A stretch of 64,000 nt of DNA from an uncultured Parvularculaceae bacterium (GTDB lineage Bacteria; Pseudomonadota; Alphaproteobacteria; Caulobacterales; Parvularculaceae): positions 1-64,000 of the forward strand of contig CAJXLJ010000003.1 in assembly GCA_913055785.1 (NCBI GenBank). The letters run 5' to 3'. This document shows, one piece after another, positions 1-64,000 of the stretch (the stretch's first letter is position 1; each line of letters starts with the position of its first letter). Position numbers and translations under genes: made by a program. Under the pieces are notes generated by a model. The model was not told the DNA's origin, ran no database searches, and was given only the letters and a program-made list of their open reading frames with translations.

Positions 1-801
1 AATTTCGAGGGCGGCTGTTACGCCAAGATGATCCGCCTGTCGGAAACGGCGGAGCCGGAAATTTATGCGACCACGAAACGGTTCGGCACCGTGCTTGAAA
101 ATGTCGTCATGGACCCTGAAACGCGCGTGCTTGATCTCGATGACGCAAGCCTTGCGGAGAATTCCCGTGGCGCCTATCCGATCCACTACATTCCGAACGC
201 CAGTCTCGAAGGGCGCAGCGGGCATCCGAAAAACATCATCATGCTGACCTGCGATGCGTTCGGCGTAATGCCGCCGATCGCGAAACTGACCCCGGCGCAG
301 GCGATGTATATGTTCCTGTCGGGCTACACGGCGAAAGTCGCCGGTACCGAAAAAGGTCTCGGCAATGAGCCGCAGGCGACCTTCTCAACCTGTTTCGGCG
401 CGCCCTTCATGCCGCGCCATCCGTCTGTTTACGGAAAGCTGCTCGGCGAACTGATCGACCGTCACGGCGTCAATTGCTGGCTGGTCAACACGGGATGGAC
501 CGGCGGACCGTTCGGCGTCGGTTCGCGTATGCCGATCAAGGAAACGCGCGCGTTGCTTGGCGCAGCGCTTGACGGGTCGCTCGCCGCCGCGCCGATGACG
601 AAAGATCCGATCTTCGGCTTCGACGTGCCGGCTGAGGTTCCGGGCGTCGATGCGAGCATTCTGATCCCGCGCAACACATGGGGCGATCAGGCGGCCTATG
701 ATGCGCAGGCGCAAAAGCTCGCCGGTATGTTCGTCGAAAATTTCCGCGTTTATGAGTCTTACGTTGATGCGGCGGTTAAGGCCGCGGCGCCGGCGATTTA
801 G
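1..801 (+). CDS. pckA: Phosphoenolpyruvate carboxykinase (ATP), C-terminal part
   Basis: This is the 3' part of PckA, which converts oxaloacetate and ATP to phosphoenolpyruvate at the entry of gluconeogenesis. Reading frame 1 is open from the first base and starts with NFEGGCYAK, the conserved segment that follows the nucleotide-binding kinase motif in ATP-dependent PEPCK. The arginine-containing [14 protein letters not shown] stretch and the [19 protein letters not shown] segment are also typical. About 266 residues are visible, roughly half the usual 530-540. The missing half, with the P-loop, lies left of the window. An internal ATG at 28 is not the true start. The stop overlaps the stop of the convergent M24 peptidase gene by a few bases. 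Confidence 0.96.
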
Positions 802-2252
802 GGCCAGTCGCTGACCGGCGGGAGTTTCTGTAAAACGCCTTCCTCCTTTACGAGGGCTTCAAGTTCGTCGAGCTCCGCGGGCAGAAAGTCGGTGAAGTTC
901 TCAACGCCGTCCTCGGTGACGACCACCGTATCCTCGTACCGCATATAGAGTTTTTCTTCATTCACCCAGATAGACGGGTCGATGGAAATAACGAAACCGG
1001 GCTGTAACACTTCATCCTGGTAGCGTCCGGGGTCGTGCACCGCCATGCCGACCATGTGCGAAAAGGCGCTGCCGCCGGTTTCAACCATCTTGCGGGCGGC
1101 TTTTTCGTAGCGCTTCTTCGAAAACTTGTGATCGCGGAAATAGTCTTCCATCGCGAGGGCGGCTTCCCGCCTGATCTGCTCGGGCGTGACGCTCGGACGG
1201 ATGCGCGCAAGAATTTCATTTCGCCATGCGAGAACGACGCTCAGAATTTCGCGCTGCACCGGATCGTATGTCCCGCTCACAGGCCAAACGCGCCCAATGT
1301 CGCTGACATAGTAGCGATAGTCCGGCGCGTAATCCATGAGCACGACATCGCCGTCCCGCATCTGGCGGTCGTTACGGAAATAATGCCCGTTCCAGATATT
1401 ATCCCAGCCGCTCGCGGTGATCGCCCGATACGCGTCGAGTTGGGCGCCGTTGATAATGAACATATAGCGCATCACGCCGTCGAGCTGATATTCGTATACG
1501 CCGTCTTCGGTCGAGCGGATCGCTTCCATCATGCCGAGCCCGGCGAGCTGTGAGGCGCGCCGGATGAGGGCGATCTCCCGCTCGCTCTTGACCATCCGCA
1601 TACGGTCCAGAATGGGCGACAGATCCTGAATATCGATCAGCGGCCGGTTGTAACGCTTTGGCGTGCGCATCATCAAAAGGCTGATCAGGCGCTTTTCCCG
1701 CGACAGCCTGCCGTCCCAGTAATCATTGGCGATCGCTTCATCGGCGTTCTGCAACTCGTCGCGGCTTTGGGCGTAGCCCTCAGCGGGGCGGAAGGGCGTG
1801 AACAGGGCGGGCTTTGTATCGCCGAGGGCGGCGGCGAGCCATTCATCTGTCATCTCGGTCGTCGCGCGCGCATGGTCGACGCCAATGCGGGTTTTCGCAA
1901 AGTCGCCGGTCGCCGCCGACAGGACGACGCCTTCGGAGCGTTCGAGCCTTTCGTTTCGCGGGGGCAGGAACAGCGTAACCTCACGCGTCCGGCCGTCGAG
2001 CCATAGATAGGAATGCGGCGTTTCAACGCCGGTGAGATAATAAAAATTATTCGTCTGACGCGGGTATTCGTAGCCTCGTGGCGCCGGGCCGCCCTGCACC
2101 AGCGCGACGGCGTTGTCGCCGATGGCGTCGAAAAGCTTCTCCCATCGCGCCTGGAATTCTTCTGGCGGAAAATCGCTTTGGTAATGCTGCGCTTTCGCCG
2201 GAGAAAACCAAAACGCAATCAGAAAACATGCGGCGATCGTTCGAACAAGCAT
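798..2252 (-). CDS. Exported M24-family Xaa-Pro aminopeptidase-like protein
   Basis: A 484-residue secreted metallopeptidase with the aminopeptidase P layout: signal peptide (about 1-21, ending AKA-Q), an AMP_N-type domain ([10 protein letters not shown] region), then the M24 pita-bread domain. Candidate metal ligands are the two Asp in [14 protein letters not shown], His in [12 protein letters not shown], and Glu in MRYEDTVVV. The segment that normally reads EPG is IDPS here, so one ligand position appears to be Asp instead of Glu. The ATG at 2252 is preferred over the one at 2276 because AAGGGGG sits just upstream and it gives a clean signal peptide. Likely role is trimming X-Pro peptides in the periplasm. 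The activity is inferred from the family. Confidence 0.85.
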
Positions 2253-2324
2253 AGCGCCCCCTTTGTCGGGAGGCATGATAGTGCTTCTGCAGGAATTGAG
2301 AAAGGCGACGATCCGGGCCGCTTG

Positions 2325-2954
2325 TCAGGCTTCCGTATCCACCGAGGCGCCGGAAGCATTGTCCTTGCCGCCGCCGCTGGAGACCGTCACCATCGCTGCG
2401 CGCAAGACGCGGTCGCCGATCGTGAAGCCCGGCTGGGCGACATCGACCACGTGCCCGGCCGGCACATCCCCCCCCGGGATCTGCGCCACCGCCTGATGCA
2501 GGTTCGGATCGAATTTTTCGCCTTGCGGGAAAATGCGCGTGACGCCGTGACGCTCGAGAATCGTCAGGAGTTCCTTCTCGGTCATCTTGAGGCCTTCAAC
2601 GAGGCCCTTGAAGGCTTCGCTGCGGCCCTCGGGAATATCCTCGCCGGAAACGCCGGCCGCATGGAGCGCGCGTTCGAAATTGTCGGCGACGCCCAACAGG
2701 TCGCGCGCAAAGGCGGCGATGGCGTATCGGCCCGCGTCGGTCTTCTCCCGGGCGGCGCGCCGCCGCGTGTTCTCAAGCTCGGCCGCAAGACGCAGCACGC
2801 GATCATTGAGCTCGGCGATTTCATTCTTCGCCGGCGCTTGCTCGCCTTTCAGTTCGGCGGCGAGATCCTCGCCGGCGGCAAGGTCCTCATCGGTCAGCTC
2901 CACCGTCTCGTCGGGTTTCTGGCCTTCGTTGCGCGGGTAGTCGTTTTCGCTCAT
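2325..2954 (-). CDS. grpE: Nucleotide exchange factor GrpE
   Basis: GrpE releases ADP from DnaK during chaperone cycling in the cytosol. The 209-residue protein has an acidic, variable N-terminus, a long coiled-coil (about residues 40-95, with LAAELENTRRRAAREK), a four-helix region containing LLGVADNFERAL, and the C-terminal beta domain with FDPNLHQAVAQI and VVDVAQPGFTIGDRVLRAAMV, the GrpE signature. It lies directly downstream of hrcA on the same strand, so the two probably share a heat-shock transcript. The length is ordinary for alphaproteobacteria. Confidence 0.96.
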   Translation of the reverse strand: MSENDYPRNEGQKPDETVELTDEDLAAGEDLAAELKGEQAPAKNEIAELNDRVLRLAAELENTRRRAAREKTDAGRYAIAAFARDLLGVADNFERALHAAGVSGEDIPEGRSEAFKGLVEGLKMTEKELLTILERHGVTRIFPQGEKFDPNLHQAVAQIPGGDVPAGHVVDVAQPGFTIGDRVLRAAMVTVSSGGGKDNASGASVDTEA

Positions 2955-3007
2955 GGGTGCTCTTGACTGGTTCTGGGATTTGAGGGGGATTTACGGGCCC
3001 CGGCGCG

Positions 3008-4036
3008 TTATTTCAACATCCGGGTGACCACTTCCGCGGTGTAATCGACGACCGGGATCACTTTGGCGTAGTTGAGCCGGGTCGGGCCGATGACCCCCAA
3101 AACCCCAACGATCTTGCGGGTTTCGTCCCGATAAGGCGCAGCCACCACGGACGAGCCCGACAGGGAGAACAGCTTGTTTTCCGAGCCGATGAAGATTTTG
3201 ACGCCGGAACCCTCCCGGGCGGCGTTCAGAAGATCGATGACGTCGCGCTTCTGTTCGAGGTCGTCGAACAGCATTCGGACCCGCTCGATATCCTGCAGCG
3301 CCTCGTCGTCGATGAGGTGTCCGCGCCCGCGCACGATCAGCGACCAGTCCTCGCCGCCGGCGACTTCGGCGACGCCCTGCCGGACAAGCTTGGCGGTCAG
3401 TTCGTCAAGCTCGCTGCGGTGGTCCTGGATTTCTTCGAATATGGCCGAGCGCGTCTCGCCGAGCGTGCGCCCGCGCAGCCGCGCATTGAGATAGTTCCCG
3501 GCCTGAACGAATCCGGATGAGGGAAGATCCGCCGGCGCCTCGATAAGACGGTTTTCCACGCGCCCGTCTTCAAATACGAGGATAACCAGCGCCTTGCCGG
3601 GGCCGGTGGAGACGAACTCGATCTGTTTGAGGGGCGCGTCGGATTTCTGGGTCAGCACGAGACTCGCCGTGCGGGTCATGCCGGACATCCGGGTTGCAGC
3701 TTCCTCAAGCACGGATTCAAGGTCGCCGCTCTGGGATTCGGTTTCAATCGCACGGCGCTCTTCCTGCGAAAGCGAACCGACTTGCATCAGGCTGTCGACG
3801 AACAGTCTCAGACCGAGCTCCGTCGGCAGCCGTCCGGCGGAGATATGCGGCGCATGAAGCAGCCCAAGGTCGGTAAGGTCCGCCATGACGTTGCGGATTG
3901 TCGCCGCTGAAACGCCGATCGACTGATCATTGCTGAGCGTCCGCGACCCGACCGGTTCGCCGGTGGCGAGGTAAGTCTCGACCAGACGCCGGAAGATTTC
4001 CCGCGAGCGTTCGTCTATGTTCTTGAAAGCGTCCAT
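3008..4036 (-). CDS. hrcA: Heat-inducible transcription repressor HrcA
   Basis: HrcA represses chaperone genes through the CIRCE operator. The product (342 residues from the ATG at 4036) opens with a winged-helix domain, with [19 protein letters not shown] as recognition segment and [16 protein letters not shown] as the family hallmark. A GAF-like regulatory domain follows and ends in a conserved [16 protein letters not shown] motif. An in-frame GTG at 4063 would add nine residues. I prefer 4036 because the family normally starts a few residues before the ERSREIF segment, but neither start has a strong ribosome site. It is divergent from rph across about 160 bp. I saw no CIRCE element within that gap. 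Confidence 0.95.
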
Positions 4037-4195
4037 TTCTTGCGTTCGTGTTCGCCTCAGCACCGGTATGGAAATATCGCCAATGGGCGAAGTTAGGGAC
4101 AGCCGACCATTATTCCAAGCCGCAAGCGCTGTGTCGGTTTACGGGCGCGCAGGCGGGCGCTAGGAAGACGGCTTCCTCATCCCGGAGAACCCTAT

Positions 4196-4906
4196 ATGAG
4201 ACCTTCCGGCCGCGCCTTCAACGAATTGCGCTCCGTCACCCTAGAACCCGGCTACGCCAAGCACGCTGAAGGCTCCTGCCTCGTCAAATGCGGCGACACT
4301 CATGTCCTTTGTACGGCGAGCTGGGATGAAACGACGCCGCCCTGGCTTCGCGGTTCCGGCCGCGGATGGGTGACGGCGGAATACGGCATGCTGCCGCGTT
4401 CCACCGGAGGGCGCATGAAGCGCGAGGCGAAGGGCGGCCAGTCAGGGCGCACCCAGGAGATTCAGCGCCTGATCGGCCGGTCGCTGCGCGCGGTCGTCGA
4501 TCTGAAGGCGCTTGGCGAGCGGCAGATCCTGATTGACTGTGACGTGATACAGGCCGACGGCGGCACGCGCACCGCCTCGATTACCGGCGCCTGGGTCGCG
4601 CTGAACGAAGCCTGCAGATGGGCCGTCGGGCAGGGGATCATCAAGTCGAGTCCGATGACCGACCGCGTCGCCGCCGTTTCCTGCGGTCTTGTCGGCGGCG
4701 CGCCGGCGCTCGATCTCGATTATGATGAAGACTCAACAGCGCAGGCCGATGCGAATTTCGTCATCACCGGCAAGGGCGGGCTGGTGGAGATTCAAGCGAC
4801 GGCGGAAGGCGATCCGTTTACGGATGAGCAGTTCGCTGCGCTTCTGGGCCTCGCCAAGGCCGGCTGCGAAACCCTTTCGAAACTTCAGGCGGACCATTCA
4901 GCGTAA
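4196..4906 (+). CDS. rph: Ribonuclease PH
   Basis: RNase PH is a phosphorolytic 3'-5' exoribonuclease that trims tRNA precursors. The 236-residue protein matches the family over its full length: [12 protein letters not shown] at the N-terminus, [15 protein letters not shown], the [14 protein letters not shown] segment, and the phosphate/RNA-binding [15 protein letters not shown] stretch, followed by [24 protein letters not shown] ribosome site precedes the ATG. Divergent rph/hrcA is the usual alphaproteobacterial arrangement. Confidence 0.97.
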
Positions 4907-4963
4907 CTTAGACTTGGGCGGGCGCTCATGCTAGAACGGCGCATCGCGACAAAAACGATATAA

Positions 4964-6439
4964 ATGCTTCAGGACACAAACGCGCCAAGCCGGACGGAAG
5001 AAGCCGGCACCACGCCGCTCGACGCGGGCGCCGCCGAGACGACGACTGCTGAGCCTGAGGGGTCCGCGATTGAAACGCTCGTCGGCGGCGAAGAACTGCG
5101 TGTCCGCCTCCAGGAACTCATCGAATGGGTGCAAAGCCAGATGATGTCGCTGGATTCGGCGATCCAGGGCGCCATTCTCTTTCTCGCGATAGCGCCTGCA
5201 GCGGTCTTCGGTCCGCAGCTCAGAAAGCTGATCCAAAGCCAGATTGCGCCCCGCGTCCCCTACGGCATCCTGCGCCGGGCGGCGAACGCCTTCGCCCATA
5301 TCGCCACGCCGATTGCGCTGCTCATCATCCTGCAGATCGCGGTTTTCACCCTCGGCCAGCTCAACATGGCGAACGGCCTTGTCGCCGCGGGGGTCAGCCT
5401 GCTGACGGCGTGGATCGTGATCCGAATGGTGACGCTGGTCATTCGTTCGCCGTTCTGGTCGCGTGTCGCTTTTTATGTCGCCTGGCCGATCGCCGCGCTT
5501 GACGCCTTTGGCGTTCTTGATGACGTGATCCGTCAGCTTGACGCATTTTCCCTTCCCATAGGTGAGGATGAGAACGGCGTCCGGCAGAGTTTCTCCGCGC
5601 TTGATTTTCTTCGCACATTGGCGGTTTTCGGCGTGCTCTTCTGGGGCGCGAGCATCGCCAACAGATTTATCAAGGGTCGGATCAGTGCGATTGACGAGCT
5701 GACGGTTTCGTTCAAGGCGCTGCTTTCGAAAATTCTTGACGTTTTGTTGCCGGTCGTCGCCTTGGTGGCGGCCCTGCAGATCGTCGGCTTTCCCTTCGGT
5801 ACGCTTGCAATCTTCGGCGGCGCCGTCGGTCTCGGCATCGGTCTTGGCATGCAGCGCACCGTGTCGAACTTTTTCGCCGGGTTTACGCTGATCGCCGACA
5901 AGTCGATCAAGCCCGGCGACGTGATCGAGATCGCCGGCACCTATGGCTGGGTGACGGAAATGACGTCGCGCTATGTGTCGATCCGGACCCGCGACGGCAC
6001 CGCTCACCTGGTGCCCAACGACAAGTTCATCAATGAGGGCGTCACCAACTGGTCGCATTCCGATCGCGTTGTGCGGCTTCACGCGCCCTTCGGCGTTTCC
6101 TACGCCACCAAAGACGTGCGTGCGCTGGCGCGGAAAGCGGAAGAGACCGCCCTAACGGTCGAGCGCGTGCTGAAAACGCCGGCCCCGCGCTGCAATCTGA
6201 TGGAGTTCGGAGACAATTCGATCAACTTTGACTTGCGTTTCTGGATCAACGATCCGGCGAACGGCACGATGAATGTGAGAAGCGATGTCATGATGGCGGT
6301 CTGGGACATGCTTCACGAAATGGGCGTTGAAATTCCGTTCCCGCAGCGCGATCTGCATATCAAATCCGCCCCGCAGGGGTTTTCAATGACCCGTGAAGAA
6401 GCGAAACGGCTTGACGCTTCACATCGCCGGGAGGAGTGA
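4964..6439 (+). CDS. MscS-family mechanosensitive ion channel
   Basis: An inner-membrane channel of the small-conductance mechanosensitive family, which vents solutes on hypo-osmotic shock. The 491 residues begin with an acidic, poorly conserved, probably soluble tail (about 1-50). Four or five hydrophobic helices follow, then the MscS core: the glycine-rich pore helix IFGGAVGLGIGLGMQ with RTVSNFFAGFTLI, then the beta domain with IKPGDVIEI, GWVTEMTSRYVSIRT and LVPNDKFINEGVTNWS. A C-terminal alpha/beta domain ends near 470. The protein is longer than E. coli MscS because of extra N-terminal helices. It probably has its own promoter. Confidence 0.92.
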   Translation: MLQDTNAPSRTEEAGTTPLDAGAAETTTAEPEGSAIETLVGGEELRVRLQELIEWVQSQMMSLDSAIQGAILFLAIAPAAVFGPQLRKLIQSQIAPRVPYGILRRAANAFAHIATPIALLIILQIAVFTLGQLNMANGLVAAGVSLLTAWIVIRMVTLVIRSPFWSRVAFYVAWPIAALDAFGVLDDVIRQLDAFSLPIGEDENGVRQSFSALDFLRTLAVFGVLFWGASIANRFIKGRISAIDELTVSFKALLSKILDVLLPVVALVAALQIVGFPFGTLAIFGGAVGLGIGLGMQRTVSNFFAGFTLIADKSIKPGDVIEIAGTYGWVTEMTSRYVSIRTRDGTAHLVPNDKFINEGVTNWSHSDRVVRLHAPFGVSYATKDVRALARKAEETALTVERVLKTPAPRCNLMEFGDNSINFDLRFWINDPANGTMNVRSDVMMAVWDMLHEMGVEIPFPQRDLHIKSAPQGFSMTREEAKRLDASHRREE

Positions 6440-6526
6440 TCCGGCGGCGTCTGGGCGCTTTCATCCCGCCTTTGAGCGGTCTATACTTCCGCCGGGGCGA
6501 GTAACAGCGACAGTCGGGAGACCAGC

Positions 6527-7081
6527 ATGATCAGATTTTTAGCACTCTGCGGCGCGGCGCTAATTCTTGCCGCCTGTGCGAGTTCCACCCCATACGGCCC
6601 GGCGCAGGGCGCGCGCGGCTACGGCTTTTCCGAACAGCGGATAGAGGAAGGGCGCTACCGCATCACTTTCCGCGGCAACTCGCTGACTTCTCGTGAGACG
6701 GTCGAGAACTCGCTGCTTTACCGCGCCGCGGAGCTGACGGTCGAACTCGGATATGACTATTTCATCGTCGTTGAAAACGACACCGAGACGCAAACCAGTT
6801 ACAGCGGGTCCTCCTATCCGGCGTTTTACGGGCGCTATGGATACGGCTACCCGTTCTACCGCTCCTACTACTCGTTTCCATATTACGCATATGGTTTCGG
6901 CTGGGGGTATCCTTACGACACCTATATGCGCGAAGTGACGCGTTATTCGGCGGTGGCCTTCGTCACGATGCATCAGGGCGAAAAACCCGCGGATAATCCG
7001 CGGGCCTTCAATGCGCGGGACGTGATGGCGAATCTCGGGCCGGTCGTGCTTGGCGATCAGCCGGCGGCTGACGGTTACTGA
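6527..7081 (+). CDS. CC0125/CC1285-like lipoprotein
   Basis: A 184-residue predicted lipoprotein. The signal peptide ends in the lipobox LAAC at about residue 17, so the mature protein should be lipid-anchored in the envelope. The next section (YGFSEQRIEEGRYRITFRGN) and the YRAAELTVELGYDYFIVV segment resemble the Caulobacter CC0125/CC1285 lipoprotein family. The middle is very rich in Tyr, Gly and Phe (about residues 85-140). Function is unknown. A signal-peptide start with GGGAGACCAGC upstream supports the ATG. Confidence 0.75.
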   Translation: MIRFLALCGAALILAACASSTPYGPAQGARGYGFSEQRIEEGRYRITFRGNSLTSRETVENSLLYRAAELTVELGYDYFIVVENDTETQTSYSGSSYPAFYGRYGYGYPFYRSYYSFPYYAYGFGWGYPYDTYMREVTRYSAVAFVTMHQGEKPADNPRAFNARDVMANLGPVVLGDQPAADGY

Positions 7082-7087
7082 CGGGCG

Positions 7088-7669
7088 TCAGACGGCGCGC
7101 AGAACCGGCTTTGCTTCCTCGGTCCTGTTTTCGTAAACGACCACGAAACCGCGCGGCGTGTGGCGGACCACCACGCCGCGTTGACGCGCGAGATGAATTT
7201 CCGATCCGATCGCCGGGCGTCGGGGCGCATCCAGCGAGACGCCGTCGACGGAAATATCGATAACCTTGGCGAAGAGCGTGGAGCCGTCGGCGAGGCGGCA
7301 CACTGTGCGCTCGCCTTCCCGGCGGTGGCGCGGCGCGTTGCGGCGGTCTTCAAGACCGATTGCGAAAGGCCGGTTGCTCAAGAGCATCAGCTTTTCGGTT
7401 AGGATCGCGCGGCGCTTCTTGGAAAGAACGAATGAAACGGCGAACCCGTCCGGGAAGACCCGGGCGACGGTGCCCTCAATGACATCGAGATCCTTGATGC
7501 GCAGGACCACGGCGTCGCCGGGAACGGTCTTGATGTCGGCGATGACCGCGAGATTGCCCGGAGAGATGTTGAGCAGGCGCCCTTCGCATTCGTCGACCGT
7601 ATTCACTACAATCTGCGCCGGAAGATCGAGGCTGATCCGCCGGTAGCGCCGTTCGTCCGATTTCGACAT
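7088..7669 (-). CDS. Tandem PilZ-domain protein
   Basis: A 193-residue cytosolic protein with two PilZ-type beta barrels, the fold that binds cyclic di-GMP. The first domain has RRYRR near the N-terminus but a degenerate second motif (NISPGN). The second domain has an RxxxR match (REGER) and a clear DxSxxG match (DISVDG), so it is the more likely ligand-binding unit. The gene converges on the upstream lipoprotein gene and stands alone. A link to motility, adhesion or surface polysaccharide is known for the family but not shown here. Confidence 0.85.
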   Translation of the reverse strand: MSKSDERRYRRISLDLPAQIVVNTVDECEGRLLNISPGNLAVIADIKTVPGDAVVLRIKDLDVIEGTVARVFPDGFAVSFVLSKKRRAILTEKLMLLSNRPFAIGLEDRRNAPRHRREGERTVCRLADGSTLFAKVIDISVDGVSLDAPRRPAIGSEIHLARQRGVVVRHTPRGFVVVYENRTEEAKPVLRAV

Positions 7670-7866
7670 TATTAATATTCCCGATATGGTTGTTCGCTTG
7701 CGGACATCTGCAAACTATCGGCCAGCGCTCAAACCTTCCCTAAGGGCGCTGTTACATTTTTACTTTGCCTGTAATTTTCAGGGGGTTCGCGTCCGGACTT
7801 GCGGGGGGCGGCGAGCTTTGTATGGTTAACGCCTATAAGGGAAAACCCGCCGGGGAGGGCAGTAGG

Positions 7867-9981
7867 ATGAGAAAAATCATAGCAGTCGCCGCATTGTCGG
7901 CCTTGGCGTCAGCATGCGGAGAGAAGGCGCCGCAGGAGCAGGCCGGTGACGATCCGTATCTTTGGCTGGAAGCAGTCGAAGGCGAGGAGGCGCTTCAGTG
8001 GGTTCGGGCTCAAAACGAACGGTCCCTCGGCGAACTGGAGGCCGATCCGCGGTTCGAGGCGCTATATGGCGAGGCGCTTTCCGTTTTAACGTCCGAGGCG
8101 CGCATCGCACTCGGGTCCATCCACAATGGCCGCGTCTATAATTTCTGGCAGGACGATGAACATGTCCGGGGCGTCTGGCGCCGGGCTGATACTGCGAGCT
8201 ACCGCGCCGGTTCGCCCGCTTGGGAAACGGTGATCGATTTCGATGCGCTCGCCGAAGCGGAAGGCGAAAACTGGATCCGTGGATCGACGGCGTGCCTCGG
8301 GCCCGCCTATGTGCATTGCATGGTGGAGATGTCGATCGGCGGCAAGGACGCTGGCGTCTGGCGGGAGTTCAACACGGAAACCAAATCCTTCGTCGAAGGC
8401 GGCTTTTATCTTGCGGAGGCCAAGAGCGGACTTTCCTGGATCGACGCCGATGCGTTGCTGGTCGGTACCGATATTGGCGAAAACGCGCTGACGGATTCCG
8501 GTTATCCGCGGACATTGCGCGTCTGGCGGCGTGGAACGGCGCTGGAAGATGCGCCCGTCTATTTCGAAGGCGAAAAAACCGATGTCGCCGTCTGGCCCTA
8601 TGTGGATCAGAGCGAGGACGGCGCGCATGTCTTTGTCAGCCGGTCCGTCTCGTTCTTCGAGTCGGAATATTACTATGACAAGGGAGAGCTGGTGCGGTTG
8701 CCGTTGCCGATGAATGCCGACTTGCAGGGCGTTCTCGATGGCCGGGCGATTTTCTTCCTGCGCGAAGACTGGACGCACGACGGCGCTGATTATCCGCAAG
8801 GGGCGGTAGTGGCGTTCGATCTTTCAGACGGCGCTGTTGAAACCGTTATGACCGCCGCCGGCAACCAGTCGATCGGGAGCGTCAGGGTCGGCAAGTCGAA
8901 CATCGTCGTTCAGTATCTCGACGACGTTGCGGGCGCCGCCGCACGGGTTGCCCGCGATGATGAGAGCGGCGTCTGGACTGTCGCGCCCATCGCCATGCCC
9001 GCGAACGGCGTCGTATCCATCGTTTCCGCCGGCGGCGGCACCGACGACGCCATGATCTCATTTGAAAGCCTGACGACAGCGGATTCCCTTTATTACGTCT
9101 CGGCGGACAATCAGGTTGAGAAGGTCGCCCAAACGCCGGCGTTTTACGATCCGACGGGCATTGTCGTTGAACAGCGCTTTGCAACCTCCGCAGACGGAAC
9201 GAAAGTTCCCTATTTCATTATGGGGCGCGACAGCGTTCTGAAACAGGGTAACGCGCCGACGATCCAGTACGGCTATGGCGGTTTTCTTATTCCGACTCTG
9301 CCCGTCTATTATTCCGACGCCGCCCGTCCGCAGCATGGTGCGCTTGCCGGCCTCATGTGGATCAAGCGTGGCGGTGTTTTAGTGCTTTCGAACATTCGCG
9401 GCGGTTCGGAATACGGACCGGGCTGGCATCAGGCGGCGCTTAAGGAAAACCGGCAGCGGGCCTTCGACGATTTCATTGCGATTGCCGAGGATCTTATCGC
9501 AACCGGCGTCACCAGCCCACAAAAACTCGGTGCGATAGGCCGGTCGAATGGCGGCCTTCTGATGGGGGCGATGCTGACGCAACGGCCCGACCTATACGCG
9601 GCGATCGATATCGGCGTGCCGCTTCTCGACATGAAGCGCTACAACAAGCTTCTCGCCGGCGCGTCGTGGATGGGAGAATACGGCAATCCTGACGTTCCCG
9701 AAGAATGGGCCTATATTTCGGAGTATTCTCCTTATCAGAATCTTAAGGCGGGCGAGCCTTATCCGAAGGTCCTGTTCTACACCTCGACCAAGGATGACCG
9801 CGTCCATCCCGGACACGCCCGAAAGGCTGCGGCGAAAATGGCGGACCTCGGCTATGACTTCTATTACTATGAGAATATCGAGGGTGGTCATGGCGGTACG
9901 GCCAATCAGGATCAGCTCGCGCACCGGACAGCGCTGGAATACGCCTATTTCGCCAGTATGCTGATGGGCGATGCGGAATGA
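7867..9981 (+). CDS. Prolyl oligopeptidase-family (S9A) serine peptidase, lipoprotein
   Basis: A 704-residue S9 peptidase with a beta-propeller gate followed by an alpha/beta hydrolase domain. The N-terminus from the ATG at 7867 reads as a lipoprotein signal with a Cys near residue 17 (LASACG). DDPYLWLE just after it is the usual N-terminal motif of the family. The catalytic Ser is in GRSNGGLLMGA. The Asp is probably in TSTKDDRVHPGHARK, and the His in ENIEGGHGG. The upstream ATG at 7765 is rejected because it lacks a signal and a ribosome site, whereas GGAGGGCAGTAGG precedes 7867. It should cleave short proline-containing peptides in the periplasm. Confidence 0.92.
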   Translation: MRKIIAVAALSALASACGEKAPQEQAGDDPYLWLEAVEGEEALQWVRAQNERSLGELEADPRFEALYGEALSVLTSEARIALGSIHNGRVYNFWQDDEHVRGVWRRADTASYRAGSPAWETVIDFDALAEAEGENWIRGSTACLGPAYVHCMVEMSIGGKDAGVWREFNTETKSFVEGGFYLAEAKSGLSWIDADALLVGTDIGENALTDSGYPRTLRVWRRGTALEDAPVYFEGEKTDVAVWPYVDQSEDGAHVFVSRSVSFFESEYYYDKGELVRLPLPMNADLQGVLDGRAIFFLREDWTHDGADYPQGAVVAFDLSDGAVETVMTAAGNQSIGSVRVGKSNIVVQYLDDVAGAAARVARDDESGVWTVAPIAMPANGVVSIVSAGGGTDDAMISFESLTTADSLYYVSADNQVEKVAQTPAFYDPTGIVVEQRFATSADGTKVPYFIMGRDSVLKQGNAPTIQYGYGGFLIPTLPVYYSDAARPQHGALAGLMWIKRGGVLVLSNIRGGSEYGPGWHQAALKENRQRAFDDFIAIAEDLIATGVTSPQKLGAIGRSNGGLLMGAMLTQRPDLYAAIDIGVPLLDMKRYNKLLAGASWMGEYGNPDVPEEWAYISEYSPYQNLKAGEPYPKVLFYTSTKDDRVHPGHARKAAAKMADLGYDFYYYENIEGGHGGTANQDQLAHRTALEYAYFASMLMGDAE

Positions 9982-10017
9982 TACGGCGCATGAGAAGCGC
10001 GGATTTCTGAGGGCTTA

Positions 10018-10401
10018 ATGTCTGAGATTTTCAGATTTCCGATCATGATCGCGGCGTCTATCATCGTCCTTGCACTGATCATTCAGGTCGTGACCTTGGC
10101 GAACAAGCCGCGGCCTAACTTCGCGCTTGTTCTGCTGGTCGCCGCTATCGTATCGGGCGGCGGCATGCTTTTCGCCAAATACGGCGCCAATGCCGGGCTT
10201 CCATGGACGGTTTATTATACGGTTCCGGCTTTGCTGACGGTTTTGCTGCCTCCTCTTGTGTTCAGGATGAGGCTTGGCGCCGCCCTGTTCTATGTGGTCC
10301 TGGCGGGTCTCAGCGCGCCGGCGATCCATTACGCCTTCTCGCTATTGCTTGGCTGGAACGAATATATGCCGTTTTTGCCTCCATTGGGCGAATTGACGTA
10401 G
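10018..10401 (+). CDS. Small four-helix membrane protein
   Basis: I do not recognise this 127-residue protein. It consists almost entirely of four hydrophobic segments at about residues 6-28, 36-58, 65-85 and 92-115, with short polar links. It is therefore an integral inner-membrane protein. It sits between the S9 peptidase and a dicarboxylate symporter, all on the same strand, and may be cotranscribed with the symporter 44 bp downstream. Confidence 0.7.
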   Translation: MSEIFRFPIMIAASIIVLALIIQVVTLANKPRPNFALVLLVAAIVSGGGMLFAKYGANAGLPWTVYYTVPALLTVLLPPLVFRMRLGAALFYVVLAGLSAPAIHYAFSLLLGWNEYMPFLPPLGELT

Positions 10402-10445
10402 CAAGAATGGCGCTGGCGGTCCGGCGATAATCAAGGGAGAGGCCC

Positions 10446-11864
10446 ATGGCCTGGTGGTTCGGCGTTAAACTCTGGAAACGCGTCTTTCTCGGGCTGGCGC
10501 TTGGCGTCGTCTTCGGTCTCGCCGTTACTCAATTCATGGGCGCGGAAAAAGGCGCCGCGCTGCTCACCGAGATCAAGATCATCGGCGATATCTTCATCGC
10601 GATGATCCGCCTCGTGATCATCCCGCTGATTTTCATGACGCTGGTGGCGGGCGTTCTGGCGCTCGGCGACCCGGCGAAGCTTGGCACGATCGGCCTTAAG
10701 ACGATCATGCTCTATCTAATGACGACTTTTTTCGCCAACATTATCGGCCTCATCATGGGAACGGTCTTTCGTCCCGGCGCGGGCGTCGACCTTGGCGGCG
10801 CGGAGCCAAGACAGGTCGCCACGGAAGCCGCGGGCTTCTGGGACCGGATTGTAGGCATGGCGACGAAAAACCCGTTCGAGCAGCTTTTTTCCGGCGATAT
10901 GATGACGCTCGCGCTGACAGGAGTGCTGGTGCTGATCGCCGTGATCGTCGCCATGCGCTCGGTGGGGAAGGGTGAAAAGAAGCAGCTATCGGGCGTCTTG
11001 TTTGTGGGCCTTTTCGCGCTCGGCGTTGCGATGTCGTCCGGGGATATCCTCGTCGTTATTTTCACCTCGCTTGTCTTTGGAATTGTCGTGCTTTTTCTTG
11101 GCGCCGCCGGCGCGCCGGTATCGCGCTTTTTTACCTATGCATCCGACAAGGTGCTTGGCGTCACCCAGTGGGTGATGGAGCTTGCGCCTTTCGGGGTCTT
11201 CGCGCTGATCGCCTGGGTCGCCGGAACGCGCGGCGTTGAGACGTTCACTGCGATTTTATGGCTTTTCGTCGCCGTCTATCTCGGCTGCTTCATTCACATG
11301 GGGCTCGTCTATGGCGGCATTATCAAGTTCGGGCTGAAACTTCCCTTCATCAATTTCTTCCGCGGCATTCTCGATGCGCAGATGGTCGCCTATTCCACCT
11401 CGTCGAGTTCCGCGACCCTGCCGGTGACGATCTCCAACGTGTCGAAAAACCTTGGCGTCTCGAAATCCGTTGCGGGTTCTGTCCTGCCGCTCGGCGCGAC
11501 CATCAACATGGACGGCACAGCGCTTTATCTCGGCATTGTCGCGCTCTTCACGGCGCAGGCCTTCGGTTACACGCTGGAGCCGCAGCATTATGTGCTGATC
11601 GCGCTTACCGCTGCGCTGGTTTCGATCGGCGCCGCGGGCATTCCTTCCGCGTCGCTCTTCCTGCTGGCGACCGTCCTTGAAGTGTTCAACGTGACGCCGG
11701 AACACACGGCGCTCGTCGTCGGCTTTATCTTCCCCTTCGATCGCCTGCTCGACATGATGCGCACTGTCGTCAACGTCACCGGCGATGCGACCGTCGCCGT
11801 GACGGTGGCGAAATGGGAGCACGAGCTCGATGAAGACGTATTCCGCTCGAAGGCGACGCAGTAA
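10446..11864 (+). CDS. Dicarboxylate/amino acid:cation symporter (DAACS family)
   Basis: A secondary transporter of the GltP/DctA family, which imports glutamate, aspartate or C4-dicarboxylates with Na+ or H+. The 472 residues show about eight membrane helices. The family's re-entrant hairpin motifs are visible: the serine-rich loop STSSSSATLPVTI and the substrate/cation motif GATINMDGTALY, followed by GIPSASLFLL. A polar C-terminal tail ends the protein. GGGAGAGGCCC precedes the ATG. The exact substrate cannot be read from the sequence. Confidence 0.93.
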   Translation: MAWWFGVKLWKRVFLGLALGVVFGLAVTQFMGAEKGAALLTEIKIIGDIFIAMIRLVIIPLIFMTLVAGVLALGDPAKLGTIGLKTIMLYLMTTFFANIIGLIMGTVFRPGAGVDLGGAEPRQVATEAAGFWDRIVGMATKNPFEQLFSGDMMTLALTGVLVLIAVIVAMRSVGKGEKKQLSGVLFVGLFALGVAMSSGDILVVIFTSLVFGIVVLFLGAAGAPVSRFFTYASDKVLGVTQWVMELAPFGVFALIAWVAGTRGVETFTAILWLFVAVYLGCFIHMGLVYGGIIKFGLKLPFINFFRGILDAQMVAYSTSSSSATLPVTISNVSKNLGVSKSVAGSVLPLGATINMDGTALYLGIVALFTAQAFGYTLEPQHYVLIALTAALVSIGAAGIPSASLFLLATVLEVFNVTPEHTALVVGFIFPFDRLLDMMRTVVNVTGDATVAVTVAKWEHELDEDVFRSKATQ

Positions 11865-11869
11865 AGCGC

Positions 11870-12598
11870 TTATCCGTAGGGGTATTCAGCCCCAAGCCGA
11901 AGTTGTGTGAGCGGCGTGTCGATCGCTTTGCCGGGGGTGCCGGTGTGTCGTTCCCATGGAGCGAACGGAAGCACCAGCGCGGCAAGGCTCTCGCACAACG
12001 TCAAAAGAGTATCTTCATCCAGCAAATCTTCGCTGGCGGCGTTGGCGTTCAAATGTGCTTTGATGCGCGCGCCAAGCGCCTCTTTCCGTATGCAACTCTC
12101 CGCCGTGAAGAAACGCAGGCAAACGCCATAAGCGCCTTTAATCCAGGCGTCCCATTCGTTCGCTGCAGTTTCGGCGATAACGTCTGTAAGCAGCGCGCCA
12201 TCTTTAAAACATTGCGGATACGCGTAGTTGGCGAAACGCTGTATTGAAATTTCTCGTTCGAAGGCGCTGTGAAAGCGAGCTGCATTTAAGTGGGCGGCCC
12301 GCGAGAAAGAGGCGCCGTCACGCACCGCCATTATGGCGCGGCGCAACCACCATACTGCGCCATGCGAATACCATTGACGCGCGGACGCTGGTGGTTTTGG
12401 GTCTGTTACGCCTGTATAGGCTGCCAATGCGCTCCACCAGCCGTCATTTTCCGAATAGGCGTAAATCGGACCTGGGGCGCATTTGCAATCCAATAATGTG
12501 CGCGTTTCATCATTGCTGACGCCAATTGAGCGACTGACGGCTTCAAGGGGCAAAAACCAGCGATCGACATAACTTTGCGCCAAGTCAGGCTGGTGCAT
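11870..12598 (-). CDS. Hypothetical protein, possibly DUF6058-like
   Basis: A 242-residue soluble protein with no signal peptide or membrane helix. It carries many Trp, Cys and Tyr residues, and opens with a helix-turn-helix-like stretch (SRSIGVSNDETRTLLDCK). The layout and the WYSHGAVWWLRRA and ECRIR-like cysteine segments remind me of the DUF6058 family linked to natural-product loci, but I cannot confirm this. GAGGAGAAAGC just upstream supports the ATG at 12598. Base composition is somewhat more A+T-rich than the flanking housekeeping genes, and the upstream region is clearly A+T-rich, so recent acquisition is possible. It converges on the symporter gene. Confidence 0.6.
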   Translation of the reverse strand: MHQPDLAQSYVDRWFLPLEAVSRSIGVSNDETRTLLDCKCAPGPIYAYSENDGWWSALAAYTGVTDPKPPASARQWYSHGAVWWLRRAIMAVRDGASFSRAAHLNAARFHSAFEREISIQRFANYAYPQCFKDGALLTDVIAETAANEWDAWIKGAYGVCLRFFTAESCIRKEALGARIKAHLNANAASEDLLDEDTLLTLCESLAALVLPFAPWERHTGTPGKAIDTPLTQLRLGAEYPYG

Positions 12599-12992
12599 GC
12601 TTTCTCCTCAAGATTTTGTCTAGTTACGACGCATACCGTTTTCGAGATCGCCGGCCACCCGATTCTTGACTTATCGCGACTTAATTTAATCGATTTTTTC
12701 GAATTAGGTCATTAATATTATCAATTTTAACTCTGTGCCGGACATCCTATATGTAGGTCGGGAATGGCTCTTCGCTTAACGGCGAAGTTATGGGGCGGGG
12801 CGCTCCGCATCCTCTCTCCCCTCGCGCGAGCGCCCCGTTTCGTAATTCTCCCCTAATGCTTGCTTTTCAGCCCTCCAGCGCCTATATCGCCACCGCTTTC
12901 GGGAAATCTGACCTTTCCCGCGTCTACCGGTACGACCCCCAGCGTGAAAATGGGACGAGACCGGGGATGCACCGCCGCCGGAGTAATGCTCC

Positions 12993-13047
12993 CGCGGCGG
13001 CAAACTGCGTTTGCCGCCGCAAATCTTGAGTTTGCGGGCTTCGCCCC
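12993..13047 (+). repeat. Palindromic REP-like repeat, copy 1
   Basis: This unit starts with a perfect 12-bp inverted repeat (12994-13005 with 13009-13020, loop TGC) built on GCGGCGGCAAAC. It continues with CTTGAGTTTGCGGGCTTCGCCC. The same unit recurs at 13089-13142 with only a few changes. Between the two copies lie two further short hairpins, at 13048-13063 (GACCGC/GCGGTC) and 13076-13091 (GCGGGC/GCCCGC). Confidence 0.75.
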
Positions 13048-13088
13048 GACCGCGAAGGCGGTCGAAATAAAATTGGCGGGCCTTCGCC

Positions 13089-13142
13089 CGCGGCGGCAGA
13101 CTGCATTTGCCGCCGCAAAACTTGAGTTTGCGGGCTTCGCCC
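13089..13142 (+). repeat. Palindromic REP-like repeat, copy 2
   Basis: This second copy of the unit at 12993 carries changes in the stem (CAGAC and ATTTG) that replace A-T pairs by a G-T wobble and one mismatch, so the fold is mostly kept. It includes the stems 13113-13119 with 13127-13133, and 13130-13135 with 13139-13144. Confidence 0.75.
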
Positions 13143-13162
13143 GCGGCGGCAAACTGCGTTTG
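13142..13162 (+). repeat. Palindromic REP-like repeat, truncated third copy
   Basis: The first 21 bases of the unit are repeated exactly as in copy 1 and stop inside the right arm. The cupin gene starts 14 bp further on, so the array abuts its ribosome site. Confidence 0.7.
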
Positions 13163-13175
13163 GTTATGAGGATCG

Positions 13176-13496
13176 ATGTTGGACTATCGCCTTGTCTTTG
13201 CGGATGTCGACTGGGAGCCGGCCCTTGAAGGGACGGCGCGCCTCAAGCGCATCGTACAGAACGGCAAGGTTTTCCGCCTTGTCGAGCTGAGCCCGAAGAC
13301 TGACCACCCCCACTGGTGCGTTGCCGGGCATGTCGGCATGATCGTCGAAGGCGATCTCGAAATCGATTTCGACGGCGAGAAAGCCGTCTTCCACGCGGGC
13401 GACGCGCTGTTCATTCCGGATGGAGAGGCGCACCGTCATCGCCCGCGCGCCCTCAGCAACCGCGCCCTGATGTTTCTGATCGAGGATGAAGCCTGA
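13176..13496 (+). CDS. Small single-domain cupin protein
   Basis: A 106-residue cytosolic protein that forms one cupin barrel. Motif 1 is around DHPHWCVAGHVGMIVEGDLEI and motif 2 around GDALFIPDGEAHRH, which gives potential metal-binding His residues. Substrate is unknown. GAGGATCG precedes the ATG. Its TGA overlaps the ffh start codon in a TGATG junction, so ffh translation is probably coupled to it. The hairpin cluster lies immediately upstream. Confidence 0.85.
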   Translation: MLDYRLVFADVDWEPALEGTARLKRIVQNGKVFRLVELSPKTDHPHWCVAGHVGMIVEGDLEIDFDGEKAVFHAGDALFIPDGEAHRHRPRALSNRALMFLIEDEA

Positions 13497-15022
13497 TGTT
13501 TGAAAGCTTGAGCGAGCGGCTTGGCTCCGTCTTTGAAAAGCTTCGCGGCAAGGGAGCCTTGGAGGAAAAAGACGTCGACGCCGCCTTGCGCGAGGTGCGG
13601 ATCGCGCTTCTCGAGGCAGATGTCGCGCTTCCTGTCGCCAAGGATTTCATCGCCAGGGTCAAGGAGCGCGCTGTCGGAACGGAGGTCCTGCGTTCGGTGA
13701 CCCCGGGCCAGCAGGTCGTTAAAATCGTCCACGACGCGCTGGTCGAGATGCTCGGCGGCGACGTCGACGCCGCCCTCAATTTTGCAACAACGCCGCCCGC
13801 TGCGATCATGATGGTCGGCCTTCAGGGCTCGGGTAAAACAACCTCGACGGCCAAGATCGCACTGCGCCTCCAGAAGCGTGAAAAGAAAAAGGTCCTGATG
13901 GCCTCGCTCGACACGCGCCGGCCGGCTGCGCAAGAGCAGCTCAAAATTTTGGGCGAGCAGGTTGACGTCAAAACCCTCCCCATCATTGCCGGTCAGGCGC
14001 CGCGCGACATCGCCCGGCGGGCGATTGAGGCCGGGCGCCTTGGCGGTTATGACGTCGTCATGCTCGACACCGCGGGCCGGCTTTCCATCGATGAGCAGTT
14101 GATGGCGGAAGTCGCCGACATCGCCCGCGAGACGAACCCGATTGAGACCCTTCTCGTCGTCGACTCGCTCACCGGTCAGGACGCCGTTCAAACCGCCCAG
14201 AAGTTCAAGGAAAGAACGCCCGTCACCGGCGTCGTGATGACCCGCATCGACGGCGACGCCCGCGGCGGAGCCGCGCTTTCCATGCGTGCGGTCACCGGGG
14301 CACCGATCAAGTTCATCGGCGTCGGCGAAAAGCTCGACGCGCTCGACACCTTCGAGCCCGAACGCATGGCGGGGCGCATTCTCGGCATGGGCGACATTGT
14401 TTCGCTGGTTGAGAAAGCCAGTGAAGAAATCGACGTCGCCAAGGCCAAGAAGGCGGCGAAGAAAATGGCCAAGGGCGAGTTCGACATGGACGATCTCGCC
14501 GACCAGTTTCGCCAGATGCGCAAGATGGGCGGGCTCGGCGCCATCATGGGGCTGATGCCCGGCATGGGCAAAATGAAGAAGATGGTCGATCAGGCGGGCG
14601 GTCTCGACGACAGGGAGATTGTTCGCCAGGAAGCGATCATCAGCTCCATGACGAAAAAGGAGCGTAAAAGTCCGAAGGTTTTGAACGCTTCGCGCAAGAA
14701 GCGGATCGCCGCCGGTTCCGGAACGTCGGTTCAGGAGATCAACAAGCTTGTCAAAGCCCATCGCCAGATGGCTGACATGATGAAAAAGATGGGCCGGGGC
14801 GGCATGAAGGGATTGGCGTCGCAACTCGCCGGTATGGGCGGCGGTATGCCCGGGGGCATGGGCGCTCCGGCGGGCGCCGCCGAGCTGATGAAGCCTTCAA
14901 AGGGCGCGAAAAGTCAGGATACGGAAGAGATCGATTTCGACGCTGTTGAAAAGGCGCTCTCCGGTCAAGCGCCGATGCCGCCGGGAATGGGCGGTCTGCC
15001 GGGTTTGGGAAAGAAGAAGTAG
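13496..15022 (+). CDS. ffh: Signal recognition particle protein Ffh
   Basis: Ffh is the GTPase of the signal recognition particle, which with 4.5S RNA targets membrane proteins to FtsY. The 508 residues show the N helical bundle (1-90), the G domain with [15 protein letters not shown] (P-loop), the [11 protein letters not shown] box, DTAGRLSID and [14 protein letters not shown], then the Met-rich M domain from about 330 with [12 protein letters not shown]-like runs. The C-terminal extension is slightly longer than in E. coli. It is followed 29 bp later by rpsP, the usual neighbour. The start overlaps the cupin stop. Confidence 0.97.
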
Positions 15023-15051
15023 AGAATTCTAAGTTCAAGAAAGGAAAACCA

Positions 15052-15495
15052 ATGTCACTTAAAATCAGACTGGCCCGGGGCGGGGCGAAGAAGCGTCCGT
15101 TCTATTCGATTGTTGTTGCCGACAGCCGCATGCCCCGCGACGGTCGCTTCATCGAAAAGATCGGCACCTATAACCCGCTCCTTAAAAAAGACGATGAAAA
15201 CCGCGTTCAGTATAATGAGGAACGCGTCAAGCATTGGCTCGGCGTCGGCGCCAAGCCGTCCGATCGCGTGGCGCGCTTTCTCGCCGCCAACGATCTGGTG
15301 AAATGGGAGCACGGCAATAATCCGAAGAAGGGCGAGCCGGGCGAAAAAGCCAAGGAACGCGAAGCCGAGCGCAAAGAGAAGGAAGAAGCCGCCAAGGCCG
15401 CCGCTGAAGAAGCCGCTGCTGCGCCGGCTGAAGAGCCTGCTGCGGAAGAGGCCCCGGCCGAGGAAGCCGCCGCCGAAGGCGAAAAAGCCGAATAG
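15052..15495 (+). CDS. rpsP: 30S ribosomal protein S16
   Basis: S16 is an assembly protein of the small ribosomal subunit. The first 80 or so residues are the conserved domain ([40 protein letters not shown]). A charged, then Ala/Glu-rich tail follows (about 95-147), as in many alphaproteobacterial S16 proteins. AAGGAAA precedes the ATG. rimM and trmD normally follow but are absent downstream; they lie in reverse at 27.3-29.1 kb. Confidence 0.96.
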
Positions 15496-15513
15496 GCTTT
15501 GCGCATGCGATCA

Positions 15514-15661
15514 AACCGGAGATTACCATCCGGTTAGGTGTTTTCGTCTGCGGGGCGCTGTCCCGCAGACGGCTTGGAATTACGCCCATTCGCGCCGGCG
15601 TTTTCGCACTCGATAACAAAACCGTGAGCTTGCGGTCGGGGTTCGCCCCCGATGGTTTTGC
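15514..15661. repeat. Three stem-loops after rpsP
   Basis: Three inverted repeats lie in a row. AACCGGA pairs with TCCGGTT (15514-15535). A perfect 10-bp stem, CGTCTGCGGG with CCCGCAGACG, occupies 15545-15571. A compound palindrome covers 15617-15660: CAAAACC with GGTTTTG outside, TCGGGG with CCCCGA inside. None is followed by a convincing T-tract on the plus strand. The last one resembles, in a diverged form, the GAGTTTGCGGGCTTCGCCC part of the repeats at 12993-13142. Confidence 0.55.
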
Positions 15662-15712
15662 GCTATTCTGGGTTTCAGGCTGATGAGGGGCTGGAATGCA
15701 AAGGAGCGTGAC

Positions 15713-15910
15713 ATGACGGATGTGAAACGGTTTTTGATAGTAGCTGGCCTTGCGGCTTCAGGCATGTCTCTTTCCGGCTGCGTTGCGGCTGTCGTCGGGG
15801 CCGGCGCTGTGGCGGCTGACGAGATCGTTGAAGGCGACGGCAAATTCGACCCGCTCGAAGAGGCCTATGACGGCGATGATTCAACGACGCCGATCATCGA
15901 CGAAGACTGA
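15713..15910 (+). CDS. Small predicted lipoprotein
   Basis: A 65-residue protein with a type II signal peptide: a hydrophobic stretch, then LSGC at about residues 19-22. The mature part is short, Ala/Gly/Val-rich and then acidic (EGDGKFDPLEE to the C-terminal IIDED). AAGGAGCGTGAC precedes the ATG at 15713 and makes this start better than 15683. Function is unknown. Confidence 0.65.
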   Translation: MTDVKRFLIVAGLAASGMSLSGCVAAVVGAGAVAADEIVEGDGKFDPLEEAYDGDDSTTPIIDED

Positions 15911-16148
15911 TCCCGCCATCAGGACCCGCCGCTTCACGGCTGCGGATAGACTGGCGGTGATGAGGCGGGCCCGCCGTATTCGGGGCCGAAACTGCGCCCG
16001 GCGCGGCGAAATGGGGCTGTCCGGAAGAGGAATCGAGATTTTAGCCCGCTGGTCCTTGCCCATACGCCCCGGCCCCGCCTAATCTCCTCCAAATTTCAAC
16101 AAGAAGCGCGATGAGACGCGCTGAGGCGAATAAGGGCGGGTAATAAGT

Positions 16149-17594
16149 ATGGAAGAGTTTTACGCATCCGTTGACAGTGTCAGCGGGTTCATCTGGGGCG
16201 GCGCGGACTGGAATGGGTACTGGATACCGGCGCCGATGGTGGTCGTGCTGCTGGGCGCGGGCCTTTATTTCATGATCCGGCTGAAGTTTCTGCCGATCCG
16301 GCGCCTGTTTCCGGCTTTCGGCAATCTTTTCTTCCGTAGCCGCAGCGGCTCTACCGATGATTCTTCCGGCGGCGACATCACGCCATGGAACGCGCTTTCG
16401 ACGGCGCTGTCCGGCCAGGTCGGCACCGGCAACCTCGCCGGCGTTGCGACCGCGCTGACCCTCGGCGGCCCGGGCGCGATTTTCTGGATGTGGGTGACGG
16501 CGGTCGTCGGCATGGCGGCGGCTTTTGCGGAATCGAGCCTGGCGGTGAAGTATCGCGAACGCCATCCGGACGGGACCACCCATGGCGGCCCGATGATGTA
16601 CATCAAGAACGGCCTTTCCGGGAAGTGGCACTGGCTCGCTTTGTTCTTTGCGCTCGGCACGATGTTTTCAGCCGTCGTCACCGGCAACATGACGCAGGCG
16701 AATTCGATTGCGACGGCAATGGAGGCGTCATCGGGTGTTCCGACATGGGTGTCGGGGCTTGTCGTTGCGATCGCCGCTTTCATTGTCATTATCGGAGGTA
16801 TCAAGTCGATCGGCTCCGTCGCCGGCAAGATCGTGCCGGCGATGGCGCTCGGTTACATTCTGATCGCGATCATCATGCTTGTGATGCATGCGGAGCATGT
16901 GCCGGAAGCCTTCGGCAAGATATTCGCCTACGCATTCGGTCTTGAGCAAGCGGGCGGCGGGATCGCCGGTTACGCCGTTCTGCAGGCCGTGCGCGCCGGC
17001 GTGGCGAGAGGCCTTTTCTCCAACGAAGCTGGGCAAGGCTCGACAGCGATCGCACACGCCGCGGCGAAGACGGATGATCCCGTGTTCCAGGGTGAGATCG
17101 CGATGCTCGGCGCGTTTATTGACACGATCGTTATCTGCACGATGACGGCGCTCGTCATTCTGGCGGTGCCGGGAGTGTTCCCCGGGGCTGACGGCGGCAC
17201 CGTTGAGTATGCCTGGCAGTCAACGCTGCAAGGCGCCCAGGTGACGACGGCTGTATTCGGCCACGCGCTACCCGATGTTTCGGTTTTCGGGACCACCATT
17301 TCACCGGGCGGTATTTTCATCGCCGTGGCTTTGGCGCTATTCGCCTTCACCACGATTCTTGGCTGGTCATACTATATGGAGCAGGCGGCGACCTATCTGT
17401 TCGGCGACTGGATCGCAAAGCCGGTCCGCGTCATCTGGGTTGTCATGGTTTTCGTTGGCGCGCTTCAGCAGATCGATTTTATCTGGAAGTTTGGCGATCT
17501 CGCCAACGCGTCGATGGCGTTTCCGAACCTGATCGCGATCCTGCTGCTTTCTCCCGTTGTCATCGCCATGGCGAAGGAGAAAGGCCGGCTCTGA
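16149..17594 (+). CDS. Alanine/glycine:cation symporter (AGCS family)
   Basis: An inner-membrane Na+- or H+-coupled amino-acid importer of the AGCS family (AgcS/DagA/AlsT type). The 481 residues contain about eleven hydrophobic helices. Family landmarks include ALSGQVGTGNLAGVATAL, GGPGAIFWMWVTAVVGMA, and RGLFSNEAGQGSTAIAHAAA, the core Na+/substrate motif. It stands alone, followed by an outer-membrane barrel gene on the same strand. Confidence 0.93.
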   Translation: MEEFYASVDSVSGFIWGGADWNGYWIPAPMVVVLLGAGLYFMIRLKFLPIRRLFPAFGNLFFRSRSGSTDDSSGGDITPWNALSTALSGQVGTGNLAGVATALTLGGPGAIFWMWVTAVVGMAAAFAESSLAVKYRERHPDGTTHGGPMMYIKNGLSGKWHWLALFFALGTMFSAVVTGNMTQANSIATAMEASSGVPTWVSGLVVAIAAFIVIIGGIKSIGSVAGKIVPAMALGYILIAIIMLVMHAEHVPEAFGKIFAYAFGLEQAGGGIAGYAVLQAVRAGVARGLFSNEAGQGSTAIAHAAAKTDDPVFQGEIAMLGAFIDTIVICTMTALVILAVPGVFPGADGGTVEYAWQSTLQGAQVTTAVFGHALPDVSVFGTTISPGGIFIAVALALFAFTTILGWSYYMEQAATYLFGDWIAKPVRVIWVVMVFVGALQQIDFIWKFGDLANASMAFPNLIAILLLSPVVIAMAKEKGRL

Positions 17595-17690
17595 GCGCGG
17601 CCGTCGCGTCAGCCTTCCGGTTGAGCGCTTGGCGGTTGCCCGCGCCCTCGTGGCTGGGTAGTCTCTGGGCGTCCGGCGGAGGAGTGTGAC

Positions 17691-18395
17691 GTGAGAATAG
17701 TAACGGCGTTTTTTCTGGCGGCTGCAGTTACAGGGGGAACGGCTTTCGCACAGGAAGGCGCCGCGCCCCTTGAAGATGGCGGCTATATCCGCATCGGCGG
17801 CGGCGCGACTTTCGTGAACGGCTGGGAACAGTCGTTCGCTAGGAATCCTGACACCGTTGTATGCCTCGCGATCGGCTGTAATCCCGACAGCCAAACGCTC
17901 GACTTCAAAAGCGGATGGGCCGGGACGGCGGCGATCGGTTTTGATTATGCAGACGGAATCCGGACAGAACTTGAATATCGTTATACGCAGTCTGAAGTTT
18001 CCACCCAGCGCTTGTTCGAGGGCGGGTTCGAAGTCTCCAACGCGGCGCCGGATGAAAATGTCTCCGGCCATTTCCTGATGTCGAATTTCTATTTCGATTT
18101 CTACACCAAAAGCGCGGTCACGCCCTATATCGGCGGTGGGGTTGGTGGCGCTTTCATAGAGAACGAACGCGGCATGCGCGACGCCGCGCTCGCCTATCAG
18201 GGACGGGCCGGATTGTCCGTATCCATGGGCGACGGTTGGTCGACTGATGTTGAATATCTCTTCGTGAGGACGAAGAGGCTCGTATTCGGTCCGAATACTG
18301 AGGATTTTACGCCCGCCGGGCCGTTTGAGCTCAATATCAGCGGGGACCGCTATCAGTCTTCGTCCGTGATGCTCTTCCTTCGCAAGCGGCTCTGA
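17691..18395 (+). CDS. Outer-membrane beta-barrel protein
   Basis: A 234-residue exported protein with a signal peptide (about 1-20, cleaved near TAFAQ). Alternating hydrophobic strands follow, with YIRIGGGATF, TAAIGFDYADGIRTELEYRY and TPYIGGGVGGAF, the pattern of an OmpA/OmpW-like eight-strand porin. The last residues (SSVMLFLRKRL) end without the classic terminal Phe. The start is a GTG with GGAGGAGTGTGAC upstream. Function is unknown. Confidence 0.78.
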   Translation: MRIVTAFFLAAAVTGGTAFAQEGAAPLEDGGYIRIGGGATFVNGWEQSFARNPDTVVCLAIGCNPDSQTLDFKSGWAGTAAIGFDYADGIRTELEYRYTQSEVSTQRLFEGGFEVSNAAPDENVSGHFLMSNFYFDFYTKSAVTPYIGGGVGGAFIENERGMRDAALAYQGRAGLSVSMGDGWSTDVEYLFVRTKRLVFGPNTEDFTPAGPFELNISGDRYQSSSVMLFLRKRL

Positions 18396-18405
18396 GCGCT
18401 GCGCC

Positions 18406-19023
18406 ATGATGCCGCTCGAGCTTTATCTCGCTTTTGCAGCGGCGTCAGCGTTGCTTGTGCTGACCCCCGGGCCGATGGTCGCCTATCTCGTCGCCACAAC
18501 GCTGGCGCACGGATTGCGTCACGGGTTCATGGCGTTGATCGGCTCCGCCGCGGCGTCGGCGCTTCAACTGGCGGTCGTGGTCGTAGGGCTGTCGCTCATC
18601 CTCAGCACAGCTGCGGAAGCGTTTTTCTGGATTAAATGGGCGGGCGTCGCCTATCTTTTCTATCTCGGCGTCAAGGCCTTGCGCGCGCCTGTCGAGGACC
18701 TGGCGCCCGCGACGGCGGTTCAGCGATCCGCCCGGCGTACTGTCGCCGAAGCGTTTTTCGTCAATCTGACCAATCCGAAAGCACTGCTTTTCCACGGCGC
18801 CTTTCTTCCCTTGTTCGTTTCGCCCTCGGCGCCGGCGATGCCGCAGCTCGTTGTTCTGGCCGTGACGTTCATTGTCATTGCGGCTGTTCTGGACGGCTGC
18901 TGGGCGATCTTCGCCGCGCGGCTCAAGCCTCTTCTGGCCCGGGTCGGCCGCTGGCGTCATCGCATTACCGGCGGCGTGTTGCTGGGCGCCGCCGCCGGTC
19001 TCGCTCTTGTGCGGAAGTCTTGA
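18406..19023 (+). CDS. LysE/RhtB-family amino-acid exporter
   Basis: A 205-residue membrane protein with six hydrophobic helices and the LTPGPMVAYLVATTLAHG motif near the N-terminus, characteristic of the LysE/RhtB exporters of amino acids and homoserine lactones. A NLTNPKALLF segment in the middle is also conserved. The ATG follows the barrel gene by 10 bp, so cotranscription is likely. The substrate is not predictable. Confidence 0.88.
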   Translation: MMPLELYLAFAAASALLVLTPGPMVAYLVATTLAHGLRHGFMALIGSAAASALQLAVVVVGLSLILSTAAEAFFWIKWAGVAYLFYLGVKALRAPVEDLAPATAVQRSARRTVAEAFFVNLTNPKALLFHGAFLPLFVSPSAPAMPQLVVLAVTFIVIAAVLDGCWAIFAARLKPLLARVGRWRHRITGGVLLGAAAGLALVRKS

Positions 19024-19830
19024 TCAATAACGGATGATGAATGGCGAATGCGGACGAAGATCCGCCGTCTTTCCTTGCTTGCCGTCGTCAAAGGTAAGTT
19101 CCATCAGATGCGCGTCGCCATGACCGATCTCGAGGACGCCTTCTTTTTCTAGCGTCTTTAATGTTTGGGAGAGCTTTTGTCCTTTCGGCAGGACGAGTTT
19201 AACGCCTGTCAGAACCCGGGCGCCGTTTGGGTGTTCGAGATGTTGAGCGGATTGCGGGCCAAAGGTGGCTCTTGCCTCGCCTGTAATTTCTAGCGGCAGG
19301 AAAAATGTGTAAGGTTCTTTCTCGTTTTCCGCGCCTTTCGTGGAGTACAGGGAGAAATTTCCGCGCATCCACTCCGCGGTGTATTCTTTAGTCTCGAAGG
19401 GCGACGGCTTATCTTCCTCGTAATCCTTTAATCCGATGCCGAATGGCGAAATATCGGGGTTCTTGCGCCAGTCGTTACGGAGGTTAAAGTCGGAATGTAT
19501 GCGGGGAATATTAGCCTCCGCGGCTTCCGGGTCATCCACCCACAAGAACTCAATGTAGACATTGTCGAAATACATATAGGCGCCGGTCGTGCCCTGCCCG
19601 GTATGGGTGTTTGGAAATGGCCAACGGTCGAAGCCGTGTTGTTGTGCGTAAGCGAGTTCCGGCGCGAAACGATCAGAAAAGAAAAAGATATGATCAATGG
19701 CGAACCGTTCCCCTCCATGAGCTCTGGCTGAGGACGGCGCGGCGGTTTCGGCGCTTTCTTCCTGTTGTGCGGTCGCGACTGGGGATAAAAACGCCAATAA
19801 TGCTGCGGCGGCGACGGGTATCAGTTTCAT
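19024..19830 (-). CDS. Exported glyoxalase/VOC-like protein
   Basis: A 268-residue protein with a cleavable signal peptide (about 1-22) and a fold resembling the glyoxalase/VOC superfamily. FAIDHIFFFSDRF near the start provides a possible metal-binding His, and YMYFDNVYIEFLWVDDPEA a later Glu. The remaining half is not obviously conserved. The start at 19830 is chosen because CAGGAGC lies just upstream and the longer version from 19926 adds an unlikely leader. It is divergent from an AraC-type regulator gene, which may control it. Confidence 0.7.
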   Translation of the reverse strand: MKLIPVAAAALLAFLSPVATAQQEESAETAAPSSARAHGGERFAIDHIFFFSDRFAPELAYAQQHGFDRWPFPNTHTGQGTTGAYMYFDNVYIEFLWVDDPEAAEANIPRIHSDFNLRNDWRKNPDISPFGIGLKDYEEDKPSPFETKEYTAEWMRGNFSLYSTKGAENEKEPYTFFLPLEITGEARATFGPQSAQHLEHPNGARVLTGVKLVLPKGQKLSQTLKTLEKEGVLEIGHGDAHLMELTFDDGKQGKTADLRPHSPFIIRY

Positions 19831-19866
19831 ATCGGGGCTCCTGAAAGTAGGGTGGTCAAAGATCAA

Positions 19867-19884
19867 GTTGTTTGAAAAAACAAC
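19867..19884. promoter_or_regulatory. Inverted repeat in the VOC/AraC divergent gap
   Basis: A perfect inverted repeat GTTGTTT-GAAA-AAACAAC lies between the divergent VOC-like gene (start 19830) and the AraC-type gene (start 20017). It may be a regulator-binding site. This is inference from position and symmetry only. Confidence 0.4.
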
Positions 19885-20016
19885 GATGATAAAGATATGT
19901 CGCGTCATATGTAGCAGTTTGCGCAAATTGAGACGTCTTTTTGCGGCGAATCGCAGATTTTGCGCGACGGTTTGGCTTAGACGCAGCCGGCTAGCGCGGT
20001 AGAGGCTTGCGCTATC

Positions 20017-21069
20017 GTGACGTTTTCATTTGCTTCTGCCCTGCAATTGCTGATTGCTGCAAACGGCCTGCTGCTTGCTGCGGGACTGCTCGCGCTCAGG
20101 TTCTTTGGGCGCAGCGCTAATCCTGCATTGCCGCTGATCTTTTTTACGTTCGCGCTGCAAATGGCTGGGGAGTTTGCGCATCAGACCCGTTCCAGTCTTG
20201 CTTTATCAGAGCTCAGGGCTGCTTTGAGCCTCGTATATGGGCCGTTATTTTACCTTTACTTCCTCAATTTCGCTGAACCCCGAAGAGGATTGCGCTGGAA
20301 GGATGTCTGGCACGGAATCCCGTTTTTCGTCGCCGTCGCGACCTTGGCCGCCGCGCTGTATTTCGGCGTGCTGGATTTCAGCATTCATCTTTACGCCGCA
20401 GCCGCCGGCGTAAGCTTGTTGGGATACGCCTGGCTGTCATGGCGGAACGTTCGCCCGAAACTCGCAAGCAATAGCCCGGCGCGCAGGCTTCAGTGGGCGG
20501 CGCTGGCTGCTGCGATGACCGGCCTAATGATCGGCCTGACCGTGGTGGCGACGAATTTCAATTGCGAATTCATCGAGAACGGCCCGGTATTGTGGACCCG
20601 CAACGCGTTGCTGATCTCCATTGTGTTGTTGATGAACGGTTTTTTGCTGGGTGGGCTGTGGGACGACCGCGTGCTGTTCTCGGCGCGGCATGTTTCAACT
20701 TCCACACAAGAAGATGAGGCCATCTTAAAGGCCCTTGATGATGTCCTGGAACAGGAGCGCTTATTTGCGGATCCGGAGGTGACGCTCGACAGGCTGGCTG
20801 CGGCCCTCTCGCTTAGGCCGCGCCGCGTGTCGGAGGCGGTGAACCGGCTGCACGATGTGAGCGTGCCTGCCTATATCAATCGGCGCCGAGTGGAGGAGGC
20901 TAAAAAACTGCTCGCCGGAGACGCCGCCGCTGGCCGATCCCTGCTCGCCCTGGCGCATGACGCAGGCTTCAATTCGAAAGCGACATTTAATCGCGCATTC
21001 AAGGAAATTGTCGGCGAAACGCCGTCCGCCTATCGGCAACGAGTGAGCGGCGTCGCGGCTGAGAATTAG
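20017..21069 (+). CDS. Membrane-anchored AraC-family regulator
   Basis: A 350-residue protein with a membrane sensor half and a DNA-binding half. The first 220 or so residues hold about six or seven hydrophobic helices (LLIAANGLLLAAGLLALRF onwards). The C-terminal 100 residues form the double helix-turn-helix of AraC regulators, with VTLDRLAAALSLRPRRVSEAVN and SLLALAHDAGFNSKATFNRAFKEIVGETPSAYR, the family signature. GTG start. It faces the exported VOC-like protein gene across 186 bp, so the pair may be a small signal-response module. Confidence 0.88.
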   Translation: MTFSFASALQLLIAANGLLLAAGLLALRFFGRSANPALPLIFFTFALQMAGEFAHQTRSSLALSELRAALSLVYGPLFYLYFLNFAEPRRGLRWKDVWHGIPFFVAVATLAAALYFGVLDFSIHLYAAAAGVSLLGYAWLSWRNVRPKLASNSPARRLQWAALAAAMTGLMIGLTVVATNFNCEFIENGPVLWTRNALLISIVLLMNGFLLGGLWDDRVLFSARHVSTSTQEDEAILKALDDVLEQERLFADPEVTLDRLAAALSLRPRRVSEAVNRLHDVSVPAYINRRRVEEAKKLLAGDAAAGRSLLALAHDAGFNSKATFNRAFKEIVGETPSAYRQRVSGVAAEN

Positions 21070-21140
21070 AAGCGAACAGACACGTTGCTCCCCTCTCATT
21101 GACGCGCTAGACCGGCGCCGACGGATAATAGCGGCTTTAG

Positions 21141-22133
<993 letters not shown>

Positions 22134-22139
22134 GCCGGT

Positions 22140-22487
22140 TCAGTCGCCGCTGTAAAAGCCCTGGGTGTAGCGACGGGATTTCGGGCCGCGCCCGGTATAG
22201 AAGCCTTGTGTGCGCATGGGACGGAACGCCCGCCAGACGCGTTTCTCTATGGCGACTTCAATATTCATGCTGTGAGAAAGCAGACCCGCGCCGGCAAGCG
22301 CCGCGGCGGGTTTTTTCGCGCTCCGAAATACATGCACGCCGTTGATGTCCTCGAATGTCATGCCGGGCGTCATCGCTGTTTTCTCTTTCGCGGGGCCGGC
22401 GGTGAGCAGTTTCGGTCCCGGATGAGCGATCGCCCCCGTGGCGCCGAGCGCGGCCGCCGCCGCCAATAGAGCCAGTCCCTTACGCAT
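22140..22487 (-). CDS. Small exported hypothetical protein
   Basis: A 115-residue protein with a signal peptide (about 1-22, cleaved near AIAHP). The mature part ends in a basic, aromatic tail containing a duplicated motif, TQGFYTGRG and TQGFYSGD. I do not recognise a family. AAGGAGGCGGCGAT just upstream of the ATG at 22487 makes this start much better than 22544. It converges on mdh with 6 bp between stops. Confidence 0.65.
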   Translation of the reverse strand: MRKGLALLAAAAALGATGAIAHPGPKLLTAGPAKEKTAMTPGMTFEDINGVHVFRSAKKPAAALAGAGLLSHSMNIEVAIEKRVWRAFRPMRTQGFYTGRGPKSRRYTQGFYSGD

Positions 22488-22666
22488 ATCGCCGCCTCCT
22501 TGTCCGTTCGCTATAGCTTCGCGCCGTGCGGCGGGGGCTGGCAAGGCGGAAGCGGCGGTAAGGGCGAAAGAATCCGCGCATCTTGCGCTTATGCGGGGAA
22601 GACGGCTGTCCCGGCTCCACCTAAAGGCGCATTGAAGGCGGCGCGCATCACGATAGAACGGGGTTC

Positions 22667-23824
22667 ATGAAAATCCTTTACTCGCATCGCACCCGTTCGG
22701 CGGACGGGCAATATGTGCATATCCGCGAGCTCACGGAGGCGCTCGCTGCGCGCGGTTGCGAGGTGGTGATAGCGGGTCCCGACAGCGGCGATGCGAAGGC
22801 GCTTGACGCCGGAGAGGGCGGCGGGATGAAGCGGTTTTTGCCCGGACCGCTCTACGAATGCGCCGAGTACGGATATTCTTTTCTCGGCTATCGCCGGCTT
22901 GCGGCGCTCGCGGCGGAAACGCGGCCCGACGTGCTCTATGAAAGATACAACCTTTTCTATCATGCGGGGGCCTGGCTGAAGCGCCGCGCCGGCCTGCCCA
23001 TGTTGCTTGAAGTGAACGCTCCCCTGGTCGACGAGCGCCGCGCGCATGGCGGCCTGGCGCTCAAAGATTTCGCCCGAAGGAGCGAAGCGGCGATCTGGCG
23101 CGCCGCCGATATGGTGCTGCCGGTCAGCAATGCGCTCGCCGACTATGTTCGGGCGGCGGGTGTTCCCGGCGACCGCATCGAGGTTATTCACAACGGCGTG
23201 GGCGCCGATTTTTTGATCGAGCGCGATGGCTGGGCCGTCCGCCGCCGGTACGGTCTTGAAGACAAGCTTGTTCTCGGCTTCACGGGCTTCGTGCGCGAAT
23301 GGCACCGGGTCGATCGGGTGATCCGGTTTCTCGCGGCGCATGAGAACCGGCATCTCGCTTTTCTTCTCGTCGGCGACGGTCCCGTGCGTCCGGGCCTCGA
23401 GACGCTCGCTGCTGAACTTGGCGTCAGCGACCGCGTACGGTTCGCCGGCGTCGTACAGCGCGAGCATCTCGCCGATCACGTCGCCGCCTTCGACGTCGCC
23501 CTGCAGCCGGCGGTGACCCCTTACGCGTCGCCCTTGAAACTTTTTGAATACATGGCGCTCGGCAAGGCGATCATCGCCCCGGCGGGCGCCAATATCCGGG
23601 AGGCGCTCCGGGGCGGCGAAGAGGCGCTGCTGTTCGGTCAGGAAGAGGGCGGTTTTGACAGGGCGCTCTCGGCGCTCGTGGAAGACGGCGAGCTTCGCGC
23701 TCGGCTCGGCTCGGCGGCGCGCGCGCGGCTGTTGCGTGACGACCTCACCTGGGCCGGCAATGCGCGCCGCGTCGAACGCCTTGCTGAAACGCTCTTGGAG
23801 ACTCCCCATGTCGATCCGGCTTGA
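22667..23824 (+). CDS. Glycosyltransferase family 4 protein
   Basis: A 385-residue GT-B glycosyltransferase. The N-terminal Rossmann half has the acceptor-side pattern QYVHIRELTEALAARGCEV. The C-terminal half carries the donor-binding GT4 motif SPLKLFEYMALGKAIIAP, with the Glu expected to contact the nucleotide sugar. Sugar and acceptor are unknown; cell-surface polysaccharide is a reasonable guess. The last 17 bases overlap the GNAT gene. Confidence 0.9.
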   Translation: MKILYSHRTRSADGQYVHIRELTEALAARGCEVVIAGPDSGDAKALDAGEGGGMKRFLPGPLYECAEYGYSFLGYRRLAALAAETRPDVLYERYNLFYHAGAWLKRRAGLPMLLEVNAPLVDERRAHGGLALKDFARRSEAAIWRAADMVLPVSNALADYVRAAGVPGDRIEVIHNGVGADFLIERDGWAVRRRYGLEDKLVLGFTGFVREWHRVDRVIRFLAAHENRHLAFLLVGDGPVRPGLETLAAELGVSDRVRFAGVVQREHLADHVAAFDVALQPAVTPYASPLKLFEYMALGKAIIAPAGANIREALRGGEEALLFGQEEGGFDRALSALVEDGELRARLGSAARARLLRDDLTWAGNARRVERLAETLLETPHVDPA

Positions 23825-24344
23825 AACAGAACGCCTTGTGCTCCGTCCGATGGAGGCGCGCGACGTCGAGAGCCATGTGGAGATGATGCAGGATCCCGGC
23901 ATGGCGGCCTATCTGACCCCCGATGGGAAAGTCCGGCCCCGCATGGATGAATGGCGCGGCGCGGCGATGCTGCTTGGCCACTGGCAGATAAGAGGCTTCG
24001 GCTTTTTCTCGGTTGAGGAAAAGGCGACAGGCGACTGGGTCGGCCGCGTTGGTCCGTGGAAGCCGGAGGGCTGGCCGGCGCTTGAATGCGGCTGGGGGAT
24101 TAGAAAAGAACACTGGGGCAAGGGCTATGCGCCCGAAGCGGCGATCGCCTCGGTCCGGTGGATATTTGATCAGTTCCCAGACCTTCCGAGGGTCATCTCC
24201 CTCATCGATCCGGAAAACGCCAACAGCCAGGCGGTGGCGAAGAAGATCGGAGAGGAAAAGTCGGGCGAGGTCTTCGAGCTCTGGGGTTTGCGCCTCGACG
24301 TCTGGTCCGCCGGGCGCAAAGACTGGCTTGCCCGGTTCGGATAA
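23808..24344 (+). CDS. GNAT-family N-acetyltransferase
   Basis: A 178-residue GNAT enzyme of the RimJ/RimL-like group, which transfers acetyl from acetyl-CoA to an amine. It opens with the typical IRLETERLVLRPMEARD. The coenzyme-pyrophosphate segment is GIRKEHWGKGYAPEAAIASV, and SLIDPENANSQAVAKKIG is the conserved C-terminal part. The ATG at 23808 overlaps the glycosyltransferase end and has GGAG upstream, so translation is coupled. The longer frame from 23544 is antisense-like filler within the glycosyltransferase. Confidence 0.88.
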   Translation: MSIRLETERLVLRPMEARDVESHVEMMQDPGMAAYLTPDGKVRPRMDEWRGAAMLLGHWQIRGFGFFSVEEKATGDWVGRVGPWKPEGWPALECGWGIRKEHWGKGYAPEAAIASVRWIFDQFPDLPRVISLIDPENANSQAVAKKIGEEKSGEVFELWGLRLDVWSAGRKDWLARFG

Positions 24345-24514
24345 TTTTTGCCGGGCTTCATTTTTCCTCTTGAAATCCTCCGCGCTTTGACGATTTGCTA
24401 TTGTCGCCGTCGAGCCGTTTGGTTGGCCTGGTCGCGAGGGCGATCAGAGTAAGGATTGTGCGCCCTTGCGCACGGGGCTGCCGTCCCATTGTCCGGCCTG
24501 GAGACTATCTGCAA

Positions 24515-24946
24515 ATGATGCTTGTTCCGACTTACGTCGCCGCGAGCGACGTCGAAGGCGTGGGCGTATTCGCCGCGAAACGTATAAAAAAGGGCGCTTT
24601 GATCTGGCGCTACGACCCGAGTTTCGACCGGCTTGTGCCCTCGACCTGGTTGCAGGAACAGACGCCGATGATGCGTGAGTTCCTGACCAAATATGCATAC
24701 CCGGCGCATGATCGCCCGGACATGCTGGTGATCGAAATCGACAATGGCCGGTTCATGAACCACACGCTGGAGCCGAACACCGACTTCACCAAGGTCATCG
24801 AGGGCTATGCGCTGCGGGACATCGCCGCCGGCGAGGAACTGCTCTGCAACTACACAGAGTTCGATCCCGGCTTCCAGCTGCTGCCGTCGGCGGTCACTGC
24901 ATTTGCGAAGAAAAAGGCCCGCGCCAACGGCGTCTCCGCTCATTAA
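24515..24946 (+). CDS. SET-domain protein
   Basis: A 143-residue protein consisting only of a SET domain, the fold of protein-lysine methyltransferases. Landmarks are VEGVGVFAAKRIKKGALIWRY (N-SET), GRFMNHTLEPNTDF (the NHxxxPN motif), and IAAGEELLCNYTEFD (GEEL...Y motif). ATG codons at 24515 and 24518 are both plausible after GGAG; the longer frame from 24395 would add an arginine-rich leader unlike the family. Such free-standing SET proteins occur in bacteria, with few known substrates. Substrate is unknown. Confidence 0.82.
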   Translation: MMLVPTYVAASDVEGVGVFAAKRIKKGALIWRYDPSFDRLVPSTWLQEQTPMMREFLTKYAYPAHDRPDMLVIEIDNGRFMNHTLEPNTDFTKVIEGYALRDIAAGEELLCNYTEFDPGFQLLPSAVTAFAKKKARANGVSAH

Positions 24947-25028
24947 TTCGTGAATGGGCGGCGCCGCCGGTTGACCTCAACGCAACAAGCGCGATCATGG
25001 GCGAACCGATTCACTACGAGGGGCTCCC

Positions 25029-26468
25029 ATGATTGTCAGAGGTTTCGCCACGGCGGCGCTCGCCGCGTCTATTGTTGTCACGTCGTCCGTTTCGGCGCAG
25101 GAGGCGGCGCCTTCGCCCGCGCTAACGCCAGAGCAGGCGCGCACGGTCGACCGGCTCATAGATCAGGGGCTCAAGAACGATCTCGCCTGGGAGGTTCTTG
25201 AAAGCTTGACGACCGAAGTAGGTCCCCGCCTCGGCGGGTCCGAAGCGGAGGCGCGCGCCAGAGACTGGGGTGCGGCGAAACTCAAAAGCCTCGGCTTCAA
25301 GAATGTCAAAATCGAAACCTTCGAGATGCCTTACTGGGAACGGGTCTCCGAACGCGCCGAGATCGTTTCTCCGTTTCCGCAGCCGCTGTCGCTGACCGCT
25401 CTTGGCGGGTCGATCGGCACGCCGGAGGGCGGCCTTGAAGGTGAGGTCGTCCGTTTCGGTACGCTCCCCGAGCTGCAGGCGGCGCCGCTGACCGGCTATG
25501 AGGGCAAGATCATCTTTGTCGATGAACCGATGGCTCGCACGCAGGACGGATCAGGTTACGGCATGGCGGTTCGCAAGCGCGGCCTTGCGGCTGTCGAGGC
25601 CGGCAAGCGCGGCGCCGCAGCGGCGCTGATCCGTTCAGCCGGCACCGATTATCACCGCAATCCGCACACCGGCGGCGCGACATTCAGGGGTGGGGCGACC
25701 GCCGTGCCCACGGCGGCGCTCGCCAACCCCGATGCAGACCAGCTCACACGCGTGCTGAAACGCGCCAATGGGCCGGTTATCGTCAATCTTGAGCTCGTCG
25801 TGAACACCAGGGAGACCGTCACATCGGGCAATGTGATCGGCGAAATTCCCGGCAAGACGAACGAAATCATCGTGATCGGCGGCCATCTCGATAGCTGGGA
25901 TCTTGGTACTGGCGCGATTGACGACGGCGCCGGCATCGCCATTACCACGGCGGCGGCGAAACTGGTCGGCGATCTTAATGGCAAGCCGACTCGCACCATT
26001 CGCGTCGTGATGTGGGGATCTGAAGAAGTCGGCGTTTACGGCGGTTCGGCTTATGCTGAAGCTCATGCCGATGAGATCGACCGGCACGTCGTCGCGGCGG
26101 AGTCGGACTTCGGCGCCGGCAGAATCTATCAGTTCAGTACTCGCTTTGGCGAAAGCGCGCTTCCCAAAGCGACTCCAATGGCGAACGCGTTACGGCGGCT
26201 GGCGATTACGCCGGGCGACAACAACGCTTATGGCGGCGCCGATATCGGCGCGATTATGCGCCTTGGCGTGCCGGCGGTTACGCTCGCCCAGTCCGGCTGG
26301 GATTATTTCGACCTTCATCACACGCCCGATGACACACTCGATAAGGTCGATCCCGAAGCCTTGCGCCAGAACGTCGCCGCCTGGGCCGCTTTCATCTATA
26401 TGGCGTCAGAAATGGAAGGCGGCTTTCGGGATGACGGGGACGGGGAGAGCGCTTCCGATAGTGACTAG
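25029..26468 (+). CDS. Exported M28-family zinc peptidase with PA domain
   Basis: A 479-residue secreted peptidase of the M28 family (glutamate carboxypeptidase/aminopeptidase type). A signal peptide covers about 1-23. A PA-type insert lies in the middle (RSAGTDYHRNPHTGG). The di-zinc site is visible: GGHLDSWDLGTGAIDDG, WGSEEVGVYGG with the catalytic Glu, AESDFGAG, and LHHTPDDTLDKV with the last His. The C-terminus is acidic. It probably digests peptides in the envelope, like the S9 and M24 enzymes nearby. Confidence 0.92.
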   Translation: MIVRGFATAALAASIVVTSSVSAQEAAPSPALTPEQARTVDRLIDQGLKNDLAWEVLESLTTEVGPRLGGSEAEARARDWGAAKLKSLGFKNVKIETFEMPYWERVSERAEIVSPFPQPLSLTALGGSIGTPEGGLEGEVVRFGTLPELQAAPLTGYEGKIIFVDEPMARTQDGSGYGMAVRKRGLAAVEAGKRGAAAALIRSAGTDYHRNPHTGGATFRGGATAVPTAALANPDADQLTRVLKRANGPVIVNLELVVNTRETVTSGNVIGEIPGKTNEIIVIGGHLDSWDLGTGAIDDGAGIAITTAAAKLVGDLNGKPTRTIRVVMWGSEEVGVYGGSAYAEAHADEIDRHVVAAESDFGAGRIYQFSTRFGESALPKATPMANALRRLAITPGDNNAYGGADIGAIMRLGVPAVTLAQSGWDYFDLHHTPDDTLDKVDPEALRQNVAAWAAFIYMASEMEGGFRDDGDGESASDSD

Positions 26469-26543
26469 GCGCCGCCGAACGCAGGTCCGGCTGCTTTTCC
26501 TGTTATTAGAGTTTTCATTAAGTCATTGAAATTTAAAGATTAT

Positions 26544-26571
26544 GGGGAAGGTTTCTATAGAAACCTTCCCC
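26544..26571. repeat. 28-bp perfect palindrome
   Basis: GGGGAAGGTTTC, TATA, GAAACCTTCCCC: a perfect 12-bp inverted repeat with a TATA loop, in an A+T-rich island between the M28 gene and the membrane protein gene at 26697. There is no T-run after it on the plus strand, so it is not a textbook terminator. It could be a binding site or an RNA hairpin. Confidence 0.7.
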
Positions 26572-26696
26572 AAACTGATTATTACGGTCGCGGTATTTAA
26601 AAACAGTTTGTCGGCCCCAGAATTTCGCGCATAGTCCGTTTCCATGTTGCGTAACGGTTCCCGGCCGCGCCGGGTTTTTGCAACGGGGAACATTCC

Positions 26697-27239
26697 ATGG
26701 CGAAAGAAAAGAAGAGTTCTGAATATACGAAGCGACAGGACGGCGGCGCGACGGTGTTTACAGTTACGCCGGCGCCGGCGCCGAAATTCACCGCCATTCT
26801 GGTGATCGGCGGCGTGATGGGTCTTCTCGGACTCAGCATGCTGGCGGGCGGCCCGGGCATCATCTTCCTGGCGATGGCGGCGTTCTGTTTCTGGTACGGG
26901 TGGACGCGCGACTTGCGGCCGAAAGAGACGCGCCAGCCGGCGACTTTTCGCGTCACGGCGGACCGGATCGAATCCGGCGGCCAGACTTTTTCTAAGGACG
27001 ACATTCACCGCCTGATCCTGCGCAACAGCATCACGGATCAAGAAGTCACGACGATCTATACGACAAACGCCAATGTCGCCGCTGGCCTCGCCTATCGCGG
27101 GCAAGTCGCGCGCGTGGCGAACACGCTGACGGTGGAATCCGGCGGGAAGTCGAGCCTGATTGCTGGCGGGATGGATGAAACGACGGCCTTCGGGCTGCTG
27201 TCGGACGTCTGCAAGATCATGGGTTATGAGGTCAATTGA
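26697..27239 (+). CDS. Membrane protein with cytosolic PH-like tail
   Basis: A 180-residue protein I do not recognise by name. A charged N-terminus is followed by two hydrophobic helices at about residues 31-52 and 55-71. The C-terminal 100 residues (FRVTADRIESGGQTFSKDDI, then RLILRNSITDQEV) look like a soluble beta-rich domain. GGGGAACATTCC precedes the ATG. It is followed by the bidirectional terminator at 27271. Confidence 0.65.
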   Translation: MAKEKKSSEYTKRQDGGATVFTVTPAPAPKFTAILVIGGVMGLLGLSMLAGGPGIIFLAMAAFCFWYGWTRDLRPKETRQPATFRVTADRIESGGQTFSKDDIHRLILRNSITDQEVTTIYTTNANVAAGLAYRGQVARVANTLTVESGGKSSLIAGGMDETTAFGLLSDVCKIMGYEVN

Positions 27240-27270
27240 CCGCCGGCCTTGAGAGCCGGGCTGGCGCATA

Positions 27271-27300
27271 AAAAAAGCGGCTCAACTGAGCCGCTTTTTT
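27271..27300. terminator. Bidirectional intrinsic terminator
   Basis: An A-tract, a GC-rich stem AGCGGCTC/GAGCCGCT with loop AACT, and a T-tract (CTTTTTT). It works in both directions, ending the plus-strand gene at 26697 and the minus-strand rplS operon that converges on it. Confidence 0.9.
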
Positions 27301-27320
27301 CAGGAAGTTTTTTTTAGCGC

Positions 27321-27698
27321 CTATTCCGCGTCTTTCTTCGAGCGGCGGTCGACTTTCTCAGCGATACGGGCCGACTTGCCGCGGCGGTCGCGCAGATAAT
27401 AGAGCTTGGCGCGGCGCACCTTGCCGCGGCGCACGACTTCGATGGAATCGACCAGCGGCGAGTAGACCGGGAAGACCCGCTCGACGCCTTCGCCGAAGGA
27501 GATCTTGCGAACCGTGAAATTCTCATTGAGGCCGCCGCCGGCGCGGGCGATGCAGACCCCTTCGAACGCCTGCAGACGTTCGCGGTCGCCTTCGCGCACC
27601 TTGACGTTGACCTTGACCGTATCCCCGGGAGCGAACTCCGGCACGTTCTTGCCGAGTTCTTCCATATGCTCTTTTTCGAGCTGTTCGATAATGTTCAT
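27321..27698 (-). CDS. rplS: 50S ribosomal protein L19
   Basis: L19 sits at the interface between ribosomal subunits. The 125 residues include [48 protein letters not shown] and the [18 protein letters not shown] core, which match the family. It is the last gene of rimM-trmD-rplS. Its ATG overlaps the trmD stop, so translation is coupled. A strong terminator follows. Confidence 0.97.
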
Positions 27699-28438
27699 CG
27701 CTTCGGTTCCTTGTTGTTTTCCCGCCGGATAGGACCGTCAGCGTGAAACCTTTCAAAAAGGTCCGGTCGTCGCGCGCGCGTTATGTCTTCAGCCATTTTG
27801 CGCCGCCATTCGGCGATCTTTTGGTGGTCGCCTGAAAGCAGCACGTCCGGGACGGCCCGGCCCTCGAACTCTCTCGGGCGCGTATACTGGGGATATTCCA
27901 GCAACCCGCCCTCAAAGCTTTCCTCGCCCAGCGAGGAAGGCGAGCCCAATACCCCGGGGAGAAGCCGGACGCAAGCCTCGATCAGCGCCATCGCGGCGAT
28001 TTCCCCGCCGGCGAGGACGAAGTCCCCGATTGAGACTTCCTCTATCCCCCTTGCCTCGAAAATCCGCTCGTCGATCCCCTCGAAACGGCCGCAAAGGGCG
28101 ATGAGCCCGGCGCCTTCGGAAAGCGTGCGGGCCCTGCCCTGCGTCAAGGGCGCGCCCCGGGGCGTCAGGCAGATCAGCGGGCGCCCGGCGCGGTCGACGC
28201 TGTCGATCGCCGCCGCCAGGATATCGGCGCGCATGACCAGACCCGCGCCGCCGCCCGCCGGCGTGTCGTCCACGGAGCCGTATTTGTTGTCGGAAAAATC
28301 GCGGATGTTGACGGTCTCGAGCGCCCATGAGCCTTCCGCGCGCCCACGCCCGAGAACGGAGGCATCCAGCGGTCCCGGAAAAAGCTCCGGAAAGAGGGTC
28401 AAGACAGTCGCGCGCCACATGGAGCGAGGAAATGACAT
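27695..28438 (-). CDS. trmD: tRNA (guanine37-N1)-methyltransferase TrmD
   Basis: TrmD methylates G37 of tRNAs to prevent frameshifting, using SAM in a trefoil-knot (SPOUT) active site. [14 protein letters not shown] starts the enzyme. [27 protein letters not shown] and [20 protein letters not shown] form the knot and dimer interface. [10 protein letters not shown] is diagnostic. I prefer the ATG at 28438, although 28420 is also possible and neither has a clear ribosome site. The frame from 28567 overlaps rimM too far. The gap to rimM is 61 bp. Confidence 0.95.
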
Positions 28439-28499
28439 GGGGGCGGGGAAGGCGCAAGCTGGGCGGAAAGAGGTCTTGAGCGTCCGTCCCTTGGAGACC

Positions 28500-29075
28500 T
28501 CAGGCGTCCTCTTCGCGTATCGCCGTTTCGATAAAGGCGCGTTTGGCGTGCGGATTGTCTTCCTCATCCAGCGCGCCGCGCCTTATCGTGATTGTCCCGG
28601 CGGCGATATCGACCTCAGGGAAATCGGCTTTTGTGAAGGCAATGAGCCGCACGCCCTGCATGCCGGGGATCGCCTTCAGTTCGACAACGTCGCCCGCGCC
28701 GAAATTATAAACCGCGGATACGGCGCCCAGGGGTGCGCCGGTCTCGTCCACGGCTTTGAGGCCGACAAGGTCATCGAGATAGAATTCGTCTTCTTCTGGA
28801 GCAGGCAGTTCTCTGCGATCGATGTAAAGCCGTGCGCCTTTGAGGCTTTCCGCGTCCTCCCGGCTTTTGATTTCCGGCGCGCGAACAAGGGCGATGTCGG
28901 GCCCGATGATCCGGACGACCGTCAGCGTAAAGCGCCTTGCGCCGTCTTCGGTTTCAACGGTGCCGTATGCGGCGATATTTTCCGGCGTTTCGGTGAAAGT
29001 CTTTACTTTCACCTCGCCCTTTACGCCGTGAGCGCCGGCAAAGGCGCCGAGGCAGACGCGCTTCGCCTCAGTCAT
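28500..29075 (-). CDS. rimM: Ribosome maturation factor RimM
   Basis: RimM assists 16S processing and assembly of the 30S head, binding S19. The 191 residues have the N-terminal domain ([20 protein letters not shown]) and a C-terminal PRC barrel ([20 protein letters not shown], then [18 protein letters not shown]). AGGAAAGCG precedes the ATG at 29075. The start overlaps the end of the MFS gene by 8 bp. RimM usually follows rpsP; here rpsP is 13.6 kb away in the opposite orientation. Confidence 0.95.
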
Positions 29076-30309
29076 CGCTTTCCTGCTCTTGAGGCTGAAA
29101 GAGCCTTCCCTTTTCCGTCCAGAGAACAAGCGCGAAAGCGCCGACACCGAGACAGACGAAACCGAGAATGATCGGCATGGTCGTGCCGTCATAGAACTGC
29201 CCGATCATTCCGCCGAGGAACCCGGCGAGGGTCGTGCCGGCGAAGCCGTTCGCGGCGGCTGCAGCGCCGGCGATGTGGCCCATCGGTTCCATCGCCATAG
29301 CGCTCATATTCGGTCCGATCAGGCCGAGCGCAAAAAACGAAACTGACATAAAAAACATGAACAGCACGAAGGTTTCGCCCATCGTCGCGGCGATCGCGAG
29401 GTGGATCAGATTGGCGATCAGGAATACGAGCAGCGCGCCATGGGAGAGGCGCCGCATGCCGAAGCGCATCACCAGCCGCGCATTCAGCAGCGTTGCGACG
29501 CCAAGGGATGCGGCGATCCCGGCAAACGCAACGGCGAAATTCTGGCCAAGGTCGAATGTCTCAAGAAATATCTGTTCCGATGCGCTGATATAGCCGAACA
29601 GCGCGCCGAAACATAAGGCGGCGGCGAGCGTGTAGCCGAGCGCCGTTCGGTTGCGAATAAATTGAAGATAGGAGGAGGCGATTGGTCCGGGGCGAAGCGG
29701 TTTCCTGTCCTCCGGCGCCATGGTTTCCGGCAGCCGCCAGCGCATCCACAAGGCGAGCACGGCGCCGTAGAGCAACAAGGCGACGAAGATGCCGCGCCAG
29801 GGCGCCGCAAATAGAATGAGCTGACCGAAACTGGGCGCAAGAATAGGCGCCGCCATGAAGATGGTGATCGCGAGCGACATGACTTCCGCCATGCGCCGCC
29901 CTGAGCACTGGTCGCGCACGATGGCGACCGCTGAGACGCGCGTCGCCGCGGTGGCGACGCCCTGAAACCATCGAGCGGCGAGCAGCAGCGTGAAGGACGG
30001 GGCGAAGATGCTGAGCGCCGAGCCAGCGATATAGCCGCCAAGCGACCAGATGAGCACGTTTTTTCGCCCGAAGCGGTCGACAATCGGCCCGAAGAACAGC
30101 TGTGCGACGCCATTGCCGAGAACGTAGACGATGATGACGAGTTGACGGTCGTTATCGCGCGCGGCGCCGAGATCGTCGCCGATCATCCCGAGCGCCGGCA
30201 GCATCATATCAATCGCGAGGGCGTTGAGCGCGAAAACGGCGGCGACGATGCCGACAAGTTCGGGAAACGGTATCCGCGGCGTTTTCGTGGTTGTTGATTG
30301 TGCGTCCAT
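29068..30309 (-). CDS. MFS multidrug transporter, Bcr/CflA type
   Basis: A 413-residue major-facilitator exporter with about twelve hydrophobic helices. FGPIVDRFGRKNVLIWSLG is the loop 2-3 MFS motif. ARWFQGVATAATRVSAVAIVRD is typical of the Bcr/CflA drug:H+ antiporters. The stop lies within the first codons of rimM. This is an unusual partner for rimM and may mark a rearrangement junction. Confidence 0.9.
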   Translation of the reverse strand: MDAQSTTTKTPRIPFPELVGIVAAVFALNALAIDMMLPALGMIGDDLGAARDNDRQLVIIVYVLGNGVAQLFFGPIVDRFGRKNVLIWSLGGYIAGSALSIFAPSFTLLLAARWFQGVATAATRVSAVAIVRDQCSGRRMAEVMSLAITIFMAAPILAPSFGQLILFAAPWRGIFVALLLYGAVLALWMRWRLPETMAPEDRKPLRPGPIASSYLQFIRNRTALGYTLAAALCFGALFGYISASEQIFLETFDLGQNFAVAFAGIAASLGVATLLNARLVMRFGMRRLSHGALLVFLIANLIHLAIAATMGETFVLFMFFMSVSFFALGLIGPNMSAMAMEPMGHIAGAAAAANGFAGTTLAGFLGGMIGQFYDGTTMPIILGFVCLGVGAFALVLWTEKGRLFQPQEQESDD

Positions 30310-30352
30310 GCGCCGGGGTTACGCCCGGCGAAGCGGATTGGCAATGCTGGCG

Positions 30353-31534
30353 TTAATCTTCGCTGGTGTCGCCAATCGCTTCGAGCGCGCGTTTGCGCTC
30401 ATGATCGGAATCGATGGTCCGCACCGCCGCCAGATAGCGGCCGCGCAGGGATGGGTTCTCCTCTGCCGCGTCGGCCAATGTTTCCAGCGCAAGCCGCTGA
30501 TCGTAGCTTGAGGAAATCGTATCGAAAGCATCGAACCACGCCTCGGCGACGCCGCCGTCAGTAGATGCAATTTCGGCGCTGTCGGTCAGCACAAGCCGCA
30601 TGTCGTGATCGCTTTCGATCTTGCGGGCCGCCGCACTCAGAAGGCGGGCCGACTGTGCGGGCGTAATAGCGTCGTTTTCGAGCAGGGCTTCCGCTGCGAC
30701 TCGTAGATCGTGATCGCTGTCGATTTGTTTGTAGAGCCCTAAAAGCAAGCCCATGGCTGCGTCATCAAGCGGGCGTTCTGCGAACGCCTCAACGATCTGG
30801 CGCATTTCGTGGTCGCTTTCGATTGACGTCGCCGTAGCCAGAAGGGCCTTCGCTGCATTGTCGGTAACGTCTTCCTGTTCGACAATGGCTTCGATTGCGC
30901 CGCCGAGATCATGATCGCTCTCGATATCTTTGAGCGCCTCTGTCAGGGCGATGATGTCGGTTTCCGTGAGGTCGGCCTGTTCGACCAGCGCCGTCGTATA
31001 GCGGCGTTTGGCGTGACCGCCCTCAAGATGATCGAATTCGGCGAGCACGGCGCTTGCATCTCCGCGTTTCAAAAGCGCGGCGACGCGTTCGTCGGCCTTG
31101 ACGCCGCTGGCGCGAAGAAATTTCAGCACCAGCGCGCGAACCGCCTTGTCGGTATCTTCTCCCTCGGGCTGCTTGTCGCCGTTGCGGTAGTAAACGGCTT
31201 CGAGACCGTCGCCGTCTTCAAACACGGCGCGTTCTTTTTCGCCGTCTTCGGTTATCTCGATTTGCAATTCGTCGTCGACCGTGCGGATATAGTCGCCGCT
31301 TTCATCGAGCATGAATTCGCCGCTCCAGGCGGCCTTGATCGAATAGCCGTTCTCCCGCAGCGAGAACTCGCTTTGATCGCCATGGGTCATATGGCGCACG
31401 GAGCGGCCGTCATCGTCATCGCTGATGGTGAAGTGAAAACCGCCGCTGCGGCCATCGCCAGTGACGACTGCATAGGCAGCTGAAACGAACACGGCGGTTC
31501 CGGCCAGAATGGCGAGCGATCGAAGGCTTTTCAT
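30353..31534 (-). CDS. Exported HEAT-like repeat protein with SDHD motifs
   Basis: A 393-residue protein with an N-terminal signal or anchor helix (about 5-24), a middle beta-rich part, and a C-terminal half made of about six helical repeats. Each repeat is about 34 residues long and has the marker (E/D)SDH(D/E)xRxxxEAL at its end: ESDHDLGGAIEAI, ESDHEMRQIVEAF, DSDHDLRVAAEAL, ESDHDMRLVL, SSYDQRLALETL and DSDHERKRALEAI. The family name is unknown to me. Similar SDxDRRxAL repeats are found beside M56/BlaR1-type peptidases in relatives, but none is nearby. GGAAGAG supports the ATG at 31534. Confidence 0.75.
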   Translation of the reverse strand: MKSLRSLAILAGTAVFVSAAYAVVTGDGRSGGFHFTISDDDDGRSVRHMTHGDQSEFSLRENGYSIKAAWSGEFMLDESGDYIRTVDDELQIEITEDGEKERAVFEDGDGLEAVYYRNGDKQPEGEDTDKAVRALVLKFLRASGVKADERVAALLKRGDASAVLAEFDHLEGGHAKRRYTTALVEQADLTETDIIALTEALKDIESDHDLGGAIEAIVEQEDVTDNAAKALLATATSIESDHEMRQIVEAFAERPLDDAAMGLLLGLYKQIDSDHDLRVAAEALLENDAITPAQSARLLSAAARKIESDHDMRLVLTDSAEIASTDGGVAEAWFDAFDTISSSYDQRLALETLADAAEENPSLRGRYLAAVRTIDSDHERKRALEAIGDTSED

Positions 31535-31657
31535 GTCAGTCTCTTCCAATATAGGATCGCAGCCAATCTAGGCGATCCGGAGGGTGAATTGAACCATATC
31601 CGGGTCGAAACGGCGCGCTTCCGCGACAGGCTGTACGGATCAGGCGGCGAGCCGTTT

Positions 31658-32830
31658 TCAGACCTCATTTTCGGCGTCGCGCCGATCCGCCGCAAGATAG
31701 GCGGCCGAGCGCATTTCCATCATCCGTGAAACGGTGCGTTCAAATTCGAACGCGCCGTCCCCCGCCTCGTACAGGCTGTCCGGTTCTCCTGCGGCGGAGC
31801 AGACCAGCTTGGTGCGAGAATCGTAGACCGTGTCGATCAGGGTGGAAAAGCGCTTCGCCTCATTGCGCATTTCAGGCCCCATCACCGGAATGCGGTCGAT
31901 GAACAGCGTATCGAAATGGCGTACGATGGCGAGATAATCGCCGGCGCCGAGCGGCTGTCCGCAAAGTTCGGCGAAATCAAATCGCGCCGCGCCGCGCGCG
32001 GTGCGGCGCGCGCTCAGTATGCGGCCTTTTACAGGTATCTCTTCGGCGCGCTCCTGCGCGCCGCAGATCATATTCTTCCACGCGGCGTCCATTGCCTTGT
32101 CCGCCCGAGGTGTGAGCGGTTGATAATAGACAGGCGCGTTTTCTAGCTTGGCGAGGCGATAGTCTTTGGCGGCGGCGAGCTCAAAAACATCCAGCCGCGT
32201 TTTCAAAAGCTCTATGAAAGGCAGAAAAAGCTGCCGATTAAGGCCGTCCTTATAAAGATCGTCCGGCGCCCGGTTCGACGTGGCGACGATGACGACGCCT
32301 TTGCGGAAAAGCGCCTCGAAAAGCCGCCCGAGGATCATGGCGTCGGCGATGTCAGTTACATGAAACTCATCGAAACACAAAAGCCGCGCGTTGAGGGCGA
32401 TGTCATGGGCGACAGGCGATATCGGATCGTCCGGCGCGTCGCGATTGAAGGCTTTGTGTCGCCGCTTCGCTTTATCGTCGAGCGCGCGCCAATCGGCGAT
32501 GCGGTCGTGAATCTCGGCCATGAACTCGTGAAAATGGACGCGCCGCTTTGCGGCGAAGGCGGTGTTGTTGAAGAAGATATCCATGAGGAGCGTCTTGCCG
32601 CGCCCGACCGCGCCCCAGAGATAGAGCCCTTTGGGCGGCTTCGGCCGGCCGAAAAGACCATTGCGGCGTCCCAATGCGCCAAGCGCGCCCGAAAGGGCCT
32701 GCAGCCGGTCTACAGCTTCAGCCTGCGCCGTATCGGCGCTCAGCGCTTCAGATTGAATGAGCGCCTGATATCTCGGGCCCGGCCCCCTCGTCATCTGTCC
32801 GGCTATAACGCGATGCGGCGCTTCCGTCAC
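31658..32830 (-). CDS. zapE: Cell division protein ZapE (AFG1-like ATPase)
   Basis: ZapE is an ATPase of the AFG1 group that associates with the FtsZ ring. The 390 residues contain the P-loop GAVGRGKTLLMD, Walker B LLCFDEFHVTD with IADAMILGRL, then the sensor-like VVIVATSNRAPDDLYKDGL, all in the family order. The start is GTG at 32830; the ATG at 32794 is possible. The gene is 18 bp downstream of the acr3 stop on the same strand. Confidence 0.93.
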   Translation of the reverse strand: MTEAPHRVIAGQMTRGPGPRYQALIQSEALSADTAQAEAVDRLQALSGALGALGRRNGLFGRPKPPKGLYLWGAVGRGKTLLMDIFFNNTAFAAKRRVHFHEFMAEIHDRIADWRALDDKAKRRHKAFNRDAPDDPISPVAHDIALNARLLCFDEFHVTDIADAMILGRLFEALFRKGVVIVATSNRAPDDLYKDGLNRQLFLPFIELLKTRLDVFELAAAKDYRLAKLENAPVYYQPLTPRADKAMDAAWKNMICGAQERAEEIPVKGRILSARRTARGAARFDFAELCGQPLGAGDYLAIVRHFDTLFIDRIPVMGPEMRNEAKRFSTLIDTVYDSRTKLVCSAAGEPDSLYEAGDGAFEFERTVSRMMEMRSAAYLAADRRDAENEV

Positions 32831-32848
32831 TTTGAAAGGCGTCTGAGG

Positions 32849-33865
32849 TCAGGGGAAATGACGTTGAGTGGCGTTGGCGAAAGCCACGAGTGAAAGCATG
32901 ACGGGCACTTCAACCAGCACGCCGACGACGGTTGCGAGGGCCGCCCCTGATTCCAGCCCGAACAGGCTGATCGCCACGGCGACGGCGAGTTCGAAGAAAT
33001 TTGAGGTGCCGATCAGCGCGCAAGGGGCGGCGATGTTGAAAGGGATGCGCCAGGCCCAGGCTGCGCCGTAAGCGAGCGCAAAAATCCCGTATGACTGGAT
33101 GAGCAATGGCGCTGCGATCATGGCGATTACGAGCGGGCGCTCCAGTATGACGCTTCCCTGAAAGCCGAAAAGCAGAACAACGGTGGCCAGCAGCCCGATA
33201 ATGGAGAATGGTTTGAATCGCGCGCAAAACGCATCGACCGCCGCCTCGCCGCCGCGTCGATGAAGCTGGCTTCGGGTGATGACGCCTGCCGTCAGCGGGA
33301 TGACCACATAGAGCCCGACCGACAGCGCAAGCGTAGACCACGGCACGCGGATATCGACGATCCCGAGAAGGAACGCGACAATTGGCGCAAAGGCGAACAC
33401 CATGATGGCGTCGTTTACGCTGACTTGCGCCAGCGTATAGGTCGGGTCGCCCCGTGTAAGCTGCGACCAGACGAACACCATGGCGGTGCACGGAGCGGCG
33501 CCAAGCAGGATGAGGCCGGCAATGTAACCTTCGGCGTCATCTGGCGGTATGAAATCAGCAAAAAGGTGTCTGAAAAAGAGTACGCCCAGGGCGGCCATGG
33601 TGAAGGGTTTGACGAGCCAGTTCACCGTTAGCGTTACAACAAGACCCTTGGGCCTTTCTCCAATTCGCGCGAGGCCCGCGAAGTCAACGCCGACCATCAT
33701 TGGAAAAACCATCGCCCAGATAAGCAGCGCAACGACAAAGTTGACATTGGCCGCCTGAAAAGCGGCCATCGCTGCGAACAGGCCGGGAAACGTCTGGCCT
33801 AGCGCAATGCCTGCGGCGATGCAGAGTCCCACCCAGATTGAGAGATACTTTTCAAAAGCGGACAA
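32849..33865 (-). CDS. acr3: ACR3-family arsenite efflux permease
   Basis: An inner-membrane exporter of As(III). The 338 residues make about ten helices. [19 protein letters not shown] includes the conserved Cys required by ACR3 proteins, and [20 protein letters not shown] the second family hallmark. The start is TTG at 33865, preceded by AAGGGAAGCCGCC. It is the last of four genes in the arsR-arsI-arsC-acr3 operon, all on the minus strand and nearly abutting. Confidence 0.94.
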
Positions 33866-33877
33866 GGCGGCTTCCCT

Positions 33878-34327
33878 TTATGGCCTGCTCAGAAAATCGT
33901 CGATCTTGAGTTTGATGTTTGTGAAGACCTCCAGGAATGCGGCGCGTTTTTCGGCGTCGCTTCCGGTGACGGCCGCCGGGTCGGGAAAGCTCCAGTGCAT
34001 TTTGTGCGGGTAGCGGCCGTCCTTTAGCGGCCATACCGGACAGGTCTCGCCCGCCGCGTTGTCGCAGACGGTGACGACCGCATCCATCAAGGGCGCGTCG
34101 GGCCGGGAGAACTCTTCCCAGCTTTTCGAGCGCGGCGCATCGGCGCCGCCGGGTATCGGAATCCTTTGCGCGCTGAGCGTTTCGAGTGCGAAAGGGTTGG
34201 GCGTGTCCGCAGGGTTTGAACCGGCGGACCAGGCGCGCCAGCGCCCGGCGCCCGCCTTGTTCATATAAGCCTCAGCCATGATCGAGCGCGCCGAATTACC
34301 GGTGCACAGGAAAAGGATGTTGCGCAT
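33878..34327 (-). CDS. arsC: Arsenate reductase ArsC (thioredoxin-coupled type)
   Basis: This enzyme reduces arsenate to arsenite, the substrate of the pump. The 149 residues show the low-molecular-weight phosphatase loop CTGNSARS at Cys8, and two further Cys, at about 88 and 96, in VCDNAAGETCPVWP. These correspond to the thiol relay of the thioredoxin-coupled family. The ATG at 34327 forms a TGATG junction with the stop of the upstream arsI gene. acr3 begins 12 bp after its stop. Confidence 0.94.
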   Translation of the reverse strand: MRNILFLCTGNSARSIMAEAYMNKAGAGRWRAWSAGSNPADTPNPFALETLSAQRIPIPGGADAPRSKSWEEFSRPDAPLMDAVVTVCDNAAGETCPVWPLKDGRYPHKMHWSFPDPAAVTGSDAEKRAAFLEVFTNIKLKIDDFLSRP

Positions 34328-34758
34328 CAGCAACCGCAGGAAGCGGCGGCGGGTTTGGGAGCCAGCTCAAGCTCCGGACTGGCCCCGAATTCCGCGCTGT
34401 CGCCGAAGGTCTGGAAGAGTTCCCAGACCGCGCCCTGCGGGTCGCGCGCCCAGTATTTGTTGCTCTTGGCGTAGCAGCAGGTGGTTTCGTTCTCGGCGAA
34501 GAGGGCCTCGTTTTCGTCCTTGAGGCGGTCGGCAATGGCTTCAAGGTCTTCGCGCGTGTCGAGCGAAACGCCGACATGATCGACGCCGGTGCCGGCTGTT
34601 CCGCGGGAAGAGATCGAAACATTGGCCGCGGGGTCATCGAGCAGCCATTTTGCATAGTCATGTTCGCGCCGCGTCGGGTCCTGGCCGAAGAGGGCGGTGT
34701 AGAACCGGATCGACTGGTCGAGATTGTCGGTTTTGACGTGGATATGCAGGCGTTTCAT
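34327..34758 (-). CDS. arsI: ArsI/CadI-family C-As lyase (VOC fold)
   Basis: A 143-residue VOC-fold protein. The predicted Fe(II) triad is His5, His61 (VDHVGVS) and Glu113 (AVWELFQTFGD). The vicinal pair Cys94-Cys95 in ETTCCYAKS is the MAs(III)-binding site of ArsI, the dioxygenase that removes methyl groups from organoarsenicals. The tail ends in SCGC, two more thiols. The start at 34758 overlaps the arsR stop (ATGA). The assignment rests on these visible residues and the operon context. Confidence 0.88.
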   Translation of the reverse strand: MKRLHIHVKTDNLDQSIRFYTALFGQDPTRREHDYAKWLLDDPAANVSISSRGTAGTGVDHVGVSLDTREDLEAIADRLKDENEALFAENETTCCYAKSNKYWARDPQGAVWELFQTFGDSAEFGASPELELAPKPAAASCGC

Positions 34759-35084
34759 CAGGCGCACTCCTTGATGACGTAGGGGCCGCAAAGGCGCTTG
34801 TCGCCCTGGCAGCAGTCGGCGAGCAGGAAATCGACAAGATCGCGGACGCCGCCGTAATCGGCCGCGTAAATGACGCTGCGCCCTTCCTTGCGGGAAAGGA
34901 TCAGCCCGGCGCGCTCCAGCTCCTTCAGGTGAAACGACATGGTCGGCGCCGGCGCGCCCAGCGCGCCCGAAATCTTGCCGGCGGCGAGGCCCGCCGGGCC
35001 GGCGCGCACCAGCAGCTTCAACACCTCAAGGCGCGAGGTTTGTGAGAGGGCCGAGAAAGCCTGGCAGGCGTCAGAAATTTCCAT
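34758..35084 (-). CDS. arsR: ArsR-family arsenic-responsive repressor
   Basis: A 108-residue winged-helix repressor that leaves DNA when it binds As(III). The recognition helix region is APAPTMSFHLKELERAGLI. The C-terminal thiols Cys91, Cys92, Cys99 and Cys107 match the type in which the metalloid site is at the C-terminus, instead of the ELCVCDL helix of E. coli ArsR. It heads the operon arsR-arsI-arsC-acr3. Confidence 0.92.
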   Translation of the reverse strand: MEISDACQAFSALSQTSRLEVLKLLVRAGPAGLAAGKISGALGAPAPTMSFHLKELERAGLILSRKEGRSVIYAADYGGVRDLVDFLLADCCQGDKRLCGPYVIKECA

Positions 35085-35098
35085 ATTTCCATAAATAT
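35083..35098. promoter_or_regulatory. Candidate ArsR operator
   Basis: The inverted repeat ATATTT-CCAT-AAATAT overlaps the arsR start codon. It lies in an A+T-rich gap between arsR and the plus-strand gene at 35226. Symmetry and position suggest autoregulation; no binding data are available. Confidence 0.45.
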
Positions 35099-35225
35099 AA
35101 AATTATACTTGTTGTTGCAAGCCCTGAGGCCAAACATTTTTACTCGGCAAACTGGTGGAATCGCCGCAGACAGTGCCGGGGCTTTCCGCAAAGCTCCGAT
35201 TTCGATAGCAAAACGATAGCGAGCG

Positions 35226-35945
35226 ATGGCCTATAAAACCCTGAGTTCGGCGCGGGTCATCGAGACCATCGACAAGCTCGAGGCGCGGGTGAAAGAACGT
35301 TTCCCCGATAGCGGTCTTGCGCAGGTTGCCCATGAGCTTTCTGAGACTTCAAGGCGCTGCGCGGCGGAATCGGACCGTTTGCGCCGGCCAGTGACGCCGA
35401 TCCGGGTCATGGTCTGCACGGTTTGGGTGCTGGGGGCGGCCGGTCTTGTCTGGCTGGCGTTCGGGCTTCACTTCGACGGGCTTGAATGGGAAGCGGCGAG
35501 CCTGGTGCAGATTCTTGAGCCGGCGATGAACCTCGCCGTGCTGGTCGGTATCGGCGTGTTGAGTCTCGGCCGGTTCGAGGAACGCTGGAAGCGCGCCAAG
35601 GCCCTCGACTACCTCCATGAGTTGCGGTCCATCGCCCATGTGGTCGACATGCACCAGCTCACCAAGGATCCCTATCGTCAGGCGATGCCGGCGACGGCCT
35701 CGTCGCCGGCGGCGACGCTTTCGGGCGCCCTTCTCGAGCGTTATCTCGATTATTGTTCGGAGATGCTTTCGCTGACCGCCAAACTAGCCGCCCTTTTCGC
35801 GCAAAGTTGCAAGGACGCAGAAGTAAGCGCCGGCGCCAATGACGTTGAACTGATGACGACAGCGCTGTCGCGCAAGATCTGGCAAAAGATCATGGCGTTC
35901 AGTCGCTATGATTACTCCGCCGCAGACGCGCCGCCGGAGTCCTGA
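35226..35945 (+). CDS. Hypothetical protein with two membrane helices
   Basis: A 239-residue protein with an N-terminal helical domain (coiled-coil-like, about 8-55), two hydrophobic helices at about 60-82 and 95-113, and a long helical C-terminal domain. I know no function. Its stop abuts the sdhB stop on the opposite strand. The start has only a weak ribosome site. Confidence 0.65.
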   Translation: MAYKTLSSARVIETIDKLEARVKERFPDSGLAQVAHELSETSRRCAAESDRLRRPVTPIRVMVCTVWVLGAAGLVWLAFGLHFDGLEWEAASLVQILEPAMNLAVLVGIGVLSLGRFEERWKRAKALDYLHELRSIAHVVDMHQLTKDPYRQAMPATASSPAATLSGALLERYLDYCSEMLSLTAKLAALFAQSCKDAEVSAGANDVELMTTALSRKIWQKIMAFSRYDYSAADAPPES

Positions 35946-36788
35946 TTACTCCGCCGCCGCTTTGACCGATTTCGGCGTGTTCGCCGGCGGACGGGTCACC
36001 ATCATCTTCTTGATTTCGGCGATCGCTTTCGCCGGGTTGAGATGCTTGGGGCAGACCTGCGCGCAGTTCATGATCGTGTGGCATCGATATAATTTGAACT
36101 CGTCCTCAAGCTTGTTGAGGCGGTCGTTTGTTAGTTGGTCGCGGCTGTCGGCGAGCCAGCGATAGGCCTGAAGCAGCGCGGCGGGGCCGAGATACTCGCC
36201 TTCGCCATTCGTGTCCTTCTCGTCGCCGTTCCACCAGTAGGAAGGGCAGGAGGTCGAACAGCAGGCGCAGAGAATGCACTCGTAAAGTCCGTCGAGCTTC
36301 GCACGATCTTCCGGCGACTGCCGCCATTCGGTTTCGGGTTCGGCGTCCCGCGCCTGCAGGAAAGGCTCGATATAGGCGTGCTGCTTGTAGAAATTCGATA
36401 GGTCGGTGACGAGGTCTTTCACCACAGGCTGGTGCGGCAACGGGTAGACCGTAATGTCGCCGGCGCCGAGATCATCGAGGCTTTTCGTGCAGGCCAGCGT
36501 ATTGGCGCCGTTGATGTTGAAGGCGCAAGAGCCGCACACGCCCTCGCGGCAGGAGCGCCGGAAGGCGAGACCCGGATCGATCTCGTTCTTGATCTTGATC
36601 AGCCCGTCGAGAACCATCGAGACGTTCGAGCAGTCGACTTCGTACGAATCGACGCGCGGGTTGTCCGGCTGGTCGGGATCGTAACGGTAGACGCGGAAGG
36701 TGCGGACCTTCTCCGCCCCTTCCTTCGCCGGGTAGTGCTTGCCGTTCTTGTTCACTTTCGAATTGGCGGGAAGCGTCAGTTGAACCAT
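35946..36788 (-). CDS. sdhB: Succinate dehydrogenase iron-sulfur subunit
   Basis: SdhB transfers electrons from SdhA to the quinone site in complex II. The 280 residues include the [2Fe-2S] cysteines in [22 protein letters not shown], the cluster motif [16 protein letters not shown], and [21 protein letters not shown]. It normally follows sdhA directly. Here about 10.7 kb lie between them, with a creD remnant immediately upstream, so it probably needs its own promoter. Confidence 0.97.
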
Positions 36789-36803
36789 TCCGGCAAGCCT
36801 TTC

Positions 36804-37074
36804 TTATTCCTCTTTCACCCGCGCACCGTACCAGTCGAGGTTGCGGGTCACGAACATGGTCAGCGCAATCGCGGCGAAGGCCGTGAGGGCCCCGATCAGG
36901 AGCGCATAATCCTCTGATTTCATGAGTAGATATATCAAAGCATAGGCGCCTGCAAAGGCGATAAACGCGATCGCGCCGCGTAAAACGCTGTGAAAGACGG
37001 TCGCAGCCGCCCTTGCTGGCGGAGCGAGTTTTCGGGTGGAAGTGGCCCGGGCGGTCTCGACGACGTTTAGGAGG
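36804..37074 (-). pseudogene. creD: Remnant of creD (inner-membrane CreD family), C-terminal end
   Basis: A frame ending at 36804 encodes the typical last helices of CreD: AYALIYLLMKSEDYALLIGA followed by LTMFVTRNLDWYG. The CreD C-terminal pattern LQSEDYALLLGS...MYLTRxxDWY is clearly recognisable over about 65-70 residues. There is no ATG, GTG or TTG before residue 50 or so of this frame, and the upstream sequence is the end of the histidine kinase gene. The rest of CreD, normally several hundred residues, is missing. The remnant sits 15 bp upstream of sdhB. Confidence 0.75.
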
Positions 37075-39653
37075 TCAGCCGGCTCTTTGCGCCTTGAAAG
37101 CCGTTTCTTCTTGGGTTGTCCACTGGTTCAGCAGCGCGTCGAGTTTTGCCATGTTGAGCGGCTTTGAAATAAAGTCGTCCATCCCGGCTTCCTCGCAATG
37201 CTTGCGGTCCTGCGCCAGCACATGCGCCGTTGCGGCGATAATCGGCGTGCGCGGTATTTCGCGGCTTTGCTCGATATCGCGGATGGTTCGCGTCGCATTT
37301 ATGCCGCTCATGACCGGCATGGCGAGGTCCATTAGGATCACCGCCGGGGCGTGCTCCAGAAACAGGTCAACGGCTTCCCGGCCGTTATTTGCAACAATGA
37401 CTTCGTAGCGGTCCTGATCAATTCCATTAATAGCGACTTGCTGGTTTACGGCGTTATCTTCCGCCAGCATCACCTTGATGCGGTCTTTGCGGCACCCTGC
37501 CGAAGGCGCGCGTTCCTTTGCGGCGCGTCTTAAGGCGTCGGGGGCGTCTGCAGCCATAACGCGCGCAAGCTCATCCATAAGGTGGGACGGCTGTATCGGG
37601 TTGGTCAGAAACGTCTTGATGTTTTTGTCGTCGTCAGATTTTTCCGATTGAGATTCTTCGATAGACGATAGCATGATCACCGGAATGGAATTGTAGCGTG
37701 GATTGGATTGCATTCGTCTTGCAAGCGTCAACCCGTCCTCCTCAGGCATCTGGTAGTCCAGCAAGGCGAGATGGTACCGGTCGCAGTCCCGAACGGATTG
37801 CGAAAGTTCGCCCAACGCTTCTTCGCTGTTGCTGACTATCGTAGCCCGGATACCCCATCCGTCCATGAGTTCTTTCAGGATGCGCTGGTTTGTGCGGTTG
37901 TCGTCGACTGCGAGGATGCGAATGCCTTCGAAGTTGACGAGGCTGCGTTGTGCGTGGGATTGAATCGACTCGTCTATCGGCACGGTCACTTTAAACCAGA
38001 AGCGTGATCCTGCATTGAGCTGGCTCTCCGCTCCAATTTCGCCTCCCATCAGTTCTATGATGTTACGGCATATCGCCAGCCCGAGACCGGTGCCGCCGAA
38101 GCGTCTCGTATGAGAGCCGTCGGCCTGCTCGAATTTTTCGAACATGCGGGGGATGTCTTCGGAAGATATTCCGATGCCGCTGTCGTTGACGCTGATATGG
38201 AGCTCGAACATCTCGCCTTTGCGGGTTCCCGAAACATCGATTGCTATAAATCCGTGATCGGTGAATTTAACGGCGTTGCCGACAAGATTACCGAGGACCT
38301 GACGCAGCCGGACGTCGTCGGCGATGACGCCGCCCGGCAGGTTTGGATCGTAGCGCACCGTCAACTCGAGATCCTTTTCCAGCGCCGGCGCCTGCATCAT
38401 GAGCGCAACTTCATGCGCCATCTGTCTCAAGTTAAACCCGCGCGGCGTAAGTTTGAATTTACCGGCGTCGAGCTTGGAGAAATCAAGTATGTCGTTAATG
38501 ACAGACATCAGGGCTTTGCCGGATGCGTCGAGGATTGAAACGAATTCGCGCTGACGATCGTTCAGGTTTGTGTTGAGCAACACCTGGGTCATGCCGAGCA
38601 CGCCGTTCATCGGCGTTCTGATCTCGTGGCTCATGGAGGCCACGAACTCGGATTTTGCGACATTGGCGGCCTCGGAGGCTTCGCGCGCCTTAATGAGCGG
38701 TGAGACAAGAAGGCGGTGGATGACGGCGCCCAGAACCAGTGTAAGCAGCGTCGTTGCAATTGCTGTTGCGCCTATCGCCGTGCGGCGAAAGTCGAAAAGC
38801 TCGGCGAATGCGATATCTTTTTCTAGCGCTACGCCGACATACCAGTCGCTCGCCGAATTCTCAGGTAACCCTGCGGTGACGACGAATTGCGCGCCATCGG
38901 GATGATCGACGAGTTGCAGGTCGCCGTCAGTGTTTAGCGTATCTGTCGGAAACATATCGGAGAGCGGCTTGCCAATCAGGCTTTCATCCGTATGCGCGAG
39001 AATTTTCCCTCACTGGTGAACAGAAATACAGTGCTGGAGCTGGTGAGGTTTGCCTCCTTGAGGATGTTGATGAGCGTTTCAGCGACGAAATCGGCGCCGA
39101 CAACCCCGATCAGTTCGCCGTCCCGATAAACGGGCGCGCTAATGGTGATCATGTCCAGGTTGGTTGCAGCGTCTACATACGGGTTTACAACCGTGACCGA
39201 GCCCCTTTCCGCGGCGGCGAGGTACCATGGACGTATTCGGGGATCGTAATCGGGACCGAGCAGGTTTGCCGGCGGCCATGCGCGAAAATGTCTGTTGGAT
39301 TGGCCGTAATAGGTCCACTTAAAGAAATGGGTGTAGATCGGTTTATAAAGAATGGACTCGACGCTTTGATCGGCTGGCGCCTGGGAAAACTCTTTGCTGA
39401 GTTCGGAAATCAAGGTCTCGCGCGTGATCAGCCAGTTTTGTATGCCCCACAGTGCGGAGCCGGAGACGGTTGTCAGGTGGTTGTCAATTTCTTCAAGCTG
39501 CAGCTTTTTTTGGGAATGATCGAAGAATGACGCAAATCCAGCGAAGGCCATGATGACGACGCAGGCGCCAGCTGCCAGAGTCGTAGCCAATACGCGGAAG
39601 GCGGAAAAAGCGTCCTCTTTGGCTTTGGAAGACGGTTTTGACGAAAACGGCAT
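37075..39653 (-). pseudogene. Hybrid histidine kinase with dCache sensor, frameshifted
   Basis: One gene split by a single-base frameshift near 39001-39005. The first part (39653 down to about 38976) has a membrane helix and most of a dCache periplasmic sensor. The second (ORF 37075-38955) finishes the sensor, then has a second helix, HisKA with the phospho-accepting [14 protein letters not shown], HATPase_c with [19 protein letters not shown] and [13 protein letters not shown], and two REC domains ([11 protein letters not shown] and [12 protein letters not shown]). Five As in the GGAAAATTC tract would join the frames; four are present. GAGAGGAAAC supports the ATG at 39653. Confidence 0.85.
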
Positions 39654-39866
39654 ATTGTTTCCTCTCAACCGCCTGTGTCATGGCGGCGCGGGTCGGCTAT
39701 ATATGTCGTAGCCGTCTATGCTTAATTGCCGCTTAAACGCCCCTGCTGGAATGGTGAAGCTTTTCTCTTTGCCGCTTGATTTCAAGCGAGCCGCACAGCC
39801 GTGTTACCGTTAATGCAACTCCAGGTGGGTGCATCGGTAATCAGGCGGAGATTTGTATGCTGTCTT

Positions 39867-40367
39867 TTAGCGCGATCGTGTATTGTTCGCCATGGCGGTA
39901 AAAAGCGCGATCGCTGCGGTAAGGCCTGAAATCCAGGGAAGCGCCTCCGCGAGCGCGCCATGGCCGGATTCCAGCGCGGCGTGGATCGCTTCGCGCTTGC
40001 CAATGGGGTTGGCGATTACGAACCAGTCGAAAACCTTGAGATCGGAGCCATGAGTCCAGACAACCAGCGGTCCCGTGACGGCGAGCACGATCACCGCCGC
40101 CATGACGACCCGCATCGCCCATAACGCCGCAATATGCAAAAACGCATTGCCCCCAGGGCGGCCTCTCGCGCTCCAGAAAAAGGTCAGCGGCGCCCCGATT
40201 AGCAGAGGGGTGAGGATGGCGCCGTAACCCACATGGCGCCAGATCGCCGCAATGAGCGCGGCGCGCTCGCTCTGCGCGTGGATCGCCTCGCCGGTGAGGA
40301 AGAGCCAGGCGCAGGCCGCGACAAGCAGCGCCAGCAGGACAAAACGGAATATAGGAAAAGCGTTCAT
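39867..40367 (-). CDS. Cytochrome b561-like four-helix membrane protein
   Basis: A 166-residue protein with four hydrophobic helices and several membrane-facing His residues (WRHVGYG, FLHIAALW, IHAALESGHGALAEALPWI). A VTGPLVVW segment resembles the TG motif of cytochrome b561. Haem binding is plausible but not certain. CAGGAGACTCC precedes the ATG at 40367. It is 19 bp downstream of the 40387-40872 gene and is the likely third gene of the receptor operon. Confidence 0.65.
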   Translation of the reverse strand: MNAFPIFRFVLLALLVAACAWLFLTGEAIHAQSERAALIAAIWRHVGYGAILTPLLIGAPLTFFWSARGRPGGNAFLHIAALWAMRVVMAAVIVLAVTGPLVVWTHGSDLKVFDWFVIANPIGKREAIHAALESGHGALAEALPWISGLTAAIALFTAMANNTRSR

Positions 40368-40386
40368 GGAGTCTCCTGTGCGAATT

Positions 40387-40872
40387 CTATCCGTGTCCGG
40401 CCTGATAGTGAACCGTAAAGCAGCGCTGCGATTGCGCCGGCGACAATTCGATCGGCGGCGCGGTGATGACAAGCCCCGACTCTTTGAACAGCGCGCCGAT
40501 TTCGTCGGCGATGGCGCGGGCGGTCTCTTCCGCGCGGGCGCACATCAGCCAGCTTAAATGCGCATTGCGCTTTCCGGCGTCGCCGGCCTGTGCGGCGGCG
40601 AGAGCGGCGACCAGACTGAGCTCGTCGGCCGTCACCCGCCCGCAGCCGGGATGAGAAAGAGTGATGACACGGCCGCCTTCGCGCCCGATCACGCGCGCCA
40701 GACGGTGAACGGCGGAGAGGGCGCGTCCGGCCCTTTCGCCGAATTCATTTTCATATCCCCTTACGAGGGCGCAGCAGCCCATATGGCCGACGGCGGCCGC
40801 CCGGAAAGCCCACAGGGCGAACCCGGCGCCGGAGCCGAGATCGGGAACGCTCATCGATCGTATAAAGGCCAC
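40387..40872 (-). CDS. Hypothetical protein in haem/iron uptake operon
   Basis: A 161-residue cytosolic protein without known motifs. It has CC and HPGCGRVTADE segments, and its layout recalls DUF6628-like proteins found near TonB receptors of sphingomonads; this match is tentative. GGGAG supports the GTG start at 40872; an ATG at 40854 is also possible. It begins 15 bp after the TonB receptor stop and is followed closely by the b561-like gene. Confidence 0.65.
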   Translation of the reverse strand: MAFIRSMSVPDLGSGAGFALWAFRAAAVGHMGCCALVRGYENEFGERAGRALSAVHRLARVIGREGGRVITLSHPGCGRVTADELSLVAALAAAQAGDAGKRNAHLSWLMCARAEETARAIADEIGALFKESGLVITAPPIELSPAQSQRCFTVHYQAGHG

Positions 40873-40887
40873 CTTCGCCGTCTCCCT

Positions 40888-43059
40888 TTAAAATCCTTGC
40901 CGCCAGCTCACGGCGAGCTTGTAATTTCGGCCCGGTTGACTGACGCCAGCGGCGACGACCTCATAGTCCGTGTCCGCCACGTTATCGACGCCAAGGTCGA
41001 TTCTCAGCCCTTCGAGCGGGCCTTTCTGGGGCTGCCATACGAGATAGACGTCGCCGACAGTGTAACCATCACGCGCATTGGCGGTGTCGTTCACCTTGGT
41101 GAAATCGCTTGCGGCCGTTACGCGCCCGCCGATGCGGATATCGCCGTCGACAAGTTTGACGCCGACGTCGGCGAAGAACGTATCCGGCGAGAGCACGCCG
41201 ACATAATCGCCTGTATCGACGTCGCGGCCGTCAATCGTCGCAAAGTTTGTGCGCAGATAAAAATACTCAGAGTCGTACTGCACTTCGACTTCAACGCCGT
41301 CGAGTTCCGCGTTCGTGACATTTACGTTGCGGCTGTAATTGCCGAACGCTTCGCCGGAGCCGCAGGGGGGAAAGAAGGGCAGGACTTCGCTCGGCGTCAG
41401 GAAGCAGGTGAAGGGGATGTTCACCTCGAGATCAATCAGGTTTGTCACGTCTGATTTGTAGTAGGAGCCTTTAACCGTCAGGCTGTCGCCCTTGAAGAGC
41501 AGGTTATCGAAGTCGAACCCGGCACCGGCTTCCCATGTTTCAGATTCTTCCGGGACAAGGTCGGGATTCGGAATGAAGAAGTTCGAGACGAAATAGGGCG
41601 GACCGAAGGGGCCGAACGGGCCCGGCACAGACAGGTTCGGAATCTCGAAATGCAGGTTGTCTGCATAAATTTCGTTGAAGGACGGCGCGCGGAACGCTTC
41701 CGACCAGTTGGCGAACACGATGACCTCATCGATCGGCTTATAGGAAACGCCGATTTTCGGCGAGACAGCTTCGTCGCTTGTTCCAGGCGCGCTTGGTGCC
41801 TCGTTTTCAAATTTGTCCCAGCGTACGCCCGGCAGAAGCGTCAGTACGCCCGGCGCGCCGAGGTCAAGGATGAGTTCGGCCTGCGCGAACGCGCCATAGA
41901 ACTTGGCTGTCGCGTTGGGCACGCCCCCACGGGTCCCGTCGGCGCTTGTATTGTCCGTGCCCGCCTGTTCGTCGCGGTAGAACTCGCCGCCATAGGTAAA
42001 AGTGAGTTCCGAACCGGAGCCGAGCGAAAATTTCGACCGGTTGTCGAGAGAAACGCCGATGGTCTCGACGTCGCGAGTGACAATGCGCGGCGAGGAGACT
42101 TCGTCTTCGGTTACGTTGTTGCTTGTATAATAGCCGGTGAGGTTCAGATCAATCAGCGCAGAAGCCGGATCGTAGTTGATCGCGCCGATGACCGTGTCGC
42201 TGTCGATATCGCGCTCGACTAATTCGTTGCCCGACCCGGCCGTGTTATTGCCTTGCGGGTTGCTCGGATCGACGCTGTCGCCGCCATAGCGGATCCATGT
42301 CGCCGAAAGCGTGATGTCGTCGCTGGGGCGCACGGTTGTTTTAAGCAGTGAGGAAAGAACTTCGTCTTTGGACGGAAGAGCGAAGCCGCTGCCGAGTTCG
42401 ATATCGGAAGCGTTTCTATAGGTGAGGCTGCCGATAATATCGGTTTTATTGTCGCTGCTCCGCCAGACGCCGGTTCCGGTGGCGCGGCCTTCGCTGTTGA
42501 CGCTCTGATAGCCGCCGCCGATTTTGAAACCGGCGGTTTCGCCTTCTTCCAGAAAGTCCGCTGCGGTGATGGTGCGCAAGGCGATCACCCCGCCAAGGGC
42601 GCCGGAGCCGTAAAGCGCGGAGGTCGGCCCGCGCACGACTTCGACCGCGCGCACGAGATCCGGGTCGATAAAGAAGCGCCCGTCATGACCGGAAAGAAAG
42701 CTCTGCCGGGCGCCGTCGAAAAGCACCAACACGCCTTCGCCGGAAAGACCGCGCACTGCCGGCGTGTCGCCGGTGCGCCGAGGCCCGCTGTCGAAGCTGG
42801 CGCCGGGCACGGCGTCGAAAATGTCGGAAATGGTCGACGGGTTGAAGTCCTCGATAACGTCCTTCTCGATGACCGTTACTTGCCCCGGATAATCAAAAGC
42901 CGGCAGCGGGTTGCGGGTCGCATAGACGGTCAGCACGTCGGCCTGGGCGAGCTGAATGGCGCCCTCTGCCTGGCTGTTCTCATCATTGGCGGTTTGCGCA
43001 GCGGCCGAACCGATTCCAAGCGCTGCAATGCATGCGCCTGTAAATAAAGCCTTTTTCAC
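40888..43059 (-). CDS. TonB-dependent haem receptor-like protein
   Basis: A 723-residue outer-membrane receptor of the haemoglobin/haem type. A signal peptide (about 1-20, ending SAAAQ) is followed by a plug domain (GQVTVIEKDVIEDFNPSTI, VRGLSGEGVLVLFDGARQS) and a 22-strand barrel. The haem-receptor motif FRAPSFNEIY, with NLHFEI downstream, then NPDLVPEES, matches the FRAP/NPNL box of HmuR-type receptors. The C-terminus ends in Phe. The start is GTG at 43059, with GAGAGG upstream; the alternative at 43083 is less likely. Two Fur-like sites lie in the divergent promoter. Confidence 0.9.
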   Translation of the reverse strand: MKKALFTGACIAALGIGSAAAQTANDENSQAEGAIQLAQADVLTVYATRNPLPAFDYPGQVTVIEKDVIEDFNPSTISDIFDAVPGASFDSGPRRTGDTPAVRGLSGEGVLVLFDGARQSFLSGHDGRFFIDPDLVRAVEVVRGPTSALYGSGALGGVIALRTITAADFLEEGETAGFKIGGGYQSVNSEGRATGTGVWRSSDNKTDIIGSLTYRNASDIELGSGFALPSKDEVLSSLLKTTVRPSDDITLSATWIRYGGDSVDPSNPQGNNTAGSGNELVERDIDSDTVIGAINYDPASALIDLNLTGYYTSNNVTEDEVSSPRIVTRDVETIGVSLDNRSKFSLGSGSELTFTYGGEFYRDEQAGTDNTSADGTRGGVPNATAKFYGAFAQAELILDLGAPGVLTLLPGVRWDKFENEAPSAPGTSDEAVSPKIGVSYKPIDEVIVFANWSEAFRAPSFNEIYADNLHFEIPNLSVPGPFGPFGPPYFVSNFFIPNPDLVPEESETWEAGAGFDFDNLLFKGDSLTVKGSYYKSDVTNLIDLEVNIPFTCFLTPSEVLPFFPPCGSGEAFGNYSRNVNVTNAELDGVEVEVQYDSEYFYLRTNFATIDGRDVDTGDYVGVLSPDTFFADVGVKLVDGDIRIGGRVTAASDFTKVNDTANARDGYTVGDVYLVWQPQKGPLEGLRIDLGVDNVADTDYEVVAAGVSQPGRNYKLAVSWRQGF

Positions 43060-43091
43060 TGGTATACCCCTCTCTGTCGTCACAAGTTTAG

Positions 43092-43108
43092 TTGAGAATG
43101 ATTTGCAA
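43092..43108 (-). promoter_or_regulatory. Fur-box-like site 1
   Basis: On the minus strand this reads TTGCAAATCATTCTCAA, close to the Fur consensus built from GATAAT-type half sites. It lies about 33 bp upstream of the receptor start. Iron-dependent repression is inferred. Confidence 0.55.
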
Positions 43109-43147
43109 TTGCGGCATTCCGTATCACCCGGTTTTTAAGATTGCAAC

Positions 43148-43162
43148 TCAGAATCGTTCGCA
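43148..43162. promoter_or_regulatory. Fur-box-like site 2
   Basis: TCAGAATCGTTCGCA, next to TTGCAACTC, is a weaker relative of site 1. It sits upstream of the divergent DUF6607-like gene. It may let one Fur-type repressor control both directions. Confidence 0.4.
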
Positions 43163-43221
43163 TTAGAGAATTAATCGAAGCGCGACTGTCGCGCGAAGAT
43201 TTCAACGAACTAGAGGCAATG

Positions 43222-44265
43222 ATGGGGATTATGGACCACAATGCGGTACGCGGCGTCTTGCTCGCGGGCGCGATCATTCTCGGCGGCTGCGCAACAGTCG
43301 ACACGCCAGCGGCGTCATCTGCATCGGCGATGTCAGGGCAGGAACAGAAAAAATTCGAACAGGACCGTCAGGCCATTCTCGCCATGGCGGGCGATTATCA
43401 TGTGACGTTCGATTTCATCGAGACGGTGTCTTTTGTTGAAGGCTACGATCTTAAGGACCGCAAGCTCAGCGGCGGTAATGAAATCGTACGCGTGATCGAG
43501 GACACCGGCGATTTCATCAGCCTGCAACATATTCTGGTGGTCGGCGGCGATCAAAAATTCCCGATCAAACACTGGCGCCAGGACTGGCGCTACGAGCCGG
43601 ATAGCGTTCTCGTCTTTATCGGCGGCAATGCTTGGGAAACGCGTCCCGTAAGCGCCGGCGAAGCTGCCGGAAAATGGTCCCAGACGGTTTATCAGGTCGA
43701 TGACGCGCCGCGTTACGGCGCCGTTGGCGCCTGGGCGCATGAAAACGGTGTTTCGGCCTGGACGCCGCCTCATGAATGGCGCCCGCTGCCGCGCCGCGAC
43801 GCGACCACGCGCGATGACTATCACGCAGTCGATGCAGTCAACCGCCACGCCATCACGCCGTTCGGCTGGGTGCATGAGCAGGATAATTCGAAATTGGTTC
43901 TCTCCGGCGACCCGCAGGCGCTGGTGCACGAGGTCGCCGTCAACACCTATAAGCATTACGATGATTTCGAGACTGATGTGGGTGACGACTATTGGGCGGA
44001 AACGGCGGATTTCTGGGCGGAAGTGCGCGCCGAATGGGCCCGGATCGAAGCCGAAAACCCCGTCTTTGGACTAACGATCCAGGGCGAGCCGGAAGCGCTC
44101 TATATGGAAGTGCTGGAGCTTGCCGGCGCCGTCAATGACGGAACGAAAGAGACCGCTGTCGCTGCGGAAGAAGCTCGCGCGGTAATCGCCAAATACACGA
44201 CGACGGAGATCGGCTCGCTAGCCGAGCGTATCGCTGAAGCGGATGCGGCTGGCGAAGAAGACTGA
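43222..44265 (+). CDS. DUF6607-like lipoprotein, divergent from the haem receptor
   Basis: A 347-residue predicted lipoprotein (lipobox LGGC after the first helix). The body has the DUF6607 features AMAGDYHVTFDFIETVSF, PIKHWRQDWRYEPD and WTPPHEWRPLPRRD, with many conserved Trp, His and Arg. Members are often found next to haem receptors, as here. The start is one of three nearby ATGs; GAGG with 5-bp spacing favours 43222. The exact role is unknown, perhaps haem handling. Confidence 0.8.
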   Translation: MGIMDHNAVRGVLLAGAIILGGCATVDTPAASSASAMSGQEQKKFEQDRQAILAMAGDYHVTFDFIETVSFVEGYDLKDRKLSGGNEIVRVIEDTGDFISLQHILVVGGDQKFPIKHWRQDWRYEPDSVLVFIGGNAWETRPVSAGEAAGKWSQTVYQVDDAPRYGAVGAWAHENGVSAWTPPHEWRPLPRRDATTRDDYHAVDAVNRHAITPFGWVHEQDNSKLVLSGDPQALVHEVAVNTYKHYDDFETDVGDDYWAETADFWAEVRAEWARIEAENPVFGLTIQGEPEALYMEVLELAGAVNDGTKETAVAAEEARAVIAKYTTTEIGSLAERIAEADAAGEED

Positions 44266-44272
44266 GGGTTCG

Positions 44273-44301
44273 CGCCGGGCCGAATTGGCCCGGCGTTTTT
44301 T
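44273..44301 (+). terminator. Intrinsic terminator
   Basis: CGCCGGGCC and GGCCCGGCG form a perfect 9-bp stem with GAATT loop, followed by TTTTTT. It ends the DUF6607-like transcript and lies directly against the stop of the convergent crotonase gene. Confidence 0.9.
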
Positions 44302-45136
44302 AAAGCGATTTTTTTAAAGGCTTTAAGTCAGCATAGTCTGCAGCGCGTTTTTCCGACTTCGAAATGTAACTTTCCTTGATGTCGTCAGGCGACAGCATGC
44401 CGGCGTTCCACAAGGCGATATAATCGAGCGTGTCGGCGGTCGTGTGATCGCGGGCGTAATTGATGAGGCGCTTCGAGCCGGCGACGGCAAGCGGCGAATG
44501 GGCGGCGATCTTGCCGGCGATTTCCATCACGCCCTCAAGCAAAGCTTCGGCGCTTTCGTAAACCTCGTTGACAAGACCGATCTCTTTCGCTTTCGCCGCC
44601 GGTATACGTTCGGCGGTGTAGGCCATCTGCCGCGCCCAGCCTTCAGGGATCACCTTGGCGAGCCGGGGAAAGGTGCCGACATCGGCGGTCATGCCGATCG
44701 CCGTTTCCTGGACGCAGAAAAACGCATCCTGACTGGCGTAGCGGCAATCGCAGGCGGTGACGAGATCGACGCCGGCGCCGACAGCGCCGCCCTGCACTGC
44801 GCACAGCACCGGCTGGCGGGCGTTTTCGAGCGCCGAGAACGTCGCCTGCAGCGCCTTTATCTGATAGCGGGTCGCTTCGGCGGCGACTTCCCGTTGCGCT
44901 GGCGGACCGTCCAGCGCGCCCTGCATGAAGACCGAGATATCCATGCCGGCGGTGAAGTGCTTTCCCTCCGCAGACAGAACGATCACCCGCGCTTTGGCGT
45001 TATCGGAAATGTCCGTCACGGCCTCGGGCAGTTCGCGCCAGAACTCCGGCGTGAAGGAATTGAACTTGTCGGGCCGGGAAAAGCGTAAATGCGCAATCCC
45101 GCCGGCGATATCGATGGTGAAACAGCTATAGGTCAT
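44300..45136 (-). CDS. Crotonase/enoyl-CoA hydratase-family protein
   Basis: A 278-residue crotonase-fold enzyme, probably acting on acyl-CoA esters. AHLRFSRPDKFNSFTPEF, SAEGKHFTAGMDISVFMQG (the first oxyanion loop) and GGAVGAGVDLVTACDCRYAS (the second) are conserved. DVGTFPRLAKVIPEGWARQM supports a delta3,5-delta2,4-dienoyl-CoA isomerase-like subgroup. AGGAG six bases before the ATG at 45136 decides the start. Confidence 0.9.
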   Translation of the reverse strand: MTYSCFTIDIAGGIAHLRFSRPDKFNSFTPEFWRELPEAVTDISDNAKARVIVLSAEGKHFTAGMDISVFMQGALDGPPAQREVAAEATRYQIKALQATFSALENARQPVLCAVQGGAVGAGVDLVTACDCRYASQDAFFCVQETAIGMTADVGTFPRLAKVIPEGWARQMAYTAERIPAAKAKEIGLVNEVYESAEALLEGVMEIAGKIAAHSPLAVAGSKRLINYARDHTTADTLDYIALWNAGMLSPDDIKESYISKSEKRAADYADLKPLKKSL

Positions 45137-45333
45137 GGGCATCTCCTGAAGGCCTTTCCGAACGCCACTGCCGCCTTGGGCGTCGCAGGTTTTCCCTGCT
45201 ATGCTAGGGCGGAACGGCGGAGATTGGCAGAAATTCCCGCAGTTCGGGGGCGCGGGCGGGATGGCGCCGTTTGTGCTATAGAAAGGATGGGGCGCCCCAT
45301 CGCGGGCGAAGAAAGTATCGTATCGGGTATCTC

Positions 45334-46458
45334 ATGTCTCAGCAGGAGAAGACCGCCGAGATTATCAGCCTGAATGCACAGCGCGCGACCGCGCCGTCAG
45401 GCGAAAGCGTGGGGGAATTTCTGGCCGCCGCGCGGGCGGCGGCTGGCCTCGGCCTCGACGAGGTCAGCGCCGGAACGAAAATCAAGCTATCTCATCTCGA
45501 GGCGATCGAAGCCTCGAACCCGGACGCCCTGCCGGCGACGCCTTATGCTGTCGGCTTCGTGAAAGTCTACGCGGCGTTTCTGGGGCTCGACGTGGTGGAG
45601 CTCGCCAGGCGTTTCCGCGAGGAAATCGCCGCCGCCTCAGCCTCGGATGAACCAGAGAAAACAAGTCCTACTTCAGTCGCGCCCGGCGATGCCGGCAATG
45701 GCGTTCGGCTGGCTTCCCTGCTGGGGATTGGCGCCGTGCTGCTGTTTGCAGCTTGGATCGCCATTCAGATCTCCGCCAACGCGGATCGCGACGAAACGCG
45801 CATTGCGCAGGCGGAGCCGCGTGTCCGGGTCGGCGGCGAAGCCGCGCCCGCGCCGCGCCCGCGGGTGCTCGCGCCCGTTCAACCCGCAAATGATGAGGAG
45901 AACCTGGCGTCTTCGCGCGAAGAGGCGGCGCAGTTGTCGGTCGCGGATGAGGGCGCGCCGGTCGATGAAGGCGAAGCCGAGGCGACTGAGGCGCCCGTTG
46001 CTTCGGAAGAAAACGAAACCCCGGTATTGGCGAACCTGACGGCGGATGTCGTTGACACGGCTGTCGACGATCCTGAACCGGTCGAGGCGCTGCCTGAAAG
46101 GGTCGAGCCAACGCCGACGGTAGAAAGAGTTGAGCCCGAACCCCGGCGGACGCGTCCCGCTGCGCCCCGGCCGGCGCAAGAGCCGGTGATCGTTGAAGCG
46201 CAGCTTACAAGATCCGTGGCGCCGGTTTATCCCTCCCGTTGCGATTACGGCGCGGCCACGTTCGAAAATGTCTCGATTGTCTTCGACGTCATGACTTCAG
46301 GCCAAACCGCTAACGCCCGCGTTGTTTCCACCACCAATGCCTGTTTCAACGACGCTGCGCTCACTGCGGTGTCCCGCTGGCGCTTTACGCCCAAAACCGT
46401 TGACGGCGCTGCGCGCATCGATACCGGCAAGAAAGCGACGCTGAACTTTCAGCGGTAG
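45334..46458 (+). CDS. RodZ-like HTH / TonB C-terminal fusion protein
   Basis: A 374-residue protein with three parts: a cytosolic RodZ-type HTH_25 (about 20-95, with GEFLAAARAAAGLGLDEVSA and TPYAVGFVKVYAAFLGLD), one membrane helix (about 125-145, LLGIGAVLLFAAWIAIQI), a long acidic Pro/Glu-rich linker, and a TonB_C domain (about 290-374, RSVAPVYPSRCDYGAATFEN then TTNACFNDAALTAVSRWRF) with the usual Cys pair. Separately these domains occur in cytoskeletal and energy-transducing proteins. Which role dominates is unclear. The ATG at 45334 lacks a strong ribosome site; the frame from 45271 looks less likely. Confidence 0.85.
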   Translation: MSQQEKTAEIISLNAQRATAPSGESVGEFLAAARAAAGLGLDEVSAGTKIKLSHLEAIEASNPDALPATPYAVGFVKVYAAFLGLDVVELARRFREEIAAASASDEPEKTSPTSVAPGDAGNGVRLASLLGIGAVLLFAAWIAIQISANADRDETRIAQAEPRVRVGGEAAPAPRPRVLAPVQPANDEENLASSREEAAQLSVADEGAPVDEGEAEATEAPVASEENETPVLANLTADVVDTAVDDPEPVEALPERVEPTPTVERVEPEPRRTRPAAPRPAQEPVIVEAQLTRSVAPVYPSRCDYGAATFENVSIVFDVMTSGQTANARVVSTTNACFNDAALTAVSRWRFTPKTVDGAARIDTGKKATLNFQR

Positions 46459-46467
46459 AGCCTGATC

Positions 46468-47439
46468 TTAAGGGGTGTGAATCTTTGGGGACAACCACCG
46501 CATCATATTAATGAATAAATTAGCGTTGTCGTTGTCCGGGTTCGTAATGGTGACGTAGACCTTTTCACCTGTGTCAAAAGTAAAAATAAAATCCCGAAAC
46601 ATACCTTGATCAGCGGCGACAACGACTTTCCCTTTGCCGTATTCAAATGCAATCATGCCAGCGTAAAAGTCCGATGACTCGCTGATTGTATCGCCCTTGT
46701 TATAGTTCTCAGAACCAGGTGGAAAAGGGAGAACGGCGTCTTCTGGATTGCGAAAGATTGCTGCGCCGCAGAGGTAGTCAACTTTTGCAACTGGCAGCCC
46801 GTTTTTTATAATTGGGTGTTTAGTATTCAACGTGTTGTCGCGGGCCGACATGCCGAAATAATGAGAACAATGCCCATTTACCGGGTCGGTAAAGCTCGGA
46901 TACTCTTTGCTGTAAATGTATCCGTCGCGGAATTTGACGGCGAACGCTTCGAGCAACGGCAAGGCGCCGCTGCCGCCTGGAAAGTGGCTAAGGCTAACAT
47001 AAAGGCCGCCGCCTTGATCCACCCAGCGCACGATAGCGGCGATCTCCGCGTCGATTAATGGTGATTTCCAGAAAACGCCGCCATTTTCAAGCTCGATTTT
47101 ATCATTCGGGAGGCCGTGTATAATTAGAACATCCTGACCTTGGAGCAGGTCTTCGCTAACAGGCGTTTCGATGTAAGAAACGTCAAACCTGTCGCGATTC
47201 ATGATGTCGAGCATCACATGCGCGCCGGTGGCGAAGCCTTCCTCGGTATAGATCGTCTTGTGATATCGGTCGATCAGAACGCGTGTGCCATGTTCGACAG
47301 CCAACGGTTCAAATGGGTGGCGGTAATTGCTGTCCGCCTCAGCGTCTATGGTTTGTTTCTTGATCGGTTTCTGGTCAGCCGCATGGGCGCAAGAAGCGGC
47401 GAGCAAGAAAAAAATCAGGATAACTGGACGAGACGGCAT
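46468..47439 (-). CDS. Exported DUF4350/ThuA-like protein, A+T-rich
   Basis: A 323-residue exported protein with a signal peptide ending near AHAAD. The core (TRVLIDRYHKTIYTEEGF, LIIHGLPND, VRWVDQGGGLYVSLSH) resembles the DUF4350/GATase-like fold of ThuA and related proteins. Function unknown. Codon use and base composition are visibly more A+T-rich than the neighbours, so it was probably acquired recently. GGGAGTGTTGT supports the ATG. Confidence 0.7.
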   Translation of the reverse strand: MPSRPVILIFFLLAASCAHAADQKPIKKQTIDAEADSNYRHPFEPLAVEHGTRVLIDRYHKTIYTEEGFATGAHVMLDIMNRDRFDVSYIETPVSEDLLQGQDVLIIHGLPNDKIELENGGVFWKSPLIDAEIAAIVRWVDQGGGLYVSLSHFPGGSGALPLLEAFAVKFRDGYIYSKEYPSFTDPVNGHCSHYFGMSARDNTLNTKHPIIKNGLPVAKVDYLCGAAIFRNPEDAVLPFPPGSENYNKGDTISESSDFYAGMIAFEYGKGKVVVAADQGMFRDFIFTFDTGEKVYVTITNPDNDNANLFINMMRWLSPKIHTP

Positions 47440-47527
47440 ACAACACTCCCTGAAAACACTTATGTTTTACAGTCGAGCCGGCGGCGTCTTGAACAAATTT
47501 GATGCGCGCTTGTGAAAGCAGATGGTT

Positions 47528-49315
47528 TTAATAAACCCGCTTTTTCGGTTCGATATAGCTGATCTCGTCCGACAGCGTGAAGTCATGCACGGGGCGATAG
47601 TCGAGGGTCGCCTTGCCGTTGGCGAACCAGGCGGCGGTGTGCTTCATCCAATTGGCGTCGTCACGGTCGGGGTAGTCCTCGCGGGCATGCGCGCCGCGAG
47701 ATTCTGTCCGGTTCGCTGCGCCTTCCATCGTGACGATCGCCTGGCCGATCATGTTGTCGAGCTCAAGGGTCTCGACAAGGTCGGTGTTCCAGACAAGCGT
47801 CCGATCCGAAACGCCGATATCCGGCATGGCGTCATAGACTTCTTTGATCTTGCCCTTGCCTTCCTCAAGCACCTCGCCGGTGCGGAAGACGGCGCAGTTG
47901 TTTTGCATGACAGACTGCATTCGCGCCCGAAGGGCGGCGGTTGGCGTATCGCCCTTGGCGTTACGAAATTTGTCGAGACGGGCAAGCGCTTCTTCCGTCG
48001 CCTGTTGAGGCAGGTCCGGCGCGGCGCCAGCGGCTTTCACGATCTCGCCGCAGCGAAGGCCCGCCGCTCGGCCGAAGACCACAAGGTCAATGAGCGAGTT
48101 TGAGCCGAGGCGGTTGGCGCCGTGCACCGAAACGCAAGCTGCTTCGCCGATCGCCATCAGGCCGGGCACGACCGCATCCGCATCGTCACCCCTCTTGGTA
48201 ACGACTTCGCCGTGATAGTTCGTCGGTATGCCGCCCATATTGTAGTGAACAGTCGGCAGAACCGGAATCGATTCTTTGGTGACGTCGACGCCGGCGAAAA
48301 TTTTCGCGCTTTCGGAAATGCCAGGCAGGCGCGCGGCGAGGATTTTCGGATCGAGGTGATTAAGGTTGAGGTGGATGTGATCCTTGTTTGGGCCGACCCC
48401 GCGCCCCTCGCGGATCTCAATGGTCATGGAGCGAGAAACCACGTCGCGAGACGCCAAGTCCTTTGCTGATGGGGCGTAGCGCTCCATAAAACGCTCGCCT
48501 TCGGAGTTCGTGAGATATCCGCCTTCGCCGCGCGAGCCTTCAGTGATGAGGACGCCTGCGCCGTAAATCCCGGTCGGGTGGAACTGCACGAACTCCATGT
48601 CCTGCAAGGGAAGGCCTGCGCGCAGCACCATGCCGTTGCCGTCGCCCGTACAGGTATGCGCGGAGGTGCAAGAGAAGTAGACGCGCCCGTAGCCGCCCGT
48701 GGCGAGGATCACCATTTTCGCCTTGAAGCGATGGATGATCCCGGTATCGAGCTCCCATGAAAGGAGCCCGCGGCACTCGCCCTCTTCGGACATGATGAGA
48801 TCGAGTGCGAAATGCTCAATAAAAAACTTGGCGTTGTTTTTAACGGCCTGGCCGTAAAGCGTGTGCAGGATAGCATGACCGGTGCGGTCGGCGGCCGCGC
48901 AAGTGCGCTGCACCTGGCCATCGCCGAAGTTCCGCGTCATGCCGCCGAAGGCGCGCTGATAAATCTTGCCTTCTTCCGTACGCGAGAAGGGAACGCCCCA
49001 GTGTTCGAGCTCGTAAACGGCGGCGGGCGCATGTTTGCAGAGATATTCGATCGCGTCCTGATCGCCGAGCCAGTCCGATCCTTTGACGGTGTCGTACATG
49101 TGCCAGCGCCAGTCGTCCTCGCCCATATTGCCAAGCGCGGCGGAGATGCCGCCCTGCGCCGCGACCGTATGAGAGCGGGTCGGGAAGACCTTCGTCACGC
49201 ATGCGGTTTTAAGGCCGGCTTGCGCAGCGCCGAGCGTCGCCCTTAGCCCGGAGCCGCCCGCGCCGACGACAACGACGTCATATTCATGATCGACGATTTC
49301 GTAACTGTCAGTCAT
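47528..49315 (-). CDS. sdhA: Succinate dehydrogenase flavoprotein subunit
   Basis: SdhA oxidises succinate using covalent FAD. The 595 residues contain the dinucleotide motif [18 protein letters not shown], the flavinylated His in [35 protein letters not shown], and [20 protein letters not shown], all diagnostic. It follows sdhD by 3 bp on the same strand. sdhB is not next to it. Confidence 0.97.
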
Positions 49316-49318
49316 TTA

Positions 49319-49654
49319 TCAGCCTGCGAATGAAATATTGTAGACGGACCAGGCGACAGCGACGATGGCGCATAACGCGACCAGCCAGTTGACGAACAAC
49401 AGGATGTCCTTGAGCCAGGAATGGATGTAGTCGGTGATGATTTCGGCCATGCCGATACGGGCGTGCCAGGCGCCGATGATGATGAAGGCGCCGAAGAGGA
49501 GGCCGTTGACCCAGTTGGCGATCCAGCCGCGGGCGGCTTCATAGCCCGCGCCCACATAGACGATCAGCGAAAACATCAGCCAGGCGGCGAGCGGCATCAG
49601 CAGGACTGCGCTGGCGCGCTGGATGATGAAAGTGGTGGTGCCTTTCTTAGACAT
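49319..49654 (-). CDS. sdhD: Succinate dehydrogenase membrane anchor subunit D
   Basis: The smaller membrane anchor of complex II, 111 residues with three helices. GAWHARIGMAEIITDYIHSWLKDILL is the conserved region with the haem-side His and the quinone-site Asp-Tyr. It overlaps sdhC by 8 bp and sdhA begins 3 bp after its stop. Confidence 0.93.
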   Translation of the reverse strand: MSKKGTTTFIIQRASAVLLMPLAAWLMFSLIVYVGAGYEAARGWIANWVNGLLFGAFIIIGAWHARIGMAEIITDYIHSWLKDILLFVNWLVALCAIVAVAWSVYNISFAG

Positions 49655-50057
49655 TGAAAGCCCCCCTTGCGGCGACGCCGGCCCATAGCGCCGCCGCGGC
49701 GAGCACGAAGGAAGCGATGAAGACGAACCATGCGGTGCGGGTTGCTGTCTTCGGGGCGAGGCCGCGGCCTGAGTCCCAGTAAAGATGGCGCAGGCCGTTC
49801 ATGAGATGAAAACAGAGCGCCCAGATATAGCCGGAGAGCATGATGAAGCCGACGGGCGATTTGATGAACCCGGTGATCGCGGAGAAGGTTGGCGGATGGA
49901 ATTCCAGAAAGAACAGCCATGCCGCCAGCAGCATGGTGCCGCCGTAAAGGATGATGCCGGTCCCGCGATGGGTGATGGACGCCGCCATCGTCGCCGTGAA
50001 CCGCCAAATCTGGAGATGAGGCGAAAGGGGTCGCCCCGAAGTTGCGCGCGTCGTCAT
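49647..50057 (-). CDS. sdhC: Succinate dehydrogenase cytochrome b556 subunit
   Basis: The larger membrane anchor of complex II, 136 residues with three helices. RPLSPHLQIWRF and SITHRGTGIILY at the N-terminus, and HLMNGLRHLYWDSGRGL near helix 2 (with the axial haem His), are the family signatures. It is first in sdhCDA. Confidence 0.95.
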   Translation of the reverse strand: MTTRATSGRPLSPHLQIWRFTATMAASITHRGTGIILYGGTMLLAAWLFFLEFHPPTFSAITGFIKSPVGFIMLSGYIWALCFHLMNGLRHLYWDSGRGLAPKTATRTAWFVFIASFVLAAAALWAGVAARGAFNV

Positions 50058-50214
50058 GAAATCCCCGGAGGTTAAGGCATTGAAGGGGTTCGGCGAAAAT
50101 AGACCGACCCTTTTTCAAGTCAACTTGGGCGAAACGCCGCCGCCGCCATTGCCAAGCCCCTCTGCTTTCGGTCATGATACGCTGTAACAAGGGTTCAGAT
50201 TACCGGGGTTTGGG

Positions 50215-50712
50215 ATGAACAGGATCATTGGCGGTATTGCGGCGGCGGCGTGGGTGATGGCGGCACCGGCTTCGGCGGAGGTCATCGACAAGGTCACCGC
50301 CGCTCAGCTTGAAGCGGCGCTGGAAGAAGCGGGATTGAGCCCTGAGATGTTGGAGGACGCCGGAAGCGGTGCGCCGGTCGCCCGCGGCGCCGCCGGCGAA
50401 TTCACCTTCTGGGTGCGCGCTGTCGATTGTTCGGGGCGTCCGCCCGCCTGCGAGAATCTGATCTTCTTCGCGAATTTCGATCTTGGCAGAACCGCGACCG
50501 CACAGGATTTTCGCATCGCCAATTCATTCAAGGACAGCCAGGTGTTCGGGCGGGCTTATGTGCTTGAGAGCCATAACCAGGTTGGCGTCGACTATGTGAT
50601 CGAGCTTGGCGGCGGCGTCACTGAAGAGCACCTTGCGCAGAATATCGGCCGCTGGGCGGATGTGATCAACGCATTCGTCAACAAGTTCCGGGAAGGCTAT
50701 TCCGGATCGTAG
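50215..50712 (+). CDS. Exported YbjN-domain protein
   Basis: A 165-residue protein with a signal peptide (1-21) and a YbjN-type domain, a fold similar to type III secretion chaperones. KVTAAQLEAALEEAGL and NLIFFANFDLGR are the characteristic parts. Function unknown. It is divergent from sdhC. Confidence 0.72.
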   Translation: MNRIIGGIAAAAWVMAAPASAEVIDKVTAAQLEAALEEAGLSPEMLEDAGSGAPVARGAAGEFTFWVRAVDCSGRPPACENLIFFANFDLGRTATAQDFRIANSFKDSQVFGRAYVLESHNQVGVDYVIELGGGVTEEHLAQNIGRWADVINAFVNKFREGYSGS

Positions 50713-50724
50713 TTCAAGCCGCGA

Positions 50725-51684
50725 TCACGCTGCGCGCTCTAGCAGCGCCTTCAAATCCTCAGGCAAATCGGCTTCAAGCGCGCGCATGCGCTCGATCAGC
50801 TTGCGTTCGTTTTCGTGGAGCGCGCCGTCGCGGCCGATCCGGGCGGCAAGCCAGCCGGCCTCATTGCTGGTGATTTTTTCGGCGTGCGAGATGTCGGCTT
50901 CGCGCTGCTCGTTGTGGCTTTGCGAAACGGATTTTTCCGCATTGGCGTTCCTGATGGCGCTGAAGCCGCCGGAGACCATGCGTTTGAAAAAGCCGCCGAT
51001 ATTGACCGAATGGTCGCGCGCCCATGCGTCGCGCCGGAAGGCCTCTTCCCGGCTCGGCGCGTTATAGCCGAGATGGGCCATCAGGTGATTGACGACGCCT
51101 TGCACGAAAAGCTCCGTCCAGGCGGGGCATTCCGGCCCGTGCTCAACGGCGTCGTTGATGTCGAAAAGCAGTTCCGCCTCGCGGCGCGTCACGGCGACAT
51201 TGCCGTCGCCGCCGGCGGCGAAGAGATAGCGCCGGAGCAGCATCACGTCTTTTTTGTCGACTGCGGGTCCTTCCGGCTTGTCGAGGATCGCCTGCTTGAT
51301 CTGATTACCGACGAAGTCCGCCATTGAAGGCGGCGTCATTTCCGCGGTTTCCATCAGCTTGACGAGCAGGCCGAGTTCGAGCGCGCTCGCATGACCATTG
51401 CGGGTGACGCGGGTTTTCAGCGTCTCGAACTCCTCCGCCGTCAGATAACCGTGCGGTTCTTCTTCGCGGAGATAGAAATCGGCGGCGGCCTCGGCGAAAT
51501 ATTGCGGCCATTCCGGATCGCCGTCCGGCGCGCGGTCGCCGAGATCGAACAGGGCGTTCAGCTCCTGGGACTGAACGACGCCGTCGGAAAAGATCGACCG
51601 GCGAAGAAAAAGCACTTCATCGGCGGAGACGTAACCGTCGGCGCCGACGGCGGCGATACGGGTTTCCAGCGTTTGGCTCGACAT
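50725..51684 (-). CDS. Hypothetical protein with internal repeats
   Basis: A 319-residue soluble helical protein with a recognisable internal duplication: ADEVLFLRRSIFSDGVVQSQELNALFD at about 20-45 and KKDVMLLRRYLFAAG...EAELLFDINDA at about 145-180. The C-terminal part (NEAGWLAARIGRDGALHENERKLIE) is a related module. The modules resemble TerB-like folds. GGGAGCCCCCGC supports the ATG at 51684 over the frame from 51954. Confidence 0.7.
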   Translation of the reverse strand: MSSQTLETRIAAVGADGYVSADEVLFLRRSIFSDGVVQSQELNALFDLGDRAPDGDPEWPQYFAEAAADFYLREEEPHGYLTAEEFETLKTRVTRNGHASALELGLLVKLMETAEMTPPSMADFVGNQIKQAILDKPEGPAVDKKDVMLLRRYLFAAGGDGNVAVTRREAELLFDINDAVEHGPECPAWTELFVQGVVNHLMAHLGYNAPSREEAFRRDAWARDHSVNIGGFFKRMVSGGFSAIRNANAEKSVSQSHNEQREADISHAEKITSNEAGWLAARIGRDGALHENERKLIERMRALEADLPEDLKALLERAA

Positions 51685-51791
51685 GCGGGGGCTCCCGGGC
51701 GTGAATGAATTCCGTCTGCACTCTGCAGCTCTGAAGTTAAAATCCGGGAAAGGAAATCCTGCGCTCTCAAGCCTTAACCGCTCGTTAGGGT

Positions 51792-52805
51792 TTAGTGCGG
51801 GAGCGCGCCGGAGAAGAGGTAGGTCGCGGCGCCCACGAACAGCGCAAGGAAAAGGGTCTGAATGACAAGCACCGCGACGGGCCGCGCGCCGACTTCGAAA
51901 AGGTCCTTGAGCGAGGTCTTCACCCCGAGGGCGGCGACGGCGGTGACGAGGCACCAGCGTGAGGCGTCGCCCAACGCGCTGCGAAGACCGGCCGGCACAA
52001 GACCGAAAGAGTTGGCGACCATCAGCGCGGCGAAGCCGAGAAGGAAAAGCGGAAAGGCGCGTCCTGTCGCCTCCGACCCTGCGCCGCGGCGCGCGAACAG
52101 CATGGCGATGACGAACACCGCCGGCGCCAGCAGCGTCACGCGCATCAGTTTCACGATCGCCGCCGTCGCGCCCGCCTCGTCGGAAACGATGTAGCCGGCG
52201 CCGATCACCTGGGCGACGTCGTGAATGGTGGCGCCGAGATAGACCCCTGCGCGCATGTCGGAAAAGCCGAGAAGATGGGTCAGCGGCGGATAAGCGACCA
52301 TGGCGACAGTGGAAAGCGTCGTCACCCCGACCACCGTGAGGATGAGATTGCGCTCTGAATCCTTGCCCTGCGGCAGCACCGAGGCGATCGCCATCGCCGC
52401 CGAGGCGCCGCAGATCGCGACCGCGCCAGCGGAGAGAACCGCGTGAGAGGAGGAGAGGCCGGCGCTTTTACCGATCAGCCAGCCGGCTGCGATGGTCGCC
52501 GTTACGGCGGCGGCGATCAGCAATGCGGTCGCCCAGCCGAGATTGGCGATTTCGGAAAAAGTGACCGCCGCGCCGAGCAGGACGACGCCGAGCTGCAGGA
52601 CGCGCTTGGAGGCGAATTGCACGCCGGCTCGAGTTTTCGCCTCTTCATTCAGGAAGTTGAACGCGATCCCGAACAGGATCGCGTAAAGCATCACCGGTCC
52701 GCCGTAACGCGAGGCGATAAATTGCGAGGCGAGGGCGATCGTCGCCGCGAGCATCAGCCCCGGCGCGAGCATGCGCGCGTTTTGAAGGAAAGTTTGTCCG
52801 GACAC
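51792..52805 (-). CDS. yeiH: YeiH-family putative sulfate export transporter
   Basis: A 337-residue membrane protein with about ten helices. RVLQLGVVLLGAAVTF and SAGAVAICGASAAMAIASVLP are the YeiH/UPF0324 landmarks. The family is annotated as putative sulfate exporters but the function is largely unproven. The start is GTG, 30 bp downstream of the 52837-53103 gene. Confidence 0.9.
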   Translation of the reverse strand: MSGQTFLQNARMLAPGLMLAATIALASQFIASRYGGPVMLYAILFGIAFNFLNEEAKTRAGVQFASKRVLQLGVVLLGAAVTFSEIANLGWATALLIAAAVTATIAAGWLIGKSAGLSSSHAVLSAGAVAICGASAAMAIASVLPQGKDSERNLILTVVGVTTLSTVAMVAYPPLTHLLGFSDMRAGVYLGATIHDVAQVIGAGYIVSDEAGATAAIVKLMRVTLLAPAVFVIAMLFARRGAGSEATGRAFPLFLLGFAALMVANSFGLVPAGLRSALGDASRWCLVTAVAALGVKTSLKDLFEVGARPVAVLVIQTLFLALFVGAATYLFSGALPH

Positions 52806-52836
52806 GTAGTTTATCGAAGCGCCGGCGGCGCCTTTG

Positions 52837-53103
52837 TCATTCAGCCGGGTTGAGCGGCGTTTCAGAGGAAAGCGCGTCGAGCCCGGCGCGTTTGCGGCAA
52901 TCGCGATTGACGACCATGCGGTCGTGCAGGGTCTTGATGCAGTTCCGGCCGGTGGAAACGAACAGGAACGGGAACAGGCCGTGGATCAGGCAGGCGAGAC
53001 CCGAAACCACCATTTTCGCGCCGAAGCCGAAGGCCATGCCCATATGCTCGAAATAGCTTTCGCCGACGCTGGCCGGATGCTCTGTAAATGCGCGTTTGAT
53101 CAT
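52837..53103 (-). CDS. DUF6356-like small membrane protein
   Basis: An 88-residue protein with a central helix (AKMVVSGLACLIHGLFPFLFV) flanked by HPASVGESYFEHM and NCIKTLHDRM. The HPxxVGESYxEH motif fits DUF6356, a family of unknown function. It is divergent from the Lrp-type gene. Confidence 0.75.
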   Translation of the reverse strand: MIKRAFTEHPASVGESYFEHMGMAFGFGAKMVVSGLACLIHGLFPFLFVSTGRNCIKTLHDRMVVNRDCRKRAGLDALSSETPLNPAE

Positions 53104-53198
53104 GGCGGTCAGTTCCCCTTGAGATGGTCCTGAGCATAAGAAGCTTCGGATGAAAATTTTCCCTATAAATCCGAATAGAAAAACTAATTATTGCGTTG

Positions 53199-53222
53199 AT
53201 TTTCTAAATTCTATAAGAAAAT
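53199..53222. promoter_or_regulatory. Inverted repeat upstream of Lrp gene
   Basis: ATTTTCT and AGAAAAT flank a 10-bp spacer just before the Lrp start. A+T-rich repeats like this are common Lrp/AsnC operators; autoregulation and control of the divergent yeiH side are inferred. Confidence 0.45.
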
Positions 53223-53226
53223 TGGA

Positions 53227-53685
53227 ATGGATAGCATAGATAAGGCTATATTGGCGCAATTGCAGCGCGATGCGGCGACCCCTGTGAGCGAAATTGCTGC
53301 TGCGGTGGGGCTTTCGCCGACCCCATGCTGGCGGCGGATCAAGAAACTTGAGGATGAGGGGGTGATCTCCCGCCGGGTTGCGCTCGCCGAGCCCGTGGCG
53401 GTCAATCTCAATCTCACGGCTTTTGTGGCCGTCAAAACCGCCCAGCATAGCGAGAAATGGCTCACCGCCTTCGCCGACAACATCCGCCGCATTCCTGAGG
53501 TGGTTGAGCTTCACCGGATGAGCGGCGACATCGACTATCTGATGAAGGTCGTCTGCCCGGACATGGCGCAGTTCGACCGCATCTATAAAAAGCTGATTTC
53601 GGTCGCCGAATTCTCGGATGTGAGTTCCACCTTTTCCATGGAGCGGCTCAAGCACACGACCGAACTGCCGCTCGATTACGTCTAG
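53227..53685 (+). CDS. Lrp/AsnC-family transcriptional regulator
   Basis: A 152-residue regulator with an N-terminal winged helix (LDSIDKAI at the start; ATPVSEIAAAVGLSPTPCWRRIKKLEDEGVI as HTH) and the C-terminal ligand-binding RAM domain (FVAVKTAQHSEKWL). It starts opposite a small membrane protein and YeiH gene, which may be its targets. Effector unknown. Confidence 0.93.
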   Translation: MDSIDKAILAQLQRDAATPVSEIAAAVGLSPTPCWRRIKKLEDEGVISRRVALAEPVAVNLNLTAFVAVKTAQHSEKWLTAFADNIRRIPEVVELHRMSGDIDYLMKVVCPDMAQFDRIYKKLISVAEFSDVSSTFSMERLKHTTELPLDYV

Positions 53686-53834
53686 CCGCGAAGGCGGGAT
53701 AAAGCGTTGCCGCCGCGCGATGAGCGGTTATTGCGCTGTTTCAGGCGGCTGCCGTTTTGCGCTCGCTTGGGGTAGGCTGTCGCCAGTGAAGGATTTTCGC
53801 CGGGCGACGATTTGCCCGTAAACAAGTGGATTGC

Positions 53835-54971
53835 ATGATGACCCTGCTGCGTATCGCCGGCGCTCTGTCGGGCCTGTTTCTCTTCCAGGCGTTGACCGTT
53901 TCCTTCGCGCAAACCGATCTGTTGAGCGAAGCGCAGGCCGCCGCAGCCGCTGAGAATTACAATCGTTACTGCACGCTTTGCCACGGCGAAAACCGAGAGG
54001 GTTACGCCAACGATCACGCGCCGTCGCTGCGGTCGAAAGAACTGCTGTTTCCCGGCAACAGCCTCTTCATGTTCCGCTCTATCGCCTATGGCCGCCCCGG
54101 CACGGCCATGGCCGCCTATCGGGAAGAATCCGGCGGCCCGATGAGCAATCGTGAAATCTTTCAAATGGTCCGCTGGCTTTATGAACAGATCGACGTCGAT
54201 CCGCGCTATAATGAAAACGGCGAAGACGGAAAACTGCCCTATGTCCGGATCGAGGGCGACGCCGCGCTCGGCGCCGAAATTTACGCGCGCGAATGCGCGT
54301 CATGCCATGGCGTCAACGGCGAAGGTGGAACCGGCACGGCGCTCGCCAATCAGGTGATGCTGATTTTTGCGTCCGACCTTTTCCTGCGCCAAACCATAGA
54401 AAGCGGGCGCGAGGGCACGCCCATGCCGAGTTTCAGGGACAAGTTGAACGCGGAAGAACTGGACGCCGTCACCGCTTATCTGCGCAGCAGGGCGCGCGGA
54501 CAAAGCGTCATTCAGCCCCGGGACAGCCGGCCGCCGACCCCTGACGAATATGTTCTGAACCCTGATGGCGAAGATCCCGAATTCGGCGAGTTGAGGGACG
54601 GGATTTATGTGCCCGCCGCTGATCTCAACAAGGCGATTGAAGACAAGAAGCGGATGGTCATTCTCGATACGCGGGCGGCTTCCTGGTGGCGTATGGGACA
54701 TATCGAGGGCGCGGTGCCGATCCCTTATTACAGCGATTTCGATGAGATTATGGGCGATCTGCCGCGCGACGTCTGGATCGTCGGCTATTGCGAGTGCCCG
54801 CGGGCGCTGGCGACGGACGTCATCGAAAAGCTGCGCGACCGCGGCTTCGAGAAAACCGCCGTCCTCTGGGAAGGCATTCAGGGCTGGGCGGGGCTCGGCT
54901 ACCCCATCGTACTCGGGGAGGTCGAGGCGCTCGATCTCGAGGCGGAGCCGGAAGAAACCCGCGAACACTGA
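53835..54971 (+). CDS. Diheme cytochrome c-rhodanese fusion protein
   Basis: A 378-residue exported protein. A signal peptide covers 1-25. Two class I cytochrome c domains follow, each with a CxxCH haem site (CTLCH at 46-50, CASCH at about 155). The last 110 or so residues are a rhodanese domain with DTRAASWWRMGHIEGAVPIP and an active-site-like VGYCECPRALA. Three starts are close: GTG 53826, ATG 53835, ATG 53838. Joining haem c with a sulfur-carrying fold suggests periplasmic sulfur chemistry, but no partner gene is nearby. Confidence 0.85.
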   Translation: MMTLLRIAGALSGLFLFQALTVSFAQTDLLSEAQAAAAAENYNRYCTLCHGENREGYANDHAPSLRSKELLFPGNSLFMFRSIAYGRPGTAMAAYREESGGPMSNREIFQMVRWLYEQIDVDPRYNENGEDGKLPYVRIEGDAALGAEIYARECASCHGVNGEGGTGTALANQVMLIFASDLFLRQTIESGREGTPMPSFRDKLNAEELDAVTAYLRSRARGQSVIQPRDSRPPTPDEYVLNPDGEDPEFGELRDGIYVPAADLNKAIEDKKRMVILDTRAASWWRMGHIEGAVPIPYYSDFDEIMGDLPRDVWIVGYCECPRALATDVIEKLRDRGFEKTAVLWEGIQGWAGLGYPIVLGEVEALDLEAEPEETREH

Positions 54972-55016
54972 TCGTCATGGACGGCGCCGCCGCCAGCGCC
55001 TATATGCCGTCCTCTT

Positions 55017-56159
55017 ATGGCTGAACTCGATCTTGCATCGCCGCCGCCTCAGGCGGCGCTCCAGAACCTCGCCGGAATGACCCGCGCCGAGCTGCAGGCG
55101 GTGTTGGCCGAAAGCTTCGGGCTAGACGGGAAGAAAGCGCGGATGCGCGCGAACCAGCTCTGGCGCTGGATTTATCACTACGGCGTGACGGAATTCGGCG
55201 ACATGACCGACATCGCCAAGGAGATGCGCGCCGGATTGGCTGAGCGTTTTGTCATCGCCCGGCCGGAAATGACCGAGCGTCAGGTTTCGACCGACGGTAC
55301 GCGGAAGTATCTGTTAAAAATGGGGCCGGGGATCGAGGTCGAGTGCGTTTTCATCCCCGACGTCGGCCGCGCCGGCGCCTTGTGCGTGTCCTCTCAGGTC
55401 GGCTGCACCTTGAACTGCACCTTCTGCCATACGGGTACGCAAAAGCTCGTCCGTAATCTGACGACCGCCGAGATTGTCGGGCAGGTGCTGGCCGTAAAAG
55501 ACGATCTTGAGGAATGGCCCTCAGGCGATGAAAACCGGCGGCTCTCGAATATCGTTTTCATGGGCATGGGCGAGCCGCTCTACAATCTCGACAATGTGTC
55601 GAAGGTGATTGAAGTGATTTCCGACGGCGACGGAATTTCGATTTCCCGGCGCCGCATCACTGTCTCGACATCCGGGGTCGTCCCTGAGATGCATCGCCTC
55701 GGCGAGGAGACGGCGGCGATGCTGGCGATCTCGCTCCATGCGACGAACGATCCCCTGCGTGACGAACTGGTGCCGATCAATCGCAAATATCCGATTGCGA
55801 CGCTTCTGGAGGCGTGCCGTAACTATCCGGGCGTCGGCAATGCGCGGCGCATTACGTTTGAGTATGTTATGTTGAAAGGCGTCAATGACACCGATGCGGA
55901 AGCGCGCGAACTGGTGCGTTTGCTCAAAGGCGTGCCCGCCAAGATCAACCTCATCCCGTTCAATCCGTGGCCCGGCGCGCCGTACGAATGCTCAAGCTGG
56001 GAACGGATCGAGGCCTTCGCCGATATCGTCAACCGCGCCGGCTACGCCTCGCCGATCCGCACGCCGCGCGGCCGCGATATTCTCGCCGCTTGTGGGCAAT
56101 TGAAATCCGCGAGCATCAAGAAACGGGCAAGCGAGGCGAGGCGCGAGGCGTCTCTTTAA
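55017..56159 (+). CDS. rlmN: 23S rRNA/tRNA adenine methyltransferase RlmN
   Basis: RlmN is a radical-SAM enzyme that methylates A2503 of 23S rRNA and A37 of some tRNAs. The 380 residues hold the CxxxCxxC motif [11 protein letters not shown], an N-terminal helical domain, [13 protein letters not shown], and the C-terminal Cys needed for the methyl transfer, near AACGQL. It is followed 3 bp later by arfB. Confidence 0.97.
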
Positions 56160-56162
56160 GCA

Positions 56163-56582
56163 ATGCGCATCAATGACAGCATTGTTATTTCTGAGGCGGA
56201 ATTACGCGAAACCTTCATCCGTTCCTCCGGGCCTGGCGGGCAGAACGTCAACAAGGTGGCGAGCGCGGTGCAGTTGCGTTTCGATGCGGCGAGCTCGCCC
56301 TCGCTGTCGGACGCCGTGAAGGCTCGGCTTAAAACCATCGCCGGCAGGCGAATGACGAAAGACGGCGTCATCGTCATTGAGGCGAAGCGTTTCCGTGATC
56401 AGGAAAAGAACCGCGCAGATGCGCGCGTCCGGCTTGCGGCGTTGATAGAACGTGCCGCCGCGCCGCCGAGAAAACGCACGCCCACAAACGTTCCAAAAGC
56501 GCAAAAAGCCAAACGCCGTCAGGGCAAACGCCGGCGCAGCGAGGTCAAATCGGGTCGCAAACGCCCGCGAGCGGAAGATTGA
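56163..56582 (+). CDS. arfB: Alternative ribosome-rescue peptidyl-tRNA hydrolase ArfB
   Basis: ArfB enters stalled ribosomes and hydrolyses peptidyl-tRNA. The 139-residue protein has the catalytic RSSGPGGQNVNKVASAVQLRF with GGQ, and a basic C-terminal tail (KAQKAKRRQGKRRRSE) that binds the mRNA channel, as in E. coli YaeJ. It is directly after rlmN and probably cotranscribed. Confidence 0.94.
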   Translation: MRINDSIVISEAELRETFIRSSGPGGQNVNKVASAVQLRFDAASSPSLSDAVKARLKTIAGRRMTKDGVIVIEAKRFRDQEKNRADARVRLAALIERAAAPPRKRTPTNVPKAQKAKRRQGKRRRSEVKSGRKRPRAED

Positions 56583-56710
56583 TGGCGCTCGGGCTCGATT
56601 CGCTCACCAAGAAATAATGCGCCCGGGTGCGATTCATGATAATCTCTAAATCCATTTGGAAGATTTCGCCGCGTGACCTAGCGGGCGCGCTCAAAGAGGG
56701 AGAAAGACGA

Positions 56711-57283
56711 ATGCTGAAACGACTTTTACCGGCGCTCATGGGCGCGCTTCTCGTGGTCACGGCGGGCGCCGTCGCAAGCGAGAACAAACCGCTCACCGAT
56801 GACCAGGCCAAGCGCTTCGTCGATACCCTGCCGGCGCTCGACAGGCTCGGTGAGGAATTGCGTGAAGAAGGTAAGACTGACAAGCTTGAGATCGCGACGC
56901 AACCGAAGTCCGGAGAAGAGTTCACGCCTTATTCGAACGCCGTTGCCGCGCTCAAAACCGAACACCCCGCCGATTACGCCAAGCTTGGCGCTGCGGTGAA
57001 GCCGCACGGTTTTTCCGCCGACGAATGGGGACATGTCGGCGATCGCGTCATCATCGCCTATCTCGCGCTGGAAATGGAAAAGCAGGATCCGCGCTCTGCG
57101 GCGATGATGGAAGGCATGGACGCTTCGATGCTGGACATGGTCCCGCCGGAGATGCGCGACCAGCTGGCGGCCACTTTCGCCATGATGGAAACCGTCAAGA
57201 ACGCGCCGGCCGATGACAAGGCTGTAGTGGCGAAGATCAAACCGCAGCTCGACGAGTATATGGGAAACGCCAAAAAGCAGTGA
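56711..57283 (+). CDS. Exported hypothetical protein
   Basis: A 190-residue protein with a signal peptide (about 1-25, ending AVAS) and a helical mature domain (DEWGHVGDRVIIAYLALEME and further Met-rich helices). No family recognised. The start at 56711 is backed by GAGGGAGAAAGACGA; the frame from 56627 adds an unlikely leader. Confidence 0.68.
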   Translation: MLKRLLPALMGALLVVTAGAVASENKPLTDDQAKRFVDTLPALDRLGEELREEGKTDKLEIATQPKSGEEFTPYSNAVAALKTEHPADYAKLGAAVKPHGFSADEWGHVGDRVIIAYLALEMEKQDPRSAAMMEGMDASMLDMVPPEMRDQLAATFAMMETVKNAPADDKAVVAKIKPQLDEYMGNAKKQ

Positions 57284-57317
57284 CCGGCGTCATTTTAGCG
57301 GCTTAAGCTTGCATTTC

Positions 57318-57345
57318 CCGGCGGCCTCGCTAGCAAGGCCGCCGG
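57318..57345 (+). terminator. Hairpin just before trpA
   Basis: CCGGCGGCCT and AGGCCGCCGG pair over 10 bp with an 8-base loop, followed by AGTTTT. It could end the upstream transcript. The right arm covers part of the GGAG ribosome site of trpA (ATG 57352), so it could also modulate trpA translation. Confidence 0.6.
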
Positions 57346-57351
57346 AGTTTT

Positions 57352-58179
57352 ATGTCCCGTATAAAAACGACATTCGACGCCCTTGCGGCGGAAGGGCGCG
57401 CCGCCTTCATCCCGTTCATAATGGCGGGCGATCCTGATGAGTCCGTCTCGCTTGAACTCCTGAAAAGGCTGCCGGGCGCCGGCGCCGACATGATTGAGCT
57501 CGGCGTCGCCTTCACTGATCCGATGGCGGACGGACCGGCGATCCAGGCGGCGGGGCTGCGCGCGCTCAAAAGCGGTCAGACCCTGAAAAAGACGCTGGAT
57601 ATGGTCCGCGCCTTCCGCGCGGGCGACGACCGGACGCCGATCCTCCTCATGGGGTATTACAATCCGTTCTACGCCTACGGGGTTGAGGCGTTTTTGAAGG
57701 ACGCGAAAGAGGCCGGCGTCGACGGGCTGATCGTCGTCGACCTGCCGCCGGAAGAGGACAGCGAACTTTGCCTGCCGGCGCGGGCCGCCGGGATCGATTT
57801 CATCCGGCTTGCAACGCCGACTACTGATGACGCCCGCTTGCCTGAGGTCGTGAAAAACACATCCGGCTTCGTCTACTATGTCTCGATCGCCGGGATCACC
57901 GGCAGGGCCGCCGGCGGGGCCGAAGCCGTGAAGAGCGCCATGGCGCGCATTAAAGCGGCTTCCGGCTTGCCCGTCGCCGTTGGTTTCGGGGTCAAAACGG
58001 CTGAAAAAGCCAGAGAATTTGCGGCTTTCGCCGATGCGGTGGTGGTCGGTTCGGCCCTTGTCGACACTTTCGCCGCCGCCCTTGAAGCGGGGCCCGCAGA
58101 AGCCGATAATGGAGTTAACGCCGTGTTGAGCCTCGCGCGGGATATTGCCGAGGCTGTCCGCGATGCGCGTAAGGAGTAG
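57352..58179 (+). CDS. trpA: Tryptophan synthase alpha chain
   Basis: TrpA cleaves indole-3-glycerol phosphate and passes indole to TrpB. The 275 residues contain [11 protein letters not shown], the catalytic Glu in [18 protein letters not shown] with the Asp downstream, [11 protein letters not shown], and [15 protein letters not shown]. It begins a trpA-accD-folC row, with accD 7 bp later. trpF and trpB, the usual upstream neighbours, are not here. Confidence 0.97.
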
Positions 58180-58186
58180 TGCTTAA

Positions 58187-59128
58187 GTGAGCTGGCTGTC
58201 GAATATTCCTCCGGGGATTAAGAACATATTCAAACGCGAAGACGACGGGTCGGACAAGCTGTGGACCAAATGCGACGGTTGCGGCGAAATGATCTTTCAG
58301 CGCGATCTCGATGCGGGCCATCAGGTTTGCCCGTCCTGCAATCATCACTTGCCGATTGGGCCGGCCGAGCGTCTCGCGCTGGTGTTTGACGACGGCAAAT
58401 ATGAACTTCTCGAAGTCCCGGAACCGCCGACCGATCCCTTAAAGTTCCGCGACGAGAAAAGATACAGCGAACGCCTGAAGGATTCCCGCCGCAAGACCGG
58501 CCAGCAGGACGCCATGCAGGTTGCAGTCGGCAATATCGACGGCGCCGGCGTGGTTGTTGCGATCCAGAACTTCAAATTCATGGGCGGCTCCATGGGGCTC
58601 GCGCTCGGCGAGGCCATGGTCAAGGCGGCGGAAGAAGCCGTTGCGCGCCGCACGCCGCTGATTGTTTTCGCCGCATCCGGCGGCGCACGCATGCAAGAAG
58701 GCATACTTTCGCTGATGCAGATGCCGCGCTCGACCGTCGCCGTGCAGATGGTGAAGGAAGAGGGGCTGCCCTATATCGTTGTCCTCACGCACCCGACAAC
58801 CGGCGGGGTCACCGCTTCATACGCGATGCTGGGCGATGTTCATCTCGCAGAGCCCGGCGCGTTGATCGGATTCGCCGGCCCCCGGGTGATCGAGCAGACG
58901 ATCCGCGAGAAACTGCCCGCCGGCTTCCAGCGGTCGGAGTTTCTGCTGGAAAAGGGCATGGTCGATCTCGTCGTTCATCGGAACGATTTAAAATCGACGC
59001 TTTCGAAGCTCGTCCGCGTGCTGATTAAAGAGCGCCGACGCGCCAGGCCATCGAAGCCGCAAGCGGTGATAGAAGCGCCGCGCGCGGCCCCCGCCGAGCC
59101 CATTCAACTCGACAAAGCCGCCGAATAG
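58187..59128 (+). CDS. accD: Acetyl-CoA carboxylase carboxyltransferase beta subunit
   Basis: AccD with AccA transfers CO2 from biotin to acetyl-CoA in fatty-acid synthesis. The 313 residues start with a four-cysteine zinc finger ([22 protein letters not shown]), then the crotonase-like domain with [14 protein letters not shown] and [14 protein letters not shown], and [20 protein letters not shown]. The C-terminus is a short Ala/Pro tail. Start codon is GTG. Confidence 0.97.
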
Positions 59129-59138
59129 GACCCCGCAC

Positions 59139-60440
59139 TTGAGCGCTGTTGAAGCGGTATTGGACCGGGTCGCCCAGCGCCGGCCGCGGGTGATCGAGCT
59201 GTCGCTAGACAGGGTTCATGCGGCGCTCCGCCGCCTCGGCGATCCCCACAAGGCGCTCCCGCCTGTCTTTCATGTGGCCGGTACGAACGGCAAGGGCTCG
59301 ACCGTCGCCTATATCAAGGCGATCCTCGAGGCGGCGGGTGAAAAAGTCCACGCCTACACCTCGCCGCATCTTGTATGCTTCAATGAAAGGATCGTTCTCG
59401 CCGGCGCCGAGATTTCAGACAAGACCCTGATCGATGCTATCGAACGTTGCGACAGGGCGATTGGCGAAGACAAGCTCACCTATTTCGAGACGACCACTTG
59501 CGCTGCGTTTCTCGCTTTCGCCGAAACGCAGGCGGATTACCTTGTGTTGGAGGTCGGCCTCGGCGGCCGGCTCGACGCCACCAATGTTATTGATAAGCCG
59601 CTTGCGGCGATTGTCTCTCCGGTGGCGCTCGATCATCAGCAGTTTCTCGGGGACAGGCTTGCCCTCGTAGCGGCGGAAAAAGCCGGCATCTTCCGCAAGG
59701 ATGCGCCGGCGGTGATCGGCCCGCAGGATCCAGAAGCCATGGGCGTGATCGAAGCGCATGCGCAGGCGGCCGCCGCCCGGACGTTCACCTATGGCCAGCA
59801 ATGGCATTGTTACGCCGAGCACGGACGATTGATCTACCAGGACGACGACGGCCTTTCCGATCTCGACCCGCCGGGGCTTGTGGGCGCCCACCAGATCGAC
59901 AATGCCGGTCTCGCCGTCGCTGCGGTGAAGGCGGCGGGGCTCGGCCTGCCCGACGCGGTGATTTCAAAAGGCCTCGCCCGCGCGTCGTGGCCGGCGCGCA
60001 TGCAGCGTTTGACGCATGGGCCGCTCATCGACATTGCGCGCAAGCTGCTCGGGGAGGCGCCCGAGATATGGCTCGATGGCGGGCATAACCCCCACGCGGG
60101 AAGGGCGATCGCCCGTGTCATGGCGGATATGGAAGAGCGGACCTCAAAGCCATTGGTGATGATCGCCGGGATGCAGGCGAACAAGGATGCGGTCGGTTAC
60201 TTCACGCCCTTCGCAGGGCTGGTGTCGGAGTTTTTCGCCGTCGCCGCCAATCATAGCGGCGTTGCGCCAGCACAGGAAGTTGAAGCGAAAGCCCGCGAAG
60301 CGGGGCTGAATGCGCGCGTCTGCAAATCGGTTGAAGAGGCGATGCGTCGCGCCGTCCGAGAAAAGGAGGCGAACCCGCCGCGCATTTTGATCGGCGGGTC
60401 ACTCTATCTTGCGGGAGAAATCCTGAAAGAAAACGGTTAA
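59139..60440 (+). CDS. folC: Folylpolyglutamate/dihydrofolate synthase
   Basis: FolC adds glutamate to folates and often makes dihydrofolate. The 433 residues carry FHVAGTNGKGSTVAYIKAIL (P-loop), HAYTSPHLVCFNERI, LEVGLGGRLDATNVI and the C-terminal WLDGGHNPHAGRAI. Start is TTG at 59139, 10 bp after accD. Confidence 0.95.
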   Translation: MSAVEAVLDRVAQRRPRVIELSLDRVHAALRRLGDPHKALPPVFHVAGTNGKGSTVAYIKAILEAAGEKVHAYTSPHLVCFNERIVLAGAEISDKTLIDAIERCDRAIGEDKLTYFETTTCAAFLAFAETQADYLVLEVGLGGRLDATNVIDKPLAAIVSPVALDHQQFLGDRLALVAAEKAGIFRKDAPAVIGPQDPEAMGVIEAHAQAAAARTFTYGQQWHCYAEHGRLIYQDDDGLSDLDPPGLVGAHQIDNAGLAVAAVKAAGLGLPDAVISKGLARASWPARMQRLTHGPLIDIARKLLGEAPEIWLDGGHNPHAGRAIARVMADMEERTSKPLVMIAGMQANKDAVGYFTPFAGLVSEFFAVAANHSGVAPAQEVEAKAREAGLNARVCKSVEEAMRRAVREKEANPPRILIGGSLYLAGEILKENG

Positions 60441-60445
60441 GCGAC

Positions 60446-60769
60446 TTATTTCAGGACGCTGTCTATCCAGGCGGCGATCTGCGTTTTCGGTTTCGCGCCG
60501 ACATCAGTGGAGACCAGTTCCCCGCCCTTGAAAATCATCAGCGTCGGTATTCCGCGCACGCCATATTTGCCGGGCGTTTCAGGGTTTTCATCGATATTGA
60601 TCTTCGCGATGGTAAGCTTTCCGGCGTATTCGCCGGCGAGTTCCTCAAGCGCGGGGCCAATCTGCTTGCAGGGGCCGCACCATTCCGCCCAGAAATCGAC
60701 GAGGACGTGTTCGCTTGCGCCGAGAACGTCGCTTGCAAAACTTTGATCGGTGACGGGTTTCGTGGCCAT
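60446..60769 (-). CDS. trxA: Thioredoxin
   Basis: A 107-residue cytosolic thioredoxin with the redox site WCGPCK and the usual cis-Pro segment [11 protein letters not shown]. The start at 60769 gives the normal N-terminus; the frame from 60826 adds a spurious leader. It follows addA on the minus strand and converges on folC, leaving 5 bp between stops. Confidence 0.96.
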
Positions 60770-60845
60770 GACAGAAGTAACTCCGGTTTGGCGCCGCGCT
60801 CGCGGCCCTTGATTGAGCGAAAACATAGGAAGCTGACCGGCAAGA

Positions 60846-63800
60846 TCAACCCGGCGCCAGATAGCGCGCGAAAGCGTGATCGAGAAGCGATTCCGGCAGA
60901 GGCGTCAACCGCGCCTCAAACGTCCATAACAGAGCGCAGGCGACCTCACGGGCCGGATAGATTTCCTGCAGCAGCGCCCGGTAGGCGGCCATCTGCGCCA
61001 GATAGGAGGGCGCAATGTCTTCAGGATTTTTCGGCGGCGGCCGGTTGGTCTTGTAATCGACCACAAGAATCTTTCTGTCATCCACAACCAGCCGGTCGAT
61101 CTGGCCAGAAACCGTCAGTCCGGGCTTTGCGCCTTTCGGCGCGCCGGCGATGGCGACTTCGGCGCGCGAACCGGGACCAAAAACGGGGGCGAATGCGGGG
61201 CTGGAAAGAACGCTCAGGACTTCCTCGCGCCAGCGCGCCCTTTCCTCCGGCTCGATTTCCGGCGCGTGTTTTTCGAGAAGGCGGTCTGCGGCGGCGGCGC
61301 GCTCATTCAGCGACAGTTCGGGAAGCAGCTCGAGCAGACGGTGCAACACGCGCCCGCGAAAATATTTGTCCATGCCGGTCGGCGAGAAGGCGGGCGTATC
61401 TGCGGGGCCTGCATCGGACTCATCGGCGTCAGCGAGACGGGAAGGGGCGAGACGCAGCGGCGCTTTTTCCATAGCCGCAGGCGCAAACAGCCAGTCGGGA
61501 TCAGCGACGGGCGCCGGCGGTTCGGCTGCGACTTTCTTTTCAATGCCGGCAGTCTGCTTGCATGAAATCCGGCGTATGCAGTGGGGACTGTCGGCCCACA
61601 ACGGCGCGTCAGCGGTTTTCGCCCGATCACCGAAAGTATCGAAAGCGTCTTCAGCGAGCGCATGCCACGACTTGACGCCGGTTTCCTTGCCGCGCGGATC
61701 TTTGTCCTTGCCGGATTCAACGCCGCAAATATAAAGCCGGTCTTTCGCGCGCGTCGCGGCGACGTAAAGCAGACGGCGGTATTCCTCATAGGCTTTGCGC
61801 TTTGTTTCCTCGCGGGCTTCCGCCGTAACCAGCGTGTCGTTGGCGGCGGCGCCGGCGAGTGCGGTAAGGCGCTCGCGCCCCGCAACCTCGGCGGAATTGC
61901 GGGGGAGTTTGAAAACCGGCCCGAGCTGGCGAACATTCGGGCCGCGCTGCGCGTCGACAAGAAATACGATATTCGCCTCGAGTCCCTTGGCGCCGTGTAC
62001 GGTCATCACCCTGACGGCGTCGTCGGCGCGCTCCATTTCGCGTTTGATTTGGCCGGCGTTTTTTTCGAACCACTGGATGAACAGGTTCAGGGAGCGCGGG
62101 TACGATATTTCGAAATCGAGCGCCTGGCGCAGCATCTCATCGACAGCGTCGCGCGAGGCTTCTGTCAGGCGTTCGTAGAAGAGCCGCCTCCCCGAAGGCG
62201 CGCCGGTTTCAAGGAGATGCGTCAGGAACGCAAAAGGCCCTTCCTTGAGCCCGATGGCGCGCGCAGTTTTGAGGCGGCGGACGGCGTCTTTCCAGTGAGG
62301 GTTTTCCTCAGCGCGCTTCGACAGGGACGCCCACAGGCTCACATTTTTGGGCCGGTCATGAGCGAGAGGGAATAGATCGTTGTCGTCGTCAAAACTGAAG
62401 AGCGGGCTTTTGAGAACTTCCGCAAGCGAAAGATCGTCTGAAGCGTAGATGGCGAATTTGCAGGCGGAGATAAGATCTTCAACCGCCGGGTCTTCGAGAA
62501 GTTTCAGCCTGTCAGCGCCGGCGACGGGAACGCCCTGCCGGGCGAGCGTGTGGATCGTTTCGTCGAACAACGCGCCGCGGCTCTGGACGAGGATCATCAC
62601 ATCGCCCGGCGTGATCGGGCGGTCTTGCGACTCAAGCATCGCACCTTCGTCAAGCCAGCCTTTGACGGTCGAGGCGATCTTCTCGCTTAAAACGCGGACC
62701 GGATGGTTCGGCGCTTCTTCATCGAGCGGCGCGTCCCATGGATTGGTTTCCGGTTTTTCCGGCCGGGGTGTTAGCGGCCAGATTTCGACAAGTCCCGCGT
62801 CGCCTGCGCGCTTGCAGGCATGGCGCGGTATCGGCGAGCCGCCAAGCCCTTCAGCGGCGGCTTGATCGGCGAACAGGGCGTCCACGAAGGCAAGCACCGG
62901 CTCGACCGTGCGGAACGATAGTTCGAGGGAGACGCTGTCATAATGGGTGACGGCGCCAAGCCGTTTGCCGAGCGCTTGTTCCTTTTCGAAGAAAAGCCCG
63001 GCGTCGGCGCCCTGGAATGAGTAGATCGATTGTTTCATGTCGCCGACGGCGAAGAAGCTTCGCGGTTCTTCCCGCGCGCCGGCGCCGCTGAGGAACTCGT
63101 CGAACAGCGCCTCGATAACCTCCCATTGGGCGGGGCTTGTATCCTGCGCCTCGTCGATCAACACATGATCGATACCGAGATCGAGCTTGTACATTACCCA
63201 GGCGGCGTCGGTATTTCTGAGCAGTCTTTGCGTGCGTGCGATCAGGTCGTCGAAATCAAGCGCGGCGCGTGCGGCCTTCGCGCTGGCGTAGCGGTTGATG
63301 ACAGTGTGAAGGATGCGATGATGCGCGGCGGTGTTGCTGTAGATTGCAAGCGCTTTCAGCCGGTCAAGCGTTTCAACGAAAGCTGCTTGCTGATCTGAAA
63401 GATAGGGGCCCGCCCACGGGTCCGCCTTGTCGGTCGCCTGGGTGACGAGTTTTTTGCGCGGCGCTCCCGCTGTTGTCAGGAAAAGCGAGGAAAGCGCCGC
63501 CCAGCGCTCATCGAGCGATGCGTTTTCAAGAAACGATTTTACGGAAGGCGCGAGTTTCGCCGGGTTGCCGCCGCTGGCAAGCAGCGCTTCATGCACGCGT
63601 TGCATATCGGCTGCCGATAGGCGGTTTATAAATCCGGATTTCAGCACTTCAGTATCTTCAAGCGGATTAACATTCAGTTCCGTAGCCGTTGCTGCGAGTA
63701 GGCCTTCCAGCCCGCTAAACCGCGACACCGCCGCTTCGAAATCAAGACGCCCGCTGACGCCGGCGCGAACGAGATTGCGTAAGTCCTTTTCGTTGTAGAG

Positions 63801-64000
63801 CAGCGACAGGCGCGCAAAGTCTGCGGCAAGCGTCTTGTCCCGCACGCTCGCCGCAGCGGCGTTGTCGATCGCTTCGTCGATAAGGCGCGCCGACTCCGCA
63901 TCCTCAATGATCGAAAAACCCGGCGGCGCGCCGGCTTCAAGCGGAAACCGTTTCAGCGTCTGTTCGCAGAAGGAGTGAATGGTCTGGATTTTAAGCCCGC
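60846..64000 (-). CDS. addA: Double-strand break repair helicase AddA, 5' end beyond window
   Basis: The large helicase-nuclease subunit of AddAB, which processes DNA ends for recombination. The visible C-terminal part is over 1050 residues. The frame runs past 63845 to the window edge and reads [20 protein letters not shown] there, a conserved UvrD-type segment. Walker B is [17 protein letters not shown], motif [20 protein letters not shown], motif [22 protein letters not shown]-(D/E)xK nuclease with [12 protein letters not shown] closes the protein. The N-terminal P-loop lies to the right of the window. Confidence 0.96.

Follow-up and report, generated by a model that had tools for sequence, protein, structure and literature searches.

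Two halves of a ribosomal-protein operon face each other

The window, a 64,000-nt stretch of forward strand to which all coordinates refer, carries ffh-rpsP on the plus strand converging with rplS-trmD-rimM on the minus strand, with 13.6 kb between them (Table 1). Here rpsP, rimM, trmD and rplS are neither all adjacent nor co-directional, and the break lies after rpsP. An earlier note on this DNA had described the facing halves and placed their genes; arrangement and coordinates are correct, and TIGR family matches confirmed the genes.

Table 1 Genes and intervals at the locus, in window coordinates ("reversed segment", the gene row from agcS to rimM)
Feature	Position	Strand	Family match and remarks
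ffh, SRP GTPase	13496..15022	+	TIGR00959; fixed left flank
rpsP, 30S protein S16	15052..15495	+	TIGR00002; final gene left of the putative inversion
Left junction interval (rpsP|agcS)	15496..16148	.	contains a small ORF and non-conserved hairpins
Small ORF	15714-15911	+	lipoprotein-like start judged by eye; in left junction interval
agcS-type Na+:alanine symporter	16149..17594	+	TIGR00835; homologue adjoins zapE in unflipped G028
Outer-membrane beta-barrel-like protein	17691..18395	+	PF01617 (PF13505 under cut-off); within reversed segment
LysE-type exporter	18406..19023	+	PF01810; within reversed segment
mdh, malate dehydrogenase	21171..22133	+	NF004863/TIGR01763; strand now opposite zapE (order in G034, G028)
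GT4 glycosyltransferase	22667..23824	+	PF13439; within reversed segment
SET-domain protein	24395..24946	+	PF00856; within reversed segment
M28 peptidase	25029..26468	+	PF04389; first gene of the list beside rplS in flipped, g7, g8 and some g2 genomes
rplS, 50S protein L19	27321..27698	-	TIGR01024
trmD, tRNA m1G37 methyltransferase	27695..28420	-	TIGR00088
rimM, 16S rRNA maturation factor	28500..29075	-	TIGR02273; right end of reversed segment
MFS stop/rimM start overlap, 8 bp	29068..29075	-	rimM start codon 29075-29073, MFS stop 29070-29068
MFS transporter	29068..30309	-	nearest Bcr/CflA efflux pumps, under model cut-off; neighbour of rimM in the flipped clade alone
Right junction interval (rimM|zapE)	29076..31657	.	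probable extent, from G028; now holds MFS and one further gene
Gene without family match	30353..31549	-	between MFS and zapE in g1
zapE, AFG1-family ATPase	31658..32830	-	NF040713, PF03969; fixed right flank
sdhB-like iron-sulfur protein	35946..36788	-	PF13085; right flank, order as in G028
sdhA and two Sdh_cyt subunits	47528..50057	-	PF00890/PF02910/PF01127; right flank, order as in G028

Relatives retain the unflipped order at both ends of the segment

In the gene orders that follow, primes or < mark the opposite strand. The left end of an unflipped arrangement is seen in G034, another member of the Parvularculaceae (ffh>rpsP>rimM>trmD>rplS>M28<GT4<mdh<agcS<, the contig stopping after agcS), and in G033 and G068 (ffh>rpsP>rimM>trmD>rplS>M28<...agcS<), while G028 provides the right end (trmD>rplS>M28<mdh<agcS<zapE<sdhB<sdhA<). 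Reversing rimM..agcS between rpsP and zapE turns this order into that of the window. Relative to all four genomes, the segment's gene row is reversed with its internal order kept, both in the window and in the window's genus-level group (g1), agcS being matched by position because its homologues in unflipped genomes are just 37-59% identical to the window's. The outer flanks are as in unflipped relatives, each flank being read in different genomes: dctA..ffh-rpsP on the left (G034, G033) and zapE-sdhB-sdhA on the right (G028). The adjacency of agcS and zapE was read in one genome only, G028, where 459 bp separate the two matches and the agcS homologue is 43% identical to the window's; an unbroken row from ffh to zapE was seen in no unflipped genome.

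The first gene of our fixed list after rpsP is rimM in all 18 genomes of groups g2, g4, g7 and g8 with the rpsP region, and rpsP and trmD are co-directional and about 1-3 kb apart in g4 (3/3), g7 (4/4 with both genes) and g8 (1/1). In g2, trmD-rplS has moved away from rpsP-rimM. In four of the five g2 genomes with both genes on one contig (G028, G078, G079 and G080, not G076), zapE and mdh share a strand, with zapE 4-17 kb upstream. The earlier note's proposal of an inversion is thus borne out by the unflipped order at both ends in same-family relatives, but not in the exact right breakpoint or the hairpin feature that it had attached to it.

The reversed arrangement is confined to one clade

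Within g1, rpsP and trmD share a contig in 14 of 28 genomes, and in all 14 they are convergent, 11.7-32.4 kb apart, so the facing arrangement is not a chance one. We rejected a recent origin and a false join in the assembly, since the same arrangement occurs in other assemblies and across groups, including G004 (g1), whose assembly consists of one contig of 3.47 Mb. Five genus-level groups (g1, g5, g9, g6 and g3) have the rimM|MFS junction in common and form one clade on trees, with UFBoot 96 in the first and SH-aLRT 100 in the second; g9 was placed by this junction alone. The trees were built from seven proteins, five of them from the operon at this locus. The first has 66 rows with 9 outgroup genomes and omits G018 as well as G005, G009, G070 and G071, each of which has fewer than three of the seven genes; the second uses 43 of these rows.

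The rpsP|agcS junction, with agcS as the next listed gene, is seen in 22/22 g1 and g5 genomes with the rpsP region and in these groups only, probably because g3 and g6 were rearranged again after rpsP. None of the fixed gene list follows rpsP in the 10 g3 and g6 genomes (2-10 kb examined), and a different block directly after rpsP is common to G029, G074 and six g6 genomes, G063 excepted. G029 and G074 (both g3) retain agcS>mdh>M28>rplS<trmD<rimM<MFS<zapE<, and in these two and G060 the rpsP-trmD distance is 96-213 kb. G067 (g6) yielded no MFS match, and its rpsP and trmD do not converge.

Junction intervals lack an obvious trigger

The earlier note had put the right breakpoint exactly at the rimM/MFS overlap. 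This is too precise: because MFS beside rimM is found solely in the flipped clade, the junction is bounded only to the interval between rimM and zapE (Table 1). On the left, hairpins do exist in the gap after rpsP, yet "hairpin-rich" overstates a fold only slightly better than that of shuffled sequences (z -1.72; 9 of 200 shuffles equally good), and the hairpins are not conserved in relatives, which removes them as a breakpoint feature. Among the 25 longest of 106 repeat pairs, none links the two junction intervals; old repeats could have decayed. Pairs I2, I16 and I21 match coding DNA at 16.4-17.8 kb to 29.3-31.3 kb (74-83%), possibly by chance. None of these 25 pairs makes a convincing case for inverted repeats as the cause of the flip. 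No tRNA genes or Rfam families that might act as hot spots were found in the window.

Scans for sigma-70-like promoters, which say little for alphaproteobacteria, gave no site on the minus strand at 26900-35300 or on either strand at 15400-16200. The latter region has three terminator-like sites, two of them on the minus strand, compared with 0.9 in shuffles, in a scan that is likewise weakly informative for this class.

rimM adjoins an MFS gene in nearly all of the clade

The MFS protein scores 185.7 bits against TIGR00710 (Bcr/CflA efflux MFS), short of the curated cut-off of 200.9. The 8-bp overlap of its gene with rimM, claimed in the earlier note, is confirmed by the codon positions. We surveyed 37 loci, omitting G017 and counting G007 twice: 33 have a possible 4-bp stop/start overlap (ATGA/GTGA, with an ATG/GTG start at -4; true starts unproven), and the other rimM start offsets from the MFS stop are -8 (window), +6 (G003), +2 (G074) and +45 (G035). 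This possible overlap is conserved, as in translationally coupled pairs, and rimM translation may depend on that of MFS.

rimM adjoins MFS in 37 of 38 rimM-bearing genomes of g1, g3, g5, g6 and g9 as against 0 of 18 in g2, g4, g7 and g8. In the latter four groups just six genomes have an MFS match at E <= 1e-60, at 38-45% identity, and in none of them does it adjoin rimM or zapE; an original place for the MFS gene in the unflipped row was rejected on these grounds. The further gene between MFS and zapE was not found at that position in G060, G065, G066, G073 and G074.

A probable single inversion in a common ancestor

From the observed gene orders, their distribution, the single carrier clade and the overlap, we infer as the physical process one inversion of the rimM..agcS block, occurring once in the common ancestor of g1, g5, g9, g6 and g3 (probability about 0.9). 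The block, about 13.6 kb today and roughly a dozen genes long, would have turned over between the rpsP/rimM gap and the agcS/zapE gap in the ancestor of g1 (Hyphococcus/Marinicaulis) and the other four groups, marine members of the Parvularculaceae. The flip would have cut ffh-rpsP-rimM-trmD-rplS after rpsP, parted zapE from agcS-mdh and set the halves face to face. On the same tree branch, the MFS gene would have arrived between zapE and rimM, leaving rimM next after MFS, mostly with overlapping stop and start codons. rimM-trmD-rplS may now be read from promoters upstream of or within the MFS/zapE string, with coupled translation. GC skew marks the plus strand as leading at the locus in G004 and is positive in 8/8 window bins; rimM-trmD-rplS lies on the predicted lagging strand and would have been on the leading strand before the flip. 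In g3 and g6 the region after rpsP was probably rearranged a second time.

The most serious competitor is a two-step history, in which an earlier, larger rearrangement split off rpsP, as in g3 and g6, and a later one put rpsP beside agcS in g1. In its favour, g3 and g6 have a different block after rpsP in common, and the first tree unites g6 with g1 at 96, implying an extra step; however, the test on the second tree does not reject g3 and g6 as a clade (p-AU 0.72), and a second event ending exactly at rpsP|agcS would be a coincidence. Moreover, the block's gcrA-like gene is far from rpsP in all 12 genomes of g1, g2 and g7 that carry the two on a single contig (the distance is 61 kb in the genome of the window and at least 125 kb in the other 11), so the g3/g6 junction looks derived, and we regard two steps as unlikely. 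Excision of rimM-trmD-rplS, with or without neighbours, and reversed reinsertion elsewhere is less probable still: parts of the operon do move in this family, since in g2 trmD-rplS and rpsP-rimM are 21-66 kb apart and variously oriented, but in g1 the agcS..M28 row as a whole is reversed together with these three genes, and rpsP and zapE, which flank the segment, are the neighbours that a flip in place would leave. That a junction is an assembly or binning artefact has a practically negligible probability, even with the window's assembly in 85 contigs, as identical junctions recur in assemblies of other genomes, for instance single-contig G004 and one of the G022 contigs.

Could the facing arrangement be ancestral and the joined operon the exception? 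The "usual order" ffh-rpsP-rimM-trmD-rplS assumed in the earlier note is kept in some relatives and often broken in the order: among 24 outgroup genomes, rpsP and trmD are within about 1 kb in three (families f3 and f5) and on different contigs in nine; fifteen carry the pair on a single contig, nine of these within 10 kb. zapE and mdh, both present in 18 outgroup genomes, are within about 2.1 kb in five, co-directional in two (G051, G043) and convergent, as in the window, in three (G037, G041, G057). With 13/18 not close and 3/5 close pairs convergent, an old zapE-mdh linkage is weakened as proof of polarity. Against an ancestral facing state, rpsP and trmD are close and co-directional in g4, g7 and g8 and close in the three f3 and f5 genomes, and opposite strands occur in one of the 15 outgroup genomes, G051, with the genes 965 kb apart and trmD upstream of rpsP. 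We consider this reversal of polarity very improbable.

The single inversion is real and inherited, and of an ordinary, common kind; it reveals no new system. What it adds is a polarised case in which a fixed inversion divided a ribosomal-protein operon and also separated zapE from mdh, and in which the severed half came under a new gene upstream whose stop codon overlaps its start. The flip might also be useful as a phylogenetic marker of one clade in the Parvularculaceae. Unlikely is the further idea that the flip made a lasting regulatory unit, in which translation of an efflux-type transporter is coupled to rimM and tunes rimM/trmD/rplS with transporter expression under selection across five genus-level groups, S16 and L19 having lost shared control.

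Comparison with known systems

In literature matches on the operon, Parvularculaceae synteny and strand inversions, no title or abstract opening among those listed names this inversion. The trmD operon consists of rpsP-rimM-trmD-rplS (PMC10931766), and in Bacillus subtilis it also includes ffh (PMC10100781). The window has the same genes, with internal order kept within each half; it differs in being cut between rpsP and rimM, in its convergent halves on opposite strands and in the position of rimM after an MFS gene. Inversions of genes between leading and lagging strands in bacteria (PMC6220195; comment, PMC9098844) and inversion landscapes (PMC5850607) are the closest parallel. As far as the excerpts of these reports go, the likeness is a local inversion that switches the strand of the genes inside; unlike them, the present case has a core operon severed at its left end and has persisted in several genus-level groups.

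Gene order at the split trmD operon

In the window, the trmD operon, usually ordered ffh-rpsP-rimM-trmD-rplS, is divided between the two strands. The earlier note had described ffh-rpsP and rimM-trmD-rplS as split and facing each other, and we found this to be correct in both coordinates and strands. The interval between rpsP and rplS holds, among others, agcS, the gene of an outer-membrane-like protein, lysE, mdh, GT4 and the genes of a SET-domain protein and an M28 peptidase, all on the plus strand, giving the row rpsP>agcS>...mdh>GT4>M28>rplS<trmD<rimM<MFS<(30353)<zapE<...sdhB<...sdhA< (> and < denote strand). The source genome comprises 85 contigs, and the window covers bases 1-64000 of its contig C3. 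TrmD comparison identified Marinicaulis, currently placed by NCBI in Hyphococcus, and other Parvularculaceae records as the closest named relatives.

Features of the window discussed in the text
Feature	Position	Strand	Remark
ffh, rpsP	ending at 15495	+	
Left breakpoint interval	15496-16148		rpsP to agcS
rplS, trmD, rimM	rimM start at 29075	-	
MFS gene	29068-30309	-	8-bp overlap with rimM
Right breakpoint interval	29076-31657		rimM to zapE
sdhB to enoyl-CoA hydratase gene	36789-44299		about 7.5 kb; hybrid histidine kinase, TonB receptor, DUF6607, others
TonB-dependent receptor, DUF6607 protein	40888-44265		among sdh-region genes

The claim that this layout arose by inversion was borne out by gene order in unflipped members of the family, here divided into genus-level groups g1-g9, with g1 (Hyphococcus/Marinicaulis) being the window's own. 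Genome G034 (g8) carries ffh>rpsP>rimM>trmD>rplS>M28<GT4<mdh<agcS<, its contig ending directly after agcS, and G033 and G068 (g7) carry ffh>rpsP>rimM>trmD>rplS>M28<...agcS<. The zapE end is seen in G028 (g2), which reads trmD>rplS>M28<mdh<agcS<zapE<sdhB<sdhA< and whose gene order the right flank of the window matches from zapE onward. Flipping rimM..agcS between rpsP and zapE interconverts the unflipped and window orders. We scored which member of a fixed gene list comes first downstream of rpsP wherever an rpsP region was available: it is agcS in 22/22 genomes of g1 and g5 and rimM in all 18 of g2, g4, g7 and g8. Since the agcS homologues of unflipped genomes share just 37-59% identity with that of the window, their orthology rests on position. 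We conclude that the arrangement is a real, single and old inversion, ordinary in kind.

In g2, zapE precedes a co-directional mdh by 4-17 kb in four of the five genomes with both genes on one contig (G028, G078, G079 and G080; not G076). The two genes are at most about 2.1 kb apart in 5/18 outgroup genomes having both, co-directional in two (G051, G043) and convergent, as in the window, in three (G037, G041, G057). Because orientation is thus mixed outside the family, polarity at the zapE end rests on g2 and not on the whole order.

Age of the inversion

Convergent rpsP and trmD, 11.7-32.4 kb apart, were found in all 14 g1 genomes with both genes on one contig (the remaining 14 of 28 lack rpsP or trmD or have them on separate contigs). 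These include G004, a single 3.47-Mb contig. Such sharing rules out a recent event or an assembly artefact. The rimM gene adjoins the MFS gene in 37/38 rimM-bearing genomes of g1, g3, g5, g6 and g9, the exception being G067, and in none of the 18 genomes of g2, g4, g7 and g8. A seven-protein tree unites the former five groups in one clade (UFBoot 96), with g2, g7 and g8 nearest to these carriers and g4 basal, and the carrier clade also appears in a second, mixture-model tree (43/66 rows; SH-aLRT 100). The simplest history is one inversion on the stem of this clade.

Breakpoints and flanking DNA

The earlier note placed the right breakpoint at the rimM/MFS overlap. Such precision was not supported, as in g2, g4, g7 and g8 neither rimM nor zapE has an MFS match (E <= 1e-60) as its neighbour; the MFS gene therefore joined this locus on the branch of the inversion, either earlier or later than the flip itself. 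The row zapE-MFS-rimM is found in G060, G065, G066, G073 and G074, where 71-232 bp separate zapE from MFS. In g1 this space is occupied by the gene at 30353, and in G029, G032, G061 and G062 by about 3 kb of other DNA. The hairpins after rpsP, noted at the left breakpoint, are not conserved in relatives, and none of the 25 longest inverted repeats links the two breakpoint intervals. Each zapE match of G022 (TAG), G025 (TAG), G074 (TGA) and G075 (TGA) contains one in-frame stop, which may reflect a sequencing error, the edge of the match or a pseudogene.

Farther right, the stretch between sdhB and the enoyl-CoA hydratase gene looks like an insertion in the window's lineage; the homologues of these two genes have 0.13-2 kb between them in G003, G010, G011, G024 and G027. 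Homologues of its TonB-dependent receptor and DUF6607 protein (69-70% identical) are paired between GT4 and M28 in G020, which suggests a mobile gene pair.

A probable later rearrangement and other breaks of the operon

A different block follows rpsP in g3 and g6, common to G029, G074 and six g6 genomes and absent from G063; by eye, it comprises a BCCT-type transporter, a sugar dehydrogenase, pho-type regulators and a gcrA-like gene. This junction looks derived, because rpsP and the gcrA-like gene are apart in 12/12 g1, g2 and g7 genomes that carry the two on a single contig, by 61 kb in the genome of the window and by at least 125 kb in the other 11. If the g3+g6 clade, which was not rejected (p-AU 0.72), is real, the block would represent one later event. 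In G029, G074 and G060, rpsP and trmD are convergent yet 96-213 kb apart, and in G067 they are not convergent. The spacing of the rimM and trmD matches varies within g1, from a few bases up to 5.6 kb (e.g. loci L146/L147).

In all seven g2 genomes with rpsP and trmD on one contig, rimM has stayed with rpsP and trmD is 21-66 kb distant, in varying orientation; here the operon broke independently, between rimM and trmD. The g2 genomes with a distant trmD (G028, G075, G076, G077, G079, G080 and G082) have ffh-rpsP-rimM intact. Among 24 outgroup genomes of the order, the distance from rpsP to trmD is below 10 kb in nine and about 1 kb or less in three of these; six have the pair more widely spaced on one contig, and nine have it on different contigs. 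Breakage of the trmD operon is common in this order. A second rpsP adjoining a second rimM in unflipped order, on another contig of G008 (C42:47939-48762), is either contamination (listed at 4 for G008) or a second copy.

Implications for expression

In 33/37 loci, a possible rimM start (ATG/GTG) forms a 4-bp overlap with the MFS stop; the exceptions are the window, with its 8-bp overlap, and G003, G074 and G035, with gaps. Overlapping stop and start codons of this kind usually indicate that genes are co-transcribed and translationally coupled. The MFS protein is similar to Bcr/CflA efflux pumps, with a score below that family's cut-off. GC skew in G004 (20 samples) has its minimum near 1.2-1.4 Mb and its maximum near 2.8 Mb, so the plus strand would be leading at the locus; skew in the window is positive in 8/8 bins. 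From skew we thus infer that ffh-rpsP is on the leading and rimM-trmD-rplS on the lagging strand.

According to a 2024 review, how the trmD operon is regulated is not known at all (PMC10931766). The main value of this inversion is that a lineage with a halved operon could serve as a natural experiment on the need for shared control of S16 and L19.
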